Part shown: one piece after another, positions 1 to 64,000 of the stretch | How positions within the stretch are numbered: position 1 is the stretch's first letter | Layout of the letters: each line of letters opens with the position of its first letter | Assembly (NCBI RefSeq): GCF_001411495.1 | Contig: NZ_CP012981.1 | Span: forward strand, 2,604,001-2,668,000 | DNA: 64,000 nucleotides | Origin: Burkholderia cepacia ATCC 25416 | Lineage (GTDB): Bacteria; Pseudomonadota; Gammaproteobacteria; Burkholderiales; Burkholderiaceae | Reading direction: 5' to 3' | The notes under the pieces: generated by a model | Seen by the model: only the letters and a program-made list of their open reading frames with translations | Database searches by the model: none | What the model was told of the DNA's origin: nothing | Position numbers and translations under genes: made by a program

Positions 1-1
1 C

Positions 2-40
2 ATCTGCCACTATCCACGCGCACGCAGGGTGCTGTTTTAA
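2..40 (+). CDS. 3' end of preceding phage gene (partial)
   Basis: An open frame enters from the window edge and stops at TAA 38-40, overlapping the portal ATG by one base. Only 12 residues are visible, with the basic end RARRVLF. In lambda-type head modules a gpW-like head-tail joining gene normally lies here, between terminase and portal, so that is the best guess. The piece is too short to identify by itself. Confidence 0.35.
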   Translation: MCHYPRARRVLF

Positions 41-1710
41 TGCCATCTCTCATCGTCGACAGTTCGGGCAGGCCCTTCGGGGACGTGCCGGCGGGCGGTC
101 GTGCGCGTGCCGATAACTCGCCGTCGCCAGGAGCGATCCTGCCGCCGTATTCGAGCTTGTTCCCATACGAAGCCTCGAATATCCAGACGACGGAAATGGG
201 CGATTGGCTGCCCTATATCCGGTCGCCTGATTCCGAGATCAATCAGTTCCGTGATCGCATGGTCGCGCGATCGCGCGATCTCTCTCGGAATGATGGTTGG
301 GCGAATGGCGGGATCACCCGCATTCTGGACAATACCGTCGGCGCGCATCTGCGCCTGTCGGCAAATCCGGATTGGCGTGCGCTCGCGCGCTTCAGCAAGA
401 AGTTCGACGCGACATGGGCCAACGAGATGCGCCAGGCGATCGAGTCGCTCTGGCGAGGTTACTCGGAGGATCTTGGCCGCTACAACGACGTGTCGCGGCA
501 GCTGACAGTTTCGCAGCAGATGCGGCTCGCGCTGCGTCATAAGCTGATCGACGGCGAAGCTCTCTTCGTTTCGTATTGGAAGCCTGAGCGCGTGGGTCGC
601 GGTGGCGCGCAATATGCGACCGCGTTTCAGGTGGTCGATCCGGACCGGCTATCGAATCCGTATCTCGCGGTCGACACGCGATATATGCGTGGTGGCGTCG
701 AGATCGACGACGATGGCGTACCGCTCGCGTATCACATCCGGAAAGCTCAGCCGTATGACACTTACAACACCGTCGAATCGATGGAATGGGAACGTGTCGA
801 GCGTGAGGATGAGGACGGTTGGCGTCGGGTCATCCACGACTATGAGCGTGACCGCGCTGGTCAGCACCGCGGCATCGGTATCTTCACGCCCGTGCTGTCT
901 CACGCCAAGATGCTCGCCCGCTATTACGGCGTCGAGCTCCAAGCGGCGACGGTCGCAACGATCTTCGGTACGTATGTGACCAGTCCATACGATCCGGCCA
1001 TGATCGAAGCAGCGATGGATAGCGAAGGCGAGGAACTCGGTTATTACCAGGAGATCCGGACGGATTGGGCAAAAGATCGGCCCGCAATGCTCAACAATGT
1101 GCGCGTCCCGACGTTGGCGCCTGGTGAGGAAATCAAGCAGGTCGCTGCAGCGCATCCGCACAGTGGCTTTCAAGATTTTGCGCACGAAATGCTGCGCTCG
1201 ATCGCGGCTGCGCTTGGCGTCTCGGCAGAGCAGATCACGCAGGACTGGAGCAAAACCAACTATTCGAGCGCGCGCGCAGCGTTGCTCGAGAGCTGGAAGA
1301 CGCTCAGCCGACGAAGCGCTGAATTCAAGATGGGATCGGCTACGCCGCTGTATGCGACCTGGTTGCAAGAAGTGATCGAGCGAGGCGATCTCGACGATGT
1401 CTTGCCGATCGATGCGCCCGATTTCGTCGAGGCACCGACTGCATATGCGCGGTGCGATTGGCTCGGCGTCGCACGCGGCTGGGTGGATCCTGTGAAAGAG
1501 AAGCAGGGCGCGGTACTCGGCATGGATGCGGGCCTGTCTACGCTCAAGCGTGAATGTGCTGAACAAGGGCTCGACTGGGAAGAAGTGATCGCGCAGCGTG
1601 CCGTCGAATTGGCTGCATTCAAGCGACTCGGAATCGCCCCGCCCAGCTGGGCTGGAATCGAGACTGCGGCCGATGCAGCCTCTCCTGAAGAAGAGCCTCA
1701 ACCTCAATGA
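40..1710 (+). CDS. Phage portal protein, lambda gpB-like
   Basis: This 556-residue protein is the size expected for a lambda-family portal (Phage_portal_2). It should form the dodecameric ring at one capsid vertex through which DNA is packaged and to which the tail joins. The conserved segment DWSKTNYSSARAALLESW near residues 402-420 is typical of lambda-type portals, and the C-terminus is acidic and proline-rich. The ATG overlaps the stop of the preceding frame and the stop overlaps the next ATG, so translation is probably coupled. It is the first complete gene of the prophage 1 head operon. Confidence 0.93.
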   Translation: MPSLIVDSSGRPFGDVPAGGRARADNSPSPGAILPPYSSLFPYEASNIQTTEMGDWLPYIRSPDSEINQFRDRMVARSRDLSRNDGWANGGITRILDNTVGAHLRLSANPDWRALARFSKKFDATWANEMRQAIESLWRGYSEDLGRYNDVSRQLTVSQQMRLALRHKLIDGEALFVSYWKPERVGRGGAQYATAFQVVDPDRLSNPYLAVDTRYMRGGVEIDDDGVPLAYHIRKAQPYDTYNTVESMEWERVEREDEDGWRRVIHDYERDRAGQHRGIGIFTPVLSHAKMLARYYGVELQAATVATIFGTYVTSPYDPAMIEAAMDSEGEELGYYQEIRTDWAKDRPAMLNNVRVPTLAPGEEIKQVAAAHPHSGFQDFAHEMLRSIAAALGVSAEQITQDWSKTNYSSARAALLESWKTLSRRSAEFKMGSATPLYATWLQEVIERGDLDDVLPIDAPDFVEAPTAYARCDWLGVARGWVDPVKEKQGAVLGMDAGLSTLKRECAEQGLDWEEVIAQRAVELAAFKRLGIAPPSWAGIETAADAASPEEEPQPQ

Positions 1711-2573
1711 AAAATCTCCCGTTCCTTGCGCAGCGGTTGTTCAATACGCCGCTCGCCATCACTCCCGCGAAAGCGGAAATGGTGATGGCTGCGCTTGCAG
1801 ATCGTTTTGGACTCACGAAGCTGTTTCGAGCGAGCGGTGAATCGTTCGCAATGAGCGAATTCGGATTCGAGGAAGAGGAGTCCGAGCCGGACTACCGCTA
1901 TTACGATGTCGTCGCGGGCGTAGCGATCATTCCGATCACGGGCACACTGGTGCAGAAGTCGGGGTACATGCGTCCGACATGTGGGATGACGGGCTACGAC
2001 GGCATCCGGGCGAATCTGAGCACGGCGCTCGAAGACCCTGCCGTTCGTGCCATCATGCTCGACATCGACAGCGGCGGTGGTGAAGTTGCCGGCTGCTTTG
2101 ATCTTGTCGACGCAATCTACGGTGCGCGAGGCACGAAACCGATCTGGGCTGTTCTTTCGGAGAGCGCTTATTCCGCTGCATATGCAATTGCAAGCGCGGC
2201 GGATCGCATTACTGTGCCGCGTACTGGTGGCACCGGGTCGGTCGGCGTGATCTGCGCGCATGTTGATTTCTCCCAGGCACTCGCCAAAGACGGAGTTACC
2301 GTCACGATGATCCACTACGGAGATCGGAAGGCCGACGGGAATGAATTCAATCCTCTGTCCGACGAAGCCCTGAGCCGGTTCCAAGCGGACGTTGACGCGA
2401 TGGGCGAGCTGTTCGTCAAGACGGTCGCACGCAATCGAAAACTGTCTGCAGCCACAGTTCGTGGCACGCAGGCTGGCACGTTTCTCGGCGCTGATGGCGT
2501 CGAGATCGGCTTCGCCGATGCCGTGATGGCGCCGGACGAGGCATTCCGATCCCTGCTCGCCGAGCTGGGCTGA
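1707..2573 (+). CDS. Prohead protease, S49 (SppA/lambda gpC) family
   Basis: This 288-residue serine peptidase matches the S49 family used as head maturation protease in lambda-like phages. The ClpP-type fold is visible in IMLDIDSGGGEVAGC around residues 113-128. The nucleophile is probably the Ser of SAYSAAYA (about residue 155), and the Lys of GDRKADGNEF (about 208) is the likely general base. It overlaps the portal by ATGA. In lambda the same gene carries an internal scaffold gene; here the scaffold is separate and follows at once. Confidence 0.9.
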   Translation: MKNLPFLAQRLFNTPLAITPAKAEMVMAALADRFGLTKLFRASGESFAMSEFGFEEEESEPDYRYYDVVAGVAIIPITGTLVQKSGYMRPTCGMTGYDGIRANLSTALEDPAVRAIMLDIDSGGGEVAGCFDLVDAIYGARGTKPIWAVLSESAYSAAYAIASAADRITVPRTGGTGSVGVICAHVDFSQALAKDGVTVTMIHYGDRKADGNEFNPLSDEALSRFQADVDAMGELFVKTVARNRKLSAATVRGTQAGTFLGADGVEIGFADAVMAPDEAFRSLLAELG

Positions 2574-2601
2574 CATATCCCAAACCCCAAAAGGTTCATT
2601 T

Positions 2602-3222
2602 ATGAGCATTCGCACCCTTGCGGCGCGCGGGCTTTCGTTCGCCCATCTGGCCGGCCTGTCGTCCCGCGCGGCCCGCGCCGAGAACGAAGACGACGAGCGC
2701 AAGCAGCGCGAAGGTGAATCGGACGACGATTACGCCAAGCGTATGGAGGAGCTCGACGAGAAGGAGGAAGAGGCACGTCGAGCCGAAGAAGAGAAGAAGG
2801 ACGAAGAGTCTCGGCGCGCTGAAGAAGAGCGCAAAGAGGAAGAGGCTCGCGCTCGCGGCGAAGACGATCAGGACAGCGATCTCGAGGCCGACGATGACGA
2901 CGAAGAGATGCGAGGGAAAAGTGCATCCGCCCGCGCGCGTAAGCGTGAACGGGCACGTTGTGCCGCGATCTTCGCATCGCCGGCCGCGGCGCGCAATCCG
3001 GTGCTTGCGGCCAATCTCGCATTCAAAACGAGCATGAAGCGGAGCGAAGCAATCGCAATGCTCAAGGCGACTCCGGCGCCGGCATCGGCTGCGCACCTCA
3101 ATCGGGCCGAGCGCAATCCGAATCTCGGCGCGGACGGTGGTCCGAAGCCGTCGCAGCAGCAAGCCCTGGCAGCGCGCTGGGACGCGAACCTGAAGGCCGC
3201 GAGCGCTCCCCGCCGCCGCTGA
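2602..3222 (+). CDS. Probable capsid scaffold, highly charged coiled coil
   Basis: This 206-residue protein has a short N-terminus, then an uninterrupted Glu/Lys/Arg-rich helical stretch at about residues 33-110, an Ala-rich part and a basic tail ending PRRR. Charged coiled coils of this size between protease and capsid genes act as scaffolds that are removed during head maturation. A short block near residues 135-155 (NPVLAANLAF, SEAIAMLK) resembles the C-terminal part of other phage S49/scaffold proteins, so it may be a split-off scaffold domain. The role is inferred from position and composition. Confidence 0.65.
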   Translation: MSIRTLAARGLSFAHLAGLSSRAARAENEDDERKQREGESDDDYAKRMEELDEKEEEARRAEEEKKDEESRRAEEERKEEEARARGEDDQDSDLEADDDDEEMRGKSASARARKRERARCAAIFASPAAARNPVLAANLAFKTSMKRSEAIAMLKATPAPASAAHLNRAERNPNLGADGGPKPSQQQALAARWDANLKAASAPRRR

Positions 3223-3264
3223 TTCGCGTCATCGATCTTCACCTCTTCCTCAAGGAAATGAAAC

Positions 3265-4197
3265 ATGGGTAACCCCACCTATACGCCGCTCCAGGAAAAC
3301 TGGCACAACGGCGGATTCATCGTATCGCTGGCGAATGGTCACCAGTCGATCGATCAAGGCATTCTGACCGGCGGCGCTAAGGTGCTCGCAGGCACCGTCC
3401 TCGGCCTGGTCACGGCGGCTCTGACGGCAAGCGCCGCCGCGCTCGGCACGAATACGGGCAATGGCACCGTCGGAGCTGTGACGCCACAGGCTGCGCCCGC
3501 GACGATGATCGGCGTCTACAACGTGCTGATGACCAGCGCGACGGCATTTACGGTCACGGCTCCGGACGGCCAGACGGCGACCGGGTCCGTCGGGTCCCCA
3601 TTCAGTGGACTCGGCGTTGGCTTCACGATCACCGCCGGCGGCACGCCGTTTGCCGCGAACGATTCGTTCACGCTCACGACGACGAGCGCGCCCGGAAACC
3701 CGAACATCGCTTCCGCAGCCGGCGCAAGCAACGCCGGCAACGGCACCATCGGTTCGCTGAGCGTTGCCGGGTATGCGGCGAAGGCCGGCGTCTATACGGT
3801 CGAATTCGATGATGCGACCCATTTCATTGTCTCGGATCCCACGGGCGCCGAAGTGGGTCATGGCACGACCGGTGTCGCGTTCAAGGCCGGCGGCCTCTCG
3901 TTCACGATCACGGCCGGTGGCACGGCATTCGGGCCTGGCGACAGTTTCGCGATCACGGTCGCGGCGGGTTCGGGGAAATACAAAGCGTTCGATCCCGCCA
4001 ATGTCGATGGCTCCCAGGTGCCGACCGGCATCCTGTTCGCGACGAAGGACGTCACGACCGTCGACAAGCCGTGTGCGGTCGTCGTGCGGCTCTGTGAAGT
4101 CAACGCATCGGAACTCGTCTGGCCGGCTGGCATGAGTGCCGCAGCGATCGCTGCAGCTCAGGCCCAGCTGAAAGCGCTCGGCATCGTGCCGCGCTAA
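3265..4197 (+). CDS. Head decoration protein, lambda gpD-like, with two inserted repeats
   Basis: The first 50 residues and the last 80 resemble lambda gpD-type decoration proteins, which cap capsid three-fold positions and stabilise the expanded shell. Between them lie two tandem domains of about 85 residues (roughly 56-136 and 148-232). Each begins near GNGT(V/I)G and ends with FTITAGGT.F...DSF. gpD itself is about 110 residues, so the 310-residue length comes from this insertion. The start follows AAGGAAATGAAAC with good Shine-Dalgarno spacing. Tandem hairpins follow the gene. Confidence 0.8.
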   Translation: MGNPTYTPLQENWHNGGFIVSLANGHQSIDQGILTGGAKVLAGTVLGLVTAALTASAAALGTNTGNGTVGAVTPQAAPATMIGVYNVLMTSATAFTVTAPDGQTATGSVGSPFSGLGVGFTITAGGTPFAANDSFTLTTTSAPGNPNIASAAGASNAGNGTIGSLSVAGYAAKAGVYTVEFDDATHFIVSDPTGAEVGHGTTGVAFKAGGLSFTITAGGTAFGPGDSFAITVAAGSGKYKAFDPANVDGSQVPTGILFATKDVTTVDKPCAVVVRLCEVNASELVWPAGMSAAAIAAAQAQLKALGIVPR

Positions 4198-4220
4198 TAG
4201 GGGCGCCCGCCGACCGTCAA

Positions 4221-4243
4221 GCCGCCTACGGGCGGCTTTTTCA
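4221..4243 (+). terminator. Hairpin-T terminator or attenuator after decoration gene
   Basis: The stem GCCGCC-TACG-GGCGGC (4221-4236) is followed by TTTTTCATTTC. It lies inside a co-directional head operon, so it probably reduces rather than abolishes read-through. The same hairpin-TTTTTCATTTC arrangement recurs three more times in this prophage. Confidence 0.75.
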
Positions 4244-4259
4244 TTTCTGCAATTCCGAG

Positions 4260-4288
4260 GCCGCCAGCAAGGCGGCTTTTCTTTTTTT
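4260..4288 (+). terminator. Second hairpin-T element before the capsid gene
   Basis: The stem GCCGCC-AGCAA-GGCGGC (4260-4276) is followed by TTTTCTTTTTTT. It lies 24 bases after the first terminator and directly before the capsid ribosome-binding site. Two strong hairpins in tandem ahead of the most abundant structural gene suggest control of mRNA end stability or attenuation. Confidence 0.75.
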
Positions 4289-4305
4289 CCGAAAAGGAAC
4301 AAGCC

Positions 4306-5370
4306 ATGGCTGGCGAAATCATCGACATTTTCAACGGTGACGCTTTCAGCGCACTGGCCCTCACGCAGGGCGTCCAGCGCAACCCGTACCAACCGGGTGC
4401 GCTGGGGCAGTTGAACATCTTCGACGAAAACCCGATTCGCACGACGGCCGTTTCGGTCGAAGAGCGTACAGGCACGTTGAAGCTCATCGGCTTCAGCGAG
4501 CGCGGCACCGAAGGCACGCAGCGCACGACCGAGCGTCGCAAAATGCGCTACTTCGACGTGCCGCGGCTGATGCACGACGATACGATCCACACGTATGAAA
4601 TCCAGAACATCCGCGAATTTCCGGAAGGCCCGACCGGTCAGATCGTGACCGTGCCGATGCAGCTCGAACGCGAAGTCGCGCGCCGGCTCGCAGGCCCGAC
4701 CGGCCTGCTCGCGAGCGTCGAATACACGAAGGAATATCTGCGCCTGGCAGCGGTGCAGGGCCTCGTGTTGAACCCCGCCGACGGCAGCATTCTGTACAAC
4801 TGGTTCGACGAGTTCCAGATCACCCAGGCGCAGGAAGTCGGCTTCAATCTGAGCGCGGGCACTGCGAACACCCTGCGTCCGCTGATCAACGGCGTCAAAC
4901 GCAATATGGCCCGCAAGGCGCAGGGCGCGTTCACGAACCAGACGCGGATTATGGCGCTCTGCGGCGACGTGTTTTATGACCAGTTCTCGAACCATCCGGA
5001 CGTGATCCGGACGTTCCTGAACTGGGAAGGCGCTCGCGACATCCGCGACGACGCGTTCGGCGACGCGTTCGCATCGTTCGAGTTCGACGGCATCACGTGG
5101 GTCAACTACCGCGGCTCGGACGACAACGTCACGGTCAAGATCCCGGACGACAAGGTCAAGTTCTTCCCGGTGAATGCACCCGGCATCTTCCAAGAGGTGC
5201 TGGCGCCGGGCGAATCGGCCGAGTTCATCAACCAGCCGGGCGCGCCGGTCTACGTGCTGCCGATCATCGATCGCGACCGTCGCATGTGGTGGAAGATGGA
5301 GGTCTACTCCTATCCGCTCTACCTGTGCACGCGTCCGGAGGTTCTCCAGAGCGGCCGTGCGGAGGCGTAA
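4306..5370 (+). CDS. Major capsid protein, lambda gpE family
   Basis: This 354-residue protein belongs to the Phage_cap_E family (HK97 fold) that forms the icosahedral shell. Its length and the conserved N-terminal region (ALTQGVQRNPYQPGALGQL) match the lambda gpE group. AAAAGGAACAAGCC gives a clear Shine-Dalgarno before the ATG. The stop codon directly abuts the ATG of the next gene. Codon use is strongly C/G-ending, as expected for a highly expressed gene. Confidence 0.93.
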   Translation: MAGEIIDIFNGDAFSALALTQGVQRNPYQPGALGQLNIFDENPIRTTAVSVEERTGTLKLIGFSERGTEGTQRTTERRKMRYFDVPRLMHDDTIHTYEIQNIREFPEGPTGQIVTVPMQLEREVARRLAGPTGLLASVEYTKEYLRLAAVQGLVLNPADGSILYNWFDEFQITQAQEVGFNLSAGTANTLRPLINGVKRNMARKAQGAFTNQTRIMALCGDVFYDQFSNHPDVIRTFLNWEGARDIRDDAFGDAFASFEFDGITWVNYRGSDDNVTVKIPDDKVKFFPVNAPGIFQEVLAPGESAEFINQPGAPVYVLPIIDRDRRMWWKMEVYSYPLYLCTRPEVLQSGRAEA

Positions 5371-5703
5371 ATGCCCATCGACTGGAACCGCGTCGTCATC
5401 GGGCCGCTGCACGGTGTTTTCGCTGAACCGGTGACGTACAAGCCGTTCGCTGGCGGATCGTTCTCGATCACTGGCGTATTCGACGATGCATACCTCAAGG
5501 AAGTGATGTTCGAGGATGCATCGTCGGGTGTGACCGAAGTGTCGGCGGTACTGGGTGTGCAGCTTTCGCAGTTTCCATCGCTTCCGGTCCAAAACGACCA
5601 GCTCTCAATCCCCAGCGTCAATAGCACGTACGTAGTTCGGCAGGTTCGCCCGGACTCGCGTGGTGCTGCAAGGCTTCTTCTCAATAAGGTGAGTTCGTCG
5701 TGA
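5371..5703 (+). CDS. Head-tail joining protein, lambda gpFII-like
   Basis: This 110-residue protein has the size and position of the gpFII/Phage_attach family, which completes the head by forming the surface where the tail docks. The beta-rich C-terminal half (LSIPSVNSTYVVRQVRPDSRG) fits this family. The gene starts without a gap after the capsid stop and overlaps the next gene through GTGA. Confidence 0.7.
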   Translation: MPIDWNRVVIGPLHGVFAEPVTYKPFAGGSFSITGVFDDAYLKEVMFEDASSGVTEVSAVLGVQLSQFPSLPVQNDQLSIPSVNSTYVVRQVRPDSRGAARLLLNKVSSS

Positions 5704-6257
5704 CGACATCCGCAGATCTTCGGGCGCTGTTCGTAACGGCGCTCAAGGGTGCGACGGATGCAGGGGACGCAGTTTTCTCGCCGTACGACTGGCCGACGGC
5801 GCCGAACGCGTATCCATCGATCCTCGTGCACGCGCGTAAGGAGCGGAAGGAATCGCTCGGTCGCAACGTACCGCAGTTCAACGTCACGGCGACGCTAGAG
5901 ATCATCGCTCGAACGAAATCGGCAGCGCTTGTCGGCGATGCGGGCTCCGCGGCCGCGCTTGCTGCCGCGGAGAAGCTAAAAGCCCAGATCGAATCAGTGT
6001 TGATCAACAACCCTGCGATCTGGGCAGATCCGGCCGGTGGCCAGCGTATTCAGCAGTTTTCATCCGTCGATTCGGAGCTCACGACGAGCTCGGATGGAGA
6101 GATGCCGATCGCGGAATTGCTGATGACGATCGACGTCGAGTTCTTCCAATCGGCGGATGACTTCTTCCCGATCCCGCTCACGCCGCTGCAAGGCGTTGAC
6201 CTGGTGATCCAGGAGCCGGACGGCACGACGCAGCCTGGCTTGACCATCAACTTCTGA
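5700..6257 (+). CDS. Putative tail terminator/completion protein
   Basis: This 185-residue protein starts at GTG 5700 (GTGA overlap). Its place between the head-tail joiner and the tail sheath block is that of tail terminator or completion proteins such as Mu gp37 or lambda gpU/gpZ, which cap the tail tube. It has a conserved-looking early segment (YPSILVHARKERKESLG) and an acidic C-terminus. No catalytic motif is visible. The assignment rests mainly on gene order. Confidence 0.55.
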   Translation: MTTSADLRALFVTALKGATDAGDAVFSPYDWPTAPNAYPSILVHARKERKESLGRNVPQFNVTATLEIIARTKSAALVGDAGSAAALAAAEKLKAQIESVLINNPAIWADPAGGQRIQQFSSVDSELTTSSDGEMPIAELLMTIDVEFFQSADDFFPIPLTPLQGVDLVIQEPDGTTQPGLTINF

Positions 6258-6268
6258 AGGAGCGACGC

Positions 6269-6466
6269 ATGGTCGTTCAACCTGTTCCGGGTGGGCCGAA
6301 CGTGCTCGATCCGGTGACGAAGCAGTTCATCCCGCCCGAGGGCATCACGGTGGACGACTTCGACCTGTACTGGCATCGACGCATCGCTGATGGCGATGCG
6401 CGAATCGTCGAGCCCCAGGCGCCCGCGGCGGCGAAGGTGGCAAAAATCGAAAAGGGTGATCAATGA
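6269..6466 (+). CDS. DUF2635 family small tail protein
   Basis: This 65-residue protein resembles DUF2635 proteins (Mu gp38 type), which are almost always encoded just upstream of the sheath gene in Mu-like tails. The N-terminal motif VVQPVPGG and the segment YWHRRIADGDA support this. GAAGGAGCG precedes the ATG and the gene overlaps the sheath by ATGA. Its molecular role is not known. Confidence 0.75.
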   Translation: MVVQPVPGGPNVLDPVTKQFIPPEGITVDDFDLYWHRRIADGDARIVEPQAPAAAKVAKIEKGDQ

Positions 6467-7965
6467 CCATCTCGTTTCCGAACGTTCCGCAGAACCTGCG
6501 CGTACCGCTGTTCTATGCGGACATCGATCCCCGCAACGCAAATACCGGTCAGCCGACACTGCGCGCACTGATCATCGGTCAGATGACCAGTGCCGGCTCG
6601 GCGACGCCGAATGTCCCGCTGATCAGCCAGGGTGTGTCCGACGCGAAGGCCGTCGGCGGCCAAGGGTCCATGTTGGCTCTGATGACGGCGGCCTATCGAG
6701 CGCGTGATCAATTCGGCGAGGTCTGGTATCTCCCGCTCGCAGACGACCCAGCTGCGGTAGCGGCAGTCGGCTCGCTCAATTTCACGGCAGCGGCGACTGC
6801 CGCAGGTGTGTTGTCGCTGTATATCGCGGGCACCCGCGTCTCGCTGAACGTATCAACGTCGCAGACGCCCGCGCAACTCGCGACGGCGCTGGCCGCCGCA
6901 GTCAACGCCGTCGGTGACCTCCCGGTTACAGCTGCCGTCGACGGAACGACGACGAGCAAGGTCAATTTCACGGCCAAGAACAAGGGCGCCGGTGGGAACG
7001 ACATCGACCTGCGGCTGAACTACCTCGGCACTGCCGGCGGAGAGGCGACTCCGGCCGGCATGACCGTCGCAATCGTCGCGATGGCTAGTGGAGCGACGAA
7101 TCCGTCGCTCACGGCCGCGCTTGCGAACCTGGGCGACAAGACATTCGACTTCATCGCGCTCCCGTACAACGACACCATGTCGCTGAATGCGATCAAGTCG
7201 TTCCTGAGCACGCAGACGGGCCGGTGGAGCTGGGCGCAACAGCTCTATGGCGGCGCATATGGCGCGTATCGCGGCACGCTCGCGTCGTGCCAAACGTTCG
7301 GCGCGACGCGGAACGATGAGCATGTGTCGATCACAGGCTTCAACGATTCGCCGACGCCGAACTGGATCTGGGCGGCTGACATCACGGCGGCCGTCGCTGT
7401 TTCGGCTCAAGCGGACCCGGCTCAGCCGTTGCAGACCGTCACGCTCGCGACCGCTCTGGCGCCGCCGGTGCAGTCCCGGTTCCAGCTGACGGATCGCAAT
7501 ACGCTGCTGTACACGGGCATCAGCACATTCACGGTGGCGGATGACGGCACCGTCGCGATCGAGAACCTGATCACGACGTACCAGACGAACAGTTTCGGGC
7601 AGCCCGACAACAGCTACCTCGAGGTCGAGACGATGAACACACTGGCGTATGTGCTGCGTCGGCTGAAATCGGTCGTCACGACAAAGTATGCCCGCGTGAA
7701 GCTGGCGGCGAACGGGACGCGGCTCACGGCCGGGAACAACGTCGTCACGCCGAACATGATCCGTGCGGACTTGATCGCCGACTACAAGGCGATGGAGGAA
7801 AGCGGATATGTCCAGGGTAGTGCGCAGTTCGCGCAGGGGCTCATCGTGCAGCAGAACGCCACGAACCCGAATCGCGTCGATGTGCTGTATCCGGCCGTGC
7901 TGATCGATCAGCTCCGGATCTTCGCGCTACTCATGCAGTTCAGCAATCAGGTCGCTGCGGCCTGA
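6463..7965 (+). CDS. Contractile tail sheath protein, Mu gpL-like
   Basis: This 500-residue sheath subunit is the protein whose ring-by-ring contraction drives the tube through the host envelope. The N-terminus (FPNVPQNLRVPLFYADID) and the C-terminal block near VDVLYPAVLIDQLRIFALLMQF match the Mu-like sheath group. A beta-rich inserted domain occupies about residues 105-200. It overlaps DUF2635 by four bases and is followed by a strong hairpin before the tube gene, as in Mu. Confidence 0.92.
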   Translation: MTISFPNVPQNLRVPLFYADIDPRNANTGQPTLRALIIGQMTSAGSATPNVPLISQGVSDAKAVGGQGSMLALMTAAYRARDQFGEVWYLPLADDPAAVAAVGSLNFTAAATAAGVLSLYIAGTRVSLNVSTSQTPAQLATALAAAVNAVGDLPVTAAVDGTTTSKVNFTAKNKGAGGNDIDLRLNYLGTAGGEATPAGMTVAIVAMASGATNPSLTAALANLGDKTFDFIALPYNDTMSLNAIKSFLSTQTGRWSWAQQLYGGAYGAYRGTLASCQTFGATRNDEHVSITGFNDSPTPNWIWAADITAAVAVSAQADPAQPLQTVTLATALAPPVQSRFQLTDRNTLLYTGISTFTVADDGTVAIENLITTYQTNSFGQPDNSYLEVETMNTLAYVLRRLKSVVTTKYARVKLAANGTRLTAGNNVVTPNMIRADLIADYKAMEESGYVQGSAQFAQGLIVQQNATNPNRVDVLYPAVLIDQLRIFALLMQFSNQVAAA

Positions 7966-7985
7966 TCACGGTAGCGATGTCCACG

Positions 7986-8010
7986 AAGGCGCCCTAGGGC
8001 GCCTTTTTTC
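7986..8010 (+). terminator. Perfect 20-bp palindrome with T-run before the tube gene
   Basis: AAGGCGCCCTAGGGCGCCTT (7986-8005) continues into TTTTCATTTC. It has the form of an intrinsic terminator but sits between the sheath and tube genes of one operon, so attenuation or 5'-end protection of the tube mRNA is likely. Confidence 0.75.
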
Positions 8011-8028
8011 ATTTCAGGAGGGCATTCG

Positions 8029-8400
8029 ATGCCTAGCAATCTGCTCGCTGGCACGGCGTCCGTGTCCGTCGACGGCCAGACCTACATGGTGTCGGCGAAC
8101 TTCAAGTACAGCCCGGGCAAGAAGACGCGCGAATCGCTCACGGGCATGGACGGCGTGCATGGCTACAAGGAAAAGTGGCGTGCTCCGTCGATCGCCATGC
8201 AGATGCGCGACTGGGGCGGCTTGACGGTCGAGAACGTCAACAGCATGACGAACGTGACGGTCGTCGCTGAGCTCGCGAACGGCAAGACGATCATCGGCCG
8301 GAACATGTGGTCGGTCGAAGATCAAGAGGTGGACTCCGAAGACGCCGTGTTCGACGTCAAGTTCGAGGGTCCGGAAGTCACCGAAACGACGACGAACTGA
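8029..8400 (+). CDS. Tail tube protein, Mu gpM-like
   Basis: This 123-residue protein is the expected size for the inner tube subunit that stacks inside the sheath. The family pattern is visible in GTASVSVDGQTY near the start, followed by KWRAPSIAMQMRDWGG. A strong Shine-Dalgarno (CAGGAGGGC) and the hairpin just upstream suggest high independent expression. The tail chaperone follows two bases after the stop. Confidence 0.88.
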   Translation: MPSNLLAGTASVSVDGQTYMVSANFKYSPGKKTRESLTGMDGVHGYKEKWRAPSIAMQMRDWGGLTVENVNSMTNVTVVAELANGKTIIGRNMWSVEDQEVDSEDAVFDVKFEGPEVTETTTN

Positions 8401-8402
8401 AC

Positions 8403-8690
8403 ATGAGCGATCACGACAACACTGCGCCGGCCGCGCCCGAGCATCCTGAAACCCTCACTCTCATGCTGCGCAAGCCGATTCAGATGAAGGGTGACTCGGT
8501 CGCATATTCGCATCTCGAGCTGCGTGAGCCGACCGTCGACGAGCTCGATCGTTCGCTGAAAGCCGGCGAAACATCGCTCGCCACCAATGCAGCACTCATC
8601 GCGTTCATCACAGGGATTCCCGTGCAAGCGGTGCGCACGCTCGGGAAGCGCGATTACGAGGAGGCGGTCACGTACCTCCAGGGTTTTTGA
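8403..8690 (+). CDS. Tail assembly chaperone, Mu gp41-like (zero-frame product)
   Basis: This 95-residue protein starts at ATG 8403, two bases after the tube stop. It matches the Mu gp41/P2 gpE-type chaperones that hold the tape measure before tube polymerisation. The conserved core LMLRKPIQMKGDSVAYSHLE and the helix-rich C-terminal half fit. It ends LQGF-stop exactly over the heptamer GGGTTTT, and a longer product made by -1 frameshifting is described separately. Confidence 0.85.
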   Translation: MSDHDNTAPAAPEHPETLTLMLRKPIQMKGDSVAYSHLELREPTVDELDRSLKAGETSLATNAALIAFITGIPVQAVRTLGKRDYEEAVTYLQGF

Positions 8691-8839
8691 CCGCGTGGCC
8701 CGTCGGTTGGCGTGGGCTGGTCGCCGAGGTCACGAAGTACTACCACTGGGGGCCGGAGGATGCGTGGCGCCTCAAATTGAGCCGCTTTCTCTACTGGTAT
8801 GAGGAGGCGAAGCGATTGAAAGACATGGGAGTTAGTTGA
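8403..8839 (+). CDS. Tail assembly chaperone, -1 frameshift fusion product
   Basis: Reading slips back one base at GGGTTTT (8681-8687). The frame then continues from 8687 for 50 more codons to TGA 8837-8839 and gives a 145-residue fusion. The added domain reads AEVTKYYHWGPEDAW and ends EEAKRLKDMGVS, which is the pattern of GpE-type tail proteins. That frame has no ATG of its own before the domain. P2, lambda and many other tailed phages make such fusions from the gene before the tape measure. The TGA overlaps the next ATG. Confidence 0.82.
8681..8687 (+). promoter_or_regulatory. Programmed -1 frameshift heptamer GGGTTTT
   Basis: In the zero frame this reads G-GGT-TTT followed directly by TGA, which is the X-XXY-YYZ form with a stop codon next to the slip site. 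The -1 frame is open from here to 8839. Confidence 0.8.
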
Positions 8840-10593
8840 TGGCGGCGCCGGTCTTTCAGATCACGATCGATGCGGTGGATAAGGCGACGGCGGTCGCCAA
8901 GCGCGTCAACGAGTCCATCGCAAAGATTACGAAGCCGATCGCAGACGTTAAGTCGTCAGTGGCCGGCTTCAATAAGGAAACCGGTCTCGACCAGCTCGGC
9001 AAGAAATTCGAATCTGTCGGAAAGTCAGCGCAGACGGTCGCGCGCAGCGTCGCATCGATTGCGCCGCCGCTCGCGGCGATCGTGGGCGTTGGGAGCGTGG
9101 CTGGGATCGCGGCATTTGCGACGAGCTGGGGCCGTGCTGCAGCCGAGATTGCCAATACCTCGAGCATGATCGGCGTTACGACGACCGACTTGCAACGCTA
9201 TCGGGGCGCCGCTCGCGTAGCGGGGCTATCTGCCGACGCAATGACGAGCAGCATGCAGTCGCTCGGCGACGCGTTCGAGGATGCATCAGCGGGCCGGAAC
9301 AACTTCGTTGCCGGCGTGCTCTCCGACAAGGGGATCGGCATCCATCGCCTGAAGGACGGCACGATTGATGTCGTGCGTGGCCTTCATGACATCGCGGGCG
9401 CGGCCTCGAAGATCACGAACACACAGGCGCAGCGGAAGTTTCTCGACATTTTCGGGCTCGGCGGTATCCAGGCGATGATTCGCCGCGGCACTATCGACCA
9501 GTTCGTTGCGAAGTTCGACGAATTGCACGCGACGATGTCGCCCGAGCAGATTGCACAGGGCGAGAAATTTAACCAGTCCATGATCGCGCTCGATGCGTCG
9601 GTCGACAAACTGAAAAATTCGATCGGATCGGCTCTCGCGCCGGCGCTTGGCCGAGCTGTCGACGAGTTCGCACGTCTTGCTGACGATTACGGCCCGAAGA
9701 TCGCGCATTGGATCGACAACGTCGACTGGGACAAGACCGCGAAATCGGTCGCGGGTGTTGGCGAGGCCCTCGGAGGCGTCAAGGGCATCGCGCTGGGAAT
9801 CGCCGCTGTCACGTTCGCAGGACCGATCGCTGGGTTGGCGACCCTTGTGGGGAAGGCAACTGCGCTTTCAGGCATCTTGATGCCGTTGGCCGCGAACCCG
9901 ATCGTCGCCGGCGCGCTGGGGCTGCTCTATAGCCAGGGCTTGAATAAAGGCGAGGGCGATACGCGGCTGACGCAGCCTGGCGACGTATGGGACGGCGATC
10001 CGATAGGAGCGCGCCGTCGCGGAGGAGCCGCTGCAGATTCGAAAACTGCCGATGTAGTCAATTCCCTGATGTTGAAGGGATGGAGTAGGAAGCAGGCTGC
10101 CGGTATCGCCGCGAATCTCTGGTCAGAAAGTATGTACAACCCGGGAGCCATCGGAGATGGCGGGAAGGCATACGGGATCGCGCAATGGCATGCAGATCGA
10201 CAGGATGCATTCAAGAAGCTGTTCGGTATCGACATCCGGAAATCGACTCTCGATCAGCAGCTTCAGTTTGTTGATTACGAGCTACGGAGCGGAAGCGACA
10301 GAGGGGCGCGTCAGGCTGGAAATGCGCTGATGGGCGTCGACAACGCGGCTCAGGCCGGCGCGATCGTATCTCGCCTCTACGAGAGGCCGGCCGACGCGGA
10401 TGGCGAGGCGTCGAAGCGAGCGCAGGCGGCTGATTCGATCGATTCGTCGGCCCGCAAGAATTACGGAACGCAGAAGCTCGAGGTCACGATCCATATGCCG
10501 GGGGCGCCGCATGGTACCCGCGCGAGCGTGCACTCGAACGGCGAGGTTATGGCGACCGGCCAGATCGGTCATTCTTTGTTGATGGGGCCATAA
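8839..10593 (+). CDS. Tail tape measure protein with tail-tip lysozyme domain
   Basis: This 584-residue protein starts at ATG 8839, inside TGATG. The N-terminal 300 residues are helical and Ala-rich with hydrophobic stretches, as in tape measures that set tail length and enter the envelope. Residues about 405-545 form a phage tail lysozyme-like domain, with LKGWSRKQAAGIAANLWSES and a likely catalytic Glu near 430. It would cut peptidoglycan during injection. The protein is short for a tape measure, implying a tail of moderate length. Confidence 0.88.
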   Translation: MAAPVFQITIDAVDKATAVAKRVNESIAKITKPIADVKSSVAGFNKETGLDQLGKKFESVGKSAQTVARSVASIAPPLAAIVGVGSVAGIAAFATSWGRAAAEIANTSSMIGVTTTDLQRYRGAARVAGLSADAMTSSMQSLGDAFEDASAGRNNFVAGVLSDKGIGIHRLKDGTIDVVRGLHDIAGAASKITNTQAQRKFLDIFGLGGIQAMIRRGTIDQFVAKFDELHATMSPEQIAQGEKFNQSMIALDASVDKLKNSIGSALAPALGRAVDEFARLADDYGPKIAHWIDNVDWDKTAKSVAGVGEALGGVKGIALGIAAVTFAGPIAGLATLVGKATALSGILMPLAANPIVAGALGLLYSQGLNKGEGDTRLTQPGDVWDGDPIGARRRGGAAADSKTADVVNSLMLKGWSRKQAAGIAANLWSESMYNPGAIGDGGKAYGIAQWHADRQDAFKKLFGIDIRKSTLDQQLQFVDYELRSGSDRGARQAGNALMGVDNAAQAGAIVSRLYERPADADGEASKRAQAADSIDSSARKNYGTQKLEVTIHMPGAPHGTRASVHSNGEVMATGQIGHSLLMGP

Positions 10594-10596
10594 GAT

Positions 10597-12054
10597 ATGA
10601 GCATCACGACGGGTGTGGTGATCGCTGGCAGCATCGGCGGGGTTGCTGCGTCAGCTTCGGATCTCGTGAGCGGGGTTTCGAGCGTCGTCAACGGCGTGTC
10701 GAACCTGCTTTCTGGGAACTGGCAAAGCCTGATGCGCGGGGCCTCGTACGGGGGTGTTCCGTTCGCGGTAGAGGCTGCGCGCACGGCCGGCGGTCGGCGC
10801 AATGCAGTCCACGATTACCCGTATCGCGATGAGGTTTGGGTCGAGGATCTCGGCAAGCTCCCTCGCCAGTTCAACCTGGTCGGATTTCTGGTCGAAGACA
10901 GCCTCATCTACGGCGGTGGCTCGGTCATCGGTCAGCGCGATCGCATGTTCAATGTCTGTGAGGCGGCTGGACCACAGACTCTCGTGCATCCGACGTTTGG
11001 CACCATCGAGAACGTGAATTGCCTGAATGTCGAATTCATGGAGCGCAAGGATCTCGGTCGGGTGGTAGAGGTGATGTTCACCTTCATTCGGACCGGCCTG
11101 AGAATCTATCCGAAAGCGGTAGATTCGACGCAGGATGTAGTTTCGGCGGCAGCCGAGGCATTGAACGCTTCTTCGCTTCTCGATTTCATCAAGAACACGG
11201 CGTCCGCCATTCAGGCGGGGGCTGCTGTCGTTCAATCTGCTGTTTCGGCTGCCGTCGGGATCTACCAGCTTGGCGTGACGGCGGTGAACGACGTAAAGCG
11301 GTTCCTCGGCGCGGTCTCGACGCTCTCCGGGAATTTCGGTCGGCTGTTTGGCGGTGGAAATTCCGGCTACCTCGGATCAAACCAGAAGGCGCCGGCCGGC
11401 ACGACAGTATCGATGCTGATTAAGAACGATACGGCATTGCGATCGGCAGTGAACTCAACCGGGACGGCCCTTCAGGCAGCTGCAGCGTCGGTCGTAGATA
11501 CGGCGTCGTTTTCGGCCGCCGCGGTGTCGTTTGTTCAGGCCGTGGCCGCATCAGCTTCTGATCCGGCAGATGCGATCCGTATGCTTGCGAGCATGGCGAC
11601 GTACTCGCCGGCCGGCATTACCTCGTCATCTGCTATCGGAAGCGCGATGGCAGTGATGCAGACAGCATGCGGCGCGCTTTTCCGGCGCGCCGTGCTGGCT
11701 CAGCTTGCGAAGACTGTCACGGCATATCAGCCGGCATCTCAGCAGGATGCGCAGGCACTTACTGCAAGCGTGACTGCGATGCTCGATGCCGAGATCGAGA
11801 TCGCGGGAGATGCTGGGGACGATTCGAGTTATGCGGCGCTTCGGGCGCTTCGGCAGGCGGTCGTTGCTGATCTTCAGGCTCGAAGTGCAGGAATAGCGCC
11901 GGCGACGACGTTCAATTTCGCGGCTCCGCTGCCGGCCCTTGTGCTTGCGAATCGCATTTATCGAGACTCGACCCGATCCGATGGACTCGTTCAACAGGCG
12001 GATGCAGTACATCCTGCTTTCTTACCTACTTCGTTTCAGGCGCTCGCGACGTAA
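10597..12054 (+). CDS. Mu gpN-like protein (DNA circularisation N-terminal domain)
   Basis: This 485-residue protein has the DNA_circ_N domain at about residues 45-130 (MRGASYGGVPFAVEAARTAG, FVEDS-like strands). It is the homologue of Mu gpN, a baseplate/tail-tip component despite the domain name. The C-terminal 300 residues are Ala-rich and helical. It lies between the tape measure and gpP, as in Mu. Three bases separate it from each neighbour, so it is probably translationally coupled. Confidence 0.85.
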   Translation: MSITTGVVIAGSIGGVAASASDLVSGVSSVVNGVSNLLSGNWQSLMRGASYGGVPFAVEAARTAGGRRNAVHDYPYRDEVWVEDLGKLPRQFNLVGFLVEDSLIYGGGSVIGQRDRMFNVCEAAGPQTLVHPTFGTIENVNCLNVEFMERKDLGRVVEVMFTFIRTGLRIYPKAVDSTQDVVSAAAEALNASSLLDFIKNTASAIQAGAAVVQSAVSAAVGIYQLGVTAVNDVKRFLGAVSTLSGNFGRLFGGGNSGYLGSNQKAPAGTTVSMLIKNDTALRSAVNSTGTALQAAAASVVDTASFSAAAVSFVQAVAASASDPADAIRMLASMATYSPAGITSSSAIGSAMAVMQTACGALFRRAVLAQLAKTVTAYQPASQQDAQALTASVTAMLDAEIEIAGDAGDDSSYAALRALRQAVVADLQARSAGIAPATTFNFAAPLPALVLANRIYRDSTRSDGLVQQADAVHPAFLPTSFQALAT

Positions 12055-12057
12055 TCC

Positions 12058-13140
12058 ATGGATGACGAACTCTCCCTGAGTATCGGCGGTCAGTCGATCT
12101 CGGGGTGGACCAACGTGCGCGTTACAAGAGGAATTGAACGCCTGCCAAGTGACTTTGAGCTGGGTCTCACCGAACTTTATCCCGGCCAGCTCGACCGGGT
12201 CGTCGTGCAACCTGGCGACGAATGCATCGTGAAGATCGGGGCGGACGTCGTGCTCACCGGTTATGTCGATCGTTACGTGCCGTCAATGGACGCGCATAGT
12301 CACACGATTCGCGTCGCTGGGCGCGGGAAATGCCAGGATCTTGTCGATTGCGCCGCGTTCTGGCCGAATGGCCAGATCAGCGGGACGTCGGCGCTCGATG
12401 TCGCGTCGAAAATCGCTTCGCACTATGGGATCACGGTTTCATGCGATGTCGAGGATCTGCGAGCAATCCCGCAGTTCAATCTGTTTCTCGGCGAGTCGTG
12501 CTACGAGATCATCGAGCGCATCAGCCGATACAGCTCGCTCCTCGTGTATGACGCGCCGGATGGGAATCTGGTTCTCGCGCAGGCCGGCACAGTCAATGCG
12601 GCGAGCGGGTTTCAGCAGGGTGTCAATGTGCAGGCCGCGACGGTTCAATATTCGGCAGATCAGCGGTTCCAGACATATACGGCGTTCACGCAGTCGGTGC
12701 AGATGTATTCAGACATTGGCGTGGCAGGCAATGTGATCGCAACCGCGACCGATGCAGGCGTGAAGCGACCGCGCGAACGCGTGATCATCGCCGAGGCGGT
12801 TCAGGGCTTCCAGGATCTCGCGAAGCAGCGAGCAATCTGGGAAATGAATCGGCGGATCGGACGCGCCGCAGTCGTGACCCTCACGACCGATTCATGGCGC
12901 GACTCCGCTGGCACGCTTTGGACACCGAACACGCTGGTGCCGATTCTATTGCCGCAGTTGAAGCTGGCCGACGAGTCGGGGACCGGCCCGGTGACGTGGT
13001 TGATCGGCGAAGTGACGTATCAGCGGAATCTGCAATCCGGCACGACCGCCACGATCACGGCAATGCGCCCGGAAGCATATCTTCCCGAGCCTACGGCTCT
13101 CCAACCGATGTTTGTCGACGGCAGCACCAATCCTCAATGA
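12058..13140 (+). CDS. Baseplate hub protein, Mu gpP-like
   Basis: This 360-residue protein has the N-terminus LSLSIGGQSISGW and a beta-rich first half typical of Mu gpP/P2 gpD hub proteins, which form the trimeric hub at the tube end. The segment LGESCYEIIERISRYSSLL near residue 145 is characteristic. It overlaps the next gene through ATGA. Confidence 0.85.
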   Translation: MDDELSLSIGGQSISGWTNVRVTRGIERLPSDFELGLTELYPGQLDRVVVQPGDECIVKIGADVVLTGYVDRYVPSMDAHSHTIRVAGRGKCQDLVDCAAFWPNGQISGTSALDVASKIASHYGITVSCDVEDLRAIPQFNLFLGESCYEIIERISRYSSLLVYDAPDGNLVLAQAGTVNAASGFQQGVNVQAATVQYSADQRFQTYTAFTQSVQMYSDIGVAGNVIATATDAGVKRPRERVIIAEAVQGFQDLAKQRAIWEMNRRIGRAAVVTLTTDSWRDSAGTLWTPNTLVPILLPQLKLADESGTGPVTWLIGEVTYQRNLQSGTTATITAMRPEAYLPEPTALQPMFVDGSTNPQ

Positions 13141-13739
13141 GCGATCAAGCGAACGGAGTGACTGCGCGTATTGCGCGGTTCATCACTGTGGTCACGGGAT
13201 GGGGGCGCGTAACGCATCAGAACGACTCGGGCGGTGCGCAGCTTCTTCAAGTGCAGGTGAATTCCAGGGAGACGATCGACAATTTGCCTCGCAGTGCTGA
13301 ATTCGGGCTGACCAGTGTCCCGCCGAACGGGTCCGACGTGACGATGCTCAATCTCGGCGGCGGTCGAAACAATGCAGTGATCGTCGGCACTAATCATCAA
13401 CCATCGAGGCCCCGCAACTTGCAAGCTGGTGAAACGATGCTGTACAGCCAGGATGGCAAGAGTGTGTATCTCACCGCCAGTGGTGGTGTTGTCGTCGAGG
13501 CTAAAGGGCAGGCAGTCACAGTCAACGATGCATCGACCGTCACGATCAATGCAGCCACGAAGGTGCGCATGGTGACGCCGCTGTTTGAATGCACTGGTGA
13601 CATCGTCGACAACTGCGATACGACCGGCAGGAGCATGGCCGCCGATCGCGTGATCTTTGATGGGCACGACCACGACGTAACCAATGTCCAGGGCGGTCTC
13701 GATACCAGGACAACGAACTCGCCGAACCAGACCGAATGA
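13137..13739 (+). CDS. Baseplate assembly protein V, Mu gp45-like spike
   Basis: This 200-residue protein starts at ATG 13137 (ATGA overlap). It has an OB-fold-like N-terminal part, the motif EFGLTSVPPNGSDV, and a C-terminal beta-helix-like stretch of short repeats (VVVEAKGQAVTVNDAS) ending with the His-rich segment FDGHDHDVTN. It is the Mu gp45/P2 gpV-type membrane-piercing spike, whose apex usually binds iron through His residues. Confidence 0.87.
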   Translation: MSDQANGVTARIARFITVVTGWGRVTHQNDSGGAQLLQVQVNSRETIDNLPRSAEFGLTSVPPNGSDVTMLNLGGGRNNAVIVGTNHQPSRPRNLQAGETMLYSQDGKSVYLTASGGVVVEAKGQAVTVNDASTVTINAATKVRMVTPLFECTGDIVDNCDTTGRSMAADRVIFDGHDHDVTNVQGGLDTRTTNSPNQTE

Positions 13740-14185
13740 ACCCGACAGACATCCAGATTTTCTGGGACGCGGCCAACAATCGAGGCGACTGGGCGACGCT
13801 AGGTCCGGTACTTGCGACCGGCAACGACCTTGAGACAGCGATTATCGTAAGCCTCTTCACGGATCGCATGGCGGCGCCGGATGACGTGATTCCAGATGGC
13901 TCCGGTGACCCTCGGGGATGGTGGGGTGACGATGCAACGAGCCCGATCGGTTCTCGTCTTTGGCTTCTTCGTCGCTCAAAGCAGACGACGGAAACGTTGC
14001 AGCGTGCATACGACTACATCGCAGAGGCTTTGCAGTGGCTGATCGACGATGGCGTCGTGGCCAAGTTCGACATCATGGTCGAGTGGACGCGGACCAGTTT
14101 TCTCGGCGCGAAGGTCATTGCCTATCAGAAGGATGGGACGAAAGTCTCGCTTGCCTATTCGTGGGCTTGGAACGGAAATTCATAA
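13736..14185 (+). CDS. Baseplate wedge protein, Mu gp46-like
   Basis: This 149-residue protein has the GP46-family features DLETAIIVSLFTDR and PDGSGDPRGWWGD, followed by GSRLWLLRRSKQT. Such proteins join the baseplate wedge to the hub. It overlaps the spike gene by four bases and abuts the gp47 gene without a gap. Confidence 0.9.
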   Translation: MNPTDIQIFWDAANNRGDWATLGPVLATGNDLETAIIVSLFTDRMAAPDDVIPDGSGDPRGWWGDDATSPIGSRLWLLRRSKQTTETLQRAYDYIAEALQWLIDDGVVAKFDIMVEWTRTSFLGAKVIAYQKDGTKVSLAYSWAWNGNS

Positions 14186-15298
14186 ATGCCATTCTCGCGA
14201 CCGACACTCTCGGATTTGAAAGCACAGGTTGCGGCCGACGTTCAGGCGAACCTGCAGGGCGTCAGTGCGCTGTTGCGGAACAGCGTCCTGCGCGTCATCA
14301 CGGTAGTTCAGGCCGGCCTTGCATACCTGCATTACGGTTATCTCGATTGGATTGCCAAGCAGGCGGTTCCGTGGACCGCGACTGATGAATATCTCGTTGG
14401 CTGGGGTGCTCTCAAGAACGTCTACCAGAAGGGAGCTACTCCAGCATCTGGGGTGGCTGCATTTTTGGGGGCCGTCGGCACGACGATTGCATCGGGAACG
14501 ACGGTCGTTCGTGGGGACAGCAGGACATACATAGTTCAATCGTCAGCAACGGTGGGAAACGGCGGTTCAGTAGTGGTTTCTGTGCTGGATTCTCTGCCTG
14601 GTGCCGCGGGTAATTGCGACGCCGGGACGGTGTTGTCCCTCGGAACCGCAATTCCTGGTATCCAGTCATCTGGCGTGGCAGCAGTCGATTTTATTGGTGG
14701 CGCTGATGTGGAAGGTGATGATGTGTTCCGCTCGCGCGTGATCGCTGCTTTTCAGGCGAGTCCGCAGGGCGGCGACCAGAACGATTACATCTTATGGGCC
14801 ACCGCGATTCCTGGGGTTTCGCGCGCATGGTGCCTGCCTAACGGCTTCGGGCCTGGCACTGTCGTCGTCTATTTCATGATGGACGAGGCAGAGTCTGCTC
14901 ATTCTGGCTTCCCTCAAGGAACCAATGGAGTCGCGGCGAGCGAGACGCGCACCGTAATCAAGGCGACAGGAGATCAACTGACGGTCGCAAATGCGATCTA
15001 CCAGTTGCAACCTGTCACCGCGCTGGTCTATGCGTGCGCGCCGCTTGCGAACCCGGTCAATTTTTCGATTTCTGGCCTCTCAACTGCATCAAGCGCGACG
15101 CAGTCAGCTGTTGAGGCGGCCATTGCCGACGTATTTCTGAGAAAAGGTGCTCCCGGCGGGACGGTAGATATTTCCGACATCAACTCGGGGATCGATGCAG
15201 TGCCTGGCACTTCTGGATTTGTGATAACTGCGCCGATTGGAAATATCGTAAGCGCAGCCGGGTACTTGCCTACGGTTGGCACCGTTACTTTTAGCTAA
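14186..15298 (+). CDS. Baseplate J-like protein, Mu gp47
   Basis: This 370-residue protein belongs to the baseplate J/gp47 family that builds the wedge arms and triggers sheath contraction. Recognisable parts are the N-terminal PTLSDLKAQVAADV, the central DVEGDDVFRSRVIAAFQ and the GGDQNDYILWA segment. Codon use is less G/C-ending than in the head genes, hinting at a different module origin. Confidence 0.92.
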   Translation: MPFSRPTLSDLKAQVAADVQANLQGVSALLRNSVLRVITVVQAGLAYLHYGYLDWIAKQAVPWTATDEYLVGWGALKNVYQKGATPASGVAAFLGAVGTTIASGTTVVRGDSRTYIVQSSATVGNGGSVVVSVLDSLPGAAGNCDAGTVLSLGTAIPGIQSSGVAAVDFIGGADVEGDDVFRSRVIAAFQASPQGGDQNDYILWATAIPGVSRAWCLPNGFGPGTVVVYFMMDEAESAHSGFPQGTNGVAASETRTVIKATGDQLTVANAIYQLQPVTALVYACAPLANPVNFSISGLSTASSATQSAVEAAIADVFLRKGAPGGTVDISDINSGIDAVPGTSGFVITAPIGNIVSAAGYLPTVGTVTFS

Positions 15299-15309
15299 GG
15301 GGGGGCTAT

Positions 15310-15951
15310 ATGGCTGCCCCGACACTGCTCGCCGCAAATTTTCTGAGTGCGATCCAAGCGCTCCTCCCTCGCGGTCAAGTGTGGCCGCGTGATCCGGATG
15401 CAGTACAGACCAAGGCGCTTTCTGGACTTGCTCCGTCGTATGAGCGAAACACCGCGCGCGCGAATTATCTGCTCGCCGACGCATTTCCAGCGACGGCGCT
15501 TGAACTTCTCCCCGAATGGGAGGCGTCCCTGGGGCTTCCGGATCCATGTGCTGGATCTGCGCCGACATTGCAGCAGCGCCGTGCTCAAGTGGTTGCACGC
15601 TTAGCAAACAGTGGCGGCCAATCGATTCAGTTCTATATCGATTTTGCCAAGAGTCTTGGATTTGACGTCACCGTTACCCAGTTCACCCCCTTTCGCGTTG
15701 GGCAGAACAGCGCTGGTGATGCCGTCAATTCAGAGGCATGGGCGCACACGTGGCGTGTGAATGCGCCCGCTGTAACGGTCAGCTATTTCAGAGCGGGTCA
15801 GTCTGCCGCTGGAGAGCCGCTGGCTGTTTGGGGAAATTCGGTGTTGGCGTGTGAGATGCGATCGATCAAGCCGGCGCATACGCAGGTGATTGTTGCAAAC
15901 CCGGGATTTCTCGGGCAGTCATTCGTTTTGGATATTTCTACGCTTTCCTAA
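15310..15951 (+). CDS. Mu gp48-like tail protein (YmfQ/DUF2313)
   Basis: This 213-residue protein matches the DUF2313/gp48 family. It begins with an LLPRGQVWPR-type motif (residues about 17-27), then LLPEWEASLGLPDPC and QQRRAQVVARL. These proteins sit between the wedge and fibre genes in Mu-like and P2-like tails. GGGGGGCTAT precedes the ATG. The family pattern is complete. Confidence 0.9.
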   Translation: MAAPTLLAANFLSAIQALLPRGQVWPRDPDAVQTKALSGLAPSYERNTARANYLLADAFPATALELLPEWEASLGLPDPCAGSAPTLQQRRAQVVARLANSGGQSIQFYIDFAKSLGFDVTVTQFTPFRVGQNSAGDAVNSEAWAHTWRVNAPAVTVSYFRAGQSAAGEPLAVWGNSVLACEMRSIKPAHTQVIVANPGFLGQSFVLDISTLS

Positions 15952-15963
15952 TCCGGGTGGGGC

Positions 15964-16875
15964 ATGTTTCGTACAGATCAACAAACTGCGGTTTCTTCAA
16001 TCCCGGCTCCGGCCCCTGCGGGCACGGGCGGTTACTTCACTGGAGGCAATCCAGCGACGGGCCAGCCTGCTACGATCCTGGATGCGGACTGGCTGAACAT
16101 GGTCCAAGAAGAGCTGATGAGCATCCTCGCGGCGGCCGGGATTGCGCCGAGCAAGACCACATATACGCAGGTGCTGTCGGCAATTCGGATTCTTCTGGGT
16201 CAAGTTCAGCAATCCCAGATTTACCGGGTCGTTCAAAAGTCGGCGAACTATGCCGTACAACCTTCGGACGCTGGGACGATGTTTTATGCGAGTGCGGCGC
16301 TGACCTATCAGTTGCCGGATGCCGCAACCGCTGTTGGCTCGGTATTCGGTTTCATGAATCAGGCCGGGCATATTCCGACCCTGCAGACGTCTGTTGCGGG
16401 ACAGACGATTCAGGGCGAGAACCTTCTGGGCGCGGCATCGCTTTCGCTGGCCAAGCAAGGTTCGATGTGTATCGTAATGTCGGACGGCTCGAATTATATT
16501 CCTCTGTCCGCATCTCCAGCGATTTGGTCCCCGAAAGTTGCGCCTGCATATAACGGAACCTCGATCAATGCGCCCGCCGCAAGTACCACATACACGACGA
16601 CGGTCACGTTCACGGCGCCGAGCAATGGCATTGTCGTGGCGACCGGTTCGGTGAACGTCTCCGGAACTTCTGCATCGGTGTTGAACGGCGCTCTGTTGAT
16701 CAACGGGACGAACACCTCCAATGACTCAACGATCTCCTCGCAATCGCACATGGGGTGCGCACCGATCCTCGCCGGCCAAACGGTGACCGTGACCCTGCAA
16801 ATGATGACGCAATCCACTGCGCCGGGCGTAGCGATGGGAATGCACGTGCAGGCAATGTTCGTTCCGAATCCCTGA
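15964..16875 (+). CDS. Tail fibre protein
   Basis: The first 80 residues of this 303-residue protein contain the pattern LDADWLNMVQEELMSILAAAG, found in the N-terminal attachment regions of many phage tail fibres. The rest is Thr/Ser/Gly/Ala-rich beta structure, expected for a host-binding fibre. It lies directly after the gp48 gene. No chaperone-type intramolecular tail is evident. A small DUF4376-type gene follows. Confidence 0.75.
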   Translation: MFRTDQQTAVSSIPAPAPAGTGGYFTGGNPATGQPATILDADWLNMVQEELMSILAAAGIAPSKTTYTQVLSAIRILLGQVQQSQIYRVVQKSANYAVQPSDAGTMFYASAALTYQLPDAATAVGSVFGFMNQAGHIPTLQTSVAGQTIQGENLLGAASLSLAKQGSMCIVMSDGSNYIPLSASPAIWSPKVAPAYNGTSINAPAASTTYTTTVTFTAPSNGIVVATGSVNVSGTSASVLNGALLINGTNTSNDSTISSQSHMGCAPILAGQTVTVTLQMMTQSTAPGVAMGMHVQAMFVPNP

Positions 16876-16890
16876 TTTTGAGGCAGTCCA

Positions 16891-17427
16891 ATGACCATCG
16901 AATACTACGTTTTCGCGAATGCAGCGGGGCAAATCACCGGCTCAGGATCGACGGCGGACGGCACGATTCCGGAGGGAGCGATTATCTGCACCCAGAGCCA
17001 GGCCGCGAACCCGTTGGCCTACGCCATCGCCGGCGAAAGCGTCGTCGAGGCGAGCGGCGCGCAGCTTCTGGAACAGGCCCAAGCGGCCCAGATCTCCATC
17101 GTCAACGCCTCCTATGCGGCCGCAGTAATGGAGCCGGTCTCGTTCAAGACTGCTGAAGGCGCAACCGAATCGTTTCAGGCCGATCCGGGCAGTCAGCTGG
17201 TATTGATGCAAGCTACGCAGGGCTATACGCTGGCCGGTAGCGTGCCAGCCGGTTTTTACTGGGTTGCGGTCGACAATACGCAGGTTCCGTTCACTCTCAC
17301 CGATCTGAGCGCGTTGTACCAGGCGATGCTCGATCGCGGCTGGGCGGCGTTCCAGCGTAAGCAAACCCTGAAGGCTCAAATTGCAGCGGCTACGACTGTC
17401 GCTGCCGTGCAAGCAATCTCGTGGTGA
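16891..17427 (+). CDS. Tail fibre assembly-like protein, DUF4376-type C-terminus
   Basis: This 178-residue protein has a variable N-terminal half and a C-terminal block near residues 140-178 (AMLDRGWAAFQRKQTLKAQI, then AATTVAAVQAISW). That end resembles the DUF4376 region common in proteins encoded next to tail fibres. A role in fibre assembly or as an accessory fibre part is inferred from this end and the location. Confidence 0.6.
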   Translation: MTIEYYVFANAAGQITGSGSTADGTIPEGAIICTQSQAANPLAYAIAGESVVEASGAQLLEQAQAAQISIVNASYAAAVMEPVSFKTAEGATESFQADPGSQLVLMQATQGYTLAGSVPAGFYWVAVDNTQVPFTLTDLSALYQAMLDRGWAAFQRKQTLKAQIAAATTVAAVQAISW

Positions 17428-17434
17428 TTGAGCT

Positions 17435-18973
17435 ATGAAAAACAGTTTTTTTCGATCGTTAGGTTGCGTGCTGTTCTATCTGACGGTCGGCGCGAACTTT
17501 GCGCTGGCCCAGAGCTCACCCGGATTCGTGACCGGCCAGGTTCTGACCGCACAGCAGCTAAACAACGCGTTCTCGAATGTCTTGGCGCTCAGCGGCGGAA
17601 CGCTGACTGGCCCGCTCACAGTGCCGACGCTCATCGCAGGGAACGCGAGCATTTCGACAGGGACAATATCGGGGGCAACGATCTCCGGCGCCACCATCAA
17701 TGGGACGTCCATCGGTTCGTCGATACCTAGCAGCGGGGCATTTACAAATGCCTCTGTGAGCGGATCAATGACGTTCACAAACGGATCGGATACGATTTCT
17801 GCGATCAACAATGCTAACAACGTGTTGGTATTCACAGGCTCAGGTGGAAGCAATGCAAAGAGCCTTGCAGTGCTGAACCGAGGTGGCTATATCGCATCGT
17901 CGGATGGAAACGTAGGAAATGGCGTTGAGATTGGCTCCGATGCTACAAATACCATAATCGTACAAGGCTTGAATGCGAGCGGCATTGCGGGCCTTGATAC
18001 GAATTTCACGACGTATCGTCCTTCTTTGTCGAACAATACGTTTATCGGGCCGACCATGTCTGCGGCCCCCGGGGCCGAAGAGCATATCTGGTTAGGTACT
18101 GACTATCAGAATAGCCGTTATGTGATTACGCAAACTGTCACCGGAACCGGTAGTTATCACCCGATGGCATTGAATAATGGGCAGGCAGATGCGCTCGTCG
18201 TCGGGACCGGAGCAACTCCGTCTACGACGTTTTATGGTGGCGGCATCGTATTGGCGGGCACGGAGGGAAATCAGATCGGGTGGGCGGCCGGTGGGCAGAA
18301 CTGGCAAGTCAATGCAGTTTCCGGTGGGAATTTGTATGTCCACGATAGCACGCACAACAAGTTTCCGATTGCCGTCGTTCCTAACTCATCGGCGGCGCTC
18401 GCAATCAATTCAGCATCGTCGACGTTCACCGGCGGTCTGGATTCGACAGCCATAGGCCCCAACACGCCGAGCACGGGAGCATTCACGACGCTATCCGCGT
18501 CGAGCACCGTGAGCGGTGCGGGATTCACGAGCTACCTCGCGTCACCTCCGGCGATCGGTGGCACAGCAGCCAACGCTGACTCCTTCACGAATCTGTCGTC
18601 GTCCGGGACCGTAAGCGGGACAGGTTTCTCGAGCTATCTGTCTTCGCCTCCGCCCATCGGCGCAACGACGGCGAATACGGGGCGCTTCTCGACGCTTTCG
18701 TCGACCGGCACCGGCGCGATGCCGATGTACAGCACGACCGGTACCGGCGTGAACGCGCCGCATATGGTTCAAGGCACCGTCGCGCTGTCGTCTGGATCGG
18801 CGACGGTCACGCTCAGCGGATCGGCGGCGTTCTCGTCCTCGTCGACTTATACCTGCACCGCGAACGATACGACCGCCACGAATGCGGTGAAGGTCAGTCA
18901 GGGCTCCGGCACGTCGATCACGTTCACGGGCACCGGCACCGACTCAGTGCAGTTTCTTTGCGCGGGCAGCTGA
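17435..18973 (+). CDS. Fibre-like beta-repeat protein with an apparent signal peptide
   Basis: This 512-residue protein begins MKNSFFRSLGCVLFYLTVG with a likely cleavage after ALA (about residue 25). That is a classic Sec signal, which virion fibres do not normally have. After it comes GQVLTAQQLNNAFSNVLAL and SGGTLTGPLTVP, a motif of fibre heads, then low-complexity Ser/Thr/Gly repeats (SGATISGATINGTSIG) and repeated SSGTVSGTGFSSYLSSPPPIG units at about 370-430. It may be a secreted or surface adhesin carried as a moron, or a fibre with a misleading start. Confidence 0.65.
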   Translation: MKNSFFRSLGCVLFYLTVGANFALAQSSPGFVTGQVLTAQQLNNAFSNVLALSGGTLTGPLTVPTLIAGNASISTGTISGATISGATINGTSIGSSIPSSGAFTNASVSGSMTFTNGSDTISAINNANNVLVFTGSGGSNAKSLAVLNRGGYIASSDGNVGNGVEIGSDATNTIIVQGLNASGIAGLDTNFTTYRPSLSNNTFIGPTMSAAPGAEEHIWLGTDYQNSRYVITQTVTGTGSYHPMALNNGQADALVVGTGATPSTTFYGGGIVLAGTEGNQIGWAAGGQNWQVNAVSGGNLYVHDSTHNKFPIAVVPNSSAALAINSASSTFTGGLDSTAIGPNTPSTGAFTTLSASSTVSGAGFTSYLASPPAIGGTAANADSFTNLSSSGTVSGTGFSSYLSSPPPIGATTANTGRFSTLSSTGTGAMPMYSTTGTGVNAPHMVQGTVALSSGSATVTLSGSAAFSSSSTYTCTANDTTATNAVKVSQGSGTSITFTGTGTDSVQFLCAGS

Positions 18974-18998
18974 TCGAGTTCGCATAAAACCATGCATA

Positions 18999-19020
18999 GC
19001 CGCCTTTGGGCGGCTTTTTC
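18999..19020 (+). terminator. Hairpin-T terminator after fibre block
   Basis: GCCGCCTTTGGGCGGC (18999-19014) is followed by TTTTTCATTTCC. It closes the tail block and precedes the lysis block, and it is the third member of the hairpin-TTTTTCATTTC series in this prophage. Confidence 0.8.
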
Positions 19021-19036
19021 ATTTCCGGGGGGATGA

Positions 19037-19465
19037 ATGACCGACAACGTATCGGGGAGCGCTCGCGTCGAAGAGCGATTTCGTGCCGGAGAACGCCGAT
19101 TCTCGAAGCTTGAACGTCGAATCGATGAGAGCGATGAGCAGGTGAAGGCTCACCTGCAACAGCAGGATGCGCACCTTCAACAGCAGGACGAGAAGATCGA
19201 TACGCTCGTCGCCGAGATGGCTGACCTCCGAGCGGACACGAAATCGATTCAGGCGAATACGCAGTCGATGGTCGATACATGGGAGGGCGGCGCGCGCGCA
19301 GTGCGCGCGTTGTGCCGTCTTGCCGATGCGTGGCGCTTCCTTGTCCGGCACGTCGCCGGCCCGACGATCGCGTTCGGCACGGTCGGTGTGATCGTCTTTC
19401 GCTATATGCGACACGAACCGATCCCCGATTGGGCGAGCGCGGTCGTGAAACTGCTTCTGGGATGA
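19037..19465 (+). CDS. Coiled-coil protein with one membrane segment; holin-like candidate
   Basis: This 142-residue protein is charged and helical over about residues 8-80, with a heptad-like HLQQQDAHLQQQDEKIDTL. One hydrophobic segment follows near residues 100-122 (HVAGPTIAFGTVGVIVF). It overlaps the endolysin gene by ATGA, which points to a lysis function such as an atypical holin or a lysis regulator. No named family is recognised with confidence. The ATG follows GGGGGGATGA. Confidence 0.6.
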   Translation: MTDNVSGSARVEERFRAGERRFSKLERRIDESDEQVKAHLQQQDAHLQQQDEKIDTLVAEMADLRADTKSIQANTQSMVDTWEGGARAVRALCRLADAWRFLVRHVAGPTIAFGTVGVIVFRYMRHEPIPDWASAVVKLLLG

Positions 19466-20034
19466 CCATGACACCACAAACTCTTTCCGCCGCGCTGCGG
19501 ATCCCGCTCGCGCGTGCGATGCCGTGGGCAGATCCGCTTTCAGCCGCTATGGCGCTGTATGCGATCGACTCTCCCGCGCGGCAGGCTGCGTTTCTCGCGC
19601 AGTGCGGTCATGAGACGGGCGGTTTCCAGTGGCTCCGCGAGATCTGGGGGCCGACGGCGGCGCAGCGCGCGTACGAGCCGCCGGCCGCGAAGGCGGCGGA
19701 GCTGGGCAACACGCAGGCCGGAGATGGCTTCCGGTACCGCGGCGGCGGCCTGTTGCAGCTCACCGGCCGCTACAACTTCCGTGAGATGGGCCAGAAGATC
19801 GGCATCGACCTCGAGGGCAACCCGGACCTGATCGCGCAGCCTTCCACAGCAGCGCATGCCTCGGCGCAGTTCTGGGCTGACCACGCGCTCAGCGCCTTTG
19901 CCGACGCAGGCGACTTCCTCTCGATCAGCCGCGCGATCAATCTCGGCAATCCGCGCTCGGCGGCGACACCGAACGGCATGCCGGACCGCCTGGCACTCTG
20001 GGGTTCCTGCAAGAAGGCGCTCGGCGTGGCCTGA
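19462..20034 (+). CDS. Endolysin, glycoside hydrolase family 19
   Basis: This 190-residue protein is a GH19 (chitinase-class) muramidase-type endolysin. CGHETGGFQWLRE (residues 48-60) holds the likely catalytic Glu51, and GFRYRGGGLLQLTGRYNF near 85-102 is the substrate-groove motif. No signal peptide is seen, so export depends on a holin. ATG 19462 overlaps the upstream stop (ATGA); a second in-frame ATG at 19468 is possible. Confidence 0.93.
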   Translation: MTMTPQTLSAALRIPLARAMPWADPLSAAMALYAIDSPARQAAFLAQCGHETGGFQWLREIWGPTAAQRAYEPPAAKAAELGNTQAGDGFRYRGGGLLQLTGRYNFREMGQKIGIDLEGNPDLIAQPSTAAHASAQFWADHALSAFADAGDFLSISRAINLGNPRSAATPNGMPDRLALWGSCKKALGVA

Positions 20035-20071
20035 CGCGCCAGTTTTCGATTTTTGGAAATTTCGCAATCCA

Positions 20072-20097
20072 GCCTGGCCGCGCGCCGGGCTTTTTCA
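20072..20097 (+). terminator. Hairpin-T terminator after the endolysin
   Basis: GCCTGG-CCGCGCG-CCGGGC (20072-20090, one G-U pair) is followed by TTTTTCATTTC. It is the fourth element of the prophage 1 series and separates the endolysin from the accessory genes. Confidence 0.7.
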
Positions 20098-20111
20098 TTT
20101 CTGGACCAGAC

Positions 20112-20747
20112 ATGACTCTATGCAGCCATGACGTCGCGCTCGAGCAGCGCTGCGAGAAGTGCACGGCCGAGGGCCTCGCCGGCCTGCCGAAGATCGCCGG
20201 CGAGCACGCCGTGCGCGTGACCGACGTCGAGATCGAGTACTACCCGGATCACGCCGAGCCGCGCACCGAGTCGGCGACGTTTCGCCATACGAAGAAGGTC
20301 GGCCATGCCGCCGGCCTGCGCTGCTCGATCAGCGGCCAGCCAGCGCCCGAGTACCACCACCTGTTCTGCGAGTGGGCCGATTCCGATGGCGTCGACTGGG
20401 CGACCGTGCGCGGCATCGCGCTCGGCGAGATCAAGGAAATCCCAGTGCTCGATCCCGAGACCGACCAGCCGACGAAGGAACTGTATCCCGCCGAGGAATC
20501 CTTCATCTGGCTCATCTGCAAGCTCGTCGAGCTGCGCGGCTTCGACTGGCATGCGTTCGACCCAGCGAAGCCCGAGACCTTCGTCGACGCGATGGTGAAC
20601 ATGCTGCCGCTCTCCGCGAAGTTCCATCGGTCTCCGACGCACGGCATCCATCACCGGTCGTTCCCGACCTACGTGTTCCAGGCGTTCCCGCGCAAGGCCG
20701 GGTTCGTCTTCACCCCGGACGAGCTCGTCCAAGACCACAAGGAGTAG
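20112..20747 (+). CDS. Unknown phage protein with Cys/His pairs
   Basis: This 211-residue protein belongs to no family I can name. It opens with a Cys-rich head (LCSHDVALEQRCEKC). A central CSISGQPAPEYHHLFCEW and a late GIHHRSFPTYVFQAFPRK recall HNH or zinc-binding layouts, but no complete HNH triad can be traced. It follows the endolysin and a terminator and precedes a small membrane protein, so it may belong to the lysis/accessory block. A metal-binding role is only suggested by the residues. Confidence 0.55.
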   Translation: MTLCSHDVALEQRCEKCTAEGLAGLPKIAGEHAVRVTDVEIEYYPDHAEPRTESATFRHTKKVGHAAGLRCSISGQPAPEYHHLFCEWADSDGVDWATVRGIALGEIKEIPVLDPETDQPTKELYPAEESFIWLICKLVELRGFDWHAFDPAKPETFVDAMVNMLPLSAKFHRSPTHGIHHRSFPTYVFQAFPRKAGFVFTPDELVQDHKE

Positions 20748-20749
20748 CC

Positions 20750-20944
20750 ATGCCGAGATCCATTCTGCAAACCGGCGCTGTCACGTTCACCGCGTCGTCG
20801 TTTGTCCCGCTCATCGATTGGGCCGCATCTGCGATGGGCGTGAAGATTCCGCTCGATGCACAGCTGCAAATCGCGGCAGGGCTGATCACGATCGGGCACG
20901 CCATCGTCGATCGCTTTTTCCCGCAAGCCGTCACCCAGCAATAA
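20750..20944 (+). CDS. Small holin-like membrane protein
   Basis: This 64-residue protein starts at ATG 20750 after CAAGGAGTAGCC, two bases past the previous stop. Two apolar stretches (about residues 8-30 and 38-58) could form two membrane helices with a short loop. Size and position near the endolysin fit a holin or holin-like protein. No family motif is decisive. Confidence 0.55.
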   Translation: MPRSILQTGAVTFTASSFVPLIDWAASAMGVKIPLDAQLQIAAGLITIGHAIVDRFFPQAVTQQ

Positions 20945-20986
20945 CCACATGCCGCGCGCCGCGGCACCACTCCTGAAGGATCCTTC

Positions 20987-21670
20987 ATGAAGAAGCTCAT
21001 GCTGCTCGCGGCAGGCATTGCTGCGTCCGCTTTCCTCGTCTCCGGTTGCCAGTCGCTCGGCCCGGTTCAGCAATCGCCAGCCCAGATTGCCGCAGTCTTG
21101 TGCCCGGCGACGAACAGCGCAATCACCCAGATCACGGCATTCAATGCGGCCATGGCGCCGACGCTTCCGTCCGCTGCGAACGCGAACGTCGTGCTCGAAA
21201 AGACCGTCACACCGATCGTCGCCGGCGCGTGTGCAGCCGGCGCGACGATCACGTCGTCGAGCGTCCAAGCGCTCATCACGCAGGGCATCCCGGCAATCGC
21301 TGGTGTCGTCGCGGCACTCCCGCTGGCGCCGACGACTCAGGCGGCCATTCAGGCAGGATTCGCGGCAGCCGAGCTGGCCGTGAATCTGGTCGGGATGTAC
21401 GAAAACGCGCTTCAGGCGGCGAAGACGTCGGCCGCGATCCCGGCTGCCGTGCCCATTCAGGCACCCGTCACGACGTCGAAGGCGATGACGAAGTTTCAGC
21501 CCGGTGACGTGTTGACTGCTGAAGATCTCAACCGGAATTTCCAGTCGCTCAATCGTCGTCTCGAAACGCTCGAAGCGCATTCTCAGCCGGTTGAGTTGAC
21601 CGACGGCTTTTTCATGGTGCCGGCGGTCAATTACCCGTCGACGCCGCTCGCTGGCACGCCGCTGCAATGA
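20987..21670 (+). CDS. Prophage lipoprotein
   Basis: This 227-residue protein begins MKKLMLLAAGIAASAFLVSGC, a signal peptide with lipobox VSGC (lipidated Cys about residue 21). The middle is Ala/Thr-rich and helical. The end contains KFQPGDVLTAEDLNRNFQSL, close to the VLTA..LN..F element of the secreted fibre-like protein at 17435. Lipoproteins near phage lysis genes can be outer-membrane spanins, superinfection-exclusion factors or morons; it is much larger than a typical Rz1. It overlaps the next gene by ATGA. Confidence 0.75.
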   Translation: MKKLMLLAAGIAASAFLVSGCQSLGPVQQSPAQIAAVLCPATNSAITQITAFNAAMAPTLPSAANANVVLEKTVTPIVAGACAAGATITSSSVQALITQGIPAIAGVVAALPLAPTTQAAIQAGFAAAELAVNLVGMYENALQAAKTSAAIPAAVPIQAPVTTSKAMTKFQPGDVLTAEDLNRNFQSLNRRLETLEAHSQPVELTDGFFMVPAVNYPSTPLAGTPLQ

Positions 21671-21975
21671 AGCTCGAAGAACAGAAGCACGACGACGGCA
21701 CGCGGTCGATGCTGTTCGAGTGCCCGGGCTGCGACATGCTGCACGTCGTCTATGTCAAGGATGGCCGGTCGAATGGTCGGCCGGTGTGGCAGTGGAACGG
21801 CAGCATGGCCAAGCCGACCTTCTCGCCGTCCGTGCTGGTTCGCTACCCGTGTGGCGAGAGCCGTGAGGAACGCGTCTGCCATTCGTTCGTGCGAGAAGGG
21901 CGCATTCAGTACCTCAACGACTGCACGCACGCCCTTGCCGGTCAAACGGTCGATCTGCCGGAGATCGAGCCATGA
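21667..21975 (+). CDS. DUF6527-like metal-binding protein
   Basis: This 102-residue protein shows FECPGCDMLH, then WQWNGSMAKPTFSPSVLV and CHSFVREGRIQYLNDCTHAL. This combination marks a family common in phages, often mislabelled ammonia monooxygenase and now called DUF6527. The Cys and His residues suggest a bound metal. Members elsewhere are linked to bacterial ubiquitin-like conjugation operons, but no such partner is present here. It overlaps both neighbours by four bases. Confidence 0.7.
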   Translation: MKLEEQKHDDGTRSMLFECPGCDMLHVVYVKDGRSNGRPVWQWNGSMAKPTFSPSVLVRYPCGESREERVCHSFVREGRIQYLNDCTHALAGQTVDLPEIEP

Positions 21976-22571
21976 CCCCGCGCGACTACGCACTGCTCGC
22001 GCAAGAGGCGTATTCCGCGAAGCCGGACATCGGCAAGGCGGCCAGCGCCTCGCGCGCGATCGTCCGGCAGACGGCGGCCGGCCTGGTCGTTGCCTTCCCG
22101 GGCACTGACAATCTCGACTGCGTGGCGGCCGATCTCGACGCGCATCCGATCGACGTGATCGGCATCGGCCAGGTGCATCACGGATTCTGGAAGGCGTGGG
22201 GTGCGATTGCTGTCGACGTGCTCGCCGCGATCGATGGCCACCCGGTGACGCTCGTCGGGCACTCGCTCGGCGCCGCGATTGCGATCATGGCGGCGTCGGC
22301 GATGGTGGCCGCTGGCCACGCGCCAGTTGCTGTCTACGGCTTCGAGCCGCCGCGGGTGAGCACGAACGGGAGCGTCGCGGCGTTGCTCGCGGAGGTGCCG
22401 CTGAAGCTGTATAAGAACGGGAACGACATCGTGCCCGAGCTCCCGCTCGACTGGCACCACGCTGGCGTTATTCAGCAGATCGGACGCCCGATGTTTCCAA
22501 TCCCGAATGTGACGGATCATGCGATCTCGCGGGTGATTACGGCTTTGTCTGCAACGGCAAGCGGGGCATAA
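21972..22571 (+). CDS. Class 3-type lipase / alpha-beta hydrolase
   Basis: This 199-residue protein has the nucleophile elbow VGHSLGAA with Ser98 and the oxyanion segment FPGTDN at 43-48. Later come KNGNDIVPELP (probable Asp) and DWHHAGVI (probable His), which complete a lipase triad. No signal peptide is seen. The ATGA overlap puts it in the accessory operon at the prophage end. The substrate is unknown: host lipids at lysis, or a lysogenic-conversion function, are both possible. Confidence 0.8.
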   Translation: MTPRDYALLAQEAYSAKPDIGKAASASRAIVRQTAAGLVVAFPGTDNLDCVAADLDAHPIDVIGIGQVHHGFWKAWGAIAVDVLAAIDGHPVTLVGHSLGAAIAIMAASAMVAAGHAPVAVYGFEPPRVSTNGSVAALLAEVPLKLYKNGNDIVPELPLDWHHAGVIQQIGRPMFPIPNVTDHAISRVITALSATASGA

Positions 22572-22589
22572 AAGGGCAGCGACTATTGC

Positions 22590-22805
22590 TCAAACTACGA
22601 AGGGATGCGCCATCGTAATAGCGTGAGAAGCCTCCAGATGGCGGATGACCTCATCTATCAACTTGCTTAGTTCCGTTTCGATTTCTTCGCCGCTCATAGA
22701 GCGCAGCAGGCCCAAATTACGGGCAGCAGAGTCTATCTCTTCCTTTGTTATCCGGAGGAAGGGGTGCAACTGATCGGGGCGACGCAGATCGTTGTTCGAG
22801 GTCAT
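22590..22805 (-). CDS. Small hypothetical protein
   Basis: This 71-residue leftward ORF is convergent with the lipase gene. It is helical and acidic, with ITKEEIDSAARNLGLL and EIETELSKLIDEVI. GAGAGACC lies about 12 bases before the ATG as a weak Shine-Dalgarno. Lower GC than its neighbours suggests an independently acquired accessory gene. No family is recognised. Confidence 0.5.
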   Translation of the reverse strand: MTSNNDLRRPDQLHPFLRITKEEIDSAARNLGLLRSMSGEEIETELSKLIDEVIRHLEASHAITMAHPFVV

Positions 22806-22985
22806 TTATATGGTCTCTCGTTCAATTGTGGAAGTTGCTCAATTAAGCTGTAAGGGATTCTACACGGCTTCTATGCTGCGCCGGCTTGGAGCGCAAGAGC
22901 GATGCGGGATACCGATTGCACTTGCTCAGAAGTAGCGCTGGGCGAGCAGGTCGCAGGCTTCGTCGTCGAACCCCATCGCGTGCAC

Positions 22986-23171
22986 TCACCGGCTGCACCC
23001 ATGATTCGGGTTCGAGCGCATCGGCACGCATTTCGAGCAGGTACAATGCGCGATGCCCGCTCCAGGCTCGGCGGTGCCTGCCCAGTGCTCGCATGTCCAG
23101 CACGTGCGCGTGACCGTGCGAACGTGCAGGCCAATATATCCGCCACCGTTCTTTTCCATGATGCGAAACAA
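22986..23171 (-). CDS. Small Cys-rich protein next to a LexA box
   Basis: This 61-residue ORF contains RTCWTCEHWAG, HCTCSKCVPM and PNHGCSR. The C-x2-C...C-x-C-x2-C...GC layout is shared with small zinc-binding proteins seen in many phages and plasmids. The first ATG is three bases from the LexA box and has no Shine-Dalgarno; ATG 23159 (MEKNGGG) may be the real start. The LexA box upstream suggests SOS induction. A competing frame at 22871-23146 has poorer composition. Confidence 0.5.
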   Translation of the reverse strand: MFRIMEKNGGGYIGLHVRTVTRTCWTCEHWAGTAEPGAGIAHCTCSKCVPMRSNPNHGCSR

Positions 23172-23173
23172 TG

Positions 23174-23189
23174 CTGTATATATATACAG
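23174..23189 (-). promoter_or_regulatory. LexA (SOS) box, perfect palindrome
   Basis: CTGTATATATATACAG is a perfect 16-bp palindrome equal to the core of the gammaproteobacterial LexA consensus. It lies between the integrase stop and the Cys-rich ORF and faces leftward genes. A possible -35 (TTGGCC) lies upstream on the minus strand, and the AT core can serve as -10. Confidence 0.85.
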
Positions 23190-23212
23190 TGTATCGCCGC
23201 TTCAGGCCAAGG

Positions 23213-24292
23213 CTAGGATTTTTCGGTTTTCCGCGGCGCGAGGCGGTCTAGCCATTTCCACCCGGCCCAGCGGTCTCCGCTATGGCGCAGGTGCGTATAG
23301 CGCTTCAGCGAGATCCAGCTCCGGTGTCCCGTTACAGCCGCCACGTGAGGGATATTCCAGCCCATCTCGAACAGCCGCGACGCGCCCTCGTGGCGCAGAT
23401 CGTGAAATTTCAGGTCTTCGATGCCGAGGAATGCGCAGGCGTCCGTGAAGCTGTCGCTGATCGACCGGTGATTGTATGGGAAGATCGGGCCCGAGGCAGG
23501 GCGCAAAGCCTCGACGATCCGCGCGGCCTCTGGCGGCACGTCGCACCACGTGTCGTTTCCTTTTTTTTGTCCCGGGTGCTTCATGTCGCGCACCAGCTGC
23601 CGATCGCCCTCGAAGTCCTCGATCCGGATCCTGGTAATTTCTTCCTGCCGGCGCGTGGAGAACATCGCGTAGACGATGATCTGGCGCATCGGGATCGTAG
23701 CCCGGCCGCGCGTCTCCATCTCGGTGTAGTAGGTGAGGATCCGGTCGAGTTCGTCCGGTGTCGGCCGGCGGTCGCGGTTTCGTGATCGATCTGTCATGCC
23801 GAGCCGCCGCAAGACGACCATCGCGTCGTCCAGCTCTTTCTCGTCAAGCGGGTACCCCCATCCCGGCCGCGCAATGCGCACGACGGCCGCCAAATGCGAG
23901 ATGTAGTTGCTGACTGTCTGCGGCTGCACATTCAAACTGCGCGCGAAATCGACATAGTCGGGGCTTTTCAACGTCGAGCACTTCCGGCTGCCAATCGGCG
24001 CGGCCTTGATCGAGTTCAGCACCTGCGTCTTGGTGCGGCCGATTCCTTTCTTGTCCTCCCTCACGTAGCGGTCGATCACGTCCTTCAGCGGCGGATCTTC
24101 CTGCTTGGCCGACTCAAGCGCACCGGGCGCCGCGAGCGCCTTTTCGCGCTTCTCCATCCAGGCCCGTGCGGCCGCCTCCCTGTCGAATGTCTCCGCTTCG
24201 GTGTAGACGACTTTCCCTTTCTCCTTTCGGCGAATCTGGGCGGTGTACCCTATACTTCCATCCTTACGTTTTCTCGGCGTGATCGTTCCCAT
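23213..24292 (-). CDS. int: Prophage 1 integrase, tyrosine recombinase (dusA-specific)
   Basis: This 359-residue protein starts at ATG 24292 (ACCGGGGACC upstream); an 18-codon upstream extension looks spurious. An AP2-like DNA-binding N-terminus (TPRKRKDGSIGYTAQIR) is followed by a SAM-like core-binding region and the catalytic domain with Arg215, His297 and Arg300 (HDLRH), His323 (GHRSW) and Tyr332 (LKRYTHL). It lies about 120 bases upstream of dusA and points away from it, the usual layout of dusA-integrated prophages. Confidence 0.93.
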   Translation of the reverse strand: MGTITPRKRKDGSIGYTAQIRRKEKGKVVYTEAETFDREAAARAWMEKREKALAAPGALESAKQEDPPLKDVIDRYVREDKKGIGRTKTQVLNSIKAAPIGSRKCSTLKSPDYVDFARSLNVQPQTVSNYISHLAAVVRIARPGWGYPLDEKELDDAMVVLRRLGMTDRSRNRDRRPTPDELDRILTYYTEMETRGRATIPMRQIIVYAMFSTRRQEEITRIRIEDFEGDRQLVRDMKHPGQKKGNDTWCDVPPEAARIVEALRPASGPIFPYNHRSISDSFTDACAFLGIEDLKFHDLRHEGASRLFEMGWNIPHVAAVTGHRSWISLKRYTHLRHSGDRWAGWKWLDRLAPRKTEKS

Positions 24293-24485
24293 GGTCCCCG
24301 GTGCTACGCGGCAAAAATCGGAGCTACATCGTAGCACCATAGCCAAAATATTCTCAATTTTCCTACGGGATTCTCAGGAATTCTGCGCCGCCGATAGAGA
24401 GTTAAGTGTCTGATGTTTCAGGAAAATTCAATAAAATCAACGGGTAGGCGTGTTTCGGTGGCCCCGATGCTCGACTGGACCGACC
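24293..24485. other. Probable attachment-site region at the 5' end of dusA
   Basis: Phage-like AT-rich sequence upstream of dusA passes into conserved dusA coding sequence around 24450-24485, near the codons for VSVAPMLDWTDRH. dusA-integrating phages recombine in this stretch. The exact core cannot be defined because the other end of the prophage lies outside the window. Confidence 0.5.
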
Positions 24486-25453
24486 GTCATTGCCGTTCGT
24501 TCCACCGGACGCTGACGCGCGATACGTGGCTGTATACGGAGATGATCACGACGGGCGCGCTGTTGTTCGGCGATGCCCAGCGGCATCTTGCGTTCACGCC
24601 GAACGAATCGCCGGTCGCGCTGCAGTTGGGCGGCAGCGAGCGCGACGATCTGGCGCGCGCGGCGAAGCTCGGCGAGCAGTGGGGCTACGACGAAATCAAC
24701 CTGAATTGCGGATGTCCGTCCGAGCGTGTGCAGCGCGGCGCGTTCGGCGCGTGCCTGATGAACGAGCCGCAACTCGTCGCGGACTGCGTGAAGGCGATGC
24801 GCGATGCGGTGTCGGTGCCGGTTACGGTCAAGCACCGGATCGGTGTCGACGCGGTCGAGGACTACGCATTCGTGCGCGACTTCGTCGGCACGGTGGCCGA
24901 GGCTGGCTGCGAAACGTTCGTCGTGCATGCACGCAATGCGATCCTGAAAGGGTTGTCGCCGAAAGAGAACCGCGAGATCCCGCCGCTCAAGTACGACTAT
25001 GCGTATCGGTTGAAGCGCGATTTTCCTTCGCTCGAGATCGTCATCAACGGCGGCATCACGACGCTCGACGAGGTTGCGCAGCATCTCGAGCATGTCGACG
25101 GCGTGATGCTCGGCCGCGAGGCGTATCACAACCCGTACGTGCTCGCGGAGGTCGATGCACGCTTCTATGGATCGACGGCAGCGACGCCGACGCGCGAAGA
25201 GGCCGAGGCGAAGCTGATCGAATACTGCGCGGCCGAACTGAAGCGCGGCACCTACCTCGGCGCGATCGTGCGGCATGCGCTCGGACTGTATCGCGGGATG
25301 CCCGGTGCACGTGGCTGGCGTCGTGTGCTGTCGGACAACAAGAAGCTTGCACGCGGCGATCTGGCCGTGTTCGACGAGGCGCGCGCGCATCTGAACGAGG
25401 CCGAAGAAGTTTTTGAAAAAAAAGCTTTGCAAGATTCAAAAGTGTTCGTATAA
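24413..25453 (+). CDS. dusA: tRNA-dihydrouridine(20/20a) synthase DusA
   Basis: This 346-residue host enzyme reduces U20/U20a in tRNA D-loops using FMN and NADPH. Hallmarks are VSVAPMLDWTDRHCR near the start, the active-site block INLNCGCPSERVQRGAFGACLM (catalytic Cys in GCPS, split here across INLNCGCPS and ERVQRGAFGACLM), VKHRIGVD and INGGITTLDE. The first dozen residues (MFQENSIKSTG) do not look like DusA and lie in the phage-derived segment, so the prophage has probably supplied a new start. Confidence 0.95.
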   Translation: MFQENSIKSTGRRVSVAPMLDWTDRHCRSFHRTLTRDTWLYTEMITTGALLFGDAQRHLAFTPNESPVALQLGGSERDDLARAAKLGEQWGYDEINLNCGCPSERVQRGAFGACLMNEPQLVADCVKAMRDAVSVPVTVKHRIGVDAVEDYAFVRDFVGTVAEAGCETFVVHARNAILKGLSPKENREIPPLKYDYAYRLKRDFPSLEIVINGGITTLDEVAQHLEHVDGVMLGREAYHNPYVLAEVDARFYGSTAATPTREEAEAKLIEYCAAELKRGTYLGAIVRHALGLYRGMPGARGWRRVLSDNKKLARGDLAVFDEARAHLNEAEEVFEKKALQDSKVFV

Positions 25454-25454
25454 T
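25427..25454 (+). promoter_or_regulatory. Sigma-70 promoter of tRNA-His, overlapping the end of dusA
   Basis: TTGCAA (25427-25432), a 16-base spacer and a perfect TATAAT (25449-25454) precede the tRNA. The dusA stop codon TAA lies inside the -10 box. Transcription would begin near 25461. Confidence 0.65.
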
Positions 25455-25457
25455 CTT

Positions 25458-25493
25458 GTTCTTCGCTGCTGAAACACAAAAGCAGCGAAGAAC
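25458..25493 (+). repeat. Inverted repeat in the tRNA-His leader
   Basis: GTTCTTCGCTGCT (25458-25470) pairs perfectly with AGCAGCGAAGAAC (25481-25493) across a 10-base loop. It has no T-run on the plus strand. It could end dusA transcripts imperfectly or guide tRNA 5' processing; on the minus strand it is followed by T residues. Confidence 0.6.
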
Positions 25494-25509
25494 AAAAAGC
25501 AGTAACAGT

Positions 25510-25586
25510 GGTGGCTGTAGCTCAGTTGGTAGAGTCCAGGATTGTGATTCCTGTCGTCGTGGGTTCGAGTCCCATCAGCCACCCCA
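25510..25586 (+). tRNA. tRNA-His (GTG anticodon)
   Basis: Cloverleaf parts are visible: extra G-1 at 25510, acceptor GTGGCTG/CAGCCAC, D-loop AGCTCAGTTGGTAGAG, anticodon stem CAGGA with loop TTGTGAT (anticodon GTG), T-arm GTGGGTTCGAGTCCCAT, discriminator C and encoded CCA (25584-25586). The G-1:C73 pair is specific for tRNA-His. Its 3' end is the probable integration site of prophage 2. Confidence 0.97.
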
Positions 25587-25617
25587 AAGAATTCTGAGCA
25601 GTATCAAGCAGTTAGAA

Positions 25618-25649
25618 ACGGCACTGAGATTTTATCCAGTGCCGTTTTT
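25618..25649 (+). terminator. Intrinsic terminator between tRNA-His and integrase 2
   Basis: ACGGCACTG (25618-25626) pairs with CAGTGCCGT (25637-25645), followed by TTTT. It ends tRNA-His transcription before the convergent prophage 2 integrase. Confidence 0.85.
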
Positions 25650-25673
25650 GTTTTGGAATTCCCAAATTGGGAA

Positions 25674-26699
25674 TTACATGCCTCTTCGCTTTACGATTTT
25701 CGTTCGATCGTAGACGCGCGCCGTCGTCGCCGGATTCGCATGCAAGTCCGGCAATGCGCCGCGTTCCGCCTTATGCCGCGTCACGTAATACGCGCGCAGG
25801 TCGTGGAACGTAAAGCGCCTCCCGATCTTCTTCAGCTCCAGGGCCTTGCTCATCAGCTTCGACCATTCGGTCTTGAAGCCGGCCGGCGTGTAGTGCGTCG
25901 CGTATCGATTCGAGAACACGTATAGGCAGTCGTCCTTGCGAGCAGCGCGCAGGCGCGCGATCAGTTCGGTCAGAGCGGGCGTGATCTCGATATGCTCGAT
26001 CACCTCGCCGCGTTTCTTGCCGCGCTGCTTCGCGCGCTTGACGCGGATCTCGCCGGCGGCTTCGTCGATCTGAGGCCACGCGAGATCGAGAAACTCGACC
26101 TTCCGGTTGCCCGCCAGCGCCGCATATTCGGCGGCCATGCCGATGACCGCCTTTTGTCCGCCGAGCGACGCTACCCAGGCGGCGAACGACTGGAAGTCTT
26201 CCGGTTCGGGTGCTTCGGTGCGCGGCTGCTCCTCGTTCCGACGAACCTCGCGACAGGGGTTATGCTTGGCCTCGCCGCGGTCGATCGCCAGACCGATCAG
26301 GTTCGAAAGCAGCGCAACCTCGCGGTTGGCGCGCACCGGCGCGGCTGCGCGCTCGATGCGCAGATAGCGCGAGACGTGTGTCGCGTCGATGTCGGCGGCG
26401 CGCATGTCGCCGAACGTTTCCAGCAGCGGCCCGCTGCATTGCTTGTAGTCGTTGCGCGTGTACTGCGAGTAGCGCTGCCATCCGGGCGTCTCCTGGAACT
26501 GCTCCCATAGCCGCGCGATCGTGCCAACGTCGTCGCCGGCGCCGAGCAGGTCGAGCACCTTGCGTATTGCGACGAGCCGGTCCTGGCCGAGGTTGATCGG
26601 CTTCTTCCCGACCGGGTGATAGCGGTACGTGAAGCCTTCCTTCCGTTTCCGCGCCTCCATGCGCGGCAGGAGGCCATCACGTTCCCGGTGCTTCTTCAT
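25674..26699 (-). CDS. int: Prophage 2 integrase, tyrosine recombinase (tRNA-His site)
   Basis: This 341-residue protein starts at ATG 26699 (MKKHRERDG), overlapping the excisionase-like gene by ATGA. The N-terminal arm region has KRKEGFTYRYHPVGKKPINLG. Catalytic residues appear as Arg199 (GNRKVEF), His299 and Arg302 (HDLRAYY) and Tyr330 (ARVYDRT). The usual GH motif is replaced by a HANPAT segment (His320). It lies about 90 bases from the tRNA-His 3' end, as expected for a tRNA-integrating phage. Confidence 0.92.
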   Translation of the reverse strand: MKKHRERDGLLPRMEARKRKEGFTYRYHPVGKKPINLGQDRLVAIRKVLDLLGAGDDVGTIARLWEQFQETPGWQRYSQYTRNDYKQCSGPLLETFGDMRAADIDATHVSRYLRIERAAAPVRANREVALLSNLIGLAIDRGEAKHNPCREVRRNEEQPRTEAPEPEDFQSFAAWVASLGGQKAVIGMAAEYAALAGNRKVEFLDLAWPQIDEAAGEIRVKRAKQRGKKRGEVIEHIEITPALTELIARLRAARKDDCLYVFSNRYATHYTPAGFKTEWSKLMSKALELKKIGRRFTFHDLRAYYVTRHKAERGALPDLHANPATTARVYDRTKIVKRRGM

Positions 26700-26902
26700 G
26701 CTGCGACTCTCCATTTCGGCTGCGCGCGCGGCGCGGCTTCGGCGCGCGGGCGGTTGACCTGCTCCCACGTCAGCATGGGATGCCCGTCAGCCTTTCGCGG
26801 CGCGTCGATGCCGAGTGCTTTCTTGATCCACCGGGCCTGCGCCGCACCCTGTTTCAGGCCGCCCGTCAGCTCGACGAGCTCGTCATTGGTCACGATTGGC
26901 AT
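26696..26902 (-). CDS. Excisionase-like protein, DUF4224 type
   Basis: This 68-residue protein begins VTNDELVELTGGLKQGAAQ and continues with RWIKKALGIDAP and HPMLTWEQVNRP, the pattern of DUF4224. These small proteins lie directly upstream of phage integrases and probably act as recombination directionality factors through a compact winged-helix domain. The four-base overlap with int supports co-expression. Confidence 0.75.
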   Translation of the reverse strand: MPIVTNDELVELTGGLKQGAAQARWIKKALGIDAPRKADGHPMLTWEQVNRPRAEAAPRAQPKWRVAA

Positions 26903-26904
26903 GG

Positions 26905-27918
26905 CTACACCTCCGGGAATTCGTCGTGCGTACGGCCGTCGAGGTGGCGGCCGGCGGCGCGCTTTCCGACCTTGGTAAAGTGGTGGTTCGCCGCGAAGCG
27001 GAAAACTGGCTCACGAGCTGGTGTCGTCCCGCATCCGCGGATAGCCGTGCCATTCGGCTCGACAGGCAGCCATTCGCCCCATTGCTTGAACAGAAACGGC
27101 ACGCCGTAGGCCGTGCACTGGTCGCGAAGATCTCGGGCCCAGCCGGGATGCATCGGCCGCGCGCCGGGGCCGCTTTCGCCGCCGACGATCACCCAGTCGA
27201 GTCTGGGCGAGCTGTACCCCGAACCGTCGTCGGCATATTCGGTGGTCGGCCCGTGGATCCATGGCGCATCGGCAGGGCAGTCTTCGCAGGACTGCATTTC
27301 CCGCATGCAGCAGACACCCGTTGGATCGAACCAGGCTCGAAGATCGACCGGCCCGAGCAGCGGCTCCATCGATAGAAACCGGCGGCGCGCCGGCGTCATG
27401 AGAAGCTTTTCGATGTCGCGATCGGCCTCGACCTGGTCGACGATCGTCGCGCCGAGCGAGACACCCGGCCAGGGTAGCTCGTCCCACGTGTTGATCCCGC
27501 ACGACAGCTCGTCGACGACTTCGTTTAGCATCGCGTGCGCGTTGCCGATCCGCTTCGTCAAGAGCAGCCAGTCGAGGTTCGGCGTCTTGGCGATCAACCT
27601 GAACAGGTCGACGCGCCATGCCGGATCGACGGCGTTGTCGAACACGTCAGCAAGCGACGCGCAGAATACGCGCTGGCGCCGGCCGTGCGCGGCGAAAAAC
27701 TCGGCATGTGCCTCTTCCCATGCGAGCGGCTTGCGCCAATTCGCCTGCGACGTGCGGCGGCGCGGCGCGCCGGGCCCCCAGTTCACGGCCGTGCCGCCGG
27801 CGAAGCGCGCGTTACGCGTCTCCGCGTAGCAGTGGTCGCAGCCCGGGCCGATCTTCTGGCAGCCTTCCCACGGGTTGAAGGTGTGGTCGCACCATTCGAT
27901 TTTGGTGTTCTCGCTCAC
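26905..27918 (-). CDS. Phage Gp37/Gp68 family protein (DUF5131)
   Basis: This 337-residue protein starts at GTG 27918 (GTGA overlap). Its opening IEWCDHTFNPWEGC and KIGPGCDHCYAE gives a C...C...C-x2-C-Y cluster typical of DUF5131. The fold is related to radical-SAM TIM barrels and an Fe-S cluster is plausible, but the reaction is unknown. A second Cys group lies at VCCMREMQSCEDCP. Such genes are common in phage early regions. Two bases separate it from the excisionase gene. Confidence 0.8.
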   Translation of the reverse strand: MSENTKIEWCDHTFNPWEGCQKIGPGCDHCYAETRNARFAGGTAVNWGPGAPRRRTSQANWRKPLAWEEAHAEFFAAHGRRQRVFCASLADVFDNAVDPAWRVDLFRLIAKTPNLDWLLLTKRIGNAHAMLNEVVDELSCGINTWDELPWPGVSLGATIVDQVEADRDIEKLLMTPARRRFLSMEPLLGPVDLRAWFDPTGVCCMREMQSCEDCPADAPWIHGPTTEYADDGSGYSSPRLDWVIVGGESGPGARPMHPGWARDLRDQCTAYGVPFLFKQWGEWLPVEPNGTAIRGCGTTPAREPVFRFAANHHFTKVGKRAAGRHLDGRTHDEFPEV

Positions 27919-28673
27919 GATGCGTCTCCTGCGCGGGCGGTGTCGTACTTGGCTTTGGCTTCGCGGTAGTGTTCGTCGCAGCAGAAGCCTTGGCCCATCC
28001 AAAGCGAGGACGACGGATTGCCGCAGAAGCAGGACGGCATGGGGTTCGCCTGGTTTGCGTTGAACCAGAACTGAGCATGCTTGCCGTGCGGCGCGTCGAA
28101 ATCGGGGAGGTGGCCCGGACCGGCCAAGGTATTGACGATCCAGCTCAGGCCCGCTTCAGCGCCGTTGCCGTGCTGCCACTCGATAACGGCGGACTGCATG
28201 GCAACGGTTTGGTCGTGGATGATGTCCGACAGCGTCTTGATGAGAGACTCCGACCGCACGACGTCGCGCGTCTTCTGTTCTTCACGCTTCAGACGCTCGC
28301 GCATCGATTCGTGCTTCTTTTCGCGCACATACAACGCGACTGGACCGTCCTCGGTGTCGTAGATTTCGAGTAGGAGCCAGCCGTCGCCGGCCGGCGCGCT
28401 CGGCGTCCAGAAGCTGCAGTTCGCACTGTTGGATGAGAAGTACTGGTCATACGTGTCGCAATCGACGTCGTTCTCCATATGGATGAACGCGGCTTCGATA
28501 CCGAACGCAGCGAAGAACGTCTCGTAGTTCACATCCTCGTCGAGGTACGGGACGGCGGGGTGCGACAGCATGCCTTCCTCGTCGCGCACGATCTCGCGCG
28601 GCGTGAGAATCGCGCGGCGCAGCCCCTGGAGGTCGGCCGGCATAGCGGCGCGCGGGGTATCGGTGGTGGTCAT
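27915..28673 (-). CDS. Unknown early phage protein with C-terminal Cys/His cluster
   Basis: No family is recognised for this 252-residue protein. The N-terminal half is acidic and aromatic (VPYLDEDVNYETFFAAFGIE) and a central basic helix (SMRERLKREEQKTRDVVRSE) follows. The end holds SCFCGNPSSSLWMG and FCCDEHYREA, a likely zinc-binding site. It overlaps both neighbours by four bases, so it belongs to the leftward early operon downstream of the DGR. Confidence 0.65.
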   Translation of the reverse strand: MTTTDTPRAAMPADLQGLRRAILTPREIVRDEEGMLSHPAVPYLDEDVNYETFFAAFGIEAAFIHMENDVDCDTYDQYFSSNSANCSFWTPSAPAGDGWLLLEIYDTEDGPVALYVREKKHESMRERLKREEQKTRDVVRSESLIKTLSDIIHDQTVAMQSAVIEWQHGNGAEAGLSWIVNTLAGPGHLPDFDAPHGKHAQFWFNANQANPMPSCFCGNPSSSLWMGQGFCCDEHYREAKAKYDTARAGDAS

Positions 28674-29065
28674 TGTTCCCGGCCCTCCATGTCGGCAGCG
28701 GTGATGACATACTGGCGCACATTGACGACGCTGTAGAACGTCGGCTTCGCGTGCTTCTCGATCCAGCCGGCCAGCAGCGCATCGAGTTCGGCCCTTGCTT
28801 CTGGCATGACGTCCGGGTAGCCGTCCGCATATTCGCCGACCTCGTCGTAGGCACGATTGCCCATCGTGTCAATCACGTCGTCCGCATCGCACAGATACTT
28901 GATCGAGATGGGTTCAACATCTCCGACGTACACGACGTCGCCGATGGCGAGGTCCTCGTATGTGTCGAGCAGCTCATCGAGCTCGTCACACGTGAAATCC
29001 TCGTTGTTGCGGCTCCAGACGACGCGCACATCAGCTGCCTGGCTGTTTTCGGTTTGGGTGGTCAT
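28670..29065 (-). CDS. Unknown acidic early phage protein
   Basis: This 131-residue protein is very acidic, with DFTCDELDELLDTYEDL and GDVVYVGDVEPI, and a C-terminal TFYSVVNVRQYVIT strand. GAGGAGTGTCCC precedes the ATG. It lies 10 bases after the reverse transcriptase stop and overlaps the next gene by ATGA, so it is probably co-transcribed with the DGR. The strong negative charge recalls DNA-mimic anti-restriction proteins, but nothing more supports that. Confidence 0.6.
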   Translation of the reverse strand: MTTQTENSQAADVRVVWSRNNEDFTCDELDELLDTYEDLAIGDVVYVGDVEPISIKYLCDADDVIDTMGNRAYDEVGEYADGYPDVMPEARAELDALLAGWIEKHAKPTFYSVVNVRQYVITAADMEGREQ

Positions 29066-29075
29066 GGGACACTCC

Positions 29076-30221
29076 TCAGAAGGTTCTCGTGAGATCGCGA
29101 TCGACGGCTTTACCCAGCGAACGCAGAAGGTTCGCGAGGCTCGCGCGATCGTGGTGGCTGGCGGTTGCCTGCCGCAGCAGGCCGAAATACGAATTCGCGA
29201 CCGGCATCAGATCGCCGGCTGGTGTCTCGGCGACGCGCCGCAGGGCTTCGTTGCGCGTGCGTTTCCGCGTCTCGCGACGCCATGGCTTGATGACCTGACC
29301 GACGAAGTCGATGCCGCGGTCAATCGGCTGGAGGATGGTTTTGCGCGGGTTGATCCGCGCGCCGAGCTGCGTGGGCAGGAACGCGGTGACGTCGGCGAGG
29401 ATCGCGTTCAAGCGCGCCGGCGACTCGTGCAGGAACACGAAATCGTCGACGTACCGGATGTAGTGCCGCGCGCGGAGCACATGCTTCGCGCGCTGATCGA
29501 GAACGTCGAGGTACACGTTCGCGAAGAACTGGCTCGACAGGTTGCCGATCGGAAGGCCAAGGTGCTCGGCTTGTTCCATCAGGCGCTTGTGCGGCGGCAC
29601 GAGCTCGATCATTGCCGGGTCGCCGTGGTGTTCGAAGTCGGCCCGTGGATCGTGCATCAGCACGCGCTCGGTCAGCGCACGCCAAAACGGCTCGGAGATC
29701 TTCGCGAAGAGCAGGTCGAGCAGGATGCGCTTGTCGATGCTGACGAAGAAGTTCGCGAGATCGCACTTCAGGTAGAACGCGCGACGCGACCAGTTCTGCG
29801 TGATCGATCGCACCTTCGCTTCGAGGCGCTGCGCGGCGTATAGCGTGCCGCGGCCCTTGATGCAGGCGCATGAATCGGCGATGAAGGACCGCTCGAAGCT
29901 CGGGCCGATCCGGTTGTAAAGCAGGTGGTGCACGATGCGATCGCGAAATGCGGCCGCCCAGACTTCGCGCGGCTTCGGTCTCGTGATGACGAAGCATTTC
30001 GAGCGGCCGGGTGTGTAACTGCCTTCGGCCAGCTCGTCGTACAGGCGTCGCAGGTTGCGTTCGAGCCGCATTTCGAACGCGAGCGCTGCATTGCTGTTTC
30101 GCTTCGTTCGCCGGCAGTCGAGATACGCTTCGACCAGCTCGGCGAACGAAAATGGCCCTCGATCTGCGGACGGCTCGGGCGCGCAACTCGTTGTTCTGGT
30201 GGTTGTTGTTCTGGTTGCCAT
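29076..30221 (-). CDS. DGR reverse transcriptase
   Basis: This 381-residue RT (from ATG 30221) copies template-repeat RNA with errors at adenines for mutagenic retrohoming. Motifs in order: AAAFRDRIVHHLL, LKCDLANFFVSID (about 151-163), GLPIGNLSSQFFAN (222-235) and YIRYVDDFVFL with catalytic YVDD at 257-260. The IGxxxSQ form in motif 4 is diagnostic of DGR enzymes and differs from retrons and group II introns. The only ATG near the conserved N-terminus (PFSFAELVEAYLDCRR) lies inside the template repeat without a clear Shine-Dalgarno, so the true start is uncertain. Confidence 0.95.
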   Translation of the reverse strand: MATRTTTTRTTSCAPEPSADRGPFSFAELVEAYLDCRRTKRNSNAALAFEMRLERNLRRLYDELAEGSYTPGRSKCFVITRPKPREVWAAAFRDRIVHHLLYNRIGPSFERSFIADSCACIKGRGTLYAAQRLEAKVRSITQNWSRRAFYLKCDLANFFVSIDKRILLDLLFAKISEPFWRALTERVLMHDPRADFEHHGDPAMIELVPPHKRLMEQAEHLGLPIGNLSSQFFANVYLDVLDQRAKHVLRARHYIRYVDDFVFLHESPARLNAILADVTAFLPTQLGARINPRKTILQPIDRGIDFVGQVIKPWRRETRKRTRNEALRRVAETPAGDLMPVANSYFGLLRQATASHHDRASLANLLRSLGKAVDRDLTRTF

Positions 30222-30251
30222 TGTTGAAGTTCTGGTACCACGCCCAGCCGG
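30162..30251 (-). repeat. DGR template repeat (TR)
   Basis: This 90-bp repeat, read leftward, contains CAGAACTTCAACAATGGCAA and further AAC codons, ending GAGTTGCGCGCCCGAGCC. It is adenine-rich exactly where the three variable repeats differ. It lies between avd and the RT, as in the Bordetella BPP-1 cassette, and overlaps the candidate RT start. Outside adenine positions it is identical to all three variable repeats. Confidence 0.95.
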
Positions 30252-30414
30252 AGGTATCGTGCGATCTACGTCGCCCGACCGATTTCTCAGTCGGAAAACT
30301 GCGCTGGACCTTTCCGCACGCCGGCGGCCGGTTTCCTTATTGCGCATGGCGGTGGCTTTGTGAGCCAGCGGCACGACCAGATTGATATATCGCTCAGCCG
30401 CGAAGGCCTTAACC
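30252..30414 (-). ncRNA. Spacer between avd and TR; probable 5' part of the DGR template RNA
   Basis: These 163 bases hold no convincing gene. Read leftward they include a short hairpin (GACTGAGAAATCGGTC region, about 30277-30294). In known DGRs the RNA flanking TR is needed for priming and RT-Avd binding, so this stretch is likely part of the functional RNA. Its boundaries cannot be set from sequence alone. Confidence 0.4.
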
Positions 30415-30771
30415 TTAGCGGAGCGGGCGACGGTTTGCGGCGTTCTTCCAGCCGGTGGCCTGCTTCCCGATGCTCGTCGTCTTCTCGACGGCAGCTGCGT
30501 AGCCGTCACGTGCGATCAGGCGCTTGTCCATGCTGAGCCGAAGCAGCAGCTCGATCACCTGCAGGCGCTCGAGCAATTCGACGAGGTGGGGTGCCTTGTC
30601 GGCCGCGACGTTCGCGCGAAACACCAACACCATGATCTCGATGCACTCCGCGCTGATCTTCTCGCCGATGCTGCGCTTGAAGTCGCGGGGCATGTTCTTG
30701 ACCAGGTTGGTAACGTCATCGAGCAACCCGTAGGCCGTTCGATATATCGGGAGTTGGTTGTGCAGGGCCAC
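30415..30771 (-). CDS. avd: Avd, DGR accessory variability determinant
   Basis: This 118-residue protein starts at GTG 30771. The all-helical sequence (PIYRTAYGLLDDVTNLVKNM, FKRSIGEKISAECIEIMVLV, HLVELLERLQVIELLLRLSM) matches the four-helix-bundle Avd family. It forms a basic pentameric barrel that binds the RT and template RNA. The order target - avd - TR - RT is that of BPP-1. It begins 14 bases after the first target gene. The C-terminal TGWKNAANRRPLR is basic. Confidence 0.92.
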   Translation of the reverse strand: MALHNQLPIYRTAYGLLDDVTNLVKNMPRDFKRSIGEKISAECIEIMVLVFRANVAADKAPHLVELLERLQVIELLLRLSMDKRLIARDGYAAAVEKTTSIGKQATGWKNAANRRPLR

Positions 30772-30785
30772 GGTGGGTTAAATGA

Positions 30786-31250
30786 TCAAAAAACTGAAGG
30801 GATAAATCTGCGGACGGCTCGGGCGCGCAACTCGTCGTACTGGCGGCTGCCGTACTGGTGGCCATCGCCGAAGTACTGGTACCACGCCCAGCCGGAATTC
30901 GATTCATGGCGCTCACCGGACCAGTAATAGGCCGGCTCGAATTCACCCTTCAGGTTGGCGAATAGGAGAGATTGCTCCCGCCGCGTCGGCAGTTCGCCGC
31001 CACGTTCGGCGGCCCACGCCTTCGCCGCCTCCCAGTCCAGATCTTCGGCCCCCCCCGGCAGGAGAATCAGGTAGTGGCTCAACGAGCCATCTTCGAGAAG
31101 GATCGGCCCGGCGATGCGCTCGCCGGCCGCGAGCGGGATCGTGACGGCGTCGACGTGATACTCGGTCGCGCGCGGCTGCTTCTTGAACTCGTCGATCATC
31201 GCGCCGATGCGCGCGTGATCTGCTTCGATCTGTTCGAGCGTGATCGTCAT
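30786..31250 (-). CDS. DGR target protein 1, DUF1566/C-type-lectin-like
   Basis: This 154-residue protein has a helical N-terminus (EQIEADHARIGAMIDEFKKQ) that the other two targets lack. It continues with LILLPGGAEDLDWEAAKAWA, GGELPTRREQSLLFANL and YYWSGERHESNSGWAWYQYF, and the variable region ends ELRARAVRRF. The WA..GG.LPTR.E and YWS..GWAW patterns match DUF1566-type domains, a fold used to display DGR diversity. It has no signal peptide or membrane segment. ATCGGAGCTTGCA provides the Shine-Dalgarno. VR1 lies at its 3' end. Confidence 0.92.
   Translation of the reverse strand: MTITLEQIEADHARIGAMIDEFKKQPRATEYHVDAVTIPLAAGERIAGPILLEDGSLSHYLILLPGGAEDLDWEAAKAWAAERGGELPTRREQSLLFANLKGEFEPAYYWSGERHESNSGWAWYQYFGDGHQYGSRQYDELRARAVRRFIPSVF
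30806..30895 (-). repeat. DGR variable repeat 1
   Basis: The 90 bp align without gaps to TR, with 12 substitutions, every one at a TR adenine. They change codons such as AAC to TAC, GGC, CAC, AGC and GAC within the C-terminal binding-site region of target 1. Confidence 0.95.
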
Positions 31251-31280
31251 TGCAAGCTCCGATTGTGAATGGATGAAGGG

Positions 31281-31643
31281 TTAAATCGACAATCTGCGGA
31301 CGGCCCGGGCGCGCAACTCGTTGCCCTGGTGGTAGCCGTCCTGGTAGCCACCGTTGAAGTGCTGGCACCACGCCCAGCCGGCGAAATCCGGGTCATCGTC
31401 CGGCGTGTTCGACCAGTACGCAGCCTTCTCGAACAGGTCGCGGTGCTGCTCGTATGCGATCACGAGCTCGGCGCGCGTCGGCAGGTCTCCACCGCGGCTC
31501 TTGGCCCAGTCCATCTGTTCCTGCCACGTCCCGCGATCGTTCTCGCCGGGCAGCAGGATCGTGTGCGTGACGTCGCCATTCCTGTCGACGAAGCCGCCGA
31601 GGTAGACCTCGCCGTCGGCGAGCGTGGGAAGCTGGATCTGCAT
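31281..31643 (-). CDS. DGR target protein 2, DUF1566/C-type-lectin-like
   Basis: This 120-residue protein starts at ATG 31643 (CCGGAGAAACC upstream); a longer in-frame extension crosses a terminator-like hairpin and is unlikely. The sequence LADGEVYLGGFVDRNGDV, TILLPGENDRGTWQEQMDWA, GGDLPTRAELVIAYEQH and AAYWSNTPDDDPDFAGWAWC is DUF1566-like and ends NELRARAVRRLSI. It is a close paralogue of target 3. It has no secretion signal, and its partner or ligand is unknown. It lies 30 bases upstream of target 1. Confidence 0.92.
   Translation of the reverse strand: MQIQLPTLADGEVYLGGFVDRNGDVTHTILLPGENDRGTWQEQMDWAKSRGGDLPTRAELVIAYEQHRDLFEKAAYWSNTPDDDPDFAGWAWCQHFNGGYQDGYHQGNELRARAVRRLSI
31292..31381 (-). 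repeat. DGR variable repeat 2
   Basis: The 90 bp align without gaps to TR, with 12 substitutions, all at TR adenines. One (CGA to CGG) lies in the otherwise constant GC-rich 3' part. Confidence 0.95.
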
Positions 31644-31652
31644 GGTTTCTCC

Positions 31653-31684
31653 GGAAAAGAGAAGGGCGCCGATTGGCGCCCTTC
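31653..31684 (-). terminator. Leftward hairpin-T element upstream of DGR target 2
   Basis: GAAGGGCGCC-GATT-GGCGCCCTTC (31661-31684) is a perfect inverted repeat. Read leftward it is followed by TCTTTTCC and then the target 2 Shine-Dalgarno. It would terminate or attenuate early-operon transcripts before the DGR. Confidence 0.7.
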
Positions 31685-31732
31685 GAATGCCGCGCGGACC
31701 GAGGTATGCCGCGCGGGATAGGCTCTGTTGAA

Positions 31733-32356
31733 TCAGCGGGGCATCCACTGCGTGCCGCGCACGATCCGGCCGACTGGTTCGAGCACGAGCACCTCGGATT
31801 CCTTCTCGCTGCGCACGAGTGCGCTGCCGCGACGCTGGGCTTTCTCCAGCGATTCGTGGCGTTGCGGCTTGCAGTTGCGGCCGACCGTGACGAACAGCGG
31901 CGCGCGTGTGCCGACCGGGCCGAGCGTCAGCTCGTCGATGCGGGCCTCGAGAGCCGCGGCGTTCGCTCGCCAGGTGTCGGCTTTCTGCTGCGCGGCGTCG
32001 CGCTCGGCCGCGAGGCGTTCGACGTCGGCGCGCAGGTCCGCGATGACCCGTGCAACGTCGATGACGCCTGCGTTCGGGTCCAGCGACTTATCGATCAGGC
32101 CGACCGATGCCAGCGCCGGCGCGGCTGCGGCCGGCGGCGTGTCGCCAGGCGGCGGGGGCGCCTTCACTGCGCGCGCGAGCCAGTACACGTACTCGTTGCC
32201 GCCGCCCGCGCGCTTCTCACGCTCGACCAGCCCATCGCCAAGCATGCGGTTCAACTCCTTCGTCACGTCGAGCTGCGGAAGCCCGGTTCCGGTCGCCACG
32301 GCCTTCGCCGTGGCTTCCGACGTATCAGCGAGATACCGCTCGATGTCCTCTCTCAC
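31733..32356 (-). CDS. Winged-helix plus coiled-coil early phage protein
   Basis: Residues 1-65 of this 207-residue protein look like a winged helix (DIERYLADTSEATAKAVATG, VTKELNRMLGDGLVERE, GNEYVYWL). A Pro/Ala linker, a coiled coil around 105-145 (ADLRADVERLAAERDAAQQK) and a C-terminal beta part follow. It may bind DNA or regulate the early operon. It overlaps the SbcC-like gene by ATGA. The exact family is not recognised. Confidence 0.7.
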   Translation of the reverse strand: MREDIERYLADTSEATAKAVATGTGLPQLDVTKELNRMLGDGLVEREKRAGGGNEYVYWLARAVKAPPPPGDTPPAAAAPALASVGLIDKSLDPNAGVIDVARVIADLRADVERLAAERDAAQQKADTWRANAAALEARIDELTLGPVGTRAPLFVTVGRNCKPQRHESLEKAQRRGSALVRSEKESEVLVLEPVGRIVRGTQWMPR

Positions 32357-34119
32357 GCTGCCTCCCGTACGGCGCTTGGCGCGGTGGCGCTGACCCGTCC
32401 ATCCTCGACCCAGAACGCCTCGATGCCTTCGGGTAGCCCAGTGGGTGGCGTTTTCAGGCTCATGAACACGAGCGCCATGTCGACCTGGTCGGTGTATGCG
32501 AGGTCGTCGAGCCAGTACAGCAGCCGGTCACGCTCCGGCCCGACCAGCACATCGGCGCGATCAAGGACGAGCAGTTTCAGGCCCGAGAAGTGGCTGATCG
32601 CTGCGGCGATGTGCGCGTCGGCGCGCCAGCGTTCCGATTCCGACAGTAAGGCGTACGCACGACCGTTCGCGAGGATCTCCATTTCCGGCGTGATCGTGAC
32701 GTCGGCCCATTCAGACAGCTCGGCGAGCGCGGTCAAGCGCTCATTCATCGGGGTCAGCGCTTCGCGCAGTAGGTCGGCCGGAATTCCGTTCGGCGCCAGC
32801 GCGTCGGCGATTGCTTCCCAGACGGCCACGTCCTGATACAGCGCGAAAGCCTTACCCGTGATCTCGATTGCGGCGGCGGCGCGGCGCTCGGCGTCGCATG
32901 CGGCCGCGATGTCCGTATCGAGCTGCGTGCGGCGTTGCATCAGCGCGCCGAGCTCGCGGCGCGCCGCGTCGATCGCCTCGCCCGATGAGTCGCCAGCGCC
33001 GGCAGTCGCTTCGTTCTCCAGGTCCTTCAGCTGCTTCGCCGCCGCGTCAGCGGCTTCAAGTTCCGCGCGGCGATTGCGGGCGGCGTTCTGCAGCACCGTG
33101 AGGCTGCGCTCGTACTCGGGCAGTTTCGCGATCGCTTCATCATCGCGCGCGCCGGCTGCGGCGGCGGCCGTGAGCGCGCCATGCAGGAAACGCAGCAGCG
33201 CGCCGCATTCCGGGCAGCTGCATTCCGTGCCGGCCGGCACGGCGCCGGCGCGCACGCGCATTGCATCGACCTGCGGCTGGAACTCCGCGAGCTGGTCGTC
33301 GGCCAGCTGAGCCAGCTCGGCGGCTTTCGCGTAGCCGGATGCCTTGTCGCGCAGCGCGGCGATTTTCGAAGCGCGGGCGCGCGCGGCGGCTTCGCCGGCC
33401 TCGGCCGCGCCGATCTGGCGCTGCAGCTCGCCGACGTCGCCGTCGAGCGACGCGCGCTCGCCTTCGAGCTTGCGCAGCGCCGCCGTGTCGAAGTTGACCG
33501 GTGCCGGTCGCCAATCCGCGGCCTTCTGGCTGCCGTACGTTTCACCGGTCGTCGCACGCCATGCCTGCTTCGCGCCGCGCGCGCGATCCGCCGCTTCCTT
33601 CTGCGCGGCCTCGAAACCGGCGCGCAGCATCGGCGTGATCGCCTCGAGCTGGGCGTCGACGGCGAGCCTGATCACGCGGGCCGGAGACGTCAGCTTGTCG
33701 ACCAGCCGCGAGCGAATTTCCTGGGCACCGATCTTCACGCCCATCAATTCATACAGGAACGCGCGGCGCGCAGCGGCGTCGAGCTGCGCGAAGCGCTGCG
33801 CGTCGAGCACCAGCGGAAGGCGCGGATCTTCGGCGAGCTCGCGCTTCAGCTTACCCGACGGCAGCATGACGCTGTTCGCCTGCTCGCCGCACGCGACGAC
33901 GATCTGACCAGCGTCCGAGCCTTCGGTGACGAGCGAGCCGTATTCCTTCTTCAGCGCGACGCGCACGGTGTCCCCGGTGAGCGCCATACGCACGGCTTCC
34001 TGCAGGCTGCTCTTGCCGGCGCCGTTCGGGCCGGCGAAGAGTGCGACGGGTTTCGACAGCCGCAGGTCCGCGGCGTGGATCCCGAGCACTTTCGAGACGT
34101 AGATGTCGGTGATCTTCAT
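32353..34119 (-). CDS. SbcC/RecF-like AAA ATPase with a zinc-hook-like motif
   Basis: This 588-residue protein has Walker A GPNGAGKSS at 30-38, a long coiled coil broken near 298-304 by CSCPECG (like a Rad50/SbcC zinc hook), a signature-like LSESERWRADAHIAAAI and a Walker B-like LKLLVLDRADVL, where DE is replaced by DRAD. It probably works with the neighbouring nuclease and RecT in phage recombination or DNA-end processing. It is far shorter than cellular SbcC, as usual in phages. Confidence 0.87.
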   Translation of the reverse strand: MKITDIYVSKVLGIHAADLRLSKPVALFAGPNGAGKSSLQEAVRMALTGDTVRVALKKEYGSLVTEGSDAGQIVVACGEQANSVMLPSGKLKRELAEDPRLPLVLDAQRFAQLDAAARRAFLYELMGVKIGAQEIRSRLVDKLTSPARVIRLAVDAQLEAITPMLRAGFEAAQKEAADRARGAKQAWRATTGETYGSQKAADWRPAPVNFDTAALRKLEGERASLDGDVGELQRQIGAAEAGEAAARARASKIAALRDKASGYAKAAELAQLADDQLAEFQPQVDAMRVRAGAVPAGTECSCPECGALLRFLHGALTAAAAAGARDDEAIAKLPEYERSLTVLQNAARNRRAELEAADAAAKQLKDLENEATAGAGDSSGEAIDAARRELGALMQRRTQLDTDIAAACDAERRAAAAIEITGKAFALYQDVAVWEAIADALAPNGIPADLLREALTPMNERLTALAELSEWADVTITPEMEILANGRAYALLSESERWRADAHIAAAISHFSGLKLLVLDRADVLVGPERDRLLYWLDDLAYTDQVDMALVFMSLKTPPTGLPEGIEAFWVEDGRVSATAPSAVREAA

Positions 34120-34131
34120 GGGAGGTTCCGG

Positions 34132-35190
34132 TTAGTCGGCGCTGATCGGCCCGCGTGCGCGGCGCGGCGCACCGGCTCGCGGCTGTTGCTGAGCCTGTTC
34201 GGCAGCCGCGGTGATGGCACGCATGCGCGCCGATGCCGCCGCGTTCAGGTCCGCCTTCGCGGCCTCGTCCGGCACACCGGCGATCGCGCTGCGCGCGAGG
34301 TCGAGGTCCTCGGCAGTCGCCGCGGACTCGATGTCCTCGCGAATGCCGCGCACCAGGCCGTCGACGTCGAACTCAAACCCGCCTTGGCTCTGGCCGGCCT
34401 CGCCGCGAGGCTCGTCCTGGTCGTCGACCCGATCGGCTCGGGTAGCTGCCGGTGGCGCGTCGGCCGCGCGCGAGTCCGTCGCGGGACCGGTCTGCGCCGG
34501 CTCGGCGCCGCGCGGTACTTCCTCCGCAGGTTGCGCGCGGCCGTTGCGCAGCTCTTCGAGCGTACTAGTCACTGCAACCGAGCCGTCGGCTCGCACTTCG
34601 ACGGTATCGATCAGTTCTTCCTGTGACGAAAGTCCCATGCTGATCTCGGGGGCGTAGGCCCGCTGCCAGAACGCGGCCGAGCGATACACGAACATCTGGT
34701 CGGGCATCGTGAGCCACTTACTGCCGCTCTTCTTGTTCCAGCCTTCAGCCTTGACCATCTTCCAGTCGATCCAGGTGCCGTTCAGGCGCTCGCCAGTCGA
34801 CTTCTCGATCGTCCATGCCCGACAGCCGAAGTCGTCACTGCCTTCGGTGCCGCGCCATTCGTAGCGCAGCGTCTCGAACCGGCCGCATGTGTTCACGCTG
34901 GCGATCAGGAACTTGCTCGACCAGCCGGGGTTGCCGTGGACGATGTATAGGTTCTGCATGACCATCAGCTCGTCGGCGCCGAGGCGGCGCGCGAGATTCA
35001 GCGCGATCATGCAGTTCGCGACGTTGTTCTGGTAGTGAGCGGGGACCAGCGACGAAGACGCGAAAGCCTTGGCGACGCGCTGCAACAGCTCGAAGCCTTG
35101 AAGATCGAAGAAGCCCGCGCGAACAGGCGGCAGCGATGCCTCGCGCGGCGCGGGATTGCGGATAGCTTCCAGGGTGGTAGGCGTGGACAT
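34132..35190 (-). CDS. RecT-family single-strand annealing recombinase
   Basis: This 352-residue protein starts at ATG 35190. The N-terminal 230 residues (SSLVPAHYQNNVANCMIAL, ARRLGADELMVMQNLYIV, QMFVYRSAAFWQRAYAPEIS) match phage RecT/Bet-type annealases that pair resected strands. The C-terminal third is disordered, acidic and Ala/Pro-rich, ending RRARGPISAD. It lies between the nuclease and the ATPase, completing a recombination module. An extension upstream of 35190 overlaps the nuclease gene and is rejected. Confidence 0.85.
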   Translation of the reverse strand: MSTPTTLEAIRNPAPREASLPPVRAGFFDLQGFELLQRVAKAFASSSLVPAHYQNNVANCMIALNLARRLGADELMVMQNLYIVHGNPGWSSKFLIASVNTCGRFETLRYEWRGTEGSDDFGCRAWTIEKSTGERLNGTWIDWKMVKAEGWNKKSGSKWLTMPDQMFVYRSAAFWQRAYAPEISMGLSSQEELIDTVEVRADGSVAVTSTLEELRNGRAQPAEEVPRGAEPAQTGPATDSRAADAPPAATRADRVDDQDEPRGEAGQSQGGFEFDVDGLVRGIREDIESAATAEDLDLARSAIAGVPDEAAKADLNAAASARMRAITAAAEQAQQQPRAGAPRRARGPISAD

Positions 35191-35204
35191 GGAGATCTCG
35201 CGGG

Positions 35205-36014
35205 TTAATCGTGGAACTGGCAGGTGCCGTGGCGCGGGCAGTACTTCTTGTCGCACAGCAGCGATTTCGGGTTAGGGTAGAAGCGGCCGGACCGGAACAT
35301 GTCCGCGGCGAACTGGATCAGCCCCGGCGTTTCCTCGGTGCCGACCATCACGCGCTTCGAGTTCGCGATCGGCGCGGTCGCGACTTCTGGCGTGCCCTTC
35401 GTTTTCAGGCCGATGATCTCGGCGGTGTCGCCGATTTCCTCGCCGGTCGTGTGCTCGTACAGCAGCTCGTATGTGCCGATCTGCGGGCCGTGCCCCTTCG
35501 TGACGGCCGCGCCTTTCTGGACTGCGGACGATCCGCTCTTCAGGTCCGCGATGCCGACGCCGGCCGCCGAGCGGCGCACGCGCGCGCGATCCATCGTGCC
35601 TGTCAGGCGCACGATGACGCCGCCGCCGCAGTCGATTTCGAGCGGCTTCGTTTCCATCTCGACCGCGACGAAGTTGTAGCGCGGCGCGACCTCGAGGCAG
35701 TACTTCGTGGTCAGCGACAGGCCGATGCGTTCCGCGTCGGACATGCTCAGGTCGTCGCGCTCCGGATCGAACTCGTTCTCGGGGTCGCGCAGCTTGTCGA
35801 CGAACGCGCCGGCCGCATCGTCGACGGTCAAGCCCGAGCCATCGAGCCGCGCCTGGTCGAACACGGCCGTGCCAGCGTGAATCGCGGTGCCGAGCGCGGC
35901 ACGCAGGCCGACCACGTTGCGCATATTCAGGAGGTGGATGCCCTCCCAGCGGTATGCGCAGTCGAAGAGTGCGCCCCAGCTGGACGCGCGGACGGTGTAG
36001 ACGGATGGGTTCAT
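35205..36014 (-). CDS. PD-(D/E)XK exonuclease with Cys cluster (Cas4/RecB-like)
   Basis: The nuclease core of this 269-residue protein shows GTMDRARVRR and then GIADLKSGSS with D-x-K near 156-158, followed by GPQIGTYELLYE. Cys19 (LFDCAYRW) and Cys254, Cys259 and Cys265 (LLCDKKYCPRHGTCQF) form the one-plus-three arrangement that binds an Fe-S cluster in Cas4 and AddB-type nucleases. It would supply 3' tails to the RecT protein encoded next. The ATG at 36014 overlaps the upstream stop (TGATG). Confidence 0.85.
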   Translation of the reverse strand: MNPSVYTVRASSWGALFDCAYRWEGIHLLNMRNVVGLRAALGTAIHAGTAVFDQARLDGSGLTVDDAAGAFVDKLRDPENEFDPERDDLSMSDAERIGLSLTTKYCLEVAPRYNFVAVEMETKPLEIDCGGGVIVRLTGTMDRARVRRSAAGVGIADLKSGSSAVQKGAAVTKGHGPQIGTYELLYEHTTGEEIGDTAEIIGLKTKGTPEVATAPIANSKRVMVGTEETPGLIQFAADMFRSGRFYPNPKSLLCDKKYCPRHGTCQFHD

Positions 36015-36178
36015 CAGGTTCTCACGAGGTTGGCGACGGCGCTGGTGCCATCGGCATTGAGGGCGGCGACGGCATACATGCACGCGGCGGCGATCAAGCT
36101 CGCGACGATGTAGCTGACGACTGGACTGCGCGCGTGGATGCGTTCGAGCAGCGCGCCGAGGAAATCGAAGGGAGTCAT
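36014..36178 (-). CDS. Small single-pass membrane protein
   Basis: This 54-residue protein has a cytoplasmic-looking N-terminus (TPFDFLGALLERIHAR) and one hydrophobic helix (VVSYIVASLIAAACMYAVAA). It overlaps its neighbours at both ends, so it is firmly in the leftward early operon. The function is unknown; small early membrane proteins in phages often serve superinfection exclusion. Confidence 0.6.
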   Translation of the reverse strand: MTPFDFLGALLERIHARSPVVSYIVASLIAAACMYAVAALNADGTSAVANLVRT

Positions 36179-36357
36179 CCGAGGCTCCGCAGGTAGGGGC
36201 CGGCGACCAGCGAGCCGTACCAGAGGGCCGCGATCGCGACGCCGTAGGCGGCCATCCATGCGCCGGCCTCGGCAGCGCGGCGCAGGCGCGGCGCGCGCGC
36301 GGCGACGCGCAGTAGCGCGTTGTCGGTCGGCGCACGAGGAAGCGTGAGCGTGCGCAT
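36175..36357 (-). CDS. Small membrane protein
   Basis: This 60-residue protein starts at ATG 36357 (TGATG with the upstream stop; a GTG one codon earlier is possible). A basic N-terminal half (LLRVAARAPRLRRAAEAG) precedes a hydrophobic helix (WMAAYGVAIAALWYGSLVAG). It overlaps the next gene by ATGA. No family is recognised. Confidence 0.6.
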   Translation of the reverse strand: MRTLTLPRAPTDNALLRVAARAPRLRRAAEAGAWMAAYGVAIAALWYGSLVAGPYLRSLG

Positions 36358-36686
36358 CACAGACCCTCTCCGCAGACGCGCACGTGCCGCACGGGGTCAG
36401 CGACCGGGACAGGTGCCGAGTAACCGGCCTTGCCGAGCGCGGCGTCGACGACGGCACGGATGCCGGACGTGAGCACCGTTTTTGAGGCGACGAGTCGCAG
36501 CGCCGTGACGATGTCAGGCGCCGCTGCGATCAGCTGCGCGCGCGCCTCAGATTGTTCGCCCGTGCCGAGCACGATGCAGATTCGTTCGTCTTCGCCGAGC
36601 ACGACGATGCAGTTGCCGTCGTAGTCGAGGTAATCGCCGGGTTCGCACGCTTCCCACGGCCCTTGCGGATGGTTGGTCTGTCCCAT
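36357..36686 (-). CDS. Unknown small early phage protein
   Basis: This 109-residue protein starts at ATG 36686 after CGAGAGACCAC. It opens QTNHPQGPWEACEPGDYLDY, continues NCIVVLGEDERICIVLG and then QSEARAQLIAAAPDIVTALR. The last segment is widespread in small phage early proteins of unknown role. A longer frame upstream of 36686 is a shadow of other genes. Confidence 0.65.
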   Translation of the reverse strand: MGQTNHPQGPWEACEPGDYLDYDGNCIVVLGEDERICIVLGTGEQSEARAQLIAAAPDIVTALRLVASKTVLTSGIRAVVDAALGKAGYSAPVPVADPVRHVRVCGEGL

Positions 36687-36711
36687 GTGGTCTCTCGGTG
36701 TGGTGTGCGGC

Positions 36712-36819
36712 TCAGCCGCGGTGGTGGTCGTCTCGGCCCTTGTCCTTGATCGCGATGGCGATTTCGACGACGAGCCAGAAAGCGAGCAGCGCGAGCGCGC
36801 CGATAACGAAGCGGGCCAT
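36712..36819 (-). CDS. Tiny membrane protein (35 aa)
   Basis: The ORF runs from ATG 36819 to TGA 36714-36712 and encodes 35 residues: a hydrophobic helix (FVIGALALLAFWLVVEIAIA) and a charged tail (KDKGRDDHHRG). It starts one base after the previous stop, consistent with coupled translation. It is supported by position and topology only. Confidence 0.5.
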   Translation of the reverse strand: MARFVIGALALLAFWLVVEIAIAIKDKGRDDHHRG

Positions 36820-36820
36820 G

Positions 36821-37246
36821 TCAGATCCCGCTCAAGAGGCGCAGGCCGGCCGCGCCGTGGTCTGCGCAGTGGCTGACGCCAGCGTTGCCGGGACCGAGTT
36901 CCGCGCCGCATGCTGAGCAGGTCGTCTGCGCGAAGCGCGGTGCGGCGGCGGCGAGGTCGGCGGCGGCGATACGACGCGCGATCTCGGCGGCGCGCGCGGC
37001 GACGAGGATGCCCCAGACCGTGTACACGTCCTCGATGCGGCCGCGTGCCAGCGCAGCGTCGATCACCGCGCAGTCGGTCGTCGAGATCTCGAGCCTGTCG
37101 AATGTGACGCCGTCGGCGATTTCTTCGTTGCGCTCGTCGCGCGCCAGCGCCGCATCGTCGGCCGCCGCTTGTTGTCGATCGGCGCTCGCATCCTTCCGTG
37201 CCGGGAGGGTGCGGACGCTTCCGCCCGTGGAGTTGTTCAGATGCAT
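36821..37246 (-). CDS. Unknown early protein with zinc-ribbon-like C-terminus
   Basis: This 141-residue protein starts at ATG 37246 because GGAGGGTGCG lies just before it; the ATG 12 bases earlier has no such site. The middle is Ala-rich and helical (DAALARGRIEDVYTVWGILV). The end has TTCSACGAELGPGNAGVSHCADHG, split as CSACGAELG and HCADHG, a likely zinc site. It lies between DGR target 3 and the small membrane genes. Confidence 0.6.
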   Translation of the reverse strand: MHLNNSTGGSVRTLPARKDASADRQQAAADDAALARDERNEEIADGVTFDRLEISTTDCAVIDAALARGRIEDVYTVWGILVAARAAEIARRIAAADLAAAAPRFAQTTCSACGAELGPGNAGVSHCADHGAAGLRLLSGI

Positions 37247-37279
37247 CGCACCCTCCATGCAGTTGAAATGGACGAAGGG

Positions 37280-37660
37280 TTAAATCGACAATCTGCGGAC
37301 GGCTCGGGCGCGCAACTCGTCGTCCTGGCGGTAGCCGTCCTGGTAGCCAAGGTCGAAGTACTGGCACCACGCCCAGCCGGCGTAGCCCGGGTCCGTGTCG
37401 GGTTGGTTCGACCAGTAGGCGTCCGGCTCGAACTCGCCGCGATGGTTTTCCAGCAGGAAGAGCATCTCGATGCGCGTCGGCAGGTCGCCGCCGATCGACT
37501 TCGCCCACTCCATCTGCGCCTGCCAGCTGGCGTCGTCGTTGTCGCCCGGAAGGAGCACGACGTGATTCTGTTCGCCGGCCGTGTTGGTGACGATGCCGAC
37601 GTAGATCTCGCCCTCGGCGAGCTGCGGAACGGAAACAGCGGTGGGGGTGGGCGCGTTCAT
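37280..37660 (-). CDS. DGR target protein 3, DUF1566/C-type-lectin-like (remote)
   Basis: This 126-residue protein is a close paralogue of target 2: LAEGEIYVGIVTNTAGEQNH, VVLLPGDNDDASWQAQMEWA, GGDLPTRIEMLFLLENH and DAYWSNQPDTDPGYAGWAWC, ending DELRARAVRRLSI. TCTGGAGTTTCT supplies the Shine-Dalgarno. It is the first gene downstream of the left operators, about 6 kb upstream of the DGR cassette in the same direction. It has no secretion signal. Its variable repeat proves that the DGR reaches this gene too. Confidence 0.92.
   Translation of the reverse strand: MNAPTPTAVSVPQLAEGEIYVGIVTNTAGEQNHVVLLPGDNDDASWQAQMEWAKSIGGDLPTRIEMLFLLENHRGEFEPDAYWSNQPDTDPGYAGWAWCQYFDLGYQDGYRQDDELRARAVRRLSI
37291..37380 (-). 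repeat. DGR variable repeat 3
   Basis: The 90 bp align without gaps to TR, with 13 substitutions, all at TR adenines (for example AAT to CTT and AAC to GAC, TAC or GGC). The sequence 3' of it up to the stop and beyond matches that after VR2 (TGTCGATTTAACCCTTC). Confidence 0.95.
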
Positions 37661-38051
37661 AGAAACTCCAGAAAGGAAGAACTACTAAGTAAATTGAAGT
37701 GTGAAACGGCAAACGGTGCTTGCTGCTGCAGCTCTCACCGGTGGCGCCTCGAAGAACGAACCGCCGCCGGTCAGAACTGCTTTCACTCGCGCGCCCGGCT
37801 ACTCCCGGCCGTGCCGGCTCCGGGCCGCGCGAGGTTGTGTGCCGATTACCACGCCATCGGTCACGTGTTGCTGGCTGTCTTGCATCAGGCTCACTCGGCG
37901 CACAGCGGTCTTCCGCTAAGTCCGTCCTGACTCACGACGCTGATCGCGCCGGCCGGTTGCTCCGCAGAAGCGGTCCCGGCTTACCTTCGATTGTTAGAGA
38001 GCGATCCGCCTGGGCGGTGGCGCAGCGCGTTGTGTGCTGCGTTGGGAAGGA
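37661..38051 (-). other. Untranslated leader of the leftward early operon
   Basis: About 390 bases between the left operators and DGR target 3 hold no leftward ORF of convincing composition. The stretch is GC-rich with several inverted segments (for example CCGGCCGTGCCGGCTCCGG near 37807). In lambda the equivalent place carries an antitermination gene and nut site; I see neither with confidence. Confidence 0.4.
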
Positions 38052-38095
38052 CTTTAGCGAAACGCGAAAGTTGTGTCTATAGCGAAACGCGAAAG
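38052..38095. promoter_or_regulatory. Left operators (two sites) and early leftward promoter
   Basis: Two 19-bp sites, CTTTAGCGAAACGCGAAAG (38052-38070) and CTATAGCGAAACGCGAAAG (38077-38095), start 25 bases apart. They match the right-operator sites next to the repressor. Read leftward the region contains GCTATAGAC, a possible -10 box shared with the right promoter. This is the counterpart of lambda OL/pL. Confidence 0.85.
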
Positions 38096-38158
38096 TTTTG
38101 AGGAAAATTTGTAACAGCCTTGCTGGTTGCGGTTTTCCCGCATGTCTGCTGACGACAG

Positions 38159-38205
38159 TTGAAAGGTCGTCGAGTCTGGAGATAAACTACTGTACATGCA
38201 TACAG
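38159..38205 (+). promoter_or_regulatory. Promoter with LexA box
   Basis: TTGAAA (38159-38164), an 18-base spacer and TAAACT (38183-38188) are followed by CTGTACATGCATACAG (38190-38205). The last is a CTGT-N8-ACAG LexA box flanked by TA and TG. It covers the expected transcription start and lies 30 bases upstream of the 38236 gene. Confidence 0.8.
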
Positions 38206-38235
38206 TGTTTGTGACGGAGAAAAGCGAGGTCGGGG

Positions 38236-38526
38236 ATGAGTCGAGAGGCGAGCGGGATGAAGCTGCGGTGCAGGGCAGGCGATACGGCGAGGGTGGTGCA
38301 CTCGTCGAATGCATCCCTCATCGATAGGATTGTCACGGTCGTGCAAATGCACGAAGACGGCCGGTGGGAATGTGAGCTTATCGGCCGATCCGTGTTGGGA
38401 TGTGCGGATGACGGGGAAGGACTGATTTTGACCCGAGATTGGCTGTTCTCGGATGCGTATCTCGAGCCGCGGCTCGACGCGCGGGACGCAACGTCAGTTC
38501 CCTTTGCCGAACCGCTTCTTTGCTGA
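38236..38526 (+). CDS. SOS-controlled small protein; candidate antirepressor
   Basis: This 96-residue protein is preceded by GAGGTCGGGG and the LexA-box promoter. It has GDTARVVHSSNASLIDRIVT, MHEDGRWECELIGR and GLILTRDWLFSDAYLEP, resembling a small beta-barrel. It is convergent with the repressor gene and overlaps its 3' end by 33 bases. The repressor has no visible autocleavage domain, so this gene is a good candidate for the SOS-made antirepressor that starts induction (like Tum of phage 186). The function is inferred from context only. Confidence 0.65.
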   Translation: MSREASGMKLRCRAGDTARVVHSSNASLIDRIVTVVQMHEDGRWECELIGRSVLGCADDGEGLILTRDWLFSDAYLEPRLDARDATSVPFAEPLLC

Positions 38527-38892
38527 TTGCGCGTCGTCAGCGGACGTAGGCTGCGTCAAAACCCATCCAATGAACGATTCCACCTGCGCCCGCTGAGCTG
38601 GATTCAATTTCCCCCAGCCGGCTGGCACATCAGCAGGGATCGTGGCCGACGTTGTCACAGAATGGTCTGTATCGATCCAACCTACGGCTTTTCCGAGGTT
38701 GTCTTCAATTTTCCGGGCGGTCGCAGCGCGCATGCCCCGCGGCCGGCCGGTCTTTGAATCCTTGGCGCCGTCTCGCAAGTTCGTGAACTGGGAATGAGAC
38801 ATCCCGCAAGCTGCCGCAGCAGCTGACGGTCCTCCGTACTCGGCCTCGATAAGCCGGAGGTTGTCCCGGCGGATTTCGTCGATGTCCTTCAT
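38494..38892 (-). CDS. CI-like repressor, helix-turn-helix, no visible peptidase domain
   Basis: Residues 5-60 of this 132-residue protein form an Xre/CI-type HTH (RRDNLRLIEAEYGGPSAAAA, CGMSHSQFTNLRDGAKDSKT, ARKIEDNLGK). The remaining 70 residues (PAGWGKLNPAQRAQVESFIG) are too few for an S24 LexA-like peptidase, and no Ser/Lys dyad is seen. It lies between the left and right operator groups, diverges from the Cro-like gene and should maintain lysogeny. Confidence 0.85.
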   Translation of the reverse strand: MKDIDEIRRDNLRLIEAEYGGPSAAAAACGMSHSQFTNLRDGAKDSKTGRPRGMRAATARKIEDNLGKAVGWIDTDHSVTTSATIPADVPAGWGKLNPAQRAQVESFIGWVLTQPTSADDAQSAKKRFGKGN

Positions 38893-38902
38893 ATATGGAA
38901 TT

Positions 38903-38970
38903 CAATAGCAAAACGCTAAAGGCGTATATGCGCGAAACGCTATAGACTTTCCTTTCGCGTTTCGCTAAAG
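38903..38970. promoter_or_regulatory. Right operators (three sites) with divergent promoters
   Basis: Three 19-bp sites start at 38903 (CAATAGCAAAACGCTAAAG), 38927 (TATGCGCGAAACGCTATAG) and 38952 (CTTTCGCGTTTCGCTAAAG), spaced 24 and 25 bases. The consensus is the imperfect palindrome CTTTnGCGnnnCGCnAAAG. TATAGAC at 38941-38947 is the likely rightward -10 box inside site 2. The arrangement is that of lambda OR between cI and cro. Confidence 0.88.
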
Positions 38971-38976
38971 TTCGGC

Positions 38977-39231
38977 ATGGACCTGAAAACCTACCTCTCC
39001 GCCGAGCGCGGGCGACTTGTCGCACTCAGCCGGGCGATTGGCGCTCATGCGTCAGACGTCAGTCGCTGGTCGAGCGGCGAGCGCCCCATCCCGATCACGT
39101 TCGGCTTGCCGATCGAGCGGGAGACTCATGGTCTCGTGACGAGGCTCGAAATGTTTCCGAGGCAGGTCATCGAACGTGTCTGGCCCGACCTGATTGAGCA
39201 GGCCAAAAAGCGACCGAAGGAGGCGAAGTGA
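38977..39231 (+). CDS. Cro/YdaS-like regulator
   Basis: This 84-residue protein begins MDLKTYLSAERGRLVALSRA and contains the helix-turn-helix IGAHASDVSRWSSGERPIPI typical of YdaS/Cro-type antirepressors, which often recognise a residue-poor turn. The ATG lies six bases after the third right operator. It is the first rightward gene and overlaps the next by GTGA. It should compete with the repressor for the 19-bp operators. Confidence 0.87.
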   Translation: MDLKTYLSAERGRLVALSRAIGAHASDVSRWSSGERPIPITFGLPIERETHGLVTRLEMFPRQVIERVWPDLIEQAKKRPKEAK

Positions 39232-39455
39232 AGAAGACCCGCGTTTTCAAGCCGGTTCGCGTCGAGCGGAAACCGTCCTCCCGCTGGCTCGCGCGCCCGA
39301 GCGTCGAGCGCGAGAAGTGGTGGCGGTTCGCCGAGGACAGCTTTGCCAGGGTGAAGGCGCTCCATGAACGGCCGTATCCCGAAGGCGCTGAGCCGAACGC
39401 ATTCAACGCCTTCGGGCAGCCGGTCAATGAACGCACCGATACCAAGGAGGCGTGA
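39228..39455 (+). CDS. Small basic early protein
   Basis: This 75-residue protein starts at GTG 39228 (GTGA overlap with the Cro-like gene). It is basic and aromatic at first (KKTRVFKPVRVERKPSSRWL, REKWWRFAEDSF), with an unstructured C-terminus. It sits where lambda places cII, but no HTH is evident. GGAGGCGAA upstream is a good Shine-Dalgarno. Confidence 0.6.
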   Translation: MKKTRVFKPVRVERKPSSRWLARPSVEREKWWRFAEDSFARVKALHERPYPEGAEPNAFNAFGQPVNERTDTKEA

Positions 39456-39745
39456 TGCCGCATGCCTTTCAGCTGCAGATCCACTTCGAAACAGCACAGA
39501 TCGAATCCCGGCTGACCGAGCTGTCAGAACTTCTTCAACGCCTTCCGGAGCGCGTCGCCGATGGCATCCGAAAACGCATCGCCGATCTTCCTGACCAGCT
39601 CGTCGATTTCGCCCTTAGTGAAGGTCTTCGAACAGCCGGCGCAGGTCGCTGCGATGTTCGGGTCTGCTCCATCCGGCTGTTCTCCCCCGTGCTCGATGAA
39701 TTGTGTGCCGCCGCACGCGGGGCAGCGGATTTGAACGGTTCCTAA
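39455..39745 (+). CDS. Small helical early protein, antisense to the zinc-ribbon gene
   Basis: This 96-residue protein starts at ATG 39455 after ACCAAGGAGGCGTG. The first half looks like a genuine protein (AFQLQIHFETAQIESRLTEL, SELLQRLPERVADGI). The second half overlaps the opposite-strand gene 39524-39760 and has poorer composition, so the real product could be shorter or frame-damaged. Confidence 0.45.
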   Translation: MPHAFQLQIHFETAQIESRLTELSELLQRLPERVADGIRKRIADLPDQLVDFALSEGLRTAGAGRCDVRVCSIRLFSPVLDELCAAARGAADLNGS

Positions 39746-39760
39746 GTTGTGTGTGGTCAT
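39524..39760 (-). CDS. Zinc-ribbon phage protein, ECs_2282-like
   Basis: This 78-residue protein has VQIRCPACGGTQFIE, then ATCAGCSKTFTKGEIDELV and a helical Lys-rich end. The paired CPxCG and CxxC motifs followed by KGEI resemble small phage zinc-ribbon proteins of the ECs_2282 group. GGGGTTCGC precedes the ATG. It is leftward within a rightward block and almost wholly antisense to 39455-39745. Confidence 0.65.
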   Translation of the reverse strand: MTTHNLGTVQIRCPACGGTQFIEHGGEQPDGADPNIAATCAGCSKTFTKGEIDELVRKIGDAFSDAIGDALRKALKKF

Positions 39761-39856
39761 GCGAACCCCGTTGTGAGTGGGTTGGGGAAGTAGAGAGCTT
39801 CGATTCTCGCATAGCGGTGGTTCGCATCTTTTTCAATAAAAATCGGGGCTATCGTC

Positions 39857-40081
39857 ATGTCAAGACGCGCCGAATTTCGAAACGAAGTAAAAACGCGGCT
39901 GCGTGATCGCGTGTACGACGCGCTCCAGTTCTACAAGCAGCTGCACGGCATCGATTCCGACTCCGCCGCGCTCAACCGCATCGCGGAAGTGGCGCTGTTT
40001 GGCGTTGTGGGTACTTTGCCCGTACAGCTCGCGGGCGTCAGTGCCGATGTGGGACAGACTGGCCCGCAGGTGAATGCATGA
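39857..40081 (+). CDS. Putative ribbon-helix-helix-like regulator
   Basis: This 74-residue protein is basic at the start (SRRAEFRNEVKTRLRDRVYD), with HGIDSDSAALNRIAEVALFG after it, a layout compatible with a ribbon-helix-helix or Arc-like DNA-binding fold. It overlaps the next gene by ATGA. The family is not certain. Confidence 0.55.
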   Translation: MSRRAEFRNEVKTRLRDRVYDALQFYKQLHGIDSDSAALNRIAEVALFGVVGTLPVQLAGVSADVGQTGPQVNA

Positions 40082-40290
40082 CAGGTCGCCGCGTGGAGCA
40101 GGCGGTCCTGCTGCCAGTGGCCGAAGCAGCTGATCTGGCAATGCGAGCGGCGGCGGAGGGCATCCCCGTTACCGATTTCCTGGGAATTCAGGTGCTACGC
40201 GGCGCGTACGGCGCCATGCACCCGCTCGTCATCGAGTTCGAGAAGCGGCCCAAAGCGGCCCAATCTGGGACCGATGGTGAGGAGCAATAG
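40078..40290 (+). CDS. Small early protein, possible partner of the preceding regulator
   Basis: This 70-residue protein contains VLLPVAEAADLAMRAAAEGI and VTDFLGIQVLRGAYG, again a ribbon-helix-helix-like profile, and an acidic tail. It overlaps the upstream gene by four bases and precedes the replication gene by two, so it may be a regulator of replication. No family is recognised. Confidence 0.5.
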   Translation: MTGRRVEQAVLLPVAEAADLAMRAAAEGIPVTDFLGIQVLRGAYGAMHPLVIEFEKRPKAAQSGTDGEEQ

Positions 40291-40292
40291 CC

Positions 40293-41402
40293 GTGAACGA
40301 CCTCCCGAATCCTCTCACCGCAGTCGACTGCGACCTGCGCGATTTCGCGTTCATGCCGCTCGACGTCGTGCGCCTGCGTGACAGCGACATCGCGGCGTTG
40401 TCGACCGCAGATGAGTTCCGCTCCGCAGTGCTGCTCTGGTGCGCCGCGTGGCACCAGGTGCCCGCTGCGTCTCTTCCGGACGACGATCGCGTGCTCGCGC
40501 AGCTAGCCGGGTACGGCCGCGTCGTTGCCGAATGGAAGAAAGTGCGCGACGGCGCGCTGCGCGGCTGGGTGAAGTGCGCGGACGGCCGGCTGTATCACCC
40601 CGTGGTCGCCGAGAAGGCGCGCGATGCGTGGGCCGCGAAGCACGAGCAGCGCTACAAGACGGAGTGTGCTCGCATCAAAAAGCACAACCAGCGTCACGAA
40701 ATCCAGATCGAATTTCCCTCGTTCGAAGAGTTCTTGTCCCCCGAATATCGCGATCCTGTCCCGAGGGACAAACAGAAGTTGTCCCCGGGGACAGGCGGCA
40801 AGCGTCCCCCGGGACAAACAGGGGGTGTCCCCCAAACCGTCCCCGGGGAAACAGCTTCCAAGGGACAGGGAGAGGGAGAAGTAAACCTAAAAGCAAGCGG
40901 CGGCGGCACAGCACAGGCAGTAGCGGACGATGCGCAGAACGCCGCCGCCGCGTTCGTCGAGATCCTTCGCTCGAGTGGCGTCGGCTTTGCCGCCGACGAC
41001 GAGCGTGTGCGCAGCTGGCCGTCGCTCGGCGCGACGCCCATCGACCTGCGCACGGCGATCCAGGTCGGACTGCTGCGCCGGAAGCGCGAGGGCTCGACCC
41101 AGCCGCTGAACATCGGGCTGCTGAACTCGCTGCTGCCCGAGGCGATCGCGCAGCGCACCGGCCGCGCCGGTACCGCTTCGTCTGGCGCGGCTGCCGGCCC
41201 GTGGCATACGACCTGGCCCGGCATCGTCGCGCACGGTCGCACGCTCGGCCTCGAGCAGGGCGAGCACGAGACGTGTCCCGATTTCAAGTTGCGAGTGCTG
41301 CGCGCCGCGGGCGATGGCCCGTGGTGGGACGAGCACAACCGCGCGTTTCGCAACAGCGCCGGCCCGGTCGCGGCTGGCTCGATCCTGGAGGCAGGGCGAT
41401 GA
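40293..41402 (+). CDS. Replication protein, DUF1376 N-terminal domain
   Basis: This 369-residue protein starts at GTG 40293. Residues 1-95 match DUF1376 (FAFMPLDVVRLRDSDIAALS, VLLWCAAWHQVPAASLPDDD), found at the N-terminus of phage replisome organisers. The linker at about 145-200 is encoded by an array of palindromic iterons, as in lambda O, so this gene probably contains the origin. The C-terminal part (GPWHTTWPGIVAHGRTLGLE) is shared with other phage replication proteins. It overlaps the next gene by ATGA. Confidence 0.82.
   Translation: MNDLPNPLTAVDCDLRDFAFMPLDVVRLRDSDIAALSTADEFRSAVLLWCAAWHQVPAASLPDDDRVLAQLAGYGRVVAEWKKVRDGALRGWVKCADGRLYHPVVAEKARDAWAAKHEQRYKTECARIKKHNQRHEIQIEFPSFEEFLSPEYRDPVPRDKQKLSPGTGGKRPPGQTGGVPQTVPGETASKGQGEGEVNLKASGGGTAQAVADDAQNAAAAFVEILRSSGVGFAADDERVRSWPSLGATPIDLRTAIQVGLLRRKREGSTQPLNIGLLNSLLPEAIAQRTGRAGTASSGAAAGPWHTTWPGIVAHGRTLGLEQGEHETCPDFKLRVLRAAGDGPWWDEHNRAFRNSAGPVAAGSILEAGR
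40735..40867 (+). repeat. Iteron array, candidate phage origin of replication
   Basis: Sites of form TGTCCCnnGGGACA begin at 40735 (half), 40757, 40780 (perfect TGTCCCCGGGGACA), 40803 and 40826 (half), which is 22-23 bases apart. A further site lies at 40838 and a half-site at 40861. Two helical turns separate each unit. The location inside the replication gene mirrors lambda ori in gene O. Confidence 0.75.
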
Positions 41403-41764
41403 CGCAGCAGCATTCCGCCAAGCGCCGCATGCAGGCTCTGGGGCGGCTCAAGGTCGGCGCAATGAACCAGACCGAACACCGCTACGCCGGCCACCTGGAA
41501 GCGCGTAAGCAGGCCGGGGAGGTCGCCTGGTATCGGTTCGAGGGGGTAAAGCTTCGGCTCGCCGACAACACGTTCTACACGCCTGACTTCGCCGTGATGC
41601 TTGCGAACGGCCAGCTCGAAGCGCACGAGGTTAAGGGGCACTGGCAGGACGACGCGCGCGTGAAGATCAAGGTCGCCGCTGAGATGTACCCGTTTCGGTT
41701 CATCGCCGTGAAGCCAAGGGCAGCACGGGACGGGGGCGGATGGCATCAGGAGGAATTCGAGTGA
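41399..41764 (+). CDS. DUF1064 nuclease-like protein
   Basis: This 121-residue protein shows Glu26 (TEHRYAGHLE), Pro62-Asp63 (YTPDFAVML) and Glu77-x-Lys79 (HEVKGHW), the PD...ExK core of a small restriction-fold nuclease. DUF1064 genes occupy the place of Holliday-junction resolvases such as RusA in phage replication operons. The start overlaps the replication gene by ATGA and the end overlaps a tiny ORF by GTGA. Confidence 0.85.
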   Translation: MTQQHSAKRRMQALGRLKVGAMNQTEHRYAGHLEARKQAGEVAWYRFEGVKLRLADNTFYTPDFAVMLANGQLEAHEVKGHWQDDARVKIKVAAEMYPFRFIAVKPRAARDGGGWHQEEFE

Positions 41765-41853
41765 GCGGCCGGCATCAACCCGGCAATCGGCGCGTGAACG
41801 CCATGGAATGGAGCGACCACGTTGTCGCGACGTTGAACCTGCAGCGAGCATAG
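41761..41853 (+). CDS. Tiny ORF in the replication operon (30 aa)
   Basis: GTG 41761 overlaps the preceding stop (GTGA) and the frame ends at TAG 41851-41853. The product contains VNAMEWSDHVVATLNL. Coupled overlap and fit between two genes support translation, but composition cannot prove it. Confidence 0.4.
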   Translation: MSGRHQPGNRRVNAMEWSDHVVATLNLQRA

Positions 41854-41863
41854 GGAGGGCCCT

Positions 41864-42193
41864 TTGAAGACGAAAACCACGAAAATCACCCTCGACACGG
41901 TGCTGTCGATCATGAAGCCCGGCCAGCGTTACACGGCGCACGATCTCGCGCGCAACGCGGACGTGCCGCTGTCGACCGTGCGGCATCTGCTCGCGAGCGA
42001 CCGCGCAGCGACGCGCGTGGACGTGCGGCGCGGCGAGAAGCGCGGCCGCATGTTCTCGCTGGCTGGCACGTGTGGCGGAGAAGGGCACGTCGACACGCGC
42101 ATCCGCCCGGACTTCACGAGCCACCTCACGGGGTATGCCGGCTGGCTCGGTAGCGTGCGTGCGCTGGCGATGACGACGCGGGGTGCGCGATGA
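41864..42193 (+). CDS. Helix-turn-helix protein of the replication block
   Basis: This 109-residue protein starts at TTG 41864, six bases after GGGAGGG. Residues 8-60 form a winged helix (LDTVLSIMKPGQRYTAHDLA, NADVPLSTVRHLLASD). It overlaps the next gene by ATGA. A regulatory role late in the early operon is likely. The exact family is not recognised. Confidence 0.6.
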   Translation: MKTKTTKITLDTVLSIMKPGQRYTAHDLARNADVPLSTVRHLLASDRAATRVDVRRGEKRGRMFSLAGTCGGEGHVDTRIRPDFTSHLTGYAGWLGSVRALAMTTRGAR

Positions 42194-42783
42194 GCGACGT
42201 GATCGAGTTCAAATCGGCATTCGATGCCGTGCGCTTTGCGCTCTGCTACTCGTCGCAGCAGTTCGGCGAGACGATCATGGCGAAGCGCATGCGAGGCGAG
42301 ATCGGCGGCGACGGGATGGGGCTGATCGGCCTCGTCGGCGCCGGCCAGGCGGGCATGATCCGGCGCGAGCTCGAAACGCTGCCCGAACTGCATCTTTCGG
42401 TGATCGTCGCGCGCGCCGCGCCGCATGTGCTGCCGTGCTCGTGCGCCTCGGCATGCTGCAGCGGCAGCACGCCCAACCTCGAATGGCAGGCAGCCATAGG
42501 CTGGCTGACGCGCGCGTCCTCCGCATACTGCTCCGGCTTCTCGCACTACCGCGTGCGCCGCGCGATCATCGAGCGGCTGTTCGGCGTGAAATGCGATTTG
42601 TCGGAGATCGCCGACGAATGCGAGGCTCATCGGAACACGGTGAGCAAGCAGAACGCGGCCGTGCGGCTCTGGATCGAGGGCGACAGAAAGGGCGAATCGA
42701 TGGGCGTTTCGCAGGTTGCATGGCGCGAGATCGAGCGGAAGCTCAACGAGATCGGATTGCTGAAGGAGAGCGAAACCACTTGA
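42190..42783 (+). CDS. Putative late-gene regulator/antiterminator
   Basis: This 197-residue protein has a Cys cluster LPCSCASACCSG in its middle. The C-terminal half carries a clear HTH (CDLSEIADECEAHRNTVSKQ) and GVSQVAWREIERKLNEIGLL. Its position, last before a terminator and the packaging genes, is where Q-type antiterminators or late activators lie. A zinc-containing antiterminator is possible; the assignment is by context. Confidence 0.6.
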   Translation: MSDVIEFKSAFDAVRFALCYSSQQFGETIMAKRMRGEIGGDGMGLIGLVGAGQAGMIRRELETLPELHLSVIVARAAPHVLPCSCASACCSGSTPNLEWQAAIGWLTRASSAYCSGFSHYRVRRAIIERLFGVKCDLSEIADECEAHRNTVSKQNAAVRLWIEGDRKGESMGVSQVAWREIERKLNEIGLLKESETT

Positions 42784-42841
42784 CGATGTGCATTTCGTGC
42801 ACAATAATCCGCGATATTCGATACACGTGATACGTGCGTCC

Positions 42842-42874
42842 AAAGCCCGCTGAGCGAAAGCCAGCGGGCTTTTT
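42842..42874 (+). terminator. Intrinsic terminator at the early/late boundary
   Basis: AAAGCCCGCTG (42842-42852) pairs with CAGCGGGCTTT (42862-42872), with T continuing to 42874. It separates the regulator from the packaging block, as expected for a terminator overcome by the late regulator. Confidence 0.85.
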
Positions 42875-42890
42875 GCATTGGGGTTCCGCA

Positions 42891-43070
42891 ATGGGTTTCC
42901 GCATACTCGAATCTCGCATGTACCGCGATCCGATGCTCGTGCTCGAGGCAAAGCAGGAAGCCGAGCAGCGCGAGCGGCAGCGGCAGGCGCTCAGGGACGA
43001 GCCGAGCGCCGCGCGCCGCGCTGCCGAGGCGCTGTTCGATCTTCCTGCGCGGCTGGATAGCGTGGCATGA
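42891..43070 (+). CDS. Small hypothetical protein
   Basis: This 59-residue protein starts at ATG 42891 (GGGGTTCCGCA upstream); the longer frame crosses the terminator. It is strongly helical and charged (VLEAKQEAEQRERQRQALRD). It overlaps the metallopeptidase-like gene by ATGA. No family is recognised. Confidence 0.5.
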   Translation: MGFRILESRMYRDPMLVLEAKQEAEQRERQRQALRDEPSAARRAAEALFDLPARLDSVA

Positions 43071-43720
43071 CCCGGGCGCAGAAGGCCACACCCAGCAGCA
43101 ATCGACCCATGCCGCCTGACGCGCTCTTCGACGACTCGAACTGGTTTCGCCACCTCATGCCGGCCGACGGCGTGAATGACTGGGTGCACCACACGTTCTT
43201 GCGCGACGGCGCGCCGCTGCACAACGACGATCACGTGCACCTGGTCGACGCCGATGTCGCCTACCTCTGGGCTGCCGTCGAGAACGTGCGCCAGATGCGC
43301 CGTGTCGTCGGGCAGTGCGAAGAGGTGATGATCCGCGCAGGCGGCTGGCAGCGCGCCAGGCAGGAGCAACAGCTCTGCGAGTGGTTCGGCCGCGTGCCTG
43401 CGTTCCTGATCACGCTAGACGCGCACTACGCGCGCGAATGCAGCGACATGGAGTGGTGCGCGCTCGTTGAGCACGAGCTGTATCACATCGGCCAGCGCTC
43501 CGACGAGTTCGGCGCGCCAGCCTTCACGAAGGACGGCATGCCGAAGCTCGGCATCCGCGGGCACGACGTCGAGGAATTCGTCGGCATCGTCCGTCGCTAT
43601 GGCGTTGGCGGCGGTGCTGGCGACACCGCGAAGCTGGTCGACGCCGCGCGGCGCACGCCCGAGGTCGGCCACGTCGACATCGCGCGAGCCTGCGGCACCT
43701 GCATCCTGCGAGCCGCATAG
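43067..43720 (+). CDS. Putative phage metallopeptidase (HELYH)
   Basis: This 217-residue protein has VEHELYHIGQ with H136-E137-x-x-H140, the zinc-binding HExxH site of the phage metallopeptidase domain. An aromatic N-terminal part (DDSNWFRHLMPADGVNDWV) precedes it. Such genes are common next to terminase in phages of Burkholderia and relatives. The substrate is unknown. No signal peptide is present. Confidence 0.8.
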   Translation: MTRAQKATPSSNRPMPPDALFDDSNWFRHLMPADGVNDWVHHTFLRDGAPLHNDDHVHLVDADVAYLWAAVENVRQMRRVVGQCEEVMIRAGGWQRARQEQQLCEWFGRVPAFLITLDAHYARECSDMEWCALVEHELYHIGQRSDEFGAPAFTKDGMPKLGIRGHDVEEFVGIVRRYGVGGGAGDTAKLVDAARRTPEVGHVDIARACGTCILRAA

Positions 43721-43740
43721 CCTACTGAACGCATTCCACC

Positions 43741-44220
43741 ATGGCAAAACTTCAGGAGCCGATCAAGCTGTACGTCGTGCAGTCCTTGGCCTGCTTCGAC
43801 ACGATCTCGCGCGTTGCCAAGGCCGTGCGCGAGGAATTCGGCGTCGAGGTGTCGCCGCAGCAGTGCGAGCGGTACGATCCGACGAAACAGGCCGGCTCAT
43901 CGCTGAGCAAGAAGTACCGGGAGATCTTCGAGCGCACGCGCGAGGAATTCCTGAAGGACACGTCGCGCATCGGCGTCGCGCACCGCGCCGTGCGCCTCCG
44001 CAAACTCGACCACGCTGTCGGCATCGCCGAGCAGCGCGGAAACATTCCGCTGATGGCCCAACTGCTCGAACAAGCTGCGAAGGAAGCCGGCGACGCGTTC
44101 ACGAACCGTCACCGTCTTGAGCACACGGGCAAGGAGGGCGGTCCGATCACCGCGATCTCGACTGTGACGAACGACCCACAGGAGGCGGCGAAGATCTACG
44201 CCAAGCTCATGAACCCGTAG
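43741..44220 (+). CDS. Terminase small subunit-like, DUF2280
   Basis: This 159-residue protein has [20 protein letters not shown] and [20 protein letters not shown], the N-terminal HTH-like region of DUF2280, which recognises phage DNA for packaging. A helical C-terminal part follows ([20 protein letters not shown]). It lies one base before the large subunit gene, which supports a terminase role. Confidence 0.85.
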
Positions 44221-44221
44221 C

Positions 44222-45823
44222 ATGCCCATCCCGTTCCCGTTCGACTTCCGCGCACCGGATTACGTGCAGGTGTTCGAATGGCGAGCGGAGCGGCTGAAGC
44301 GCATCCGCGCGAACCCGGGCATGCTGCCGGCGCTGCGCACGTTCTACCGCGACAACCCGGCCCAGTTCATCATCGACTGGGGCATGACGTTCGATCCGCG
44401 TAATGTCGAACGCGGGCTGCCGGCGACGATCCCTTTCCTGCTGTTTCCGAAGCAGGAGGAATGGTGCCAGTGGTTCATGGAGCGCTGGAAGGCGCAGGAG
44501 CCCGGCATCACCGAGAAGACCCGCGACATGGGCATGTCGTGGCTCACGGTCGGACTTGCCGACACGATTTGCCTGTTTCACGAGGGCGTAGCGGCCGGCT
44601 TCGGCTCGCGCAAGGAAGAGTACGTCGACAAGATCGGCGCGCCGAAGAGCCTGTTCTGGAAGGCGCGCGAGTTTTTGCGGCTGCTGCCCGCCGAGTTCCG
44701 CGGATCGTGGGACATCGGCACGCACGCGCCGCACATGCGCATCCTGTTCCCGGATACGGGATCGGTGATCACGGGCGAGTCGGGCGACGGTATCGGCCGC
44801 GGGGATCGCGCCAGCTTCTATGTCGTCGACGAGTCAGCGTTCCTCGAGCGGCCGCAGCTGGTCGACGCGTCGCTGTCAGCGACGACGAACTGCCGGCAGG
44901 ACATCTCGACGCCGAACGGCATGGGCAACTCGTTCGCCCAGCGCCGGCACAGCGGCAAGATCAAGGTCTTCACGTTCCACTGGCGCGACGACCCGCGCAA
45001 GGACGACGCCTGGTACGCGAAGCAGGTTGCCGAGCTGCCGGCCGTTGTCGTCGCGCAAGAAATCGACATCAACTACGCGGCGTCCGTCGAGGGCGTCGTG
45101 ATCCCGTCTGCATGGGTGCAGGCCGCGATCGGCGCGCACGTGAAGCTCGGCATCGAACCGAGCGGCCTGCGCCGCGGCGGCCTCGATGTGGCCGACGAAG
45201 GCAAGGACAAGAACGCATTCGCGGGCCGCTACGGCTTCTTGCTGAACTTCTTGCGGTCCTGGTCCGGCAAGGGCGGCGACATCTACGAGACGGTCGAGAA
45301 GACCTTCGGCATCTGCGACGAGCTGGGCTACGAGTCGTTCGACTACGACGCCGACGGGCTCGGCGCCGGCGTGCGCGGCGACGCGCGCGTGATCAACGAG
45401 CGGCGAATCGAGATCGGCAAGCGGCCGATCAACGACGAGCCGTTCCGCGGCTCCGGGCCGGTGCATGACCCGGAAGGCGAAATGGTGCAGGAGCGGAAGA
45501 ACAAGGACTACTTCGCGAACCTGAAGGCGCAGTCATGGTGGGCACTGCGGCTGCGTTTTCAGGCGACGTATCGCGCCGTCGTCGAGGGCAAGCCGTACAA
45601 CCCCGACGACATCATCTCGATCGATCCTGCGCTCGACGAGCTTTCCGCGTTGACGATGGAGCTGGCACAGCCGACCTACACAGTGAACGGCGTCGGGAAG
45701 ATCGTTATCGACAAGGCGCCGGACGGCACGAAATCGCCGAACTTGGCTGACGCGGTCATGATCGCGTATCAGCCGGCCGGGCAGGTATTGGACATCTGGA
45801 CAAAGTTGGGGTCGGCGGGATGA
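44222..45823 (+). CDS. Terminase large subunit
   Basis: This 533-residue protein is the packaging motor and nuclease. The ATPase part has [13 protein letters not shown] (Walker A-like, about 98-110) and [13 protein letters not shown] (Walker B, about 199-211). The nuclease part has [13 protein letters not shown] (about 319-331) and [14 protein letters not shown] (about 374-387). It overlaps the portal gene by ATGA. Confidence 0.95.
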
Positions 45824-47403
45824 ATCGAAAGCAACGCAAGGCCGAGCAGCGGCAATACCGCGCGATGGCTGCGGATTCCGCCAACGCGAAGCGCTGGCTC
45901 ACACCGGACAGCTTCCAGAACTTCGAGGCGCGCGTCGGGCTCGGCACGCCTAACCAGGCATCAGCCTACCAGTACGGGTTCGACTTCATCTCCCGCAACC
46001 GCGTGCAGATGGAGGCGATGTACCGGTCGTCGTGGATCGTCGGCCAGGCCGTCGACGTCGTCGCGGAAGACATGACGCGCATGGGCGTCGAGATCGGTTC
46101 GGACATCGATCCCGAGGACAAGGACACGCTGAACCAGGGGTTCGAGAATCTCGCGATCTGGGACAGCTTCTGCGACACGGTGAAATGGGCGCGCCTCTAC
46201 GGCGGCGCGCTCGCCGTCATGATGATCGACGGCCAGGACGCGTCGAAGCCTCTGCGGCTCGACTCGATCGCCGAGGGGCAGTTCAAGGGCCTCTGCGTGC
46301 TCGATCGCTGGCTCGTGCAGCCGACGCTTACGGATCTGGTGCAGGAGCCCGGCCCTGAGCTCGGTATGCCGCGCTACTACGACGTCGTCGCCGACTCGAT
46401 GGCGCTCCCGCGCCAGCGCATCCACTACAGCCGCGTGCTCCGCTTCGATGGCGTCACGCTGCCGTACTGGCAGCGCATCGCCGAGAACCTCTGGGGGCAG
46501 TCCGTCATCGAGCGGCTGATCGACCGACTCGTCGCGTTCGACAGCACGACGATGGGCGCAGCGCAGCTCGTATTCAAGGCGCACCTTCGCACGATGAAGG
46601 TCAAGGACCTGCGCAAGATCATCGCGATGGGCGGCCCGGCGCTCGAGGCGCTGCTGAAGAACGTCGACTTCATCCGCCGATTCCAGTCGAACGAAGGGCT
46701 GTCGCTGATTGACGCCGACGACGAGATGCAGATCGACCAGTACGGGTTCACCGGTCTGGACGCCGTCCTGCTGCAGTTCGCGCAGCAGCTCGCGGGCGCG
46801 TTGCAGATCCCGCTCGTACGTCTGCTCGGACAGTCACCGGCCGGCCTGAACGCCACCGGCGAATCGGACCTGCGCACGTACTACGACAACATCAAGCAGC
46901 AGCAGGAGCGCCGGCTGCGCCGCCCGCTGAACGTGTTGTTCGAGGTGATGTTCCGCTCGATCCTCGGAAAAGCGCCTCCGAAGGGCTTCTCGTATGACTT
47001 CCGCGCGCTCTGGCAGATGACGGACGAGCAGAAGGCGGCGACGGCGAACACGATCACCGACGCGGTGACGAAGGCAGTCGACGCAGGCCTGATGTCCCCG
47101 TCCGGCGGCATGAAGGAGCTGCGCGCATCGGCGCATCGGACCGGCGTGTTCTCGTCGATCACCGACGAGGAAATCAAGCAGGCCGAGGACGAGCCGCCGC
47201 CGACAGCCGAGATGGAGCTTCCCACTGATGTTGACGACCCGAACGACGGACCGCAAGCGACGCCGAAATCCGGTGCGCCTAAGCGGTCCGGAGCAGTGGT
47301 ACAGGACGCAGCTCCGCAAGCTCGCCAAGCAGGTTGGCGACCTAGTCGATGGCTTTCCGCCTGGAGATCCCGCCGCGGCGCCGACGATCGAGCAGCTGCT
47401 TAG
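45820..47403 (+). CDS. Portal protein, DUF1073 type
   Basis: This 527-residue protein shows [20 protein letters not shown] near residue 70 and [19 protein letters not shown] near 345, which mark DUF1073-type portals. It forms the packaging and tail-joining ring of prophage 2, unrelated to the lambda-like portal of prophage 1. The last 58 residues overlap the next gene by 176 bases and become basic and low-complexity. No 2H phosphodiesterase motif is visible, so it is not an Acb1 fusion. Confidence 0.92.
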
Positions 47404-47983
47404 GCGGTATGCCGAAGCCCTAGCACCTTGGGCCGAGGCGACTGCCGCGCGCATGCTCGCCGACCTGAACAGGCGCGACGAACAGGCGTGGATGCAGAAC
47501 GCGCAGGACATGTCGCACGCGCTGCGCGACGAGCTGCGGCGCGCGCCGACCGGCGAGACGATGCGGGCGCTGATGGCCGAGCAAGTCGGCCTGATCAAGT
47601 CGATCCCGCTGGATGCCGCCGAGCGCGTGCACCGGCTCACGATCGAGGCGCTCGAAGATAGCACGCGTGCGTCTGAGATCTCGAAGATGATCCAGGCCTC
47701 CGGAAGCGTTGCGAAAAGCCGAGCTGATCTGATCGCGCGGACGGAGGTCGGCCGTACTGCCACCACCCTCACCGAGGCGCGCGCGCTGCACGTAGGCAGT
47801 CCCGGTTACTTTTGGCGCACGTCCGATGATTCTGACGTGCGTGAGGACCACCGCATCCTCGAGGGGCGGTTCATTACGTGGGACAACCCGCCGATCGCTG
47901 ATCGGCGCACCGGGCGCCGAGCCCATGCCGGCTGTATCTACGGATGCCGGTGCTACCCCGAGGTTGTATTTCCGAAGGACTGA
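47228..47983 (+). CDS. Head morphogenesis protein, SPP1 gp7 family
   Basis: This 251-residue protein has the C-terminal signature VGRTATTLTEARAL, WRTSDDSDVREDHRIL and HAGCIYGCRCYPEVVFPKD. These match the SPP1 gp7/Mu gpF-like minor head proteins that enter the capsid with the DNA. The N-terminus is basic. The start at 47228 lies well inside the portal gene, an unusually long overlap for this phage. Confidence 0.9.
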   Translation: MLTTRTTDRKRRRNPVRLSGPEQWYRTQLRKLAKQVGDLVDGFPPGDPAAAPTIEQLLRRYAEALAPWAEATAARMLADLNRRDEQAWMQNAQDMSHALRDELRRAPTGETMRALMAEQVGLIKSIPLDAAERVHRLTIEALEDSTRASEISKMIQASGSVAKSRADLIARTEVGRTATTLTEARALHVGSPGYFWRTSDDSDVREDHRILEGRFITWDNPPIADRRTGRRAHAGCIYGCRCYPEVVFPKD

Positions 47984-47984
47984 C

Positions 47985-49289
47985 ATGCGCTTCTACACGA
48001 TCCAGAAGCTCGGGCCGAAGCGTTCGCTCACGCCCGAGGGCTTCCTGCTGTGCGAGGACGTTCCCGTCGCGCGCACTGGCGAGATGCTGTACGCAGATGG
48101 AGAGGTGCCGATCGAGGCGGGGCCGGATGGCCTGATCCGCATCAGCCGGACGCCGGAAGAGGTGTTCCGCGACGAGACGCTCGCGAGCTGCGCCGGCAAG
48201 CCGGTGACGCTCGACCATCCCGACGACTTTGTCACACCCGCGACGTTCTCCGCGCTCGGCAAGGGCGTGATGCTGAACATCCGCCGCGGCGACGGCGTCG
48301 AGAACGATCTGATCCTCGCCGACCTGCTGATCACCGCGCAGGACGCGATCGCCGCAGTTCAGGACGAAGAAATCGAAGAGGTCAGCCTCGGATACGAGGC
48401 CGACTACGAACAGGTATCACCCGGCCGCGGGGTACAGCGGAACATCGTTGTCAACCACGTAGCCATCGTCCCTCGCGGCCGCTGCGGTCCGCGCTGCGCG
48501 ATCGGCGATAAGGAACCCGAGATGAAGACGAAAGACAGCAAGCCCCAGCGCCGGCCGGCGTGGCTCGACCGACTGATGAAGTCCATGAAGGCCAAGGACG
48601 AAGCCGGCGTCGAGGAAGCGCTCAAGGAAGGCCAGGAAGCCATGGACGAAGAGTCCGAGGAAGAGCGCGAGCGCCGCGAAGCCAGCGAACGCGAAGGACG
48701 CACCGGCGACACGGCCGCGATCCTGAAGACGCTGCGATCGCTCGATCGCCGCATGGCGCGCATCGAAGCGCGCGACGCCGACCGCGAGCGCGAAACCGAG
48801 GACGAAGACGAGGAAGAGGACGACGAGACGGACACGACAACGGACACCGTCATCGAGGCCGAAACGGCTGGCCGCCTCGATCAGTCCGGAGTCGACCTGT
48901 ACACCGGCGACTCCGCGCGCCTGATCCCGGCGCGCGCGGAGATCCTCGCGCCGGGCGTGAAGCTCCCGACGCTCGACGGCCTGAAGACGAAGGACCGCGC
49001 GGCAGCGCTCTGCCGTTGCCAGCGCAAGGCGCTCGACCAGGCGTACGAGACGGACGCCGGCCGCGCCGCGATCGCGCCGTTCCTCGGCGGCCGCGCTCCG
49101 GACTTCGACACCATGCCGGCACGCGTCGTCGACACCATCTTCACCGGCGCGGCCGAGCTGATGCGGGCGAAGAACAACGCCGGCGCCTCGAGCGGAAAGG
49201 TCAACACGCGCGATTTCGGCAAGGCCACCACGATCGCCGACATCAACAAGCGCAACGCGGAATTCTGGTCCAAGCGGGCCGGCCAATAA
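47985..49289 (+). CDS. DUF2213 protein: prohead protease-like with scaffold region
   Basis: This 434-residue protein starts at ATG 47985, two bases after the previous stop. Residues 1-160 match DUF2213 (RTPEEVFRDETLASCAGKPV, LDHPDDFVTPATFS, EEVSLGYEADYE). Residues about 185-290 are extremely acidic and basic coiled coil (EESEEERERREASEREGRTG, DEDEEEDDETDT), as in scaffolds. The C-terminus (AKNNAGASSGKVNTRDFGKA) is shared by capsid-assembly proteins. A fused protease-scaffold is likely. Confidence 0.85.
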   Translation: MRFYTIQKLGPKRSLTPEGFLLCEDVPVARTGEMLYADGEVPIEAGPDGLIRISRTPEEVFRDETLASCAGKPVTLDHPDDFVTPATFSALGKGVMLNIRRGDGVENDLILADLLITAQDAIAAVQDEEIEEVSLGYEADYEQVSPGRGVQRNIVVNHVAIVPRGRCGPRCAIGDKEPEMKTKDSKPQRRPAWLDRLMKSMKAKDEAGVEEALKEGQEAMDEESEEERERREASEREGRTGDTAAILKTLRSLDRRMARIEARDADRERETEDEDEEEDDETDTTTDTVIEAETAGRLDQSGVDLYTGDSARLIPARAEILAPGVKLPTLDGLKTKDRAAALCRCQRKALDQAYETDAGRAAIAPFLGGRAPDFDTMPARVVDTIFTGAAELMRAKNNAGASSGKVNTRDFGKATTIADINKRNAEFWSKRAGQ

Positions 49290-49301
49290 GGAGAGTGCCA
49301 C

Positions 49302-49790
49302 ATGGGCAACGCAATTCTGTATCGCATGCCTTCGGGCATTCCCGGCGACATCAGCCGGCAGTCGCAGGCCACCGTCGAGACGGGGTTCTTCGATTCGACG
49401 AACCCCTTCACGGCATACGGCCTGTTCGGCAAGGTTGTAAGCGGTAAATTCGTGCCGATCGGCGCGGGTGACGTCGCCACGGCCGTCTATGGCCTGCTCG
49501 TGCGCCCGTTCCCGACGCAGAGCTCGCAAGATCCCGTCGGCACGTCGACGCCCCCGACCAAAGGGCCGGCCGACATCCTGCGCCGCGGTTACATGACCGT
49601 CCAGCTGAACGCAGGCGTCGCCGCGCTCAACGGCCAGGTCTACGTGCGCGTCGCGGCGGCCGCAGCAGGCAAGCCGATCGGTGGCATCGAAGCGGCAGCC
49701 GACAGCACGAACACGATCGCCATCGCCGGTGCGACGTTCATGGCGGCGGCCGATGCCGCCGGCAACGTCGAAATCGCCTACAACATCTAA
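49302..49790 (+). CDS. Capsid cement/decoration protein
   Basis: This 162-residue beta-rich protein begins YRMPSGIPGDISRQSQATVE and has LRRGYMTVQLNAGVAALNGQ, the pattern of structural cement proteins encoded between DUF2213 and DUF2184 genes. It should stabilise the shell. AAGGAGAGTGCCAC precedes the ATG and GGAGCC the next gene. Confidence 0.82.
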   Translation: MGNAILYRMPSGIPGDISRQSQATVETGFFDSTNPFTAYGLFGKVVSGKFVPIGAGDVATAVYGLLVRPFPTQSSQDPVGTSTPPTKGPADILRRGYMTVQLNAGVAALNGQVYVRVAAAAAGKPIGGIEAAADSTNTIAIAGATFMAAADAAGNVEIAYNI

Positions 49791-49800
49791 GGGAGCCGAC

Positions 49801-50838
49801 ATGACGACTCACAACAAACCGCTGCTCGCCCGCGCGGCGGGCATCGCCATCGTCGGCGCGCCGGCGATCATCCGCGCACGCACGCGCGACGCGCTGATGA
49901 CGTTCGACGCGGCGACGATCGACAGCACCGGCTCGTTCCTCGTCGGCGAGCTCGAACGGCTCGACCAGACGCTGCACATGCCGCTCGCGTCGGTCACCTG
50001 GTCGCGCGACATCGACCTCCGCGAGGACGTGTCGATCGCCGACGAGGTGTCGTCGTTCACGAACTCGACGTTCGCGGCCGCTGGCGGCGCGTCGCCGAAC
50101 GGCAAGTCATGGATCGGCAAGGATGCGAGTGCGATCGCCGGCCTGTCGCTGGACATCGGCAAGACGCCGAACCCGCTGACCCTCTGGGGCATGCAGATCG
50201 GCTGGACGATCCCGGAACTCGAATCCGCGCAGAAGCTCGGCCGCCCGGTCGACCAACAGAAGTTCGAGGGCATGCAGCTGAAGCACAACATGGACGTCGA
50301 CGAGCAGGTGTACATCGGCGATCCGATCCTCGGCGTGACGGGGCTGGTGAACGCGGCGTCGGTGACCAACGCCAGCAACGCGATCACCGGCAACTGGGGT
50401 AGCGCGACGCCGGCGCAGATGCTCGCCGATGTGAATGAGCTGTGCAACAGCGTGTGGGCGGCCTCGGCATACGCCGTGTGCCCGGAGCGCCTGCTGATCG
50501 ACCCGCTGAACTTCTCGCGCCTGAATTCGGAAATCGTGAGCAGCGCGGGCAACATCAGCATCCTGCAGTTCCTGAAGAACAACTCGCTGTCGAACGCGAT
50601 CAACGGCCGCCCGCTCGAGATCTATCCGTCGAAGTGGCTCACGAACCGCGGCGCGAGCAACACGAACCGCATGGTCGCGTACACGAAGGACAAGAACCGC
50701 GTGCGCTTCCCGCTCGTGCCGCTGCAGCGCACGCCGCTCGAGTACCGCGACATTCGCCAGCTCACGACGTATTTCGGCCGCCTCGGTGTCGTTGAAGTCG
50801 TGTATCCGGAAACGATCGGCTACCGCGACGGCGTGTAA
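49801..50838 (+). CDS. Major capsid protein, DUF2184 family
   Basis: This 345-residue protein has RDALMTFDAATIDSTGSFLV, VTWSRDIDLREDVSIADEV and the C-terminal RTPLEYRDIRQLTTYFGRLG, which match DUF2184 capsid subunits of the HK97 fold. The very biased C/G-ending codons fit high expression. It is unrelated in sequence to the capsid of prophage 1. Confidence 0.92.
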   Translation: MTTHNKPLLARAAGIAIVGAPAIIRARTRDALMTFDAATIDSTGSFLVGELERLDQTLHMPLASVTWSRDIDLREDVSIADEVSSFTNSTFAAAGGASPNGKSWIGKDASAIAGLSLDIGKTPNPLTLWGMQIGWTIPELESAQKLGRPVDQQKFEGMQLKHNMDVDEQVYIGDPILGVTGLVNAASVTNASNAITGNWGSATPAQMLADVNELCNSVWAASAYAVCPERLLIDPLNFSRLNSEIVSSAGNISILQFLKNNSLSNAINGRPLEIYPSKWLTNRGASNTNRMVAYTKDKNRVRFPLVPLQRTPLEYRDIRQLTTYFGRLGVVEVVYPETIGYRDGV

Positions 50839-50847
50839 GGGGACATC

Positions 50848-51285
50848 ATGGCGAAGACGAAAATCTACGTTTCGAAGGCGTTCAAGCTGCTCGGCGCCGA
50901 CGGCAAGCACACCGACTTCCCGGTCGGCATGCACACGGTCGACGAGGCCGTCGCCGAAAACTGGTACGTGAAGCACCACCTCGGCGACCCGGGCGACGCG
51001 CCGGCGGCGGCCGGCGGCGACATGTCCGCTGCGCTCGCGGCGGCGCGCGCCGAGCTCGAAGCCGAGGGCGGCCGGCTGGCCGAGCAGCGCGCCGAGCTCG
51101 ATGCGATGTCGAAGGGCATCGACGCACGTGCTGCCGAGCTCGACGCGCGAGAGGGCTCGATCGCCGCGCGCGAACTGGAGCACGCCTCGAACGTTGCGGC
51201 GTTCGAGGCTGCCCAGGCGGCGGCTGCCGAGGCTGCGTCGCAGAAGACGAGCGGCAGCCAGAAGCAGGGCGGCAAGCAGGCATAA
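50848..51285 (+). CDS. Capsid-adjacent coiled-coil protein
   Basis: This 145-residue protein has an N-terminal beta domain (KTKIYVSKAFKLLGADGKHT, FPVGMHTVDEAVAENWYVKH) followed by a long Ala/Glu coiled coil (about 57-125) and a Gln/Lys/Gly tail. The N-terminal part resembles STY1053-type phage proteins. It lies between the capsid and head-tail genes. It may be a minor head protein. Confidence 0.65.
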   Translation: MAKTKIYVSKAFKLLGADGKHTDFPVGMHTVDEAVAENWYVKHHLGDPGDAPAAAGGDMSAALAAARAELEAEGGRLAEQRAELDAMSKGIDARAAELDAREGSIAARELEHASNVAAFEAAQAAAAEAASQKTSGSQKQGGKQA

Positions 51286-51293
51286 TGGCCGAA

Positions 51294-51319
51294 GGCGGGG
51301 CGCCACTGGCGCGCCCGCC
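51294..51319 (+). other. Intergenic hairpin between head and connector genes
   Basis: GGCGGGGCGCC (51294-51304) pairs with GGCGCGCCCGCC (51308-51319) with one bulge. There is no T-run, only ATTTCC. It could protect the mRNA 3' end or modulate expression; it is not a clear terminator. Confidence 0.4.
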
Positions 51320-51340
51320 ATTTCCAACCGAAGGTGACCC

Positions 51341-51724
51341 GTGGACATTGCTCAGTTCCGCCAGACGTTTCCCGAATTCGAGAATTCGACGCTGTATCCC
51401 GATGCGGTCATCCAGATCTGGATGACCGTGTCCGTGTCGCTCGTGAATCCGGAGCGCTGGCAGGAGCTGACCGACATCGGCATCGGGCTCTGTACCGCTC
51501 ACCATGTCGCGCTGTCGATGCGCGACCAGAACGCGGCAGCCGTCGGCGCGGTGCCCGGCCAGGTGACCGGGCCGCAGTCGGCGAAATCCGTCGACAAGGT
51601 CAGCGCCAGCTACGACACGGCGGCCGTCGCCATCAAGGACGGTGGGTTCTGGAACAGCACGATGTACGGAATCCGCTATCTCAGCCTCGCGATGATGATG
51701 GGCGCGGGCGGCATGCAGTTGTAG
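51341..51724 (+). CDS. Head-tail connector, DUF4054 family
   Basis: This 127-residue protein starts at GTG 51341 (CCGAAGGTGACCC upstream). FRQTFPEFENSTLYPDAVIQ, LCTAHHVALSMRDQ and GFWNSTMYGIRYLSLAMMMG are the DUF4054 pattern. These proteins form the adaptor ring beneath the portal. Confidence 0.88.
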   Translation: MDIAQFRQTFPEFENSTLYPDAVIQIWMTVSVSLVNPERWQELTDIGIGLCTAHHVALSMRDQNAAAVGAVPGQVTGPQSAKSVDKVSASYDTAAVAIKDGGFWNSTMYGIRYLSLAMMMGAGGMQL

Positions 51725-51752
51725 CGCCGCCACTGCCCATCGGGAGAACCCC

Positions 51753-52235
51753 ATGGGCAGCATGAAGGTAGACCGCCTCGATGAGGTGCTGAAGTCGATC
51801 GCCGGTCTCGTGAAGCAGGAAGTGCTCGTCGGCGTGCCCGACAGCACGGGCGGCCGCAAGGACGACGGCGAGCCGCTCAGCAACGCCGAGATCGGCTACA
51901 TCCAGGAGACTGGATCCCCCGCAAACAATATCCCCGCGCGCCCGCACCTCGTGCCCGGCGTGCAGGACGCGCGGCCGAAGTTCGAGCCGCAACTGCAGAA
52001 AGGCGTCGAAGCGGCGCTCGACGGTGACCTCGAGCAGGTTCAGCGCCGGCTCAACATGGCCGGCATCGCGGCGCAGAACTCCGTGCGCGCGAAGGTCAAC
52101 AGCAACATCGCCCCCGAACTGGCTGAATCGACGCTCGAAGCGCGGCGCCGGCGCGGCGTCACGCGCGAGAACACGCTGGTCGACACCGGCCAGTACCGAA
52201 ATTCGATCACGTACGTGATCCGCAAGAAGGGGTAG
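51753..52235 (+). CDS. Tail completion/neck protein, HK97 gp10-like
   Basis: This 160-residue protein has NAEIGYIQETGSPANNIPAR and the closing LVDTGQYRNSITYVIRKKG, typical of gp10/gpS-like neck proteins. It follows the adaptor gene and precedes two further neck genes, which supports the role. Confidence 0.75.
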   Translation: MGSMKVDRLDEVLKSIAGLVKQEVLVGVPDSTGGRKDDGEPLSNAEIGYIQETGSPANNIPARPHLVPGVQDARPKFEPQLQKGVEAALDGDLEQVQRRLNMAGIAAQNSVRAKVNSNIAPELAESTLEARRRRGVTRENTLVDTGQYRNSITYVIRKKG

Positions 52236-52238
52236 CGC

Positions 52239-52610
52239 ATGGCTTTCCTCGACGTCACCGAAGTCCTGCTCGATCCCGATTTCATGGATACCGGCCTGAT
52301 CTGCAACCGCATGGCGCAGGTCGTCGACACGCATGGGCGCGGCCAGAACACGCCGACGGCAACGCCATTCTCCGCCGTCGTGACGAGCGACAAGGGCGAC
52401 ATCATGCACCGGAATGCCGATGGCAGCCGAATCATCGGCTCGATCACGCTTCACACGATGTTTCGCCTGATGGACGGCAGTCCCGGGCAGGACGCCGACG
52501 AAGTGATCTGGGCCGGCCGCACCTACACCGTCGTCAACGTGAACGACTACTCGCATTTCGGGCGCGGCTTCGTCTGCGCGACCTGCGACCTGAAACCTCT
52601 TTCCGGATAA
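52239..52610 (+). CDS. Neck/head completion protein
   Basis: This 123-residue protein has ITLHTMFRLMDGSPGQDADE and WAGRTYTVVNVNDYSHFGRG, a stopper-like small beta-barrel layout. It lies three bases after the gp10-like gene and before the tail terminator. The assignment is mainly positional. Confidence 0.6.
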   Translation: MAFLDVTEVLLDPDFMDTGLICNRMAQVVDTHGRGQNTPTATPFSAVVTSDKGDIMHRNADGSRIIGSITLHTMFRLMDGSPGQDADEVIWAGRTYTVVNVNDYSHFGRGFVCATCDLKPLSG

Positions 52611-52614
52611 CCCC

Positions 52615-53205
52615 ATGACCGACAGCTCGACCGGCGGATACCTGGCGCCAGCCGTCGATACGCCGCCGGACGAGGACGATGCCCTCGACGACCTCGTGCA
52701 CGACTTGGTCGCGGGCATCACGGCGCTGGCGCAGGACCTCGTGCGACCGCGCTGGCAGCCGGTCGTCGCGAAGCAACCCGAGCCGAGCGTCAATTGGTGC
52801 GCCTTCGGCATCCAGACGCAGACACCTGACGCGAGCCCGGCGATCGTGCACAACGGCGCGAACGAGGGCAGCGACACCTACATCCGCCATCAGGATCTCG
52901 ACGTGCTCTGCACGTTCTACGGCCCGCAGGCCAAGGGCTACGCGCAGCGCCTCGCCGACGGTCTATCGCTCCCGCAGAACCGCGAGCAGCTCCAGCTGCT
53001 CGACATGGCATTCGTGGGCGTTTCCGAGATCCGAGCAGCACCGGACCTGGTCAACCAGCAATGGGTGCGACGGTACGACATGTCCGTGAAGCTGCGCCGC
53101 AAGGTCACGCGCACCTACGCGGTCCTGAACCTGAAGTCCGTGCAGGCGTCGACGACGACAGACGCGTCGCCGCCGGTCACATCCACCATAAACGTCAACC
53201 TGTAG
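52615..53205 (+). CDS. Tail terminator-like neck protein (LIC_12616 type)
   Basis: This 196-residue protein has RWQPVVAKQPEPSVNWCAFG, YIRHQDLDVLCTFYGPQAKG and FVGVSEIRAAPDLVNQQWVR. They match the LIC_12616/neck terminator group encoded before DUF3383 sheath genes. It likely closes the tail tube at the head side. Confidence 0.75.
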   Translation: MTDSSTGGYLAPAVDTPPDEDDALDDLVHDLVAGITALAQDLVRPRWQPVVAKQPEPSVNWCAFGIQTQTPDASPAIVHNGANEGSDTYIRHQDLDVLCTFYGPQAKGYAQRLADGLSLPQNREQLQLLDMAFVGVSEIRAAPDLVNQQWVRRYDMSVKLRRKVTRTYAVLNLKSVQASTTTDASPPVTSTINVNL

Positions 53206-55026
<1,821 letters not shown>

Positions 55027-55041
55027 AGGAAGAAAAACACC

Positions 55042-55482
55042 ATGAGCACCTACAGCTTTGTGGACGTCACGGCGACGATTGTCGGGCCGACGGGCGTCTT
55101 CTCGCTCGGCTACGGCGAAGCCACGGCCGAGGAAGGCATCGTGATCACGCGCGCCGGCGACAAGAACACGATGACCATCGGTTCGGACGGCGAAGGCATG
55201 CACAGCCTGCATGCCGACAAGTCCGGCCAGGTGACACTGCGTTACCTGAAGACCGCGCCCGTCAATGCCAAGCTGATGGCGATGTACGACGCGCAGTCGC
55301 TATCGAGCGCCCTCTGGGGCAAGAACCTGATCGAGGTCTCGCAGACGGCGGCCGGTGACGTCATCACGGCGCGCAGCTGCGCGTTCAAGAAGGCGCCGGA
55401 CCTGAAGTATGCGAAGGACGGCGACATCGTCGAGTGGATCTTCGACTCGATCAAGATCGACAGCCTGCTCGGGACGTACTGA
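55042..55482 (+). CDS. Tail tube, DUF3277 family
   Basis: This 146-residue protein has STYSFVDVTATIVGPTGVFS, GEGMHSLHADKSGQVTLRYL and CAFKKAPDLKYAKDGDIVEW, which match DUF3277 tube subunits. It sits between the sheath and chaperone genes. GGAAGAAAAACACC precedes the ATG. Confidence 0.9.
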   Translation: MSTYSFVDVTATIVGPTGVFSLGYGEATAEEGIVITRAGDKNTMTIGSDGEGMHSLHADKSGQVTLRYLKTAPVNAKLMAMYDAQSLSSALWGKNLIEVSQTAAGDVITARSCAFKKAPDLKYAKDGDIVEWIFDSIKIDSLLGTY

Positions 55483-55484
55483 CC

Positions 55485-56018
55485 ATGGCGACCGAAATCC
55501 AACTGGGCAGCAAGCGGTACCAGATCGGGCGCTTGAACGCGATGCAGCAGTTCCACGTGAGCCGGCGCATCGCGCCGATCATCCCGTCGATGATCCCGGT
55601 CCTGATGAAGTTCTATGCGGAGATCGAGCGCACGCGCAACGTGACCGCGAATGCGGCCCTTGCCGCGCTCGCGGCCGAAGCTGGCGGAGCTGGGGCCGCA
55701 ACCGAACAGCGTGACGTGCTGGGCCTGGTCGACTCGATCGCACCGGTGCTGCAGCCGTTCGCCGATGCGCTCGCCGGCCTGAAGGACGAAGACGCCGAGT
55801 ATGTGTTCGGCACGTGCCTGTCGGTGGTCGAGCGCCAGCATCAGAACGGCTGGGCGAAGGTCTGGTCGGCTGCCCATAAGACGTCGCTGTTCGACGATAT
55901 GGACATGGGGTCCATGCTGCCGCTGGTCGTGCGCGTCGTGGTCGAGAACCTCGGCCCTTTTATCAACGGGCTGCTTACCAGCCAAGCGAGCAGCCCGGCG
56001 GCGACTACGGCTGGTTGA
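55485..56018 (+). CDS. Tail assembly chaperone (zero-frame product)
   Basis: This 177-residue protein starts at ATG 55485, two bases after the tube stop. IQLGSKRYQIGRLNAMQQFH, VSRRIAPIIPSMIPVLMKFY and FADALAGLKDEDAEYVFGTC are typical of chaperones paired with DUF3277 tubes. Near its end it contains the slippery heptamer CCCTTTT (55955-55961), from which a longer product is expected. Confidence 0.87.
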   Translation: MATEIQLGSKRYQIGRLNAMQQFHVSRRIAPIIPSMIPVLMKFYAEIERTRNVTANAALAALAAEAGGAGAATEQRDVLGLVDSIAPVLQPFADALAGLKDEDAEYVFGTCLSVVERQHQNGWAKVWSAAHKTSLFDDMDMGSMLPLVVRVVVENLGPFINGLLTSQASSPAATTAG

Positions 56019-56200
56019 AGTCGCTGCCCGGCGGCGAGGACTGGCTGCTCGCGCCCGTGCACGCGCAGATGTGCCGGTTCGAGTCCTTGAAGGACGGGAC
56101 GCTTGACCTGGCCGATGTCGCGCTGATGAACGATTCACTCACCGTCCGGGCAGACAACGAAGCGGCTTGGCGCCGCAGACAGGAAAGAGAAAATGGCTGA
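55485..56200 (+). CDS. Tail assembly chaperone, predicted -1 frameshift fusion
   Basis: Slipping at C-CCT-TTT gives 159 zero-frame residues followed by 79 in the -1 frame, 238 in all. The -1 frame is open and continues into YGWLKSLPGGEDWLLAPVHA and FESLKDGTLDLADVALMND, a DUF6889-like domain encoded before the tape measure. Alternatively the domain starts alone at TTG 56015 (overlapping the chaperone TGA) as a 61-residue protein, but the in-frame heptamer and open frame favour frameshifting. Confidence 0.7.
55955..55961 (+). promoter_or_regulatory. Candidate -1 frameshift heptamer CCCTTTT
   Basis: The heptamer is in the required register (C-CCT-TTT), 55 bases before the zero-frame stop. The -1 frame has no stop between here and 56198. 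It is the same logic as GGGTTTT in prophage 1, with different bases. Confidence 0.65.
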
Positions 56201-58049
56201 ATCGGTCGTCATCCGCGAGTTCCTGGTCGCTCTCGGCTTCAAGGTCGACGAGAAGGGCCTGAAGAACTTCACGGAAGGCGTCGAGGGGGCAACGAAGGGC
56301 GTCACGCGCCTGATCACCACGATCTCCGGCGCCGCGCTCACGCTCGGCGCGGGCGTGTCCGCGTTCGCGTCGAAGCTCGAACGGCTGTACTTCGTGTCGC
56401 AGCGCACGGGTGCCGCGGCGACGAGCCTGCGCGCGTTCGACTTCGCCGCGCGCAACCTCGGCGTCTCGACGGATGCTGCGTTCGGCACGATCGAGAACCT
56501 CGCGCGCTTCCTGCGCAACAATCCGACAGGGGAGAGCTACCTCGCGAGCCTCGGCGTGCAGACGCGTAACGCCAACGGCGAGCTGCGCGATACGGTCGAC
56601 ATTATGTCGGATCTCGGCGGCGCGCTCGCCAAGATGCCGACGTATCGCGCGGCGCAGTACGCGAACATCTTCGGGATCGACGAGAACCTGATGCTCGCGA
56701 TGCGCAACGGAGACTTCGAGAAGTTCCTGAAGCAATATCGCGAGATGTCGGCGACGACCGGCCTCGACAAGGCGGCCGACGATTCGCATCAGTTCATGGT
56801 GCGGCTGCGCGAGATCGGGACGACGTTCGAGAACCTTGGCATCCGCATCGAAGGCGTGATGCTGCAGAAGATCGGGCCACAGCTCGATCACTTCCAGAAG
56901 TGGATGGACGACCATGGCGAGGAAATCGCGCGCCGGATCGGCGACATCGCGAGCGCCTTCGTCAACGCGGCAGCCGCCATGGGACCGCCGCTGAAGTGGC
57001 TCGCCGACCAGTTCCTCGAGCTGGACAAGGCGACGGACGGATGGTCGACGAAACTGCTGCTGATGGTCGGTATCTTCAAGGTGCTGGGCGGCTTCCAGAT
57101 CATCGGTGGCATCTGGAAGATGGTCGCGGCGCTGCGCGCGATGGGCGCCGCTACGACTGCCGCGTCGACGGCTGGCGCGGCCGCAGGCGGAGCCGGGTTG
57201 CTCGGCCGGCTGCTTCCTTTCGCATTGCGCCTCGGCGGTGGACTTGGGCTGCTGCTGCATAGCGGCGACTTGAACAGCGGCGAGGAAGAGGAGTTGCGCC
57301 GGCGCCAGGCGCTCGGGCCGACGATCGATGGGCAGCAGCCAAGCGACACTCAGGGAGCGCCGTCGACCGCAACTCCGGCGGCGCCGGCGCGCGGCCAGCC
57401 CGGGCCGGCGGCCGCGAACAGCGGCAGCAATCTGTCGGCACCAGGTTTCATCGATCGCGTGCGCGCCGCGATCGCCGCGGCGAAGGAGTCGGAGCGCAAG
57501 TATGGTGTGCCCTGGCTCGTGACATTCGCGCAATGGGCTCTCGAGAGCGGGTTCGGCAGTAGTGGCCTGTCGAAGCGGAGCAACAACCCGTTCGGTATGC
57601 AGGCGGCGAAGGGGCAGGACTTCGTATGGGGCCTTGATCATCGCGCCGACGGCACGCCGTACCAGGCGAAGTTCCGGCGGTTCAAGTCGCTCGAAGATGC
57701 CTTCGATGCGCATGCGCAGCTGCTGGTGAAGGGGAAGCCGTACGCGAACGCTCGGAAGGTAATGGGCAATGCGTTTTCGTTCGCCGACGCGCTGACCGGC
57801 GTCTACGCCGAGGACCGCAACTACGGCACGAAGCTCAAGAAGATCATGTCGAACGCGCTGCAAAATCCCGAGTGGCTCGCGCCGTCGGCCGGGCCGTCCG
57901 GCGCGTCGAATCACGTCGAGATCAACCAGGACGTCAAGATCCAGGTGAACGGGTCGAGTGATCCTGATTCGACCGCGCGCTCGGTGGCGCGCGAGCAGAA
58001 GGGCGTCGCCGACGCCACGGTGCGGAACATGAAGGGGGCGATGACGTGA
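56193..58049 (+). CDS. Tail tape measure with C-terminal glucosaminidase-like domain
   Basis: The N-terminal 380 residues of this 618-residue protein are helical with hydrophobic parts (VTRLITTISGAALTLGAGVS, WSTKLLLMVGIFKVLGGFQI), as in tape measures. After a Pro/Ala linker, residues about 418-560 form a FlgJ-like glucosaminidase domain: KYGVPWLVTFAQWALESGFG with likely catalytic Glu451, SNNPFGMQA and FRRFKSLEDAFDAHAQLL. It would open peptidoglycan at infection. It overlaps its neighbours on both sides. Confidence 0.9.
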   Translation: MAESVVIREFLVALGFKVDEKGLKNFTEGVEGATKGVTRLITTISGAALTLGAGVSAFASKLERLYFVSQRTGAAATSLRAFDFAARNLGVSTDAAFGTIENLARFLRNNPTGESYLASLGVQTRNANGELRDTVDIMSDLGGALAKMPTYRAAQYANIFGIDENLMLAMRNGDFEKFLKQYREMSATTGLDKAADDSHQFMVRLREIGTTFENLGIRIEGVMLQKIGPQLDHFQKWMDDHGEEIARRIGDIASAFVNAAAAMGPPLKWLADQFLELDKATDGWSTKLLLMVGIFKVLGGFQIIGGIWKMVAALRAMGAATTAASTAGAAAGGAGLLGRLLPFALRLGGGLGLLLHSGDLNSGEEEELRRRQALGPTIDGQQPSDTQGAPSTATPAAPARGQPGPAAANSGSNLSAPGFIDRVRAAIAAAKESERKYGVPWLVTFAQWALESGFGSSGLSKRSNNPFGMQAAKGQDFVWGLDHRADGTPYQAKFRRFKSLEDAFDAHAQLLVKGKPYANARKVMGNAFSFADALTGVYAEDRNYGTKLKKIMSNALQNPEWLAPSAGPSGASNHVEINQDVKIQVNGSSDPDSTARSVAREQKGVADATVRNMKGAMT

Positions 58050-58645
58050 GCACGCTTTCCGACATCCTCGATGTCACGCTGGTCGGCAGCAAGAAGATCG
58101 GCACCGTGACGATCGCGGCCGCGATCGAGGAGGTGTACAGCGATGAGGTGGTCGTTACCGAGCATCCCGTAGAAACCGGCGCGCCGGTGAACGACCACGC
58201 GTACATGCGGCCGCGCGAAATCCTGATGAAGTGCGGATGGAGCAATGCCGATTACGAAGCGCTGCTCGGCGCTGCGGTCGTATCGTTCGATGACACCGGC
58301 GCTAACACGATGGCGACCGGAACGTACGTCGATGCGGTCTACAGCCAGTTGCTGCAGATCCAGAGCATTCGGCTTCCAATCGACGTCGTTTCGACGCGCC
58401 GCAAGTACTCGAACATGCTGATCACCGGACTGTCGGTCGTCACCGACCAGAAGTCCGGCTCGGCGCTGATGCTCACCGCATCGCTGAAGCAGGTCATCAT
58501 CGTGAGCACGCAGGCGACGAAGCTACCGCCACGCGCGAACCAGGCGAACCCGGCCGCGACTGCCGAGACGCAGAACGCGGGAGTGAAGTCGGCCATGCCG
58601 GCGACGCCGGCGCCAGGCGGCTCGGTTCCTCCGACGAGCATGTGA
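58046..58645 (+). CDS. Baseplate/tail protein (Dit-like)
   Basis: This 199-residue protein starts at GTG 58046 (GTGA overlap). It has a beta-rich core (DVTLVGSKKIGTVTIAAAIE, YMRPREILMKCGWSNADYEA) and a Pro/Ala-rich tail. This matches the small Dit-like protein that follows the tape measure in DUF3383-type myoviruses. It likely connects tube and hub. Confidence 0.7.
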   Translation: MSTLSDILDVTLVGSKKIGTVTIAAAIEEVYSDEVVVTEHPVETGAPVNDHAYMRPREILMKCGWSNADYEALLGAAVVSFDDTGANTMATGTYVDAVYSQLLQIQSIRLPIDVVSTRRKYSNMLITGLSVVTDQKSGSALMLTASLKQVIIVSTQATKLPPRANQANPAATAETQNAGVKSAMPATPAPGGSVPPTSM

Positions 58646-58959
58646 TGTCGAATTTCTACGAAATCCCGCTGACGCCCGACCCACAGACGTTCACCATCAC
58701 GCTGAGCGGCGTCATATATCGGCTGACAGTGCAGTATCGTGCGGCTGGCGGCACGGGCTGGATCCTCGATATTGCCGACGCAAGCGGCAACGCGCTTGTG
58801 AATGGCGTTCCGCTTGTGACCGGCGTCGATCTGCTTGGCCAGTACGCATATCTCGGCTTCGGTGGCCGTCTATGGGTGCAAGGTGCCGCGAGCCCGGACG
58901 ATGTCCCGACGTTCGACGACCTAGGCATTGGATCTCATGTTTTCTGGGTGACAGACTGA
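58645..58959 (+). CDS. Small baseplate plug protein (DUF6983-like)
   Basis: This 104-residue protein starts at ATG 58645 (TGATG; a GTG one codon earlier is possible). FYEIPLTPDPQTFTITLSGV, YRLTVQYRAAGGTGWILDIA and GFGGRLWVQG match the small baseplate plug-type proteins of this tail class. It overlaps the hub gene by one base. Confidence 0.75.
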   Translation: MSNFYEIPLTPDPQTFTITLSGVIYRLTVQYRAAGGTGWILDIADASGNALVNGVPLVTGVDLLGQYAYLGFGGRLWVQGAASPDDVPTFDDLGIGSHVFWVTD

Positions 58960-59951
58960 TGGCAACGCAATTCGGCCGCAAGGTCTCGCTGATCATTGGG
59001 CCGGACTCCGGCGACGCGCTCGACCTGTCCGGCCTGCGCATCGTATTCCGCGTGCAGCGTGGCGACCTCCAAACGCCGAACTCGGCACGGATCCGCGTAT
59101 ACAACGTGTCCGACAATACCGCGCAGCGTGCGGCCGCAGAATTCACACGCGTGGTGCTCCAGGCCGGTTACGAGGGCAACTACGGGATTATTTTCGACGG
59201 CTCGATCATCCAGGTGCGGCGCGGGCGCGAGAGCCCGACCGACACTTATATCGACATCACCGCCGCTGATGGCGATATGGCGTACAACTTCGCCGTGGTC
59301 AATACGACACTTGCGGCAGGGGCGACGCATGCTGATGTCGTCGACGCATGCCTGAAGGCGATGGGGAAGTACGGTGTGACCGCTGGCTATATCGCGGACC
59401 TGCCGTCTAACCCGATGCCGCGTGGCCAGGTGCTATTCGGCATGGCCCGCGATCACCTCGAAACCGTCGCGCGCTCGACGCAGACCCTCTGGTCGATTCA
59501 GGACGGCCAACTGCAGATCGTGCCCGAGACATCGTACGTGCCTGGGGAGATTCCAGTAATCAATGCGAGATCCGGAATGGTTGGGCTGCCGGAGCAGACG
59601 CAGAACGGTATCACCGTGCGCATGCTGCTCAACCCGGGCATCAAGATCGGCCGGCTGATCCAGCTCGACAACTCGGGAATCCAGCGGTATGAGTTCGGCA
59701 TTAGCGTCCCTCAACAGAAGGACAACGGAGCCATCGCGCAGCAAAACCAGCTCAACGGAAAGATCGATGGCGACGGTTTCTACTACGTGATGTCGAATGA
59801 ATTCTGGGGCGATACTCGCGGAAATGACTGGTACAACGAGGTAATTTGCTTGTCTGTCGATGCAACTCCCGGTCTGGATTTGACGACCAAGGCCAGCGGT
59901 ATTGCTGCGCCGGCCCCGGCGAAGCTGGGAGTAATTAACCCATACGGTTAA
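58959..59951 (+). CDS. Baseplate hub protein
   Basis: This 330-residue protein starts at ATG 58959. LDLSGLRIVFRVQRGDLQTP, ARIRVYNVSDNTAQRAAAEF and VQAGYEG-like strands are found in hub proteins of the gpD/gp27 type. LETVARSTQTLWSIQDGQLQ is a further conserved block. It is followed by a convergent moron gene instead of the spike gene, which lies 665 bases further on. Confidence 0.82.
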   Translation: MATQFGRKVSLIIGPDSGDALDLSGLRIVFRVQRGDLQTPNSARIRVYNVSDNTAQRAAAEFTRVVLQAGYEGNYGIIFDGSIIQVRRGRESPTDTYIDITAADGDMAYNFAVVNTTLAAGATHADVVDACLKAMGKYGVTAGYIADLPSNPMPRGQVLFGMARDHLETVARSTQTLWSIQDGQLQIVPETSYVPGEIPVINARSGMVGLPEQTQNGITVRMLLNPGIKIGRLIQLDNSGIQRYEFGISVPQQKDNGAIAQQNQLNGKIDGDGFYYVMSNEFWGDTRGNDWYNEVICLSVDATPGLDLTTKASGIAAPAPAKLGVINPYG

Positions 59952-60604
59952 TTCGATTCTGTTATTTCCCGCAATTTTTGCTTTGTCATCAGGTGGCCGG
60001 TTACCAAGGCTTCTGAGCGGTCTGGAGACAAGTTGAGCGTGATGATAGAGAAATCGGGGAACGTGTCGTATTGCGTCTGGCCACGGAATAGGAATAGCGA
60101 TACGACCTTGTTGTCGATCGTTCGCCAGTAGCAGCCTGAATAGGTTCCGAGCCCCGGAACTTTGCGCTCCATATATCGCATGCTCTTCGCCTTTTCAAGC
60201 GGGAGTTGGCAACTTCTGTTCGGGTAGTACGTGTAGAGCAGGGCCGATGCTGGGACAGTTTGGCCGATGTGATATTGGTTGGTCGTATAACTGAATATCG
60301 GCTCGGCTTTTTGTGATGATTTTCCGCCTTTCCGTAAACTCATGAACCGCGCCGAATCTGGGCCACATGGGTTATATGTGTTCTTGCTGTCGATAAAACA
60401 CCATCCGCCCGCGAACAACTGGGATTCGAGATTTTGTGCTGTTTCGCACGACTTCTGGCTCTCGAAATCGTCGATGCGTGCTTTGTTGCACGTCTGTTGA
60501 GCTGCGATGAGATCGTTGATCAATGCCTTTCCCTGATCGATCGACAGGTCTGCGGCTGCCGCGACGGGCGATATCAGCGCGAGCACGTACAAAATCTTTT
60601 TCAT
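59948..60604 (-). CDS. Secreted moron protein inserted in the tail operon
   Basis: This 218-residue protein begins MKKILYVLALISPVAAAADL, a clear Sec signal with cleavage near residue 18. The mature part has six or more Cys (QTCNKARIDDFESQKSC, GGWCFIDS, NPCGPDS, RSCQLPLE, SGCYWRTI), so it is probably disulfide-bonded in the periplasm. It opposes the surrounding operon, has visibly lower GC, and has its own Shine-Dalgarno (GGGGAATAAGA). It is likely expressed in the lysogen for the benefit of host or prophage. No family is recognised. Confidence 0.8.
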   Translation of the reverse strand: MKKILYVLALISPVAAAADLSIDQGKALINDLIAAQQTCNKARIDDFESQKSCETAQNLESQLFAGGWCFIDSKNTYNPCGPDSARFMSLRKGGKSSQKAEPIFSYTTNQYHIGQTVPASALLYTYYPNRSCQLPLEKAKSMRYMERKVPGLGTYSGCYWRTIDNKVVSLFLFRGQTQYDTFPDFSIITLNLSPDRSEALVTGHLMTKQKLREITESN

Positions 60605-60616
60605 TCTTATTCCCCG

Positions 60617-61360
60617 ATGGATAGAAAAGAGCGAGTCGACGACGAGCTGGCGTCGCTACGCGCGGCGCTTCGCGGTTGGCAGGTCGGCATGTGGACGGCG
60701 CTGCCCGGCGTGATCGAGTCGTTCGATAACGTCGCACTGACGTGCGTCGTGCAGCCGGCAATCAAGATCCCGGTGCGTGCCAATGATGGCACGGTCACAA
60801 CCGCGGCACTGCCGCCGGTCGTCGACTGCCCGGTGCAGTTCCCGTCTGGCGGGAATTGTACGCTGACCTTTCCGGTGGCTCCGGGCGACGAATGCCTGCT
60901 CGTGTTCGCGTCGCGCAGCGTCGACTCCTGGTGGCAGTCGGGCGGGGTGCAGGAGCAGGCCGCGCTGCGCATGCACGACCTATCCGACGGGTTCGCGTTG
61001 CTCGGCTTCAGGTCGCGGCCGCGCGCGCTCGCCGGCGTTAGCTCGACGTCGACGCAGCTGCGCAGCGACGACGGTTCGACGTACATCGACCTGAACCCGA
61101 CGCTTCAGAAGGTCAGGATCGTCGCGCCCGGCGGCTTCGACGTCGTCGCGCCGCTCTCGACGTTCTCGGCCGCCGTGACGATCACGGGTCTCCTGACCTT
61201 CGTTGGCGGCATGGTGGGCAGTGCGGCCAGCGGCGCGGCTGCGGTGTTCAACGGCATCCTCAACGTGATCGGCCAGATCACGGCGAACGGCAAGCGCGTC
61301 GACGACACGCACACCCACCGAGAGAACGGCGCGGGCAGCAATACGAGCCCGCCTAACTGA
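60617..61360 (+). CDS. Baseplate spike, Gp138/gpV-like
   Basis: This 247-residue protein starts at ATG 60617. The OB-like N-terminal domain (VGMWTALPGVIESFDNVALT, VDCPVQFPSGGNCTLTFPVA, GDECLLVFASRSVDSWWQSG) matches the Gp138 N-terminal domain of membrane-piercing spikes. The end GKRVDDTHTHRENGAGSNTS carries the HTH(R/x) metal-binding tip. It diverges from the moron with only 12 bases between starts. Confidence 0.88.
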   Translation: MDRKERVDDELASLRAALRGWQVGMWTALPGVIESFDNVALTCVVQPAIKIPVRANDGTVTTAALPPVVDCPVQFPSGGNCTLTFPVAPGDECLLVFASRSVDSWWQSGGVQEQAALRMHDLSDGFALLGFRSRPRALAGVSSTSTQLRSDDGSTYIDLNPTLQKVRIVAPGGFDVVAPLSTFSAAVTITGLLTFVGGMVGSAASGAAAVFNGILNVIGQITANGKRVDDTHTHRENGAGSNTSPPN

Positions 61361-61368
61361 GGATTCCC

Positions 61369-61722
61369 ATGCGATACCGAAAACTCGACGCTGATGGCGA
61401 CTTCGTCTTCGGCGGGTCGGCGAACGACTTCCTCGTGAACTCGCCGGCCGCCGTCGCGCAGGCCGTGATCACGCGCCTGCGGCTGCATCGCGGCGAGTGG
61501 TTCCTCGATACGACGGTCGGCATGCCGTGGGAAACCGCCGTGATCGGCAAGAACACGCAGGGCACTGCGGACGCGGCGATCCGCGCGTGCATCCTCGGCA
61601 CGACTGGCGTCACGGAGATCACCGCGTATGCGAGCTCGCTCGACAGCGACACCCGGAAGCTGACCGTCACCGCGACGATCACGACGATCTACGGCACCAC
61701 TACCATCGAGACCACCCTGTGA
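61369..61722 (+). CDS. Baseplate wedge protein, gp25/Mu gp46-like
   Basis: This 117-residue protein has DFVFGGSANDFLVNSPAAVA, VITRLRLHRGEWFLDTTVGM and PWETAVIGKNTQG, the pattern of the small wedge protein before baseplate J. It overlaps the next gene by GTGA. Confidence 0.85.
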   Translation: MRYRKLDADGDFVFGGSANDFLVNSPAAVAQAVITRLRLHRGEWFLDTTVGMPWETAVIGKNTQGTADAAIRACILGTTGVTEITAYASSLDSDTRKLTVTATITTIYGTTTIETTL

Positions 61723-62906
61723 CGACGACGCTCACCACTGTCGCGCCGACGATCGACGCGAACGGCATCACCGCGCCGACCTACGCGGATATATACGCGT
61801 ACCTTCAGGCGCAGTACCAGTCGATCTATGGGACGGACGTCTACATTGATCCGGATAGCCAGGACGGCCAGCTGCTCGCCGTGTTCGCGCAGGCGATCGC
61901 GGACTGCAATTCGGTCACGATCGGCGTCTACAACTCATTCAGCCCGGCGAAGGCGGTCGGTGCCGCGCTGTCGAGCAACGTGAAGATCAACGGCATCCAG
62001 CGTGAAGCACCTTCGTACTCGAGCGCTGACCTGACGGTGGGCGGCCAGGCAGGCACAACGATCTCGAACGGTATCGCGAAGGACGGCAACAACTACCAGT
62101 GGGCGCTACCGGCGACGGTCACGATTCCGCCGGCCGGCGAGATCACGGTAACGGCGACCTGCACGACGATCGGCGCGATTGCGGCGCCGGCCGGCACGAT
62201 CAACCAGATCGGCACGCCGACGCGCGGCTGGCAGTCGGTCACGAACGCATCTGACGCGTCCCTCGGAGCGCCGGTCGAAACTGACGCAGCGCTGCGCGCG
62301 CGGCAGACGGTTTCTACGGCGCTGCCGTCGCAGACCGTGCTCGACGGGATCGTCGGGGCAGTCGCGAACCTTCCCGGCGTGACGCGCTACGCGCCCTATG
62401 AGAACGACACGAGCGCAACCGACGCGAACGGCATCCCGTCACACTCGATTTCGCTGGTCATCGAGGGTGGGGACGCAACGGCAATCGCGAACGCGATCGC
62501 GGTGAAGAAGACGCCCGGCGGCGGCACGTTCGGCACGACGACGATCGTCACGACCAACCGATACGGGATGCCGGTACCGATTCACTTCTTTCGGCCAACC
62601 GATGCACCTGTCTCGGCCGTCGTGGCGATCCGCGTGCTGACCGGGTACACCAGCTCGACCGGCGCAGCGCTGCAGGCCGCCGTCGCGGCGTACATCAACG
62701 GCGTTGCGATCGGTGGCGGCGCCGCGCAGGCAGTCGAGTGGGACGACTGTATCGCGGCAGCGAAGTCGATCCCCGGCGCAGCCACGTTCAAGATCGTCAG
62801 CCTGGTGCTGACCGGTCCGCGGGGCGCCGGCTCACCGGACGTGGCACTGCTATTCAACGAGTCGGCGTCGTGCACGGCTGACCAGGTGACGATCACGACG
62901 GGGTGA
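61719..62906 (+). CDS. Baseplate J-like protein
   Basis: This 395-residue protein starts at GTG 61719. TYADIYAYLQAQYQSIYGTD, DPDSQDGQLLAVFAQAIADC, LGAPVETDAALRARQTVSTA and VKKTPGGGTFGTT are classic baseplate J motifs. It forms the wedge arms. The gene is coupled to its neighbours at both ends. Confidence 0.93.
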   Translation: MTTTLTTVAPTIDANGITAPTYADIYAYLQAQYQSIYGTDVYIDPDSQDGQLLAVFAQAIADCNSVTIGVYNSFSPAKAVGAALSSNVKINGIQREAPSYSSADLTVGGQAGTTISNGIAKDGNNYQWALPATVTIPPAGEITVTATCTTIGAIAAPAGTINQIGTPTRGWQSVTNASDASLGAPVETDAALRARQTVSTALPSQTVLDGIVGAVANLPGVTRYAPYENDTSATDANGIPSHSISLVIEGGDATAIANAIAVKKTPGGGTFGTTTIVTTNRYGMPVPIHFFRPTDAPVSAVVAIRVLTGYTSSTGAALQAAVAAYINGVAIGGGAAQAVEWDDCIAAAKSIPGAATFKIVSLVLTGPRGAGSPDVALLFNESASCTADQVTITTG

Positions 62907-63625
62907 GCATGGCCGAACTGAACGATTACACGGCGCTGATCACGTCCGAGCATAGCGACAAGCCGAAGTTCATGGCGGTGGTCGAAATGCTGTCCGCGCC
63001 GCTCGTCGACCTGATGAACGTGCTCGGCGGCATGCCGTCGCTGTTCGACCTAGATGTCGCGGTAGGCGATCAGCTCGACGTGCTGGGGCAGTGGATCGGG
63101 TTGAGCCGTTACGTCAGCACGCCGTTGACAGGCGTCTACTTTTCGTTCGACGTCGGTGGTCTCGGCTTCGATCAGGGTGTTTGGAAGGGGCCGTTTGACC
63201 CGGATACAGGCCTCGTCTCGCTCGACGACGACACGTATCGCATGACGCTGCGCGCGAAGATCGCGGCGAACCGATGGGATAGTACGCCGGAAGCGGCGGC
63301 CGACATCCTCGATTCGCTCGCACCCGCCGGCACGCTGGTGTTCCTCGAAGATCCGTGCGACATGTCGATCACGATCGGCATTGCTGGGAAGCAGCCGCCC
63401 GCGCTGTACATCGCGCTGCTGAAGAATGGATTCCTGTCGCTGAAGCCCGAGGCCGTGCGCGTAAACTATGCGGTGACGTCCGTCGACGGTGCACCGATCT
63501 TCGGCTTCGACATGGACAACCAGTACGTCGCCGGTTTCGACGCCGGCGCGTGGTCGGCCGAAACCCTCGCGGCCCCCAACGAGCTCGACTACACCTTCGC
63601 ACTCGACAACTCGACGCTGTCGTAA
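62903..63625 (+). CDS. DUF2612 baseplate/tail protein
   Basis: This 240-residue protein starts at GTG 62903 (GTGA overlap) or ATG 62909. YTALITSEHSDKPKFMAVVE, DLDVAVGDQLDVLGQWIGLS and DDDTYRMTLRAKIAANRWDS are the DUF2612 signature. It takes the place of gp48-type proteins between baseplate J and the fibre. Confidence 0.9.
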   Translation: MSMAELNDYTALITSEHSDKPKFMAVVEMLSAPLVDLMNVLGGMPSLFDLDVAVGDQLDVLGQWIGLSRYVSTPLTGVYFSFDVGGLGFDQGVWKGPFDPDTGLVSLDDDTYRMTLRAKIAANRWDSTPEAAADILDSLAPAGTLVFLEDPCDMSITIGIAGKQPPALYIALLKNGFLSLKPEAVRVNYAVTSVDGAPIFGFDMDNQYVAGFDAGAWSAETLAAPNELDYTFALDNSTLS

Positions 63626-63657
63626 GCGTCGTCTCGCATTCCCCCTTCGGAGTTTCC

Positions 63658-64000
63658 GTGGCCATTCAAAACGACTTCTTGCCGTTCGCGGTAGGCGCGG
63701 GCGCGAACGTGCTCACGCAATCCGCCTATGCCGCATTGTCGGCGATCGAAAGCGGCTATCAAGCCGGCACAGCGCAGTCCGCGGCGTGTAACAAGACCTG
63801 GCGGCAGAGCAGCATCATGACTGCGGTGATCGCGCAGTTCGTCGTCGCCCAGACCGGGCAGGCCGCTGTCGACGACGGCACGACCGCCGCGTTGCTCGCC
63901 AACTTCACCCAGGCCGTGAGCGCGGCGTCGCGTAACTCGGTGGTGCTCGTCGACACGGGCAGCGCGAACGCATACGCGGCTGCGAATGGCGCGCCGTTCA
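63658..64000 (+). CDS. Tail fibre protein (5' part, cut by the window end)
   Basis: The gene starts at GTG 63658 after TTCGGAGTTTCC. The visible 114 residues begin MAIQNDFLPFAVGAGANVLT and contain YQAGTAQSAACNKTWRQSSI, the usual N-terminal attachment region of fibres following DUF2612 genes. The host-binding part lies beyond the window. The first residues show no DGR-type repeat. Confidence 0.8.
   Translation, partial: MAIQNDFLPFAVGAGANVLTQSAYAALSAIESGYQAGTAQSAACNKTWRQSSIMTAVIAQFVVAQTGQAAVDDGTTAALLANFTQAVSAASRNSVVLVDTGSANAYAAANGAPF

Follow-up and report, generated by a model that had tools for sequence, protein, structure and literature searches.

Does a single reverse transcriptase (RT) cassette rewrite the ends of three genes in this prophage, by what means, and to what end? 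A repeat search of the window, the 64,000-nucleotide stretch of DNA analysed here, found four 97-nt copies in the same register (30162-30258, 30806-30902, 31292-31388 and 37291-37387). These copies belong to a diversity-generating retroelement (DGR) that is complete and encoded on the minus strand, with an RT, an Avd protein, one template repeat (TR) and three variable repeats (VRs):

29076..30221, minus strand: DGR reverse transcriptase, whose conserved body begins at 30140; start codon at 30221 (in TR) or upstream of TR, e.g. ATG 30347
30162..30252, minus strand: template repeat TR, 91 nt aligned to VR1 and 90 nt to VR2 and VR3
30415..30771, minus strand: Avd accessory protein, 118 aa (PF22296, phrog_3206)
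30806..30896, minus strand: variable repeat VR1, differing from TR at 12 positions, each a TR adenine
31292..31381, minus strand: variable repeat VR2, differing from TR at 12 positions, each a TR adenine
37291..37380, minus strand: variable repeat VR3, differing from TR at 13 positions, each a TR adenine

When aligned on the minus strand, TR differs from VR1, VR2 and VR3 at 12, 12 and 13 positions with no gaps, and 37 of the 37 mismatches fall at a TR adenine; TR has 27 A per 90 nt, and the naive chance of such an adenine-only result is 4.5e-20. Each VR forms the 3′ end of its own open reading frame (30786-31250, 31281-31643 and 37280-37660). Since TR equals three gene ends except at adenines, the DGR likely keeps rewriting those genes, and a mechanism in which the RT copies TR, mutates adenines and retrohomes the product to VR1-VR3 is very likely. 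The RT matches PF00078 (8.9e-15) and phrog_1423 (4.7e-111), and its translation, read by eye, has YVDD and IGNLSSQ, which we take to be motifs of DGR-type RTs. Its best solved-structure match is 8ub7 (E 8.8e-36, labelled 'Reverse transcriptase'), presumably the BPP-1 DGR enzyme. Avd matches PF22296 bAvd above the cut-off (7.9e-13) and phrog_3206, 'Avd protein of DGR' (1.8e-28), while a PDB sequence search with Avd gave no significant match. These results bear out the earlier note, made from the sequence alone, in its complete DGR with one template and three targets, its RT with YVDD and IGxxxSQ, its Avd-like protein and its ungapped counts of substitutions at adenines; its repeat length of 90 holds for VR2 and VR3 but not for VR1, which aligns over 91 nt.

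A set of 154 non-redundant related loci was searched for TR/VR pairs with base-blind scoring. Of the 4479 mismatches found there, 4282 fall on a TR adenine, with adenine making up 9945 of the 33390 aligned TR bases, which extends the claimed signature of adenine mutagenesis and retrohoming to the relatives. Non-adenine VR divergence in related prophages, named beforehand as evidence against that reading, was examined, and the differences lie almost only at adenines, which leaves the reading unrefuted. A target reading frame was found for 326 of 338 VRs; in loci L085 and L179 a VR was absent despite 10 kb of sequence upstream of the RT. Informative positions were defined as non-adenine sites that differ from the nearest distinct TR (145 loci); the VR base was that of its own TR at 1229 of these 1241 positions, that of the other TR at 10 and neither at 2. 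In addition, loci L102 and L103 have identical TRs and diverge by 2.34% outside the VRs, and their VRs differ at 14, 10 and 16 positions, all 40 at a TR adenine. Because the VRs track their own TR and these two relatives show adenine-only changes, there is strong evidence, drawn from sequence comparison, of past mutagenic retrohoming. We dropped the idea that retrohoming is coupled to the phage RecT/exonuclease, as the RecT of phage Magia is matched in just 20 of the 154 loci.

A genome-wide search with TR found, beyond the window copies, one second DGR about 48 kb away; the rest were short, weak matches (E 0.07 or worse), and VRs elsewhere occurred solely in the second DGR. A single site, position 83 of the repeat (A/C), separates the two TRs of the genome; there, the window VRs have A, G and A and the two VRs of the second prophage have C and C. 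Between the two cassettes TR differs at 1 of 91 positions and the RT-15 RNA, a leader located 5′ of TR, at 4 of 174 nt, while the RT differs by 13.4%. This comparison bears on whether the cassette is a relic whose VR differences are old and whose machinery no longer works. Prophages can decay, but here the reading frames are open, the RT retains both motifs, TR and RT-15 have stayed nearly the same while the RT diverged, and the close relatives L102 and L103 carry fresh adenine-only change, so that a relic is highly improbable. The window copy is probably still active.

The prophage spans about 45 kb between 49-bp tRNA-His repeats, in line with the Burkholderia-type prophage proposed in the earlier note:

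25538..25586, plus strand: attL, formed by 49 bp from the 3′ end of tRNA-His, with its second copy past the window at C1:2674563-2674611

Once merged, translated matches to phage Magia (MT701587), including weak ones, span about 31 of the 45 kb that the att repeats enclose, and the last 6 kb of the prophage, past the window, has weak Magia matches only. Magia shares the gene order of the window for Avd, RT and the three targets, and likewise has a TR and three VRs; its RT is 91.8% identical to that of the window, and 82% of a 12-kb stretch is matched at 87.6%. The Magia element was published as a "potential DGR" with genes 47 and 57 named as targets (PMC7883833), and its gene 46, the VR1 homologue, is not named as a target in the accessible parts of the paper and record (PMC7883833). 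Therefore, the element is not undescribed, as had been claimed. Nor are several targets per cassette uncommon: two or more VRs are present in 143 of the 154 related loci, PMC3521204 has multi-VR cases from Burkholderia thailandensis MSMB43, B. glumae BGR1 and Collimonas among others, and PMC6642488 reports 271 DGRs with more than one VR. More distant are the Pseudomonas phages Haboob, phPA-G, Cruim01, SC_8_H2H8_2017 and LPPA56, with RTs 63.7-67.8% identical to the window RT; phPA-G and Cruim01 have RT-15 and 2 and 3 targets, respectively, which are longer than those of the window (163-205 aa).

BPP-1 is known for adenine mutagenesis and for a target with a lectin fold. Like the window, BPP-1 (AY029185) has an RT (32.3% identical to the window RT), an Avd-like gene, a TR upstream of the RT and a VR that ends the target gene. 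The two differ in their template RNA. In BPP-1, 144 nt separate TR from brt and contain the Rfam Phage_DGR RNA at 2750-2882, 3′ of TR, whereas in the window, as in its relatives, the conserved RNA is RT-15 and lies 5′ of TR. Moreover, the window has no 3′ spacer, its TR being part of the RT reading frame; both features of the window are new.

30250..30432, minus strand: RT-15 RNA (RF03018), a structured leader that lies immediately 5′ of TR and overlaps the 3′ end of avd

The window match to RT-15 scores 165.3 bits (E 1.7e-40), which exceeds the gathering cut-off of 82 bits, and RT-15 was found in all 15 sources scanned, one of which is the second cassette of the same genome. Among 299 family genomes there were 19 RT-15 sites above the cut-off, including the two of the window's genome, and all 19 adjoin an RT match; one RT match, at locus L185, is weak, with zero VRs in the 3.2 kb examined. 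Double compensatory changes were seen in 22 of 42 predicted pairs (41 sequences). The Phage_DGR RNA (RF03022) was not found at E<=1 in the 25-40 kb part of the window, nor at the gathering threshold in the 15 sources. The RT coding region was also tested for a long 3′ spacer concealed within it: synonymous differences are low across the TR stretch but not low in RT codons 10-54, which gives no sign of a long hidden spacer, and a short one may exist. By analogy, RT-15 may do the job of the 3′ spacer RNA of BPP-1. We found no literature linking RT-15 to DGRs, which is weak evidence of absence with most subscription papers outside the search.

The RT reading frame (29076-30509) passes through TR, and its in-frame starts are GTG 30509, GTG 30374, ATG 30347 and ATG 30221, the last inside TR; there are none between TR and the RT body (from 30140) in the window cassette. 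The 29076-30509 frame thus need not be entirely RT. The same interval has zero starts in 135 of 145 related loci, where the possible starts are only inside TR (29), only upstream (45) or both (61); in the other 10 there is an RT start after TR, in addition or instead. These positions led us to reject a start inside TR as a clade-wide rule, and the deposited records place the start upstream of TR in Magia, inside TR in Cruim01 and after TR in phPA-G. DiGReF group 3 (PMC3521204) likewise comprises DGRs in which TR overlaps the RT frame, at either its 5′ or its 3′ end.

The second difference lies behind the VRs. BPP-1 has an 8-bp GAAA hairpin there, and the window VRs have no such hairpin; instead, the word ATTTAACCC follows each VR, which is new:

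30775..30783, minus strand: ATTTAACCC word following VR1, past the stop codon
31278..31286, minus strand: ATTTAACCC word after VR2, TAA of the word is the stop codon
37277..37285, minus strand: ATTTAACCC word after VR3, TAA of the word is the stop codon

The hairpin was sought as a GC-rich stem of 7-10 bp with a 4-nt loop soon after the VR. Within 45 nt past the window VRs the longest stems are 2-3 bp, compared to 8 bp in the BPP-1 control, and a stem of at least 7 bp within 75 nt was found in just 1 of 125 Burkholderia-type targets. In contrast, such a stem follows half of the target-1 genes in Pseudomonas-type loci (28/56; printed examples about 30 nt past the VR), which shows that the hairpin is absent from the Burkholderia-type loci and not from all. 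The word ATTTAACCC occurs exactly three times in the 64 kb, each time right behind a VR, and three copies were reached in 0 of 100 shuffles. In the related loci, ATTTAACC has 74 copies in 14,670 nt downstream of VRs, compared to 15 in 2,549,438 nt elsewhere on the VR strand, 6 of which sit behind a VR-like end, and 11 on the opposite strand. ATTTAA[CT] lies within 60 nt (<=60 nt) in just 174 of 326 targets and is present in 6 of 1559 control genes. A plain AT-rich 3′ end was rejected as the explanation on the basis of these controls and of AT content, which in the 25 nt past the stop is 54-58% for targets and 42% for the 1559 control genes. The rarity of the word in controls suggests that composition alone is insufficient, and common ancestry of the paralogues may partly explain it. 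Where the word is present in targets 2 and 3 (105 cases), its TAA serves as the stop codon in all 105, so the word may be partly coding or paralogue-inherited. ATTTAACCC may help mark the VR as recipient in place of the BPP-1 hairpin. The occurrence of ATTTAA[CT] in only 174 of 326 targets and the AT content past the target-1 stop, only 47% in the 46 loci nearest the window, count against this. The accessible parts of the Magia paper and record mention neither RT-15, the ATTTAACCC word nor the absence of a hairpin (PMC7883833).

What the three genes encode, and what surrounds them, bears on the use of the variation:

25674..26768, minus strand: prophage integrase
30786..31250, minus strand: target 1, 154 aa, N-terminal helix and C-type-lectin (Lcl_C-like) domain
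31281..31643, minus strand: target 2, 120 aa, C-type-lectin-like protein
37280..37660, minus strand: target 3, C-type-lectin-like protein of 126 aa, whose position makes it the first gene of a leftward block
38055..38095, plus strand: putative operator upstream of target 3, consisting of two TAGCGAAACGCGAAAG copies
38494-38892, minus strand: putative repressor
38952..38967, minus strand: third copy of the putative operator, between putative repressor and cro-like gene
38977-39231, plus strand: cro-like gene

The predicted models of targets 1 and 3 (pLDDT 93.7 and 93.6) are the basis of the fold, and the best PDB match of the target models is the C-terminal domain of Legionella Lcl (8q4e); PF07603 matches of the targets stay under the Pfam cut-off, and a PDB sequence search with target 1 gave no significant match. 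The targets are thus predicted to be free-standing C-type-lectin-fold proteins of 120-154 aa, little more than a lectin domain in length, in the integrase-repressor region, and not tail fibres. Judged from gene position, length and neighbours alone, they do not resemble tail proteins; the target of BPP-1 is a tail protein, whereas those of the window lie outside the tail genes. Among the best 25 of 173 families, the neighbours of 9 loci include integrase, methyltransferase, repressor and replication families and no tail or head families. It is nevertheless conceivable that the targets are receptor-binding or virion-associated proteins and that the element alters host range as in BPP-1, despite the distance from the tail genes. 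Their predicted fold is the usual C-type lectin of DGRs, host switching is the reported role of the Bordetella phage element (PMC8144416), and the Magia authors propose adaptation or host-range change (PMC7883833). Against this stand the small proteins in the integrase-repressor region, the neighbours just described and the genome-wide TR search, which gave VRs elsewhere in the second DGR only, and we consider a virion role unlikely.

The putative repressor is flanked by the 16-mer that also lies upstream of target 3, which suggests that the target-3 block is shut in the lysogen. A promoter/terminator scan gave three promoter-like sites (shuffles average 0.9), and the minus-strand site at 38079-38051 overlaps the putative operator. 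The target genes probably lie among early genes. A crude hydrophobicity screen, standing in for signal-peptide prediction, flagged none of the three window targets and 10 of 326 targets across the relatives. A defence-gene scan of 124 neighbouring reading frames gave only methyltransferases among the best 25 of 101 models. The 16-mer and the screen also bear on a role in which the lysogen produces the targets as variable neutralisers or exclusion proteins that guard it against other phages. Bacteria are reported to have putative conflict or immune proteins diversified by DGRs (PMC10907252, PMC10053308), but a block shut in the lysogen and the lack of an evident export signal in the crude screen argue against such protection, which we hold to be quite improbable. 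The diversified proteins likely bind something inside the cell, and they may be early, intracellular, variable binders of host proteins, e.g. inhibitors of host defences, a role to which we give somewhat less than an even chance. We found no literature on early-gene DGR targets of this kind, with most subscription papers outside the search. The early-gene setting, like the second DGR, the RT-15 RNA, the missing hairpin and the ATTTAACCC word, lies beyond what the earlier note had described.

In the mechanism that we propose, the RT, aided by Avd, would copy the TR part of an RNA predicted to begin with RT-15 and would place random bases opposite template adenines. The mutated cDNA would then be pasted over VR1, VR2 or VR3, where ATTTAACCC behind the VR would help to identify the recipient, which is the role of the hairpin in BPP-1. 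The whole would be a second DGR architecture, with an RT-15 guide RNA domain 5′ and not 3′ of the template, an AT-rich ATTTAACCC recipient tag and not a hairpin, and early hypervariable intracellular lectin-fold proteins that disarm changing host defences; we put this forward tentatively, as a possible but rather doubtful combination. DGR template RNAs are now linked with an Rfam family known by number, RT-15, and DGR RNAs are seen to have other layouts than the best-studied one, which offers a testable contrast for template choice, priming and pasting. Viral targets in clades 1, 4 and 6 are reported to be mostly tail proteins, and 71% of the sequences in the main target clusters have no known domain outside the VR region (PMC8144416). 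The clade of 154 loci, nearly all with at least two VRs, adds diversified phage proteins unlike tail fibres and, if the proposed role is true, would represent a phage-made counterpart of an antibody repertoire.

The repeat search showed that the four repeat copies in the window are real, and an RT, avd, a TR and three VRs were found in order, which bears out the reading in the earlier note of a complete DGR with one template and three targets. The features are as follows:

37660-37280, minus strand: target 3, first of the cassette in minus-strand order
between targets 3 and 2, minus-strand order: other genes, about 5.6 kb
31643-31281, minus strand: target 2
31250-30786, minus strand: target 1
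30771-30415, minus strand: avd
30432-30250, minus strand: RT-15 RNA (Rfam RF03018 match, 165 bits)
30252-30162, minus strand: TR
to 29076, minus strand: RT

The alignment reproduced the 37 gapless, adenine-only substitutions counted previously: the TR differed from VR1, VR2 and VR3 at 12, 12 and 13 positions, and 37/37 mismatches were at TR adenines (naive chance 4.5e-20). From sequence comparison, adenine mutagenesis with retrohoming is well supported. When the TR was searched against the whole genome, it matched the cassette copies and, some 48 kb off, a second cassette; no other TR copy was found in this search, as all remaining matches were short and weak (E of 0.07 or above). The second DGR (C1:2584671-2587265; L009/L010 in the compared set) lies in a different prophage-like region, has two VRs and is 90% identical to the first over 2.6 kb. 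The two cassettes differ at 1/91 positions in the TR (one base over the 97-nt repeat), by 13.4% in the RT, at 4/174 positions in RT-15 and at 14/91 in VR1, all 14 at A. Once A mutagenesis is allowed for, each of the five VRs is consistent with the TR of the cassette to which it belongs. In principle, either cassette could act on the targets of the other. Separately, a BjrC68 Rfam match of 25.7 bits, below the cut-off of 39, covers a hairpin resembling a terminator at 31654-31728 (minus strand), upstream of target 2, and is probably due to chance.

The last 49 bp of tRNA-His (3' end, 25538-25586) are repeated at C1:2674563-2674611, and these repeats bound a prophage of about 45.0 kb, with an integrase alongside. 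Merged translated matches to Burkholderia phage Magia (MT701587; 44,942 bp), weak ones counted, cover about 31 of these 45 kb, and the 12-kb stretch around the DGR is matched over 82% at 87.6% identity. No description of the element had been known to the earlier note; the deposited Magia record and the available portion of PMC7883833 already call the same element a potential DGR, with gp47 and gp57 as targets. The bearer of the VR1 counterpart in Magia (L011), gp46, is not mentioned as a target in that record or portion of the paper; its gene (24745-25209, minus strand) contains a VR that departs from the TR at 11 positions, each of them a TR A. Between the window and Magia, changes were at A in 11/11 cases for VR1, 11/11 for VR3 and 12/12 for VR2, with two further VR2 changes, both within the 7 nt preceding the repeat proper.

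RT relatives were compared from 80 of 132 genome contigs, 80 of 529 viral contigs, 4 phage records, 6 other loci and the 2 cassettes of this genome, giving 172 loci, or 154 without near-identical ones. VR places numbered 0 in 7 loci, 1 in 4, 2 in 90, 3 in 49 and 4 in 4; several targets are thus usual for this clade, and three on one cassette are not uncommon as previously supposed. In five of the seven loci without a VR, less than 800 nt lay upstream of the RT; in L085 and L179, no VR was found despite 10 kb upstream, and these are possible orphan or trans-acting DGRs. Two phage records of equal length (47,902 bp), OK094664.1 (L012, 'Shewanella phage vB_Sb_QDWS') and OP650936.1 ('Hujiaoplasma phage zrk29-1'), carry a cassette with about 88% identity to that of Burkholderia; one or both of the host names therefore seem doubtful.

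Comparing VRs among strains with the same prophage had been proposed as a check; among related loci, the differences were mostly at adenines: with base-blind matching in the 154 loci, 4282/4479 mismatches were at TR A, which makes up 9945/33390 aligned bases. Before duplicates were removed, 391/391 matches had one orientation, with 2372 changes at A to G, 1516 to T and 831 to C. At non-A positions differing from the nearest distinct TR (145 loci), the VR base was that of its own TR in 1229 cases, of the other TR in 10 and of neither in 2. Flanks were at least 95% identical in 20 locus pairs, of which 16 were the same sequence met twice; the remaining four were three distinct pairs, as two rows repeat one genome, and their VR1 changes (10, 19 and 16) were at A in 44/45 cases. 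Loci L102 and L103 have identical TRs; their VRs are separated by 14, 10 and 16 changes, none of them outside A positions, against 193 changes in 8253 nt elsewhere. Among 55 VRs from 20 loci with a window-like TR, 20 of the adenines varied frequently, and those at positions 39, 54, 63 and 86 (0-based, 90-nt stretch) never changed.

The RT-15 match (30250-30432) ends at the first bases of the TR, on its 5' side. RT-15 was present in 15/15 sources scanned, including the second cassette. A search of 299 family genomes, with filters strict enough to miss weak matches, gave 19 matches above cut-off in 18 genomes (this genome's two counted); an RT match adjoined 19/19 and a VR also 18/19 (3.2 kb examined each), while the single below-cut-off match was without an RT. 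At one locus, L185, RT-15 scored 191.8 bits, the adjoining RT match was only weak and no VR lay within the 3.2 kb, which may suggest a broken or different element. In an alignment of 41 RT-15 sequences, 22 of 42 pairs had compensatory double changes. In contrast, in BPP-1, the Bordetella phage DGR (AY029185), RF03022 'Phage_DGR' lies 3' of the TR, in the gap before the RT gene brt, and it had no match in the window at E<=1; the conserved RNA domain is therefore on the opposite side of the template from that in BPP-1. The TR ends 16-44 nt before the conserved RT body (145 loci), and 135/145 loci have no ATG, GTG or TTG in between, which indicates that in these 135 the RT starts in or upstream of the TR and that the TR lies within the RT frame. 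Start codons occur only inside the TR in 29 loci, only upstream in 45 and in both in 61, among them the window (ATG 30221, ATG 30347 and two GTG); the annotators of Magia chose the upstream ATG. Synonymous change was reduced across the TR stretch, while the RT body showed the usual level. TRs overlapping the RT ORF are a known class, according to the portion of PMC3521204 available; as far as our searches show, an RT-15 leader 5' of the TR with no 3' spacer is new.

Efficient homing in BPP-1 requires a sequence able to form a hairpin, located no more than 35 bp downstream of the VR (PMC3240598, in the part available). Our scan found the BPP-1 hairpin (8-bp stem, GAAA) and none of this type after the window's VRs. 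Stems of at least 7 bp within 75 nt followed 1/125 targets in Burkholderia-type loci (RT at least 80% identical) vs 2.2% of random stretches; at RT identity below 70%, they followed 28/56 target-1 genes, about 30 nt on in the examples printed. AT content over the first 30 nt was 65-71% downstream of VRs and 43% downstream of TRs, compared with 39.5% for the loci as a whole. The word ATTTAACCC occurs three times in the 64-kb window, each time after a VR, and ATTTAA[CT] was found within 60 nt of 174/326 VRs, 0/145 TRs and 3/770 random stretches. Counting against a recognition mark, the TAA of this word is the stop codon in targets 2 and 3 (105/105), the copies are related by descent, and AT content over the 25 nt that follow the stop of target 1 is only 47% (46 Burkholderia-type loci) vs 42% in control genes; in target 1, the word lies beyond the stop codon in 50/69. 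The lack of a hairpin, with a sequence perhaps acting as the mark in its place, would, as far as our searches show, be new. In L084, the 60 nt after the VRs of targets 1 and 2 are identical, suggesting that a target and the flank 3' of it were duplicated recently.

Median length of the 326 target ORFs is 154 aa (5-95%: 117-206; longest 325), with a median of 9 nt from VR end to stop codon. On a crude scale, 10/326 had a hydrophobic N-terminus, none of the window's three among them, and 1/326 a transmembrane-like stretch. Predicted models of targets 1 and 3 (pLDDT 93.7 and 93.6) have C-type-lectin folds, nearest to the Legionella Lcl C-terminal domain. The leftward block, whose order comes from the window and Magia only, has target 3 first by position and includes a PD-(D/E)XK nuclease, RecT (named after Magia, without a Pfam match), an AAA ATPase, targets 2 and 1, the DGR and the integrase. 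A 16-mer has three copies in the window, two of them upstream of target 3 and the third next to a putative repressor gene, itself without a Pfam match, a placement expected of putative operators; the gene opposite matches YdaS just under the Pfam cut-off. Among 124 ORFs from 9 further loci (of 203 listed from 14), the commonest neighbour families include integrase (8), methyltransferases, repressor, RecE-like and replication, and the 25 shown of 173 families included no tail family. Taken together, the gene setting, putative operators and neighbour families suggest that the targets would be early, cytoplasmic proteins, and such a resemblance to early genes is new as far as our searches show. 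For their role, the reading we tentatively favour, with less than even confidence, is that they bind host factors, perhaps defences; the targets may instead serve host-range change, or may have a superinfection role.
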